A stretch of DNA of 25,178 nucleotides from a virus: positions 1 through 25,178 of the IMG/VR virus record IMGVR_UViG_3300038552_000125; one strand, written 5' to 3'. How positions within the stretch are numbered: the first letter of the stretch is position 1; every line of letters begins with the position of its first letter. This document shows, piece by piece, positions 1-25,178 of the stretch. Made by a program: the position numbers and the translations under genes. The notes beneath the pieces were generated by a model. The model saw only the letters and a program-made list of their open reading frames with translations, had not been told where the DNA came from and made no database searches.

Positions 1-164
1 CGGCCAAGCCGGAGATCACGCTCGCGAAGCTATTCGATGCCATGCGCTCACGCACGGACATCGATACGCTCGACGCCGACGCCACGCTGATCACACAGTT
101 GCCATCCGATCAGCAGGCAGAAGCAGCAGCGGAATATCACAGGCTGCGTACTACCTGGAGCTAG
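1..164 (+). CDS. 3' end of an unidentified gene
   Basis: An open frame enters from the left edge (codons begin at position 3) and ends at TAG 162-164, giving about 53 residues. The segment is alanine-, acid- and glutamine-rich and looks like a short helical C-terminal tail, with LDADATLITQLP followed by an EAAAEYHRLR segment. Similar short helical tails close some phage recombination or nuclease-associated proteins, but that resemblance is weak and I do not assign a function. The next gene starts two bases after this stop, so the two are probably in one transcript. The true start lies outside the window. Confidence 0.6.
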   Translation, partial: AKPEITLAKLFDAMRSRTDIDTLDADATLITQLPSDQQAEAAAEYHRLRTTWS

Positions 165-166
165 GC

Positions 167-436
167 ATGAAAATCACCAAAGAATGGCTGGAAGAATGCG
201 ATGCCTGCGAATCGCAAGTAGTGTTATTTGCCAGGCTCTATCCGAATGGCATGGAGTTAATCCGAGCTGCGCTTATAGAAGCCGCGAATGCCGGATTACA
301 AGTATCCTGGTTGGCCAACCATCTGGATATCAGACCGTCACTGTTGGCGGAGTACGAGCGCCAGGACGCGCCGCTGTGGGCGGAGTACAAGCGCCAGCAA
401 GCGCCGCTGTTGGCGGATGCATTGGAGCTTCCGTAA
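167..436 (+). CDS. 89-residue phage protein with 11-residue repeat tail
   Basis: The ATG lies two bases after the preceding stop, with a GGAG six bases upstream. The protein begins MKITKEWLEECDACESQV and then has a short ARLYPNG stretch. This resembles a group of small phage early-region proteins whose C-terminus carries repeated AEYxR units. Here the tail has two full 11-residue units, LLAEYERQDAP and LWAEYKRQQAP, and a third broken unit starting LLADA. There is no signal peptide or membrane segment. The function of this group is unknown. The repeat count is low, which suggests a shortened array. Family resemblance is from memory, so the call stays generic. Confidence 0.7.
   Translation: MKITKEWLEECDACESQVVLFARLYPNGMELIRAALIEAANAGLQVSWLANHLDIRPSLLAEYERQDAPLWAEYKRQQAPLLADALELP
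341..406 (+). repeat. Two tandem 33-bp in-frame repeats
   Basis: Copies at 341-373 and 374-406 differ at a few positions. Each encodes L(L/W)AEY(E/K)RQ(D/Q)AP. A third partial copy begins at 407 (ctgttggcgga) and diverges after about a dozen bases. The repeat period is a multiple of three, so gain or loss of units would keep the reading frame. Confidence 0.85.
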
Positions 437-522
437 TGCTCCTCCGCCGCCCTGAGATGATTACAGATCTCAACTGATTGCGAATTACCTGTGAGCGCGA
501 CAACTCTTCCCGCTATGGTCTC

Positions 523-530
523 GAGGAGGA
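523..530 (+). promoter_or_regulatory. Shine-Dalgarno site of a frameshifted small gene
   Basis: GAGGAGGA at 523-530 is a strong ribosome-binding match, followed by CAAT and ATG at 535-537. It is the clearest such site in this part of the window. It points to a start at 535, yet the frame opened there does not look like protein. The convincing frame is offset by one base (see the ORF at 537-695). Confidence 0.6.
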
Positions 531-536
531 CAATAT

Positions 537-695
537 GCATGGGCGAAGATCCGCACGAATCTGGACATCGAGCTGGCCAAGCAACCAGGGCGGTCACTGG
601 CGAAGGTGGCGATCTCCTCGCTATATTCGCCAGACCAAAACAGGATGTTCAACTACTGGCTGGAATCCGAACGGGAACTCAAATCCAAGAGTTAA
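537..695 (+). CDS. Small ORF (52 residues) with apparent one-base frameshift at its start
   Basis: The frame beginning GCA at 537 and ending TAA 693-695 reads as ordinary protein (for example AWAKIRTNLDIELAKQ, then SLYSPDQNRMFNYWL), with GC-rich third codon positions. The other two frames give low-quality sequence. This frame has no ATG, GTG or TTG between its upstream stop (TGA 492-494) and an internal ATG far downstream. The strong Shine-Dalgarno site at 523-530 and ATG at 535 are one base out of frame. Restoring one base after the ATG (ATG-GCA-TGG) would give MAWAKIRTNLD. Either the gene has a real one-base deletion, or this is a sequencing or assembly error. The product is unrecognised and has no membrane segment. 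Confidence 0.5.
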   Translation, partial: AWAKIRTNLDIELAKQPGRSLAKVAISSLYSPDQNRMFNYWLESERELKSKS

Positions 696-705
696 CTGGT
701 GGCCA

Positions 706-801
706 ATGCTGGGAATACTGCTTTGGTTGTTGAGCGCCGGAGTCATGGCGCTAGTAGTCTGGTGGTTGCTATCCGTTCTCATCAACATTATGGTGCCTTG
801 A
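706..801 (+). CDS. 31-residue single-span membrane peptide
   Basis: The ATG at 706 starts 10 bases after the stop of the previous small ORF and ends TGA 799-801. The peptide is almost entirely hydrophobic: MLGILLWLLSAG, then VMALVVWWLLSVLINI, ending in VP. It would form one long transmembrane helix with essentially no soluble part. The same frame is open upstream to 535, but that part reads as implausible arginine-, tryptophan- and serine-rich sequence, so I prefer the short form. It sits four bases before the outer-membrane barrel gene. A small inner-membrane or holin-like role is possible but unsupported. Confidence 0.45.
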   Translation: MLGILLWLLSAGVMALVVWWLLSVLINIMVP

Positions 802-805
802 ACAT

Positions 806-1447
806 ATGCTAGAAGCTCTGCTGTCCGCCCACTGGTATCTCGCCGCACAAGCAGGTTATGGAACTCTCGGAGGCCCTGGCACCGAGACCAGGATTGAGCA
901 GGATGCCAACCCCAAGAACCTGCCATGGAGAATGCTGAACGAAGGCTCGGCCTATCGTTTCGCGCTGGGCTATCGGTACGAGAAGTGGGGGCTCGAGCTG
1001 GGCTACGGGCGCCTGGGCCATTACACTCGCCGCATCGACACGGATTATCAGGTCGATGACACGGCGTTCGAGAAGGTGGCTGTGAAGGCGATCGATCTGC
1101 GCGGGCTGTACTACTTCAACGCGAAGGGACGGCTGACGCCCTATGTCTTCGCAGCCATAGCTGCCATCCCATACGAGCGCATCACTTGGGAAGGCAACCG
1201 CACTCCGGACGGAGGCCAGACCGAGGAGCTGCGCAACTGCATCAAGAGCGCCAGGAATACACTACCTGGATCGCTGTGCGCCTACGATCAATGGCTCTAT
1301 ACGGACGGGATAGCCTGGGGCTACGGAGGAGGGATAGGTGCAGAGTACAAGCTGACGAAGCACTGGGCCGTGCGGGGAGAAGCGAGCTTTATGCTGGGAG
1401 AGTTCCAGTCTGTTGCGGCCCGGGCAGGGGTGCAGTTCAACTTCTAG
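806..1447 (+). CDS. Outer-membrane beta-barrel protein (small porin/OmpA-like fold)
   Basis: The 213-residue protein shows alternating hydrophobic and aromatic strands typical of an eight-stranded outer-membrane barrel: WYLAAQAGYGTL near residues 10-21, YRFALGYRYEKWGLELGYGRL at about 50-70, a YGGGIGAEYKL segment near 173-183, and a C-terminal strand ending AGVQFNF. The terminal phenylalanine in that strand matches the beta-signal read by the BAM machinery. Cysteines 145 and 158 lie in one predicted extracellular loop and could form a disulfide. No signal peptide is visible: the barrel begins about residue 9 after MLEALLSA, and no alternative start exists upstream before the in-frame stop at 755. 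No clear Shine-Dalgarno site precedes the ATG. Phage-encoded barrels can alter host surface properties. Export of this one is unexplained. Confidence 0.75.
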   Translation: MLEALLSAHWYLAAQAGYGTLGGPGTETRIEQDANPKNLPWRMLNEGSAYRFALGYRYEKWGLELGYGRLGHYTRRIDTDYQVDDTAFEKVAVKAIDLRGLYYFNAKGRLTPYVFAAIAAIPYERITWEGNRTPDGGQTEELRNCIKSARNTLPGSLCAYDQWLYTDGIAWGYGGGIGAEYKLTKHWAVRGEASFMLGEFQSVAARAGVQFNF

Positions 1448-1449
1448 CC

Positions 1450-3465
1450 ATGCTGGTCTATCTCGCAGATTTGACGCATACCGGCCAGGTGGTGGCGAGT
1501 AACGTGTTCCCGCTCGGCATCGGCCTGATCGGTGCGAACATTCTGCGAGAGATTCCAGGCGCCCGCGTCGAGTTGTTCAAGTATCCCTCCGACTTGGACA
1601 GCGCGCTCCAACGCGAAGTCCCGGACGTGGCGGGCTTCGCCAACTACTCCTGGACTTGCAATCTAGGAATGGAATACGCCAGGCGCATCAAGTCGCGCTG
1701 GCCCCATGTAGTGATCATTGCCGGAGGCCCTAACTATGGCTCTACCGAAGAAGAGCAGCACGATTACTGGCGACGATTTCCATGGGTGGATTTCTACGTC
1801 TACAAAGAAGGGGAGCAAGCCGTTGTGCGGCTGTTGGCTGTACTTGAGCAAAGGAGCTGGAGCACTCAGGGAGTGCGAGTGCCGGGTTGCCATACAATGG
1901 AAAAAGGTTCCCTTGTCTCGCCTGAACCGCTACCTCGAATCCAGTCATTAGACGAACTCCCTAGTCCATACGTTGCCGGACTGATGGACAAGTTCTTCGA
2001 CGGCATTCTGATCCCGCTCATGCATACCACGCGCGGGTGTCCATTCTCCTGCTCGTTCTGTACAGAGGGGACCGCCTACTACAATCGTGTGGCCAAGCGC
2101 TCCACGCTGATAGATGACTTGACCTACGTCGGCATGCGGCATGGCACGATCGAGGATCTATACCTCTCCGATGCCAATGTCGGCATGTTCAAGGAGGATG
2201 CAGACAAGGCCAGAGCGATCGCGCAGACACAAGCCAAATATGGGTGGCCAAAGTATATCCATTGTTCGGCAGGCAAGAACCACAAAGAGCGCGTGCTCGA
2301 GTTCGCTCAGATCGTTGGCGGCGGCATGGGTGTGGCCGCATCTCTGCAGAGCACGAATCAGAAGGTGTTGGACAACGTCAAGCGTTCCAATATCTCGGTG
2401 GAGCAGCTCTCGGACGTCGCCAGGCAGGGCTCGAGGATCGATGCAAATACCTATGCCGAGATTATCCTGGGGCTGCCTGGCGATACCTTGGAAGCACACA
2501 CCCAGAGCCTAAGGGATTGCGTCAACTCCGGGCTATCGTACTTGCGCATGTATCAGCTGATCATGCTGCCGGAGACGGATATGAATACGCTGGAGACCCG
2601 TGAGCGGTTCGGCATGAAGACCATGTGGCGCATCATGCCGCGCTGCTTCGGGCGCTATCGGTTCCTGGAAGAGGAGTTCAGCTGTGCCGAAATCGAGGAA
2701 ATCTGCGTCTCCCAGGACTCGTTCTCGTTCGAGGAGTACCTCGAAGCCAGAGAACTGGATCTCACTATCGAGATTGCTCACAACACAAACCTTTTCCGAG
2801 AGCTATTTGGGCTCTGCGGGATTGTCGGAATCGAATGGTTTTCCCTACTACTGGCTTTCCATCAACGCAGGAAAATATATCTACCAGAGCTATATGATGC
2901 CTTCAAGGAACAAACAATCGCGCCTCTTTGGGATTCACGAGGACGGGCTTTAGAATTCGCGCAGTCTCATCTGGACCTGTACCTCACCGAGCAGCTCGGC
3001 ACCAATGAGCTATTCAACGCAAAGGCCGTGGCCTTCTTCACCCTGCAGCAGGAGCTACACGACTGCATGTATGTGGAAGCCCAGCGGATGATGCCTCAAT
3101 ACGGAGATTATCTTGAGCAAGCAAAAGATTTCAGCCTTCAAAGGAAACGGGATATCCTGGATCTTGAGCCACGACGCAGCCAAAGGTATGACTACGATTT
3201 CCCTGCGCTACTCGAATGCGATTTCGCCGGAGATCCTGACCAGTATCGAAGAGCTGTTACGGTCAATTTCTTCCACAGCCCAGATCAACGAGCCACCATC
3301 GAGCAGCTAGTCCGCCAATATGGAACGAGCACCACAGGGCTCGGGCGTATCCTGCTGCGTGCCCATATCAAGCGCCTCTTCCGCCAGATCGAGGCTAATG
3401 GCACCATCAGTGACAAAGGCTTCGAGACGAGCTACCGTAGGGCAAGCAATTTATACGGAGATTGA
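1450..3465 (+). CDS. B12-binding-domain radical SAM protein
   Basis: This is a 671-residue enzyme. The N-terminal 150 residues resemble a cobalamin-binding Rossmann domain (GLIGANILREIPG; AGGPNYGS near residue 92) but lack a clear DxHxxG cobalamin-ligand motif. The radical SAM core carries RGCPFSCSFC with cysteines 197, 201 and 204 (CxxxCxxC), which should bind a 4Fe-4S cluster for S-adenosylmethionine cleavage. The last 230 residues are a helical tail I do not recognise. I chose ATG 1450, two bases after the barrel gene's stop, because the frame upstream to 1186 overlaps the barrel gene and reads as arginine-rich shadow sequence. The next gene begins immediately after the TGA. Such enzymes occur in surface-polysaccharide clusters, where substrates are mostly unknown, so a sugar-remodelling or methyl-transfer role is inference. 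Confidence 0.85.
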   Translation: MLVYLADLTHTGQVVASNVFPLGIGLIGANILREIPGARVELFKYPSDLDSALQREVPDVAGFANYSWTCNLGMEYARRIKSRWPHVVIIAGGPNYGSTEEEQHDYWRRFPWVDFYVYKEGEQAVVRLLAVLEQRSWSTQGVRVPGCHTMEKGSLVSPEPLPRIQSLDELPSPYVAGLMDKFFDGILIPLMHTTRGCPFSCSFCTEGTAYYNRVAKRSTLIDDLTYVGMRHGTIEDLYLSDANVGMFKEDADKARAIAQTQAKYGWPKYIHCSAGKNHKERVLEFAQIVGGGMGVAASLQSTNQKVLDNVKRSNISVEQLSDVARQGSRIDANTYAEIILGLPGDTLEAHTQSLRDCVNSGLSYLRMYQLIMLPETDMNTLETRERFGMKTMWRIMPRCFGRYRFLEEEFSCAEIEEICVSQDSFSFEEYLEARELDLTIEIAHNTNLFRELFGLCGIVGIEWFSLLLAFHQRRKIYLPELYDAFKEQTIAPLWDSRGRALEFAQSHLDLYLTEQLGTNELFNAKAVAFFTLQQELHDCMYVEAQRMMPQYGDYLEQAKDFSLQRKRDILDLEPRRSQRYDYDFPALLECDFAGDPDQYRRAVTVNFFHSPDQRATIEQLVRQYGTSTTGLGRILLRAHIKRLFRQIEANGTISDKGFETSYRRASNLYGD

Positions 3466-4365
3466 ATGCGCATTCTATTGACTGGATCTTCCGGGTATGT
3501 GGGCTCTGCTTTGCTTCCTTTTCTTGCACGTTATCACGATGTGACGGGACTGGATATAGGATGGTTCTCTGATATAAAAGGTCCGGACATCAGATTCTGG
3601 AAGCCGGACAAGACGTATGATTGCATCATCCACTTGGCCGCTATTTCCAATGATCCGAGCGTGAGCTACTATCCGCGCCTATCATGGGAGACTGGGGTAC
3701 TTGCTACACAGCAACTCGCACAGCATGCCGCAAAGACAGGCTGTCGTTTCATCTACGCCAGCAGTGTGAGTGTCTATGGAGCCGATCGCGGGATGGTGAC
3801 AGAGGACATGGACCTGCATCCGCTATCCGACTACAACAAAACCAAGATGTGCGCAGAGCGCGTGCTGCTATCCTATCCTGAGATCAAGCCCCAGATCATC
3901 CGTCCTGCCACCATATGCGGCCTGAGCCCACGCATGCGCCTGGATCTGACAGTCAACATGCTGACCATGCAGGCGCTGACCAAGGGCGTCATGACGGTCC
4001 ATGGAGGACAGCAGTATCGTCCCTCCATTCACATAGACGATATGGTGGTGCTCTATCTGTTCATGCTTGAGCATCCGGAATTGACCGGAATATGGAATGC
4101 AGGCTTTGAGAATCACACCATTCTCGAGCTAGCTGAGATGGTAGCTGCGTTCACAGGAGCGAAAATCGAAATCACCGAAGAGCGCGATAGAAGGAGCTAT
4201 CAAGTCAACTCTGACAAGCTGCTCGCCACCGGATTTAAGCCAGCAAAAGGAGTGCGTGACGCTATAGAGGAATTGGTTGATGCATATAAGTGTGGCCGCC
4301 TACAGGATAATCCATTCTGGTACAACTTGGTATGGATGCAATACTTAGGGGTGAAAGACGAATGA
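3466..4365 (+). CDS. NAD-dependent sugar epimerase/dehydratase (extended SDR)
   Basis: The protein is 299 residues, normal for extended SDR nucleotide-sugar enzymes. It has the N-terminal dinucleotide motif GSSGYVGS (residues 7-14), an aspartate at the end of the second strand (D30) that favours NAD over NADP, HLAAISNDPS, the catalytic region SSVSVYG (99-105), and an intact YxxxK pair at Y123/K127. It should act in the cytoplasm on a nucleotide-activated sugar through a 4-keto intermediate. Whether it is an epimerase, dehydratase or reductase cannot be read from sequence. Its ATG directly abuts the radical SAM stop, and its own TGA overlaps the next start (ATGA). Confidence 0.88.
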   Translation: MRILLTGSSGYVGSALLPFLARYHDVTGLDIGWFSDIKGPDIRFWKPDKTYDCIIHLAAISNDPSVSYYPRLSWETGVLATQQLAQHAAKTGCRFIYASSVSVYGADRGMVTEDMDLHPLSDYNKTKMCAERVLLSYPEIKPQIIRPATICGLSPRMRLDLTVNMLTMQALTKGVMTVHGGQQYRPSIHIDDMVVLYLFMLEHPELTGIWNAGFENHTILELAEMVAAFTGAKIEITEERDRRSYQVNSDKLLATGFKPAKGVRDAIEELVDAYKCGRLQDNPFWYNLVWMQYLGVKDE

Positions 4366-4706
4366 TCCGCGACATCGCATGGCTAGAAGCCAAGATCGAG
4401 AAGATACCAGAGGCCGGTTGCTGGATATGGATGGGGGCCACTAGGGCATTCGGTCATGGCGTCATATCCAACCGCCCTCGTCCAGGCAATACGTATATAC
4501 ATCGTCTGGCATGGCGCTTGTACCGCGGGCATCTTCCGAATGAGTTGGATGTGCTGCATCGGTGTGATGTTCCGCAATGCGTGAACCCAGAGCATTTGTT
4601 CCTGGGTACTAAGCGCGACAACGCTCTCGACATGTGGCGCAAGGGGCGCGGCAATACGTCCCTGAATACCGCTAAGGGTTGGGAAAAAAGGAGACTAGCT
4701 CAATGA
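4362..4706 (+). CDS. HNH homing-type endonuclease
   Basis: A 114-residue protein of the phage HNH family: GCWIWMGA (C20), YIHRLAWRLYRG (46-56), the core VLHRCD with H66, CVNPEHLFLG with N75 and H78, then DNALDMWRKGRG. H66, N75 and H78 fit the beta-beta-alpha-metal nuclease site. The start at 4362 gives an ATGA overlap with the upstream epimerase, and the stop overlaps the next ATG in the same way, so the gene fits the operon without a gap. It interrupts a sugar-enzyme series with which it has no evident functional link. A selfish free-standing homing endonuclease is the usual explanation. A longer start at 4332 is possible but lies inside the epimerase gene. Confidence 0.88.
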   Translation: MIRDIAWLEAKIEKIPEAGCWIWMGATRAFGHGVISNRPRPGNTYIHRLAWRLYRGHLPNELDVLHRCDVPQCVNPEHLFLGTKRDNALDMWRKGRGNTSLNTAKGWEKRRLAQ

Positions 4707-5572
4707 GCACATGGCTCGTCATCGGCGCGTCCTCCTTCTCCGGGCGTCACTTCTGCCAATTCCTGCGCAAGCGAGGGGAAGAAGTAATAGAGGCTTCATT
4801 GCGTGATTCTTCCTTCCCTCATGCGGATCGCGTCGTGAACTTCGCCGCTTTGAATGTGGTGGCCCAGAGTTGGGAATGGCCACTAGATTATTTCCGCGTG
4901 AATGTCGATAAGCAGATTCCGCTCTGGAGAGATCTGGCACAAACGAACGTGCCATATCTGCACATCAGCACACCAGAGGTATACGGCTCGACCCATGGCT
5001 TCGTGCGCGAGGACGCTCCTTACAATCCAAGCACTCCCTATGCTGTCAGCCGAGCGTCTGCTGAGATGATGATCAAGGCTTACCAGAAGCGCTACAACTG
5101 GCCTGCAGTGATCACCAGGGCCTGCAACGTCTATGGACCTGGGCAGCAGCTCTATAGGCTCATCCCCAAGCTGATCGTGAGCATCAAGCGTGGCGTAAAG
5201 TTTCCTCTGGAAGGTGGAGGCCGTTCCATGCGCTCGTTCCTGCATATCGATGATGCCTGTGAGGCCTACTACCTGGCTGCGCTGCAGGATAGCGGCATCT
5301 ATAACATATCCGGTCCCGGCTATCATTCGATCGCATCTATAGTTCGCATGATATGCGAGGAGATGGGCGTTTTCTATTGGGAAGTCCTCAGCGATTACGA
5401 TGAGCGACCAGGTAAGGATGCGGATTACGAGCTGAACGACAACCAGATCAAGGCGCTCGGCTGGCAGCCAAGGATCCTCTTGCCGGAAGGCATCCGCAGC
5501 GTAATCGAATGGGTTGACAGGGAATGGGAGCACCTCAAGGATCAACCGATGGAGTACGAGTTCAGGCCATGA
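4703..5572 (+). CDS. NAD-dependent dehydratase/epimerase, RmlB/GMD-like, with altered active site
   Basis: The 289-residue extended SDR has GASSFSG (8-14), STPEVYG (89-95), NVYGPGQ (142-148) and FLHIDDACEAYY (about 179-190), the layout of dTDP-glucose or GDP-mannose 4,6-dehydratases. Two positions depart from the family. The usual YxxxK lysine is arginine here (Y113-AVS-R117), and the TDE triad of RmlB-type enzymes is T-P-E (T90, P91, E92). These could reduce activity or mark a different reaction. The ATG at 4703 is chosen for the ATGA overlap and the AAGGAG about ten bases upstream. An in-frame TTG at 4679 is less likely. It lies between the HNH gene and a classical SDR, with overlaps on both sides. 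Confidence 0.85.
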   Translation: MSTWLVIGASSFSGRHFCQFLRKRGEEVIEASLRDSSFPHADRVVNFAALNVVAQSWEWPLDYFRVNVDKQIPLWRDLAQTNVPYLHISTPEVYGSTHGFVREDAPYNPSTPYAVSRASAEMMIKAYQKRYNWPAVITRACNVYGPGQQLYRLIPKLIVSIKRGVKFPLEGGGRSMRSFLHIDDACEAYYLAALQDSGIYNISGPGYHSIASIVRMICEEMGVFYWEVLSDYDERPGKDADYELNDNQIKALGWQPRILLPEGIRSVIEWVDREWEHLKDQPMEYEFRP

Positions 5573-6252
5573 ATTGCATCATCCTGGGGTCGGATTCGGA
5601 TATCGCCAAGGGCTTGCAGTCTCATTTGGAGGCAGATGGCTGGAACATCCAGGGTTGGCGTCGTGGTGATAAAACAACATTATTTAATATTCCTTGGGAC
5701 CTCTTTCTGGTTGCCATTGGACGCATTTCGCCAGTCGGTCAGTGGATGGATATACCCATTTTGCAATGGCAAATGACGCTAGAAAGCAATCTGCTTGCCC
5801 CATTAGTTTCCGTACAGACTATGTGGCCATTGCATAATCCAGGAGCCTCCATTTGCTTCTTAGCTGGCAGCAACCCCAACACGATCATGGACGGCTATAG
5901 CGCCTATAACGTTAGCAAAATGGCCATGCTCAAGCTCGTGGAGCAGCTCGACCACGAGACACCGGATGCCAAGTTCTTCGCCCTGGGGCCTGGCACGATC
6001 CTGACGAAGATCCATAAGCAGAGCGCCGGATGGCACAATCCAAAGTTGGAAGCGGCGCAGGCAGCAAACGAGGATCCGCAAGTCAAGATCCGCAAAGTTT
6101 ACGAATGTTTGCAATGGTGCATAGCGCAGCCCAAGAACGTCATTGGCGGGCGCAACATTTGCGTGTCTGATCAGCCTGACGAATCGTTGTCGTTACGGCT
6201 ATCCGTGGATCCTGATCTGTTCAAGCTGCGCAGGAGAGAGAGATGGGACTGA
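5569..6252 (+). CDS. Classical short-chain dehydrogenase/reductase
   Basis: The 227-residue protein begins MNCIILGSDSDIAKGL, a degenerate form of the SDR TGxxxGIG nucleotide loop. Other SDR features are N74 in the NLLAP segment, a serine at S101 that may be the catalytic one, and an intact Y113-NVS-K117 pair. It should be an NAD(P)-dependent reductase or oxidase acting on a keto-sugar or its precursor, which would suit a product of the two neighbouring extended SDRs. The start is set by the ATGA overlap with the previous gene. A longer frame to 5524 is a shadow inside that gene. The stop overlaps the following tiny ORF by ten bases. The substrate is unknown. Confidence 0.82.
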   Translation: MNCIILGSDSDIAKGLQSHLEADGWNIQGWRRGDKTTLFNIPWDLFLVAIGRISPVGQWMDIPILQWQMTLESNLLAPLVSVQTMWPLHNPGASICFLAGSNPNTIMDGYSAYNVSKMAMLKLVEQLDHETPDAKFFALGPGTILTKIHKQSAGWHNPKLEAAQAANEDPQVKIRKVYECLQWCIAQPKNVIGGRNICVSDQPDESLSLRLSVDPDLFKLRRRERWD

Positions 6253-6347
6253 TTCTGCTGATGATCACTATGGGCTATGTCTTCGGCTGGCAGTATGCAC
6301 TGCTAGTCTTCTTCGCCTATTGGATGTTGTGTGAAGCTAGAGGATGA
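6243..6347 (+). CDS. 34-residue membrane peptide
   Basis: ATG 6243 overlaps the end of the SDR gene in another frame and runs to TGA 6345-6347. The peptide MGLILLMITMGYVFGW, then ALLVFFAYWMLC, is one or two short hydrophobic helices with the charged tail EARG. It fills a space otherwise without a gene, and its start overlaps the upstream gene as others in this operon do, which supports a real gene despite its size. The function is unknown. It could anchor or modulate the membrane step of glycan assembly, but nothing in the sequence proves this. Confidence 0.55.
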   Translation: MGLILLMITMGYVFGWQYALLVFFAYWMLCEARG

Positions 6348-6352
6348 TACCC

Positions 6353-6523
6353 ATGAAACGCGCCATCTTAAGGCATCATGGCAAAGAATCGGACTGGTCC
6401 TGCTGGCGCGTCGTGATCCTGCTTGCCGAATATGAAAATTCCTGGCTGATCTGGTCATGGCGAGAGCCATTCGGACGATACATCCACAAGCGTTCCTTGG
6501 GCGTTAGAGTGGAATCTCTATGA
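6353..6523 (+). CDS. 56-residue basic tryptophan-rich hypothetical protein
   Basis: ATG 6353 lies about nine bases after GAGG at 6340-6343. An ATG at 6344, overlapping the previous stop as ATGA, would add three residues and is a real alternative. The stop overlaps the next start as ATGA. The product begins MKRAILRHHGKESDWSCW and contains a short hydrophobic stretch (RVVILLAEYENSWLIWSW) and a basic C-terminal third. It is too short for family recognition. Its tight fit between two genes is the main evidence that it is translated. Confidence 0.55.
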   Translation: MKRAILRHHGKESDWSCWRVVILLAEYENSWLIWSWREPFGRYIHKRSLGVRVESL

Positions 6524-7050
6524 AGCTCGCTGAGGCACTGGCGCTGATGCTCGAGCGCCATGGTGTGCGCCATGTTTTCGGCGTCTCCGGAGGCGCTAAC
6601 TTGCACCTGATCCATGGGATATGCGATGCCACGAAAATCCAGTTCATTCCGACGACGCACGAGTGCAATGCTGGCTTCGCTGCTGATGCGTATGCTCGTG
6701 TTGCCGGCCTTGGGGTGGCTATGGCCACGTCTGGACCGGGAGCGACAAACCTCGTTACGGCGATCGCTACGAGCTATTACGACTCGGTCCCGGTCCTCTA
6801 CATTACTGGGAACGTCGCGACGCATAGGCAAAGCAAGCCTCTTGGCGTCCGGCAATACGGATTCCAAGACCATGACATCGTAGGCAGTGTGCTGGGATTC
6901 GTGAATTCAGCACATCAGTTGAAAGCTGCTGACGAACTAGAGTTCATGGTAAGAATTCTAATAAGTCAAGCCAAAGCCCATAGGTGCGGACCTGTACTTC
7001 TAGACATTCCAGATGATCTACAACGAGCTGAAATCACTTATCGCCCATAG
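6520..7050 (+). CDS. Thiamine-diphosphate enzyme, N-terminal (Pyr) domain: first half of a split acetolactate-synthase-like enzyme
   Basis: The 176 residues match the pyrimidine-binding domain of the acetolactate synthase-like family: LMLERHGVRHVFGVSGG, PTTHECNAGFAADAYAR with the conserved glutamate E48 that activates thiamine diphosphate, SGPGATNL (71-78), and GPVLLDIPDDLQ at the end. The family is normally one chain of about 550 residues. Here the frame stops at TAG 7048-7050 right after this domain, and the rest continues in the +1 frame from 7013. The start ATG overlaps the previous stop. In sugar clusters, relatives such as YerE (yersiniose) add a two-carbon unit to a keto-sugar. That role here is inference. 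Confidence 0.82.
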   Translation: MKLAEALALMLERHGVRHVFGVSGGANLHLIHGICDATKIQFIPTTHECNAGFAADAYARVAGLGVAMATSGPGATNLVTAIATSYYDSVPVLYITGNVATHRQSKPLGVRQYGFQDHDIVGSVLGFVNSAHQLKAADELEFMVRILISQAKAHRCGPVLLDIPDDLQRAEITYRP

Positions 7051-8170
7051 CGAGCACCCGATCTTCATCTGGGGCGCAGGCATCCGGCTCTATGCAGATG
7101 AGGCTAAGAGGATCGCAGAACGTTCAGGCATACCGGTAGCTTGCACCTGGGGCGCGATAGACTTGCTGGATGCTTATCACCCACTCATGGCAGGAGGATT
7201 TGGCACACATGGAACTAGAGCAGCTAATTTCGCAGTGCAAAATAGTGATCTCATCATCAGCATCGGATGCCGCCTCGATACAAAAGCAACTGGCAGCCCG
7301 CAGCATTTTGCGAGATGCGCTAGAGTTGCAATGGTGGATATTGATCCAGCAGAAATACAAAAGTTCGACAAACTCGGAAGACAAATCGATATCGGCATCT
7401 GTCAAGACGCAGGAGAATTCCTAAAGCATCTTTCCGAACAAACATTCGGCAATTATTGGCACGATACTTGGATTAGACGAATCCAGGAATGGAAGCTGCG
7501 CTATGCCATGCCTCGCTATGCCATGCCTAAGGTAGACTGGCCTGGGGTCAATCCATACCACTTCATGCAGGCTATCGCAGAGCATACTACTAAGGAGGAC
7601 ATCATATGCACGGACACTGGCTTCGCTCTGGGCTGGACGATGCAGGCCTTTCCGTTCAAGGGGGAGAGATTCATCCACGCATTCAACATGACGCCGATGG
7701 GCTACGGCCTCCCAGCGGCTATTGGAGCCGCTTTCGCGACTGGGCGAAGAGTCGTATTGATCACTGGCGACGGCTCGATCATGATGAGTCTGCCGGAACT
7801 GGCGACGGTCAAGCGCTGGAACTTACCGATCAAGATCATCTTACTGAACAACGGTGGGCACGGTATGTGTCGACAGACCCAACGCCAATGGCTCGGTGGA
7901 AGATATCACGCGACGAGCATACAAGGTGGCCTTGGATTCCCTGATTTCGTCTTGTGCTCTGAGAGTTTCGGAATCCGGCATGCACAGACTCTATCAGGAC
8001 TGTTCCACGGGAAAGATCCAGGATTCCTGGAAGTAGAGATCCATCCAAATGCCCAGCTCGTTCCGCAAGCCAAATATAGTCAGCCGATAGAGGACGCGGA
8101 TCCGCAGCTGCCATGGGAAGAATTGTGCGAGCAGATGATCATCCCACCATTAGAGAGACCTAAACAATGA
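7013..8170 (+). CDS. Thiamine-diphosphate enzyme, central and C-terminal (PP) domains: second half of the split enzyme
   Basis: The 385 residues contain the central Rossmann-like domain (PIFIWGAGIR; SDLIISIGCRLD; MVDIDPAEI) and the diphosphate-binding domain with TPMGYGLPAAIGAA and the GDG...NN motif, G252-D253-G254 to N279-N280, which binds magnesium and thiamine diphosphate. Together with the upstream ORF it makes a complete acetolactate-synthase-like enzyme. The ATG at 7013 lies inside the end of the first half, with a 38-base overlap and no visible Shine-Dalgarno site. The upstream in-frame stop is TAG 7001-7003, so any frameshift joining the halves must fall within 7004-7050. A two-subunit enzyme, programmed frameshifting or a disabling indel all remain possible. 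The stop overlaps the methyltransferase start. Confidence 0.82.
   Translation: MIYNELKSLIAHSEHPIFIWGAGIRLYADEAKRIAERSGIPVACTWGAIDLLDAYHPLMAGGFGTHGTRAANFAVQNSDLIISIGCRLDTKATGSPQHFARCARVAMVDIDPAEIQKFDKLGRQIDIGICQDAGEFLKHLSEQTFGNYWHDTWIRRIQEWKLRYAMPRYAMPKVDWPGVNPYHFMQAIAEHTTKEDIICTDTGFALGWTMQAFPFKGERFIHAFNMTPMGYGLPAAIGAAFATGRRVVLITGDGSIMMSLPELATVKRWNLPIKIILLNNGGHGMCRQTQRQWLGGRYHATSIQGGLGFPDFVLCSESFGIRHAQTLSGLFHGKDPGFLEVEIHPNAQLVPQAKYSQPIEDADPQLPWEELCEQMIIPPLERPKQ
7499..7528 (+). repeat. Perfect 15-bp tandem duplication inside the TPP gene
   Basis: The sequence cgctatgccatgcct occurs twice without mismatch (7499-7513 and 7514-7528). It encodes RYAMPRYAMP in the linker before the diphosphate-binding domain. 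The duplication preserves the frame and looks recent, because no differences have accumulated. Confidence 0.9.
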
Positions 8171-8910
8171 GTCGTGAACGAGCACAAGCGCTGCTGTGTG
8201 AACACCTGGGTCCTTTCGGCAAGATCGATTTCCCATATGTCCAGATGGGCAACATCGACTCGCTGCACCTGTTCGGTGATACCGAGTTGATGATCCTCGC
8301 CATGTACTGGTACAACCGAGAACGCTGGAAGCGATGTCTGGATATCGGAGCTAACCTCGGATTGCATTCGATCTGCATGGCCAGGATGGGCATGTCGGTT
8401 CAGGCGTTCGAGCCAGACCCAGGCCATTACGAGCGCCTTACCCGCAATCTACAAGTCAATCATGTCGATCATTTGGTAGAACCGCGCATGGCTGCGGTGC
8501 ATATCAGGGATGGCACAGCCAACTTCGTGCGGGTGCTCAACAATCTCACCGGCAATCACCTGGAAGGCTACAAAGCAAGCTATGGCCCGCGCGAGACCAT
8601 CGAAGTGGCGATTGTGGATTGCCGTTCTCTATGGGACCAAGCGGATTTCGCGAAGATCGACTGCGAAGGCAATGAGGCGGAGATCCTTCAGACTCTGACG
8701 CACAAGGATATGGAGCATCTGCAGCTCGTCGTGGAGGTACGCAACGAGCTGGCGGCCATTGCGATATGGCATCATTTCGAAGGGCTGCGAGTGCCCATGT
8801 GGAGCCAGAAACGCGGATGGGGCCTCGTATGCGGTATGGAGGACATGCCTACCGCCAATCGCCAGGGCAGTCTCTTCATCGGCCACAAAGGCCCATGGGA
8901 GGATCTGTGA
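8167..8910 (+). CDS. FkbM family SAM-dependent methyltransferase
   Basis: The 247-residue protein has the S-adenosylmethionine motif LDIGANLGLHS (58-68), FEPDP (81-85), and the FkbM signature KIDCEGNEAEIL (163-174), followed by VVEVRNE. FkbM enzymes usually O-methylate a sugar or polyketide hydroxyl, and they are frequent in surface-glycan loci and environmental phages. The start ATG overlaps the stop of the TPP gene, and the TGA overlaps the GTG of the nucleotidyltransferase. In this operon it probably methylates the nucleotide sugar or the transferred glycan. The position methylated is unknown. Confidence 0.88.
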   Translation: MSRERAQALLCEHLGPFGKIDFPYVQMGNIDSLHLFGDTELMILAMYWYNRERWKRCLDIGANLGLHSICMARMGMSVQAFEPDPGHYERLTRNLQVNHVDHLVEPRMAAVHIRDGTANFVRVLNNLTGNHLEGYKASYGPRETIEVAIVDCRSLWDQADFAKIDCEGNEAEILQTLTHKDMEHLQLVVEVRNELAAIAIWHHFEGLRVPMWSQKRGWGLVCGMEDMPTANRQGSLFIGHKGPWEDL

Positions 8911-9314
8911 TCCATGTGCTCACCATAGGCTGCTTCGATGGGCTGCATCCTGGCCACGTCGCCCAGCTCGAGGCAGCCAGGCAGCTCGGGGACTGGCTCA
9001 GTGTCGGACTGACGGATGATGACTTGGTGCGCAAAGAGAAGGGCGAGAATCATCCATTCTTCCCATACCACGAACGCAAGATGATGCTGATGGCCCTGCG
9101 TTGCGTGGATCATGTCTTCGTCAACCTGGATACCAAGCGTTCGATCGGCAACCTTCAGCCGTATATCTATGTGAAAGGGATCGAATACAAACGCAAAGGG
9201 CTGGAGGAAGAGCAGATGTGCAAATCTCTAGGGGTCAAGATAGTCTACATCGACAGCTCTCCGGTCTATAGCTCTACCAAGCTCTTTACTGGGCGCTGGC
9301 TGAATGATCGCTAA
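8907..9314 (+). CDS. HldE C-terminal-like nucleotidyltransferase (cytidylyltransferase fold)
   Basis: The 135 residues carry CFDGLHPGHVAQL with the HxGH nucleotide-binding motif (H14, H17 from the GTG start). Near the end, YSSTKL resembles the STTK segment of HldE and glycerol-3-phosphate cytidylyltransferases. It should transfer AMP or CMP to a sugar 1-phosphate. The GTG at 8907 is preferred because it makes a GTGA overlap with the methyltransferase stop and follows GGGAGGA. ATG 8895 in the same frame would add four residues. It precedes a PfkB kinase, so the two activities of bifunctional HldE are here on separate genes. Confidence 0.85.
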   Translation: MIHVLTIGCFDGLHPGHVAQLEAARQLGDWLSVGLTDDDLVRKEKGENHPFFPYHERKMMLMALRCVDHVFVNLDTKRSIGNLQPYIYVKGIEYKRKGLEEEQMCKSLGVKIVYIDSSPVYSSTKLFTGRWLNDR

Positions 9315-10161
9315 AGAATTCGATCTGCTCGATATCGCCTCCAAGAAGAAGGCGCTCTTCTGCGGGGAGCGCATCATCGATGTCTATCATTATGTGCATC
9401 CCTTGGGCAAGCCTACGAAGGATGCCATCGTATCGGTACAGCTCGAGAATAGCGAAGAGTTCTCCGGAGGCGTGCTCGCTGCGGTCAGGCATGCGAAGCA
9501 AATCTGCGAGTCGGTGGATATATGCGATGGCGGGACAGAGATCTGGAAAGAGCGCTGGGTAGAGAGCCAGCACGTGAGAAAGCTATTCGAGGTGTATCGA
9601 GTGAATGGCTGGGAGAAACCGAAGATCCCGGACATGAATGGCTACGATGTCGTAGTAGTCCTGGACTATGGACATGGGTTTGCCACCCAGGAATTCATAA
9701 ACGCTCTGCCATCAGCCAGATACTGCGCGGCGAACGTACAGACCAACTCCGGAAACTATGGCTTCAATCTTGCTACCAAGTACACATGCCTGGATTATCT
9801 GTGCGTGGATGAGCCGGAGGCCAGGCTGGCCACACAGAACCGGGATGGCCCGATAGAGGATTCGTTGCCGGCTTTGGGAAAGATCGCCCAGAAGGTCGTG
9901 GTGACACTGGGCAAGTCAGGCGCAATTGGCTATGAGGATGGCCACATCGTCCGCTGTGCTGCTTTCACGGACACTGTCGTGGATACCATAGGGGCCGGAG
10001 ATGCATTCTTCGCGGTAACCGCCCTGGTTGCGGAAGAGGCGGATATGATGAGCTTGCTGCGCATCGGAAATGCAGCCGGTGCGCTAAAGGCCAAGATCGT
10101 AGGTCATCGCAGAGGGATTACCAAGCATGAACTTATCGCTGAGTTGCGCAGGGTTTCTTAG
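9304..10161 (+). CDS. PfkB-family sugar kinase, HldE N-terminal-like
   Basis: The 285-residue kinase has GERIIDVYHYV at 21-31 and EFSGGVLAA at 52-60, as in RfaE/HldE kinases, TLGKSGAIGY (201-210), and the PfkB signature DTIGAGDAF (227-235) with the catalytic base D233. The HldE kinase domain phosphorylates D-glycero-D-manno-heptose 7-phosphate at C1. A related heptose or other phospho-sugar is the likely substrate here. It overlaps the nucleotidyltransferase by 11 bases and the isomerase by 35 bases. The resulting bisphosphate would need a GmhB-type phosphatase, and none is seen in the window. Confidence 0.88.
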   Translation: MIAKEFDLLDIASKKKALFCGERIIDVYHYVHPLGKPTKDAIVSVQLENSEEFSGGVLAAVRHAKQICESVDICDGGTEIWKERWVESQHVRKLFEVYRVNGWEKPKIPDMNGYDVVVVLDYGHGFATQEFINALPSARYCAANVQTNSGNYGFNLATKYTCLDYLCVDEPEARLATQNRDGPIEDSLPALGKIAQKVVVTLGKSGAIGYEDGHIVRCAAFTDTVVDTIGAGDAFFAVTALVAEEADMMSLLRIGNAAGALKAKIVGHRRGITKHELIAELRRVS

Positions 10162-10663
10162 CCTTCTGTCAGATGGGCTGTGCAACGTGGTGTGCGAGGG
10201 GCCTCAATTCTCCATGGAGAACATCGGCCAGGATGCACATATCTATCTAATCGGCAATGGCGGCTCTGCGGCCATCGCGTCTCACATCGCGAACGACTTG
10301 ACCAAAGTCTGCGGGAAGCGAGCGCATGCTCTTACCGATCCGGCAATCCTCTCCTGCATGGCCAACGATTACGGCTACAAGGAAGTCTTCTCCGAGCAGC
10401 TCCACCGCCTCATGGCTCCCCAGGATTGGCTGATCGCCATCTCGAGTTCCGGCCAGAGCAAGAATATCCTGCGTGCTGTGGAGGCAGCGCATGCCTATTA
10501 CGGGAACGTAGTGACGCTCAGCGGATTCGATGCCGATAATCCTCTACGCACCAGTGGGCATACGAATTACTGGATACCGTCGCACAACTATGGAGTGGTG
10601 GAGATTTCACACTTGGCGATTCTCCACGGCATAGTCAATCCTGGCATTACTGCGCAGGCATAG
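10127..10663 (+). CDS. SIS-domain sugar-phosphate isomerase, GmhA-like
   Basis: The 178 residues contain IGNGGSAAIASHIANDL (42-58), SSSGQSKN (106-113), LSGFDADNPL (131-140) and YGVVEISHLAILHG (155-168), the layout of sedoheptulose-7-phosphate isomerase. H53, E159 and H162 fit the metal and active-site positions. The residue aligned by eye to the E. coli GmhA catalytic Glu65 is D57 here, a variation I believe also occurs in other SIS proteins of surface-glycan clusters. It would start the pathway continued by the adjacent kinase and nucleotidyltransferase. The ATG lies 35 bases inside the kinase gene. The first 30 residues are atypical, so the start is less certain. It is the last gene of the plus-strand operon. 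Confidence 0.85.
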   Translation: MNLSLSCAGFLSLLSDGLCNVVCEGPQFSMENIGQDAHIYLIGNGGSAAIASHIANDLTKVCGKRAHALTDPAILSCMANDYGYKEVFSEQLHRLMAPQDWLIAISSSGQSKNILRAVEAAHAYYGNVVTLSGFDADNPLRTSGHTNYWIPSHNYGVVEISHLAILHGIVNPGITAQA

Positions 10664-10898
10664 GATTGTCCGGATCCCCGTAGCAGTCCAGCTTGATCTT
10701 GTGCGGGGAGATGGCTGCGTTCACCCTGGGGCGAGAGTCCGTTTCCCGCACAGCGAACGGCTGCTGGCAATAGGCATCCGCCAGTTTCTTGCCGTACTTG
10801 TCGATCTGGGCATTTGCGTCCTGTCCGAGCCATGTCGATACCGTGCCACAGCCTGACAGCATCAGGATTGCAATTATTGCTGCTGCTAGCGTTTTCAT
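10647..10898 (-). CDS. Small lipoprotein, candidate lysis (spanin-like) component
   Basis: The 83-residue protein starts with a lipoprotein signal, MKTLAAAIIAILMLSGC, with lipobox LSGC and acylated C17. The mature part is about 66 residues, has two further cysteines (DAYC, KLDC), and ends DPDNPMPAQ. It should be exported and lipid-anchored, probably in the outer membrane. It is translated with the holin candidate upstream (ATGA overlap, AGGAG about five bases before the ATG) and is the last gene of the late operon, where phages often place spanins. It lacks the proline-rich character and nested arrangement typical of Rz1, and no inner-membrane partner is visible, so a spanin role is tentative. 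Its 3' end overlaps the isomerase gene by 17 bases on the opposite strand. Confidence 0.7.
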   Translation of the reverse strand: MKTLAAAIIAILMLSGCGTVSTWLGQDANAQIDKYGKKLADAYCQQPFAVRETDSRPRVNAAISPHKIKLDCYGDPDNPMPAQ

Positions 10899-11131
10899 GT
10901 CTTACTCCTCTTGCTGATGAAAGATGCCACAAGACGCTCGGCGGTATCGCCGAAGCATAACATCGTAGTGGTTACGATGCTGGCCGTAGCTGCGATTCCT
11001 TCCGATCCAAGGTTGAGTTGATATCTGTCATCGAACCATGCGATCAAAATAACCACAGGGACAGCCGATCCACCTGCGGCTGCGCGAGTTTTCCATGAGT
11101 TGTTTCGTCTGTTCTTGATCTCGCCAGTCAC
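10895..11131 (-). CDS. Holin-like small membrane protein
   Basis: The start is GTG at 11131, overlapping the tail-fibre stop as GTGA. The longer frame to 11290 overlaps the fibre gene and is rejected. The 78 residues have a basic N-terminus (KNRRNNSWKTR), a hydrophobic segment (GGSAVPVVILIAWF), a short acidic linker, a second hydrophobic stretch (GIAATASIVTTTMLCFG), and a basic tail (SKRSKT). Two spans and basic ends suit a small class II-type holin. The position next to the fibre and a lipoprotein at the end of the late operon agrees. No endolysin is present nearby, so the lysis role rests on topology and context. Confidence 0.6.
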   Translation of the reverse strand: MTGEIKNRRNNSWKTRAAAGGSAVPVVILIAWFDDRYQLNLGSEGIAATASIVTTTMLCFGDTAERLVASFISKRSKT

Positions 11132-12831
11132 TTGAATCCCCTGTAATCCATCCAGCCCTTTGTATAGATCCAAACATTCTGAGCACCTGTAGCGCGCACT
11201 CCGATCTGTCCTGAAGTATTGGTCCATTGTTGATGCGGACCGCCTACAGCGGCAACTCCAGATGTGCCGGAACCACCTATAGAAAGCCATGCATCTGACG
11301 TTCCAAAACCCGGCGCAGTATCTAAAGCCTGTGGATCAGTAATCATTAATCCATAGCTTTGTATTCCGGTAAGAGTTACGGCTACGACGCCGTTCCATTT
11401 TATACGCACCGGAGGTACATTCACTCTAAGCAACTGCCGTGATGCCGTTGAAACTGCGGCGGCGGCATTGTCCATTGTGGTCTCGATATCTTGATATGCG
11501 AAATCGCTCCCATTTTGACTAGCAGCTACCCAAGACGAGTTTGTAGGTTGTGTTTTCGTGCAACCTAAATACCTATATATCCATGTACTGTTTGGTAACT
11601 CAGCACCAGGAAGAATAGGTGTTCCATTAGATGCATAGCTAGTGATTGTCGCAGTGAATCCTATGTCTGAGATACCTGATGTAATGTTATACATCAGAAA
11701 CCAAGCATACCAAGCATTCGCACTCATCGCGGCAGCAGATAATCTGGCCCCACTGCTCATTCCTATGGCAAATGTGCTTTGTGTCTTGGTGAGACCAGAA
11801 GACAACTTGATGTATCTGGTATTCTGCGAGTCAGTTGCCATTCCAGCAGAAATATCCATTGACGTGTTGGTTCCAGAATCGCGCAATAGTTCCAATCCGT
11901 TGATGAAGTTATCGATGATATCGGGATTTGCCTTATAGATTCCGATGACACGATGCGCAGTTGTGCTTTCAGCGACTACTTCTATTCTGTCCCCTTGGGA
12001 CATCACCAGATTGACGTTGCCTTGTGTGGTAAGATTCGCACCTGGTACGATCACACATGTGCTGTCGAACAGCAGATTCATCCGCAGGCCTGCGCGTGCC
12101 GCAGTGCCGAAGCTCGTTATCGAATTCGTACCTGTGATGTGGGCGTAATCACCGCCATTGTTGTAGATATCGATTGCTGCTGCAGAGGCTTCCGATGTAC
12201 CGTAGGCATTGCCTCCGAAGATCGGGACCGATGGATTGATTGCCGTCAGAATCCCGTAAGATGCAGCGCTCAGGCCAGCATCGAGACCGCCTGCCGTCAT
12301 GTTAACGACGACCTGGGTTGATCCAGAAGCCGAAGAAGCGGATCGAATCACTCCATATGCGCTACTCGGTGGGCCAGTCACCGAAAACTTGACTCTGCGA
12401 TTGACCTCCGCGGCGCCGGCTGCGGTCTGATCGCCCACCAGCGAGAATTGCTGCGCATTGATGAATGTCGGCGTAGGAGCCGCAGTCCATTCTTCTCCGG
12501 AACTCTGGCTGATGTCGTTGATGCCGGAGAGATCGTCCTTCGTCCAATATGGCGAAGTCGGAGGATCCGCATCAGTGGAAGGAGCGAACACGACTGTGAA
12601 CGTCTGGCTCTCCGGGAACCAGACCTCGCCACCGCTGGGCAGATTGCCGCCGGAATCCAGAACGATCGGATTGCTCCAGGCGGTTGCTCCCAGCGGATCC
12701 TTGTAGACCGTCTGCTTGGTGGTCGTCTCGTTCATGTAGAAGAAGAGCTGGCCACCATTGGCCGGCGTATTGCCGCCAGGAATGAACTGCGTGGACTGGA
12801 TCGGATCGGGAGCGAGGAAACAGGTAGGCAT
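11128..12831 (-). CDS. Tail fibre or receptor-binding protein
   Basis: The 567-residue protein opens with a segment (about residues 1-105) of the type that attaches podovirus fibres to the tail: FIPGGNTPANGGQLFFYMN, TVYKDPLGATAWSNPIVLD, SGGEVWFPESQTFTVVF. The rest is rich in S, T, G and A with little charge, typical of beta-structured fibres, and ends WIYTKGWMDYRGFK. It should be the virion part that recognises the host surface. The middle, encoded by about 11300-11950, is visibly AT-richer than the neighbouring genes, which may reflect exchange of the receptor-binding part. No pectate-lyase-type spike repeat or depolymerase motif is evident. It follows the ejection-protein gene after three bases. 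Confidence 0.78.
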   Translation of the reverse strand: MPTCFLAPDPIQSTQFIPGGNTPANGGQLFFYMNETTTKQTVYKDPLGATAWSNPIVLDSGGNLPSGGEVWFPESQTFTVVFAPSTDADPPTSPYWTKDDLSGINDISQSSGEEWTAAPTPTFINAQQFSLVGDQTAAGAAEVNRRVKFSVTGPPSSAYGVIRSASSASGSTQVVVNMTAGGLDAGLSAASYGILTAINPSVPIFGGNAYGTSEASAAAIDIYNNGGDYAHITGTNSITSFGTAARAGLRMNLLFDSTCVIVPGANLTTQGNVNLVMSQGDRIEVVAESTTAHRVIGIYKANPDIIDNFINGLELLRDSGTNTSMDISAGMATDSQNTRYIKLSSGLTKTQSTFAIGMSSGARLSAAAMSANAWYAWFLMYNITSGISDIGFTATITSYASNGTPILPGAELPNSTWIYRYLGCTKTQPTNSSWVAASQNGSDFAYQDIETTMDNAAAAVSTASRQLLRVNVPPVRIKWNGVVAVTLTGIQSYGLMITDPQALDTAPGFGTSDAWLSIGGSGTSGVAAVGGPHQQWTNTSGQIGVRATGAQNVWIYTKGWMDYRGFK

Positions 12832-12834
12832 GTC

Positions 12835-14283
12835 TTACTCCGCTTCGCGGAAGTTGGACCACCATGGAGGCTGTTCGACCTCCGGAGGCCTGGATAGAGT
12901 CGGAGTCAATGCCAAGGCTTCCGGCCTGGCAGTGGCGATATCTGCGAGGTTATAACTCAATCCAGGCTGATAGCTCCTCCTGGTAGCCATGAGCTTGGAC
13001 AGGGCAATACGCCTGGCAGGACTGGAGACCAAAGGCAGACCAGCAGCGAACAATCCCATGCCAGTCTGCTGGCCCATGAGTCCGAACATGCCAGCAGCCA
13101 GCGCTTCCGCCTTGCTCACTCCTGGGGTCGGAATACCGGAAGCTTCTCTGGTGATCGCCTTGGCGCTCTGAGCCAGTCTGCCGATCGTCTCCAGACCACC
13201 AGTGAGCGGGTCTCCACGGTCTAGATGCCTGCCTATAACCTGGGCATCGACATCCCCGGAGCCGACATTGACAGCTTCTTGCACGAGACGATTCTTGGCG
13301 CTCGCTTTGCGTGCTTCACGCAGTCTTGGCACGAGATCGGGACGCCCAAGTTTCTGGGCTTCCTGCTCAAGGATCTGCTCCCAGGCCTCGGCTTCCGCTG
13401 TCAGCCTGCGAGCTTCCGTTCGAGCCTGCGGGTTGCCGCTGCGATCCGCATAATTGTGCTGCTCTCCGGCATCGTGTCGTGCCTGTTTGAGCTGTTCCAG
13501 GGCCGTCTTGGCATCCGGGGACAGCCTGGCAATTTCCCGGTATGGTTCCTCTATCCTGGTCCTGGCTTCTTTGAGTGTCGTCCTGGAGATCGGCTCGTTC
13601 GGACGCAATCCTGCTTCACGTCTGGCGATGGTATTGGTCACTTTCTGGTTGCGCAGTGCCAGTTCCTGACCTACTGCGGCCTTGCCACCGATGCTCATCA
13701 GCCGCTCCGCCGCCCATCCTTCCGGCGGGAATGTATAGCCCTCGGCCTCTGCTCTGGCCCTGGTCTCATCGAATACCGCTGCTGCGGATCGCTCGCCTGC
13801 CAATTGCTGCTGCCGTCTGCCGACTATCCGTTGCACCGGGCCTCGAGCACCCTTGGACAAGATGAATGGCAGAGCCTGTAAAGCAACATTGGTCTCGGTC
13901 GCCAGTCCTGGGCTGCCGGTTAGCTCAAAAACCAAGTCGCTGCCTTTCTGAGCCAGCTCGGAGAGCTTGGTGAAAGGCCATGCGATCGCCCGCATCTGAG
14001 CCTGACCCTGCTCGGTCCGTGGCTCATAGGTCAAGCCACGCTGGTAGCTCTCTGTCAGCCCAGCAGCACGCTCCTGCCCGAAAGGCAGGTTGGTAAGGCC
14101 TACAAGCCCCGCCACGGGCGCGGCAATCGCTCCAGTGCCCATAGACAGGGCTGCCTCTGCGCTGCCCACAGCGCCCCGCCCAAGGCGTTGCAGGATGCTT
14201 GGCTCGGGTTCCATTGGAACCGCAAATTCCCCTGGTACGGGAGCACCATTCTCAGGCTGAAGCGGGACAGAAAATTCGGCCAC
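12835..14283 (-). CDS. Internal virion / ejection protein candidate (gp16-like position)
   Basis: The 482-residue protein starts with GTG at 14283, sharing one base with the previous TAG. The N-terminus has short repeats of VP and EP (EFSVPLQPENGAP, EFAVPMEPEP), then a glycine- and alanine-rich hydrophobic stretch (GAIAAPVAGLVGL), a long charged helical middle, and a second hydrophobic patch near FGLMGQQTGMGLFAAG. Large alanine-rich helical proteins between the gp7-like gene and the fibre fit the ejection proteins of P22-like phages, which leave the capsid and form a channel across the envelope. No transglycosylase motif was seen. The assignment is by position and composition. Confidence 0.6.
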   Translation of the reverse strand: MAEFSVPLQPENGAPVPGEFAVPMEPEPSILQRLGRGAVGSAEAALSMGTGAIAAPVAGLVGLTNLPFGQERAAGLTESYQRGLTYEPRTEQGQAQMRAIAWPFTKLSELAQKGSDLVFELTGSPGLATETNVALQALPFILSKGARGPVQRIVGRRQQQLAGERSAAAVFDETRARAEAEGYTFPPEGWAAERLMSIGGKAAVGQELALRNQKVTNTIARREAGLRPNEPISRTTLKEARTRIEEPYREIARLSPDAKTALEQLKQARHDAGEQHNYADRSGNPQARTEARRLTAEAEAWEQILEQEAQKLGRPDLVPRLREARKASAKNRLVQEAVNVGSGDVDAQVIGRHLDRGDPLTGGLETIGRLAQSAKAITREASGIPTPGVSKAEALAAGMFGLMGQQTGMGLFAAGLPLVSSPARRIALSKLMATRRSYQPGLSYNLADIATARPEALALTPTLSRPPEVEQPPWWSNFREAE

Positions 14284-15023
14284 TATTTCGCCTTCAGGTA
14301 AAGCTCGTCATACAGTTCTTGCTCGCGCGTGGGATCCAGACGCCTGATGCCATTGCGGATCTGCTCGCGCTCATCAAATAGCCTGTCCAGGATCTTGCCG
14401 GATCGCTCCCAAGCAGCCTGATCCCGTCGATCTGCAGCCTCCGCCGAAAGTTGGCCAGCAATACGCTCCCGCTTCCGGATGTCGCGCAGCTGCTGTTCCA
14501 ACTGTTTCAGATTTGTTCCACGTGGAACAGTGCGCTTCGGCCTGGGCTTAGGCTTCTTCGCTTTGAGTGCACTCAGGATCTCGTCCTGCCTAGCCCTAGA
14601 GCGTTCCATTAGCTGGCGCTCCGCTGCCATCTGCAATTGCGCCTGTGGGCCAGCAGAGGCTTGGTTGAGGATCGAGGACAGGATCCTGCGTTGCTCATCC
14701 AGTTCCATTAGGTAATCATCCTGGAGCTGCCTGGATTGCTCCATCAACCCGGATTCTGCTGAATCCGTCATGATCTGGTCGAATACGGCTTTCTGCGATG
14801 CAGCATCCTCCTCTATCCCGCGCAGGAACTCTTCCTGCCGTTCCTGGGATCCGGCGATATCCGGCTGCTCTTCGATCATCTGTAGCATCTGGTCCTGGCG
14901 CGAGCGGGATTGAGATAGGGCGCTCTTCTCCATGAGCTTGAACTGGTCCCATGGATCGGCTTCTACAGCCTCTCTTGGCCCCGCGGGCTGGAAAGCTTCC
15001 CATGGTGAAGTGTCGTCCATCAT
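14283..15023 (-). CDS. Coiled-coil structural protein, hypothetical
   Basis: The 246 residues begin MMDDTSPWEAFQPAGP and are dominated by Q, E, R, D and L in long helices, with repeated QxEE and SRxRQDxxL patterns (for example SQSRSRQDQML at about 37-47 and MERSRARQDEIL further on). A lysine- and proline-rich hinge (KAKKPKPRPKR) follows near residue 155. There is no membrane segment. It overlaps both neighbours by one to four bases and lies between two putative internal virion proteins, so it may be a minor virion protein or an assembly factor. No family is recognised. Either of two adjacent ATG codons could be the start. Confidence 0.6.
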   Translation of the reverse strand: MMDDTSPWEAFQPAGPREAVEADPWDQFKLMEKSALSQSRSRQDQMLQMIEEQPDIAGSQERQEEFLRGIEEDAASQKAVFDQIMTDSAESGLMEQSRQLQDDYLMELDEQRRILSSILNQASAGPQAQLQMAAERQLMERSRARQDEILSALKAKKPKPRPKRTVPRGTNLKQLEQQLRDIRKRERIAGQLSAEAADRRDQAAWERSGKILDRLFDEREQIRNGIRRLDPTREQELYDELYLKAK

Positions 15024-16462
15024 CTGACTCGCTCTACGCCATTAGGATCGATGAAGCGGGTCCCCGGCGGCAGCTTCTTGGCTTCCTCTATCGTCTTCGG
15101 CCTGGGCAATTCCGGTTGTCCAGCAGGAGCTGTCTCTATGGTGTTGAAGACTGGATTGCCTTGCGCATCGACTCGCCCGCTGTAGCGTGCTGGTCCTCGT
15201 GGAGTCTGATAAATCTGGCCTGGCTCGAAATCCGACAGCCTTCCAGGCATAGGCGGATAGACTTCGCTTCTGGGTTTTTCTGGAGGCAGTTTAGGTGCGC
15301 CTTCTTCTCCACGCCAACGATTCTCATATGAATTTCTGATACGACTTCTGCTCTTCTGCGCAAAATCTACGATATCACGCAGAGATTTCTGCATCTGCTC
15401 ATAAGACTGGACACGTTCCAAACTCCCTAGCGTTGTTTCCAGCTTCTTGCCTTCGCCTTCCGTTACATTACCGACTGCCCCTCCTGTTTTACTGGCCTCA
15501 CGCATACTTTGTAACGTATTGACAAAGACTCTGGCTTTAAGCGCTTTCAATGCAGCATCAGCATCTGCTCTATCGGTTCCAGGAACTATGTATAACGTGC
15601 CAGCCAATCCTGTGATGCCACTCAATCCAGGATGCTTCAACAACTCTTTCGCGGCAGATTCCAACCGGTCCAAATCATCCTCGACAGATTCGACTCTTTG
15701 TAATTGCTCGACTTGCTGCGCCTCTTTCTTCTCTTCTCGTATATCCGCGCGCTCTTCTCGGCGAATAGCGGCTTCTTCCTCTCGTTGCAGGCGTCCCGCT
15801 CTTTGCTCCTCGAGTCTCGCCTCGGCTGCTCTTCTCTGCTCACCGATCTTCGCGATGTCCTCGAGCTTCATGCCAGCGCCCTTGGCGAGGCTGTACTTCA
15901 TTGGCGCGGCATTGCGCAGATGTTCCGCTCGCTCCGGTCCGACCATAGCCGTCAGGGATCCGGAGTTGTACATCTCCTCGATATTGGCCTTCCAGGCATC
16001 CTCATAGGCCGTTTCCTGCTGTTCTGGAGATGCACCTTCCTGAGCAGCCAATTCTCCAGCAGGAAGGGATTTCGCTTTCAAATCGTCCAGTAATGATTGC
16101 TCTCTGGTTTGCCGTTCAGCAGCCGCATTCTCTAGCGCTGCCTGATCGGAAGCGATCGCCAGGAGGGAGCGCATGGTGACCAGACGCCGTTGCGCCATCT
16201 CCTGCCCGACCTGGGCAAGTCCTGGCGTGGCCGAGACTCTGCGGATGAATTGCGGTGTAGGCAGACCCTGATCGTCGAATGCATCAGGTTCCTGCGCCAG
16301 CCTGGAAAGTGTGGTCTGCGCCTGGGCCTGAGCCTTAGCACCGGTGATCTCCATGCCTCCGGCCTCGATCTGCTGCGCGATATTGCGCAGAGACATCTGC
16401 TGTACCGGATTCAGAATCTCCGGACGGCGGATCTGCAGGGACAGTGTCGGATCGAGTGCCAT
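15020..16462 (-). CDS. Internal virion protein candidate (gp20-like position) with central coiled coil
   Basis: The 480-residue protein has an alanine- and glutamine-rich N-terminal half, a highly charged coiled coil at about 205-274 (EARLEEQRAGRLQREEEA), and a compact domain after HPGLSGITGLAGTL (277-290) that recurs in large phage particle proteins as I remember them. A proline-rich C-terminus follows (YPPMPGRLSDFEPGQIYQT) and it ends FIDPNGVERVR. It lies just downstream of the gp7-like gene, where P22 keeps its second ejection protein. The function is inferred from position and helical character. The part encoded by about 15290-15830 has more AT-rich codons than the ends. Confidence 0.6.
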   Translation of the reverse strand: MALDPTLSLQIRRPEILNPVQQMSLRNIAQQIEAGGMEITGAKAQAQAQTTLSRLAQEPDAFDDQGLPTPQFIRRVSATPGLAQVGQEMAQRRLVTMRSLLAIASDQAALENAAAERQTREQSLLDDLKAKSLPAGELAAQEGASPEQQETAYEDAWKANIEEMYNSGSLTAMVGPERAEHLRNAAPMKYSLAKGAGMKLEDIAKIGEQRRAAEARLEEQRAGRLQREEEAAIRREERADIREEKKEAQQVEQLQRVESVEDDLDRLESAAKELLKHPGLSGITGLAGTLYIVPGTDRADADAALKALKARVFVNTLQSMREASKTGGAVGNVTEGEGKKLETTLGSLERVQSYEQMQKSLRDIVDFAQKSRSRIRNSYENRWRGEEGAPKLPPEKPRSEVYPPMPGRLSDFEPGQIYQTPRGPARYSGRVDAQGNPVFNTIETAPAGQPELPRPKTIEEAKKLPPGTRFIDPNGVERVR

Positions 16463-16466
16463 AGTT

Positions 16467-17432
16467 TTAGCCGTAAGGGCTTAGCGGACCATACCAGTTC
16501 GCTCGCGCACCGGATGCTGGCGTATAGCCGGACTGAGTCAAGATATTGCGCAGTTGGATCTGCTGGCCGATATCTCCGAGTCCGCCCAGCAAAGCATTCG
16601 TGCCACCTATGATGCCTCCTGCACGAGCTGCTCCTCCTTGCAGTTGAGCTTCCGCGATTCCTTGTCCAGTCTGTATGCCTGCGGCTCCGGTTTGCGCCGC
16701 CGCCGATTGGCCCAAACCAGTGACACCAAACAGGCGGCTGTAGACATCTCCCTGTTGAGCGCGATAGTTCTGCAATGCCTGTTGGAACTCGTTGGATGCC
16801 AGGCCTTGAGAGAATCTTGAGATGTCCTGCAAGGTTTGCGGAGCATAGTAATTCCCGCGTGCTGCTGCGGCCTTGCGAATTGCCTGCTCGCCTTGCTGCA
16901 GATTGAATTGATAGCCAGGAGACTCCTCGAAGTCCGCCAATGTGAATGGCTTGAGCAACGATCCGGATGGCTGATAGGCATTGTATCCAGCCAGGTCTTG
17001 CTGGTATTGCCGCATGGCCGCATCGTATGCGGCCTTATCGAATCTGGATGTAGCACCACCCATGCTCGGTATGCTCATAATCGCCGTGTTTCTATCGAAA
17101 GCGATCGGCATGCCTGCGCCTTGTCCTCCAAATCGTACTTGTCCTCCAAATCGCCCTGGTGCTGCTGCTTGCGTTTGCCTCATGAATTGTGCTTGCGTAG
17201 GTGCTGTCGGCATGGCGCGCATATTCAGACCAAGCAAATCCGCCAGGCTCATGGTGGCTTGAGTTCCTATCTGGCGATAGGGCCCCAGATCCTTCCTCAT
17301 CTGCTCGAACATGCGTTCCTGCGATTGAATCGCTTCTCTGGAAGCAGCTGTCTGTGCTCCGGCAGCTTTTTCAGAGCCGAGAAGCCCGCCTACAGCGCCG
17401 ATTCCTGCTACTGCAACCCCTACCCAGGACAT
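16467..17432 (-). CDS. P22 gp7-like DNA transfer (ejection) protein
   Basis: The 321 residues follow the pattern of the DNA transfer protein p7 family: a hydrophobic glycine-rich N-terminus (GVAVAGIGAVGGLLGSEKAAGA), RKDLGPYRQIGTQA, then FEESPGYQFNLQQGEQAI and KAAAARGNYYAPQTLQDI, and a glycine- and alanine-rich tail. Such proteins sit inside the capsid, are injected with the genome and help it cross the periplasm. P22 gp7 is about 230 residues; here an insert of about 80 residues (roughly residues 75-155) rich in Q, A, G and M contains the repeat RFGGQ. The start overlaps the cupin gene by 13 bases. Confidence 0.8.
   Translation of the reverse strand: MSWVGVAVAGIGAVGGLLGSEKAAGAQTAASREAIQSQERMFEQMRKDLGPYRQIGTQATMSLADLLGLNMRAMPTAPTQAQFMRQTQAAAPGRFGGQVRFGGQGAGMPIAFDRNTAIMSIPSMGGATSRFDKAAYDAAMRQYQQDLAGYNAYQPSGSLLKPFTLADFEESPGYQFNLQQGEQAIRKAAAARGNYYAPQTLQDISRFSQGLASNEFQQALQNYRAQQGDVYSRLFGVTGLGQSAAAQTGAAGIQTGQGIAEAQLQGGAARAGGIIGGTNALLGGLGDIGQQIQLRNILTQSGYTPASGARANWYGPLSPYG
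17120..17153 (-). repeat. Short 18-bp-period repeat in the ejection protein gene
   Basis: The 16-base word cttgtcctccaaatcg (plus-strand reading) occurs at 17120-17135 and 17138-17153. In the protein it gives RFGGQVRFGGQG. It lies in the glutamine- and glycine-rich insert of the gp7-like protein and keeps the reading frame. Confidence 0.85.
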
Positions 17433-17827
17433 GGCAATTCCTTCAATTCGTTTCTTGCGTCGAACAGACTTTCCTCTTCAGGCTCGATCAACTCGCGCTC
17501 GATAGAATACAAATCACGCAAGTCTGTCCTATGCACCGTCATGCATACAGAATCCTCGAGCGCCAGGACAGCACGCTTGGTCCCTGGCCTGGATACGATT
17601 ACCGTCGGAGCCTCATAGATTTCACTTCCTTCGTCGGATGCTACTTGTACGCGGCCTTTGGTGACGATATAGAAGTGCTCATGCTTATGTGTCTTGCCAA
17701 CGATCAGCGTACCAGCAGGCCGGATCAATTCTCTTGCATACATGCCATCGGCGAAGTAATGCCGTGTCACCAGGCCTGTAGCCTGTGGCATCTCGCGCAT
17801 GGCTTTCTGCAGTGCAGTTATGCTCAT
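17420..17827 (-). CDS. Cupin-fold protein in the tail gene block
   Basis: The 135-residue protein starts at ATG 17827, overlapping the upstream stop as ATGA. The longer frame to 17926 overlaps the upstream gene and is rejected. It has a single cupin-like barrel: YARELIRPAGTLIVG, THKHEHFYIVTKGRVQV with histidines 47, 49 and 51, and a second half with PTVIVSRPGTKRAVLAL. The histidines could bind a metal, though the usual glutamate spacing is not clear. Cupin proteins of this kind recur in phage structural operons as unknown proteins. Enzyme, sugar-binding and structural roles are all open. The acidic C-terminus (ELIEPEEESLFDARNE) may contact another virion protein. Confidence 0.72.
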   Translation of the reverse strand: MSITALQKAMREMPQATGLVTRHYFADGMYARELIRPAGTLIVGKTHKHEHFYIVTKGRVQVASDEGSEIYEAPTVIVSRPGTKRAVLALEDSVCMTVHRTDLRDLYSIERELIEPEEESLFDARNELKELPCPG

Positions 17828-18099
17828 GCTGGTGTTCCTGTAGCATCCACCCAGACATCCGGATTGACTGATTCCAGCCAGATCGGATAGCCCAATGTCG
17901 TATCGAAGTAAGGCATACCTACCCATCTGCCTTCCAGCGTAGAAGTGGGCCTGGATGCTGTCTCCCCGCTACGAGTTAGATTGAAGGCAGTTTGTTGCAA
18001 CGAATGCAGGAACGATGACCATTCAGGCAATAGATTTCCAGCTTCATCCACTACTTTGAATGAAGTCGGAAGCTGGATTCTAGGGCCTTCTATTGCCAC
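17824..18099 (-). CDS. 91-residue phage virion-associated protein
   Basis: The start is GTG at 18099, directly after the stop of the gp10-like gene. The N-terminal half is helical (EWSSFLHSLQQTAFNLT), and the C-terminal half carries RPTSTLEGRWVGMPYFDTT and GYPIWLESVNPDVWVDATG. That module recurs at the ends of phage tail-fibre and tail-tip proteins (YFDTTLGxPIW..WVDATG), as I remember it. It therefore probably belongs to the virion tail. It has no membrane segment or enzyme motif. Its start and stop are tightly coupled to both neighbours. Confidence 0.65.
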   Translation of the reverse strand: MAIEGPRIQLPTSFKVVDEAGNLLPEWSSFLHSLQQTAFNLTRSGETASRPTSTLEGRWVGMPYFDTTLGYPIWLESVNPDVWVDATGTPA

Positions 18100-19527
18100 T
18101 TAAAACCTCGCGATATTGATTTCTGCTGAGGCACCGGTAATGACGCGCTTGACAGGATCGGTAATCCGCAGCTTGAGTACCCAATCCCTGGCAGCGCCCA
18201 AGCTATTCCAGATCACGCGCTGCGTGTATTCGCCGATCTGCCCCATGCTGGAAAAGCCCACGGAGTAGAAACTGTTGCCTCCATCCTTGGATACACGCAG
18301 GTCCATCATCGGATTGCTGCCCTGGCCGGTTGCGGTTCCCACTCCTGATTGCACATCGATCTGCACCTGGCTGATACCGATGTACTTGTCGTCTTCGAAG
18401 ATATGATCAGAGATCACTTCCATCGGCAATGTAGATCCGGCCTCTTCATATACTTCTGCACTACCGAATCGATACAACGATCCATCCATTCTGTTCCCTA
18501 GGAACGTCTGCCCGAGTAGAAAAGCGGACTTCCAGCCTTGGAAGTTCCCGGTAGACCCCTCGAGTTCTGACCAGATCTGAGTAGCCGCGTCATACATGAA
18601 CGTTCTGGCAGCATTCGGGAAGTTGATCACATAGCATGGATGGCCATCGATCATCATCACGAATGCGCTGCAATTGTCCACGATATCGTATGTGGACAGG
18701 ATATAATCGATATCATCATCCGAGATCCGTTGCAAGGCGAATCCCTGCAATCTGGAGATGTTGCGATTCCCGTTTTTGTCTGTGAACAGTCCGACCAGCG
18801 AGTTATCGAACTGCATCAGCGAGAATGGCGCAGCCAGACCATATTGTGCAGAGGCGCTCGGGATCTTTGCATACGGGAAGTCGGGGCTTCCGGTGTTCTG
18901 CCAGAACTCGGTATAGATGTCGCCGAACAGGTTCAGGATGTTGTGATCTGCGATCCCTGCCTGCAGCATGCCTCCACCGCTGCCTGCGAAATTGATGTTG
19001 ACAGCCGGCCAGGTAGATGGATCATTGTTGTCAGAGAGTTGGAATTGCTTGGTGACTGCGCTGCTGGTGACGATGAAGTACGTATCCTGCCAAGTGACGG
19101 TTGTCGGCGTGGTGGTGAAATTGCCGCTTACGATCTGCGTCAGACTCCCTGGCGTAACCATGTCGTAGTAATAGCCAGCAGATCCATCCACCAGTACCAA
19201 ATAGGTGCCATCATCAGCCATGGATACATGGCCTTCAGATGTGCCGATGGTGCCGATTACGGTGATCACTCCTGCATTGTTGATGGTACTCAGCGTATTG
19301 CCGTTGACGATGAAGATTACCGGTGTAGATAGTGAATTGACTGCCCAGGCCCCTCGCATGCCTGCAGATCCGGTAGAGCCGGCAGATTGCAAGCCGAGCC
19401 TGCCGATCAGAGAAAAGGCCGCTTTCTGGCTATTCTGGCGTACGCGCACATAACAGTTGATCCTGCGCTGCGCCGTGATCGCCTTGCTATAGCTTTCTGT
19501 GCCGATGCCGAAGAGCCCGATTCTCAT
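18100..19527 (-). CDS. P22 gp10-like packaged DNA stabilisation (tail hub) protein
   Basis: The 475-residue length is close to P22 gp10 (472). The N-terminus MRIGLFGIGTESYSKAITAQRRINCYV, quoted here as MRIGLFGIGTES and AQRRINCYV, matches the opening of this family, which begins with a loop around a QRxxNxY segment. The body is beta-rich with repeated blade-like units (for example MADDGTYLVLVDGS, DIYTEFWQNTGSPDFPY, GQTFLGNRMDGSLYRF). In P22 this protein joins the portal-gp4 assembly and closes the tail after DNA packaging. The order with the gp4-like gene upstream agrees. The ATGA overlap with that gene sets the start. Confidence 0.85.
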   Translation of the reverse strand: MRIGLFGIGTESYSKAITAQRRINCYVRVRQNSQKAAFSLIGRLGLQSAGSTGSAGMRGAWAVNSLSTPVIFIVNGNTLSTINNAGVITVIGTIGTSEGHVSMADDGTYLVLVDGSAGYYYDMVTPGSLTQIVSGNFTTTPTTVTWQDTYFIVTSSAVTKQFQLSDNNDPSTWPAVNINFAGSGGGMLQAGIADHNILNLFGDIYTEFWQNTGSPDFPYAKIPSASAQYGLAAPFSLMQFDNSLVGLFTDKNGNRNISRLQGFALQRISDDDIDYILSTYDIVDNCSAFVMMIDGHPCYVINFPNAARTFMYDAATQIWSELEGSTGNFQGWKSAFLLGQTFLGNRMDGSLYRFGSAEVYEEAGSTLPMEVISDHIFEDDKYIGISQVQIDVQSGVGTATGQGSNPMMDLRVSKDGGNSFYSVGFSSMGQIGEYTQRVIWNSLGAARDWVLKLRITDPVKRVITGASAEINIARF

Positions 19528-20258
19528 CTGATTCTGTTGTAGCCGTCGCTGTAGATATTGTAGGTGGCCTGCGATTGGCTGATGATCGCAGGATCGTACT
19601 CCGCCAACACCTCTTTGATATTCGTTCTTTTCACGTTCGCTTTTGCTTCCGAGGCATTCTCCATGAGGCGCATGTAGGTTTTGTCATCCAGCAGGATCGG
19701 GAATCCTGCGCTCACCAGCTCGAGCGCCAGATTCATGATGAACGCGCGCTCATAGCCTGGCGGCATTGAAAGCGACGTCGTCAGATCCGAGAACGTGACC
19801 TGATTGGTCACACTGTCATAGAAGACGGTGTAACCAATCAATGGCACTGGGAATATGTAGATCGTGCCCAGTGGGTAGCCAGAGCTGTAGAACAGTGTAT
19901 CGGGCAGCTGACTCGTGATCTGCTTTTCGCCGATATTGTTCCAGGTCTCCTGGTTGACAATCACGATCGGGTAGTCGTTGTTCTGTGCATCTCTCAGGAA
20001 GGCCTGGGTGATATCAAGAGGCCTGGCGACATTGATATCGCCCCCGCTACCGATCGTATAGGATTGCGTGCCCACGACCAGCGGAAAGCTGCGCTGGAGC
20101 GTGACATAGGACATCAACTTCTCGTTGCTCCAGGAATCGAGCAACGCGTTGAACGTATTCAGACCGTCGTTTGCGTCTCCAGCAGATAGCGTCTCGGTCC
20201 TGCCAAGATAGCCAAGCGCTCGAGCTGCGCGGGTGATGATGTCGGATGCGGTAGTCAT
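19524..20258 (-). CDS. P22 gp4-like tail accessory factor (head-completion protein)
   Basis: The 244 residues begin with helices typical of this family (TTASDIITRAARALGYLG; LNTFNALLDSWSNEKLMSY), followed by VVGTQSYTIGSGGDINVARP and GTIYIFPVPL. In P22, gp4 binds the portal ring and makes the platform for gp10. P22 gp4 is about 166 residues, so this is a longer variant of the sort found in many environmental podoviruses. It is followed immediately by the gp10-like gene, and its ATG overlaps the stop of the glycosyltransferase gene (ATGA). Translation of this essential tail gene may therefore be coupled to the glycosyltransferase. Confidence 0.82.
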   Translation of the reverse strand: MTTASDIITRAARALGYLGRTETLSAGDANDGLNTFNALLDSWSNEKLMSYVTLQRSFPLVVGTQSYTIGSGGDINVARPLDITQAFLRDAQNNDYPIVIVNQETWNNIGEKQITSQLPDTLFYSSGYPLGTIYIFPVPLIGYTVFYDSVTNQVTFSDLTTSLSMPPGYERAFIMNLALELVSAGFPILLDDKTYMRLMENASEAKANVKRTNIKEVLAEYDPAIISQSQATYNIYSDGYNRIR

Positions 20259-22444
20259 GCTGCCTGCTGTGTCGGATCCTTGAGAAAGCGATCAAAGTTG
20301 CCCATCCAGCCCTTCACCCCATAGTGCCCAAAGTCCACATTGGGATAGATCCAGCCTTCTATGCCGATATCAGCCATACGAAGCCCGAAGACACGATCCT
20401 CGCCCCAGCGCAGATTGTTGCCTAGATCGTTCTTGCGCCGCTCGCAAGTGAAGAACTCGATATACTTGCGGTCCGGCTTGCCTGGGTCGGCCCCGGCATC
20501 GTAGTAGTTGTATTCCTCGCCATACGCTTCTCTGTATTTCTCCAGGCACGAGCGCTTGAGGCGGATGAATCCTCCGGCCAGATATTGGGCCTTGATCAAG
20601 GCAGATCCATCCGGAAGCATGCGCCCCACCGGGTGCTCACGGCCATTCTCCTCCTTGAGCAGTGGCCGAGCTGTCCAGATTGTCCAGGCATTCTTCTGCG
20701 GATAGCTGCCCATCACGATTTCTTCCGGGAAAGACAGCATGTTGAGGAATCCGATCGGATTCCATTGCATGTCCGAGTCGATCATGAAGAGATCCGTGGC
20801 CGATGGGTCTTCCAGGAACTTGTTGAACAGCGTATTCTTGGCCCGATCTACGTAGCTGTCACCGGAGAGTTCCCAGAACTCGTGATCGATGCCGAACTTG
20901 CATAACAGCTTAACCGTCTCGGTGAGCGAGGCGATATAAGGCGAGAACCCGCGCATCTCGTAGAACGGCGTGGCGATGATCACCTTTTGTCTGGGGGCGA
21001 AATAGCGGCTCTTGATCTCGTGATATTTGGCTTTGAGCCAGATCGGATCGATCTTGCCAGGCCCGAAGCTAGACATCCCTTCGTGGATCCTGGTATGTGT
21101 GAGCGGCTCTTCCACGATCTTGATGTTCTCCCGGTGCAGCAGCCGCAGATACATGTCATAGTCTGTCAGCACGCCATCGTCTACATTGAACCCAGTAAGT
21201 TGCCGCAACGCAGAAGTCCGGTACATGCCTACGCCAAAATAATGGTTGCCATCTTTCAACTGCTCTAGCCAGACAGCTCTTGGCTTATTCGAGGCCTTGA
21301 CGATGGTCTGCAGGACATTGGATCCGGGAGGCAGGATCTTGCCTTGCTCGTCCATGAAGTCGGTCTGAGATGCTACGAATTCCAGCCATGGATCGGCCTT
21401 GAACTCGGCGAGCACGCGCTCTAGGAATGTCGGCTCTATCGTGTCGTCTGCAGCCAGAGAGACGTAGAACTCGGTCTCGCACCGCGCGATCATCTGGTTG
21501 ACTGCATGCCGCACACCGCGGTTCTCGTCGAACTTTAGTAACTGGATGCCCATGTCCGCATAGGGCGCAAGCGCAGCAGACAGGTCATCCGTGCTGGCAT
21601 CGTCCAGGATCATCAAGTCGAAGTCTTTAACTGTCTGTGCCTTGAGGCTCTCCAACGTGGAGCCGATGAACTTGGCCATGTTGTAGACCGGGATTCCGAT
21701 CGTGACTCGGCCGGTCCTGGGAGGCAGCATCAGCTTGTGCTTCTTGTGCAGGCGCTTCATATCGGCCCGGAAGCGCTTAGCATTCTTCTCGGATGGGGCA
21801 GTCAAGCGTGTCTCCGGCTGGTCTGCATCCGCGAACCGATACGGCATGATCCAGCCCTCGTGCTTCTGGAAGAAGCGCACGAACAACTCCAGGTCTGAGC
21901 AGTGGAAGAATTGCGGATCGAATCCTTTCAAATCGTCCATGATCGGCTTGCGCATTAGCATGGAAGCCCCGCCGATCGGAATGTCGTCCAACGTCATGAG
22001 CGTACGGATCCAGGCCTCGCGTGATCGATTATGGGCGCGACGCGTATATTGCTCCCAGCTCGAACGCAGGCTCATCTCGCCTTTGCCAGGCAATCCCCAG
22101 ACGCAGCCGATCTCAGGGTGAGCATCCAGGAAGGCAACCTGCACTTCCAGCTTATCCGGGGTGATGAACTCGTCCGCCGAGAGAGGCTGGATGTAATCTC
22201 CAGTGGCCAGAGTGAAGGCATGATTGAGCCCATGCGGAATGCCTTTGTTCTCCGGGAAGCGCACATAGACGATACGCCGGTCGTTGATCTGATCGATCAG
22301 GCCTTTTATGTCTTCGGTAGAGCCGTCATCCACCAGAATGAGTTCCCAGTCAGGCATGGTCTGAGCCTGAACCGAAGCGATCATGCGCTTCAGGAACTCG
22401 CTCTGATTGAGGACGGATGTGCAGATCGAAACACGCGGATTCAC
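20255..22444 (-). CDS. Three-domain glycosyltransferase within the structural operon
   Basis: The 729-residue protein starts at GTG 22444. Domain 1 (about 3-200) is GT-A family 2: CTSVLNQSEF, VDDGS (38-42), SADEF (89-93), SDLELFVR (183-190). Domain 2 (about 245-450) is a second GT2: GIPVYNMAKF, LDDASTDD (280-287), AADD (331-334), TDYDMYLRL (427-435). Domain 3 (about 485-720) looks like another GT-A fold: IIATPFYEMRGF, FMIDSDMQW with a DxD at 556-558, and GEDRVFGLRM (681-690). No membrane segments are seen, so it should act in the cytoplasm, perhaps extending a glycan in successive steps. It overlaps the GroES-like and gp4-like genes by four bases on each side, so it is made with the virion proteins. 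The acceptor could be a virion protein, host glycan or modified DNA. Confidence 0.85.
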   Translation of the reverse strand: MNPRVSICTSVLNQSEFLKRMIASVQAQTMPDWELILVDDGSTEDIKGLIDQINDRRIVYVRFPENKGIPHGLNHAFTLATGDYIQPLSADEFITPDKLEVQVAFLDAHPEIGCVWGLPGKGEMSLRSSWEQYTRRAHNRSREAWIRTLMTLDDIPIGGASMLMRKPIMDDLKGFDPQFFHCSDLELFVRFFQKHEGWIMPYRFADADQPETRLTAPSEKNAKRFRADMKRLHKKHKLMLPPRTGRVTIGIPVYNMAKFIGSTLESLKAQTVKDFDLMILDDASTDDLSAALAPYADMGIQLLKFDENRGVRHAVNQMIARCETEFYVSLAADDTIEPTFLERVLAEFKADPWLEFVASQTDFMDEQGKILPPGSNVLQTIVKASNKPRAVWLEQLKDGNHYFGVGMYRTSALRQLTGFNVDDGVLTDYDMYLRLLHRENIKIVEEPLTHTRIHEGMSSFGPGKIDPIWLKAKYHEIKSRYFAPRQKVIIATPFYEMRGFSPYIASLTETVKLLCKFGIDHEFWELSGDSYVDRAKNTLFNKFLEDPSATDLFMIDSDMQWNPIGFLNMLSFPEEIVMGSYPQKNAWTIWTARPLLKEENGREHPVGRMLPDGSALIKAQYLAGGFIRLKRSCLEKYREAYGEEYNYYDAGADPGKPDRKYIEFFTCERRKNDLGNNLRWGEDRVFGLRMADIGIEGWIYPNVDFGHYGVKGWMGNFDRFLKDPTQQAA

Positions 22445-22713
22445 TCGACGATCACTCCTATAATGGACGGCTCTCGCAATACGACCAGCTCCTCGCCGTT
22501 GATCACCGTGATCTGGTGGCCATTGGTGGAGAAGAGCACCTTATCGCCCGGCTTGACGGACACTTCCTTGGCCTTACCGGGGCCGACAAATGCCACTACG
22601 CCGATGTCCTCCCGGTAATCCGGATCCCAGGCGAGATGAATTCCGCCAGCTGACACCGTTTCCGGAGGCAGCCGGCGGATAATCACCACGTCAGACAGTG
22701 GTGAGATCTGCAT
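22441..22713 (-). CDS. GroES-like co-chaperonin (Cpn10 fold)
   Basis: The 90-residue protein matches the Cpn10 layout: SPLSDVVIIRRLPPETVSAGGI at the start (family pattern of PLxDRVLVKR), GVVAFVGPGK, VKPGDKVLFSTNGHQITVINGEELVVLRE in pieces, and the C-terminal IIGVIVE strand. The region corresponding to the mobile loop (residues 18-27, with SAGGI) is short but present. Phage co-chaperonins such as T4 gp31 pair with host GroEL to fold the major coat protein. The position two genes after the coat gene in the late operon supports this. The start is ATG 22713, and its stop overlaps the glycosyltransferase GTG. Confidence 0.82.
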   Translation of the reverse strand: MQISPLSDVVIIRRLPPETVSAGGIHLAWDPDYREDIGVVAFVGPGKAKEVSVKPGDKVLFSTNGHQITVINGEELVVLREPSIIGVIVE

Positions 22714-22717
22714 GTTA

Positions 22718-22966
22718 TTAGCCGAACAGGCCCATGTCGCGCAATTTCTCGAGCGCCGCTACCACGCTGCTTGCCGTAGTCGCATCTCCGAATCCAAATG
22801 CGCCAGTGGAGCTTACATCGGTGGATAGCGTAGCCAGCGTCATGCGAGCCACGCCAGTAGTCACACCATAGAATCCGATCAGATCGGTTGCGGATTGGCC
22901 AAGAATGGTTCCCTGGCTGTTCGCATCCGAGAGCTGACGGACCGCGTTGGATGAAGAGAGTGGCAT
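22718..22966 (-). CDS. 82-residue head-associated protein beside the coat gene
   Basis: The ATG is one base beyond the coat stop, and AGGAGG at the very end of the coat gene is its ribosome-binding site. The sequence MPLSSSNAVRQLSDANSQG and LGQSATDLIGFYGVTT are characteristic of small proteins that lie next to the coat gene in many environmental phages, to my recollection. They are probably minor capsid or decoration proteins. The C-terminus has a short helix (SSVVAALEKLRDMGLFG). No enzyme motif or signal peptide is present. The role is inferred from position. Confidence 0.7.
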   Translation of the reverse strand: MPLSSSNAVRQLSDANSQGTILGQSATDLIGFYGVTTGVARMTLATLSTDVSSTGAFGFGDATTASSVVAALEKLRDMGLFG

Positions 22967-22967
22967 G

Positions 22968-24161
22968 TCAACCTCCTAGACGGCAGCCAAGCTCGTCGTA
23001 GTATACGGTTGTCCCGTACAGCACGTCGATCCTGGTCGGGAAGACATCGTTGTTGATGTCGTAAGCCCTGATTGTACGCATGCTGATATTGCGGTAAGTT
23101 TCCCTGGCGGCAAAATCCACGCCTCCAGGAATCTCCAGCGGCACCATCACCAGCCCGATGCAATCCCGCGTCAGCGCCAGATTGTGCGGAGTGCCGATCT
23201 GAGCGCTAGTCGTGCCGGTCAGCCAGGTAATGCCGGAGCCGGTAGAAGCCGGACCCGACACGTTCTGGTATGGGCCAGAGGTCACGATAGACGGGGTAAA
23301 GGTGATCGGCCAGCTCGAGCCGGTATGACTCGTCACCGTGACGGTGAAGTTCTTCAGCACGCCAGTAGATTGCCTGGATTGCGGGTTGATGTTGAAGACC
23401 CCAGCGATGGTGAAGACTTCGCCTACTGCCAGCGTCTCGGTTGCCGTTCCGCCGAAGAGCGTAGTGGTAGCGCCATTCCCTTGCGCAGTCGTCACCACCA
23501 TACCGAGGGAGGTATTGTGCTGCGCAGCGGTCTGGGTACGCACGTTCTGGTCCATGTACATCTCATAATTGCCGATCGTGGCCAGATAACCCTTGACCAG
23601 GGCTTCCTTGGCGGTCGGCATCACGAAGCTGGGTGCCAGTCCATTCGCGATGGCCCAGTATGCAGCCGGGTTCAGAATCATGCAGCGCTCGTCCTGCGGC
23701 GCGGCGTTGTCGTCCATCCTGCGTCCAGTCAGCTGGACCGAGGTGGAAAACGCAGCCGGCGTCACTGTTGGAGTGCCCACATAATTGCTGATGCTCGCCG
23801 TATTGCCCAGAACGCTGAAATCGATCTGGTTGGCGAGGCTGGCCATGGCTGGCTTGAGATACCGAGCAGAGAATTCCTCGATCGTCAATGTCAGGTCCTG
23901 AGACGTGAACTGAAAGTCCACATGGCGCTGACTATCGACGGTAATCGAGACGGATGGCTCGGCGATGTCCTGCACCTGGAGGGCGGCTCCGGAGGCAACG
24001 GTGAACCTGTTCGGCTTGCGGATCGTGAGTGAAGCGCCGATCTTGACGAACTGGTTCTCGAACTTGCGGTTGACTCGGTTGGCCGCAACCAGGTTGTTCT
24101 CCAGGATCACCAGGGTTTCCTTGGTGATGATCGATGGAGTAAGCAACACTGCTGAAGACAT
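22968..24161 (-). CDS. P22 gp5-like major coat protein
   Basis: The 397-residue protein matches the P22 coat protein family by its N-terminal region (LTPSIITKETLVILENNLVAA, in parts), FVKIGASLTIRKPNRFTV, QDIAEPSVSITVDSQRHVDFQFTS, SARYLKPAMASLANQID, and the conserved ILNPAAYWAI and EALVKGYLATIGNYEMYMDQNV segments. P22 gp5 is 430 residues with an HK97 fold plus an inserted domain. The insert here seems to correspond to the T-, G- and S-rich region between about 215 and 320. The gene follows the scaffold gene by 22 bases and has a good Shine-Dalgarno site, as expected for the most abundant virion protein. Confidence 0.88.
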   Translation of the reverse strand: MSSAVLLTPSIITKETLVILENNLVAANRVNRKFENQFVKIGASLTIRKPNRFTVASGAALQVQDIAEPSVSITVDSQRHVDFQFTSQDLTLTIEEFSARYLKPAMASLANQIDFSVLGNTASISNYVGTPTVTPAAFSTSVQLTGRRMDDNAAPQDERCMILNPAAYWAIANGLAPSFVMPTAKEALVKGYLATIGNYEMYMDQNVRTQTAAQHNTSLGMVVTTAQGNGATTTLFGGTATETLAVGEVFTIAGVFNINPQSRQSTGVLKNFTVTVTSHTGSSWPITFTPSIVTSGPYQNVSGPASTGSGITWLTGTTSAQIGTPHNLALTRDCIGLVMVPLEIPGGVDFAARETYRNISMRTIRAYDINNDVFPTRIDVLYGTTVYYDELGCRLGG

Positions 24162-24168
24162 GGTTGTA

Positions 24169-24175
24169 GCTCCTT
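24169..24175 (-). promoter_or_regulatory. Strong Shine-Dalgarno site of the coat gene
   Basis: Read on the minus strand, AAGGAGC lies seven bases before the coat ATG at 24161, inside the 22-base gap after the scaffold stop. It is one of the few late-operon starts with both a gap and a near-perfect ribosome-binding site. Most others start by overlap, which fits a need for high coat-protein output. Confidence 0.75.
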
Positions 24176-24183
24176 AAGTTGGC

Positions 24184-25164
24184 TCAGTGCCGCATGGAAG
24201 ACCGGATCTCCTTCTGCCTGCGTGCGGCATATTCCTCCATCGATTCGTCCTCCGGAGGCTTGCGCACGCCCTCTGCTGCCGGGCGGCTCGGATTGATCGG
24301 CTTCGGTGCGGCGGAAACGTTCGGCTTGGCCTCTGGTTTGGCGGTCAATTTCGCTTCCAGTTTGCCCAGCTCCAGGATCTGCATAGGAGGAGGGAGTTTG
24401 TTCAGGCGCTGCGCTTCGGCGGGATTCTTGCCGAGGTAATACTGCAGTTCGGCCCCGTTTTCGGAGTGCAAAATAGCGGCCACCACGGGCAACGCGACGC
24501 TGATATCGGAGCGTTCTGCATACTCCGCGAAATCGGCGTACTTCTCCCGTGCTTTGTCCATACGCGCCTTGTGTGCTGTCTGCAAGGTGCTATGGTCGCT
24601 GGTGGCTTGCGTCTTTGCAGCATGCTCGGCCATCGCCGCCCGGACTTCCTTGCGTGCAACCCATGCGGCTTTCTCGTCGGAATAATCCAACAAGGCGCGT
24701 TCCCATGCGGCTGCATCCGCGTACTTCTCCCGGACCGGTTTGGCAGGCTCCGTATCGGCTGCCCTGGTCTCCTCTGCTGCCGCCGGTTGCCCGGTCAGCT
24801 TTTCGAGGACGTCCAGAGCGCGCTCGAGCCGTTCCTCGGCTGCGTCTGCTCTGCGTCTGTGCTCTTCCCTTTCCGCTGTCAGTCTGTCGAGCGCTTTCTG
24901 AACCCCGCGAGACTCCTTCTTCGCCGGTTCGCCGGATTGCTCTTCCGTAGCTGGAGTCGCCGATTCTCCAGGTTGTTCTGCGCCTTCCGGCTTCTCGCCT
25001 TCAGGTGCTGCGGCCGGTGCTTCTGCTTCCTGCTCTGGTGGCGCTTCCTCGTTGGTCGCGTCAGGTTTGGTCTCTACGACCGGAATATCGGACGTGGAGG
25101 ACAAAGCTGGCGCACCCTGGCCATCCAGCAAGTCAAGAGTCACGGGTTTGTCAATAGTAGCCAT
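24184..25164 (-). CDS. Scaffolding protein
   Basis: The 326-residue protein lies directly upstream of the coat gene. It has an acidic, proline-, glutamate- and alanine-rich disordered region (about 25-90), a coiled coil (AEREEHRRRADAAEERLERAL), a helical middle (DKAREKYADFAEYAERSDIS), and a basic C-terminal helix ending AARRQKEIRSSMRH. Phage scaffolds, including P22 gp8, are helical, charged, of similar length, and use a basic C-terminal helix to bind coat protein. The ATG has AGAGGA upstream near the right edge. The gene before it, presumably portal, is outside the window. Confidence 0.82.
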   Translation of the reverse strand: MATIDKPVTLDLLDGQGAPALSSTSDIPVVETKPDATNEEAPPEQEAEAPAAAPEGEKPEGAEQPGESATPATEEQSGEPAKKESRGVQKALDRLTAEREEHRRRADAAEERLERALDVLEKLTGQPAAAEETRAADTEPAKPVREKYADAAAWERALLDYSDEKAAWVARKEVRAAMAEHAAKTQATSDHSTLQTAHKARMDKAREKYADFAEYAERSDISVALPVVAAILHSENGAELQYYLGKNPAEAQRLNKLPPPMQILELGKLEAKLTAKPEAKPNVSAAPKPINPSRPAAEGVRKPPEDESMEEYAARRQKEIRSSMRH

Positions 25165-25178
25165 TACAGCATTCCTCT
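25165..25178. other. Leader of the scaffold gene at the window edge
   Basis: These 14 bases contain the scaffold gene's ribosome-binding sequence on the minus strand (AGAGGA, eight bases before the ATG). Nothing else can be read from so short an edge. Confidence 0.5.

Follow-up and report, generated by a model that had tools for sequence, protein, structure and literature searches.

On the usual view, an outer-membrane barrel reaches BAM only with the help of a Sec signal. How, then, is a phage gene to be understood that encodes such a barrel and keeps the BAM signal while the export signal is absent? It may be an annotation trap, or it may point to another route by which phages place outer-membrane proteins. 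A gene of this kind is located in the 25,178-base virus record IMGVR_UViG_3300038552_000125, the whole of which was analyzed and is referred to as the window in the following. Besides the head and DNA-ejection proteins listed in Table 1, its structural genes include those for a scaffolding protein and for head closure Hc3. Relatives of the head protein are encoded in seven bacterial-genome contigs (e.g., Paraburkholderia, Rhodanobacteraceae and other proteobacterial records), and because they sit in proteobacterial genome contigs, the host of the phage is likely to be proteobacterial as well. Inside the structural module, the gene at 20255–22444 codes for a protein that combines two glycosyltransferase family 2 domains; it has relatives in 53 loci and perhaps decorates the virion or the host surface.

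The larger part of the window, positions 7669–25131, is letter-identical to a second record, IMGVR_UViG_3300038469_000032 (17.4 kb). When the comparison is extended to position 25178, all six mismatches fall at 25132–25167 at the right end, a pattern that is expected because contig ends are unreliable. Positions 1–7668, which include the barrel gene, are not covered by any second record found. In this part, the codon score of a gene at 523–695 points to coding in frame 3 (+12.3 bits over 53 codons), a frame that does not match the ATG at 535 with its good Shine-Dalgarno sequence just before it; at the frame break near 535–545, either the gene is broken or the sequence is locally in error.

Table 1. 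Coordinates of the features discussed, numbered from the first base of the window except for the barrel of the related phage G002
Feature	Position	Strand	Basis
Tandem in-frame stops TAG TAG, barring an upstream in-frame extension	752–757	+	Reading frame
Stretch open in the barrel frame, no ATG, GTG or TTG in 16 codons	758–805	+	Codon scan
Uncharged hydrophobic peptide of 31 aa in another frame, ending 4 nt before the barrel ATG	706–801	+	Codon score neutral
PF13505 outer-membrane β-barrel without signal, 213 aa; start codon just ahead of strand 1	806–1447	+	Pfam, host-only HMM, codon score
Putative strand 1, HWYLAAQAGYG, residues 9–19	830–862	+	Pfam match starts at residue 9; counterpart of strand 1 in the alignment of 21 host barrels
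Cysteines 145 and 158, both in the longest putative loop	1238–1279	+	Read from translation
C-terminal BAM β-signal RAGVQFNF	1421–1444	+	Pattern test
Gene that follows the barrel after 2 nt, for a B12-binding radical SAM protein	1450–3465	+	NCBIfam NF033712, Pfam
P22-coat-type major head protein (MCP)	22968–24161	−	phrog_283, E 5e-71
DNA-ejection family protein	Window, structural genes		phrog_598, E 3.5e-32
PF13505 barrel of G002, 187 aa, beginning MFIEFYAVLAIGYG	L084:1429–1992		PF13505

The original prediction had attributed barrel strands and a C-terminal phenylalanine β-signal to the protein, and the assignment as a barrel and the β-signal both hold. The Pfam family PF13505 (OMP_b-brl) matches it with an E value of 2.5e-12 (47.7 bits versus a cut-off of 28.7); residues 9–193 correspond to profile positions 21–150, and the first 20 positions of the profile, which hold the end of the signal, are missing. 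A model built exclusively from 21 host barrels finds the protein with an E value of 2.4e-14 among 4192 stop-to-stop ORFs of at least 100 aa, and the codon score reaches +72.9 bits over 213 codons. The last residues fit the pattern polar-x-G-x-x-hydrophobic-x-aromatic, which we take to describe the β-signal recognized by BAM. This pattern is present at the C-terminus of 13 of 5394 ORFs of at least 80 aa, four of the 13 being copies of the window barrel and of a second phage barrel introduced below, and it is matched by 8 of the 21 host barrels and by both phage barrels. In an amphipathic-strand test, the window barrel attained a z of 1.31 with 46 of 500 shuffles equally good, a value that overlaps both with the host barrels (median 2.48, range 1.18–3.98, 14 of 30 scored) and with ten other window proteins taken as negatives (median −0.71, maximum 1.36). 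AlphaFold2 predictions from single sequences, i.e., with no alignment, had pLDDT values of 30.0 for the window barrel and 31.5 for the second phage barrel and are uninformative on the fold. The ORF is confirmed as a real outer-membrane barrel, its predicted fold resting on the profile matches. A disulfide between the two loop cysteines is possible.

As a yardstick for the N-terminus, PF13505 was searched for in 36 genomes from the class of Paraburkholderia silviterrae. The family was found in 27 of these genomes with 81 matches in total, 70 of which, counted by hand, start at profile position 8 or before and thus within the signal region. A crude signal-peptide rule was then applied to the 30 best-scoring host barrels, a selection biased toward signal-bearing matches in that PF13505 itself includes signal positions. 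The rule was passed by 27 of the 30 and failed by both phage barrels; it is unspecific, as 5 of 23 other genes of the window pass it as well. The three host barrels that fail are L107, L128 and L131, and by eye L107 and L131 contain signal-like stretches that lack either a usable start or K/R. When 21 host barrels were aligned with the phage proteins, the former proved to carry a segment before strand 1 that is absent from both of the latter.

It had also been noted that the window barrel possesses no visible signal peptide, that its mature-like sequence begins at about residue 9 and that no upstream start exists. All of this holds. Eight residues precede the matched barrel, the tandem stops at 752 and 755 are themselves preceded by an in-frame TGA at 731, and none of the 16 codons that follow the stops can serve as a start. 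In the barrel frame, 758–805 scores as non-coding (−8.3 bits over 16 codons). The signal rule was failed from every codon position tried as a start between 758 and 809 and also from the ATG at 806. No strong Shine-Dalgarno sequence is visible before this ATG, the ribosome site as read from the sequence is weak, and no promoter match was obtained in the window between positions 1 and 1700. Sec-type signals are used elsewhere in these phages: a spanin-like lipoprotein of the window passes the rule, as do three proteins of the related phage G002 and one of another relative, G001.

The second phage barrel is encoded by G002 (IMGVR_UViG_3300044699_000050, 43,943 bases), whose head protein agrees with that of the window to 77% and whose radical SAM protein does so to 68% in the best segment. 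It matches PF13505 with an E value of 5.2e-7 (30.4 bits versus the cut-off of 28.7). The match covers residues 25–187 only, and the position of strand 1 is therefore taken from the alignment, in which both phage barrels start at the same place relative to the 21 host barrels and the host signal region is absent. An in-frame stop is found four codons before the ATG, a Shine-Dalgarno sequence GGAG lies five nt before it, and a sigma-70-like promoter (TTGACA-16-TATGAT, 11 of 12 positions matching) ends 26 nt before it. Transcription from this promoter would give a leader some 20 nt long, and given this leader and the stop four codons upstream, there would be no room to encode a signal before the barrel. 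The amphipathic-strand z is 1.71, between those of hosts and negatives, and two cysteines lie in the loop that matches the cysteine loop of the window barrel. With 24% identity and a two-sequence E value of 6e-5 the phage barrels are distantly alike; among 5394 ORFs their kinship has E values of 0.011–0.022, short of the inclusion line. It is possible that both descend from one signal-less ancestor. The ends of the G002 record share an 896-base repeat (L003 and L085; 97.55% identity, 19 mismatches, 3 gaps), and several genes of this phage are broken into pieces; the record may represent a complete but noisy genome. The barrel frame is open throughout. Upstream of the barrel promoter, at L084:1231–1365, a sequence that matches a sigma-70 promoter at 12 of 12 positions is followed by a well-folding stretch of about 95 nt (−37 kcal/mol, z −3.38) with a strong hairpin and a U run at its end. 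It is possibly a small RNA gene; it matched no Rfam family, an 18-base pattern derived from it occurred in no other viral contig, and its hairpin was absent from the output of the terminator scan. Taken together, the two barrels indicate that the signal is in all probability truly absent, a trait common to at least one other phage.

Further members were not encountered. Across 84 relative records (50 + 34, many of them fragments), PF13505 had one match, the G002 barrel. A pattern scan with the window barrel returned one stretch from viral_contigs and seven from genome_contigs, none of them a relative; the corresponding scan of viral_contigs with the G002 barrel returned only itself, and a pattern derived from the alignment of both returned 57 stretches from viral_contigs, again without a relative. 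Searches of INPHARED by tblastn with either barrel gave nothing at E values up to 1. As a single query, the window barrel found no match in 50 of the 84 relative records, the G002 barrel not being recovered either, none in six prophage-bearing genomes and none in 369 class-level genomes at an E value of 1e-4; a PDB search yielded one chance match (E 0.11). Neither the two-barrel model (5394 ORFs) nor the host model (4192 ORFs) brought a third barrel past the inclusion line. Among the Pfam families that matched the window barrel at E values up to 1, PF06316 (Ail_Lom) did not appear, and no Lom-like or other PHROGs match was seen at that limit. In the literature searched, no title or abstract opening describes a phage outer-membrane barrel without a signal. 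The case for such proteins accordingly rests on two members of weak mutual kinship, one of them from the noisy G002 record.

In the window, the barrel directly precedes a plus-strand sugar cassette (1450–10663) that comprises genes for the B12-binding radical SAM protein, an epimerase, a dehydratase, SDR proteins, an FkbM methyltransferase, HldE- and GmhA-like proteins and a TPP enzyme that is divided between two ORFs. The radical SAM protein resembles the KedN5-type model NF033712 (E 4.2e-46, under that model's own cut-off), and its Pfam domains, B12-binding and Radical_SAM, each score slightly under their cut-offs. From the enzymes encoded, the product is perhaps a C-methylated or branched heptose. 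The cassette occurs in four records, i.e., the window, G001 (L002), G002 (L003 and L085) and G016 (L096), with the HldE-like pair missing from G001 and FkbM from G016. The TPP enzyme is split in all four; in the window its overlapping or adjoining ORFs (6520–7050 and 7013–8170) encode the N-terminal domain and the middle and C-terminal domains, respectively. A barrel adjoins the cassette in two of the four records and at opposite ends, that of G002 following gmhA, and G001 and G016 have no PF13505 match. That it accompanies only two of the cassettes, and at different ends, fits a separately acquired moron and not a fixed part of the pathway.

Three ways to account for the N-terminus had been offered originally, namely loss of the signal, an unusual mode of export, and a former junction with the preceding hydrophobic peptide, and loss is the best supported of them. 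The reading that we favor, and to which we give about even chances, is that of a captured outer-membrane protein gene trimmed down to the part for the mature barrel, with a product that is made without a Sec signal. A gene for an 8-stranded outer-membrane protein would have been captured from a host and would then have lost its signal; its translation starts at the ATG at 806, past the would-be Sec cleavage point. The product, having no export signal, would be barred from the Sec-to-BAM route in the cell that produces it and would most likely stay cytoplasmic, unfolded or aggregated, until lysis. On this reading the protein may have a selected function or may be an inert passenger, and an inert fate and delivery from the virion or at lysis each fit. 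Intact β-signals, the G002 promoter and the loop cysteines in both barrels speak for function, and pure inertness is at odds with the intact frames, the β-signals and the promoter. A role in the virion is made less likely by the rarity of the trait and by the location of the genes away from the late operon.

If function is denied altogether, the gene becomes a passenger in decay, the truncated remainder of an outer-membrane protein gene whose frame has yet to break. The lack of any close relative in viral_contigs, genome_contigs, INPHARED and the 369 class-level genomes agrees with this, as do the weak ribosome site in the window and the neighboring gene (534–695), whose likely start already lies in a different frame. 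However, both barrel ORFs run uninterrupted from end to end, their β-signals are intact, and in G002 the promoter and the Shine-Dalgarno sequence are well placed. We consider decay unlikely; it also overlaps with the favored loss of the signal from a captured gene, which does not decide about function.

Conversely, the barrel could lack a signal by design, as a working outer-membrane protein that gets into the periplasm independently of Sec. It would travel in the virion and be ejected together with the DNA, or be released by lysis, and BAM would fold it only then, by way of the intact β-signal. An export signal would spoil packaging into the virion, and its absence would be a necessity. Two phages have barrels at two sites that begin at the same point relative to strand 1, both β-signals are intact, the G002 gene possesses its own promoter and Shine-Dalgarno sequence, and cysteines are present in the loops of both proteins. 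P22-type phages eject proteins, and the window encodes a DNA-ejection family protein (Table 1). T7 gp14, P22 gp7 and DEV gp72/gp73 are described as ejected outer-membrane pore proteins in PMC10925440 and lend the idea some precedent. Against it, the window barrel belongs to the sugar-gene operon on the strand opposite to the late head and tail operon, the G002 barrel forms a unit of its own, the trait is rare, with one case in 84 relative records, many of which are fragments, and the ejected pores are not known to be small BAM barrels. Design is quite unlikely in our judgment, and its generalization, according to which some P22-coat-like phages omit the export signal from their barrels so that folding follows periplasmic delivery by virion or lysis instead of synthesis, must be called improbable. 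Were it true, the barrel would fold in the outer membrane of the newly infected cell, whose surface it could immediately close or change to the disadvantage of other phages, or else in the outer membrane of the dying cell.

Another proposal concerns the peptide encoded at 706–801, which might be fused to the barrel by ribosomal frameshifting, or be split from it by a sequence error, and serve as its signal or anchor. The peptide ends so close to the barrel ATG, with its frame one base off, that the thought suggests itself; the region is not covered by a second record, and a frame break does exist near 535–545. Yet the peptide is devoid of D, E, K, R and H, its hydrophobic run of about 28 residues is too long and too hydrophobic to be a signal that is cleaved off, and its codon score of +1.1 over 31 codons is neutral. 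The joined N-terminus fails the rule, in contrast to 27 of 30 host barrels, and in the barrel frame 758–805 scores as non-coding. The earlier suggestion that it had once been joined to the barrel as a signal sequence is not upheld, and the proposed comparison with homologues for a fused signal gave no support either: the G002 barrel lacks such a peptide and has a promoter and intergenic sequence in the would-be place of a signal. A frame error as the main reading was rejected on account of the unlikeness of the peptide to a cleaved signal and of the identity of the window with a second record over 17.4 kb. Fusion in either form is very improbable. Because its codon score is neutral, the peptide may or may not be translated; if it is, it is probably a separate small membrane peptide. 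The gaps on both sides of the barrel gene, 4 nt (801 to 806) and 2 nt (1447 to 1450), resemble those of a tight operon, perhaps with barrel translation coupled to that of the peptide. It is hardly credible, finally, that Sec or SRP reads the native N-terminus (MLEALLSAHWYLAAQAG in the window, MFIEFYAVLAIGYG in G002) as a signal that is atypical, stays uncleaved or is very short. In favor, the N-terminus of G002 is fairly hydrophobic, with a best Kyte-Doolittle mean over nine residues of about 1.8; against it, the window reaches only about 1.0, no K or R precedes the hydrophobic stretch, and an acidic residue lies inside it.

The phage barrels differ from each of the known systems that they resemble. 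With the PF13505 barrels of Proteobacteria they share a profile match over most of the barrel, the strand pattern and the C-terminal β-signal, but 27 of 30 host members pass the signal rule, whereas the phage proteins have nothing before strand 1. T7 gp14, P22 gp7 and DEV gp72/gp73 presumably lack signal peptides as well. The likeness consists in action at the outer membrane without Sec export (PMC10925440); these proteins are, however, late virion proteins of another fold, while the window barrel is of the BAM type and encoded outside the late operon. Lom of phage lambda is comparable as a small outer-membrane barrel from a tailed phage that stands outside the structural functions of head and tail. 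According to PMC12309495, Lom carries a signal peptide at its N-terminus and takes its place in the membrane of the host, in contrast to the barrel of the window with its missing signal. Outer-membrane barrels that are encoded by phages and equipped with a signal are already known from Lom, and the signal-less form would be the new part.
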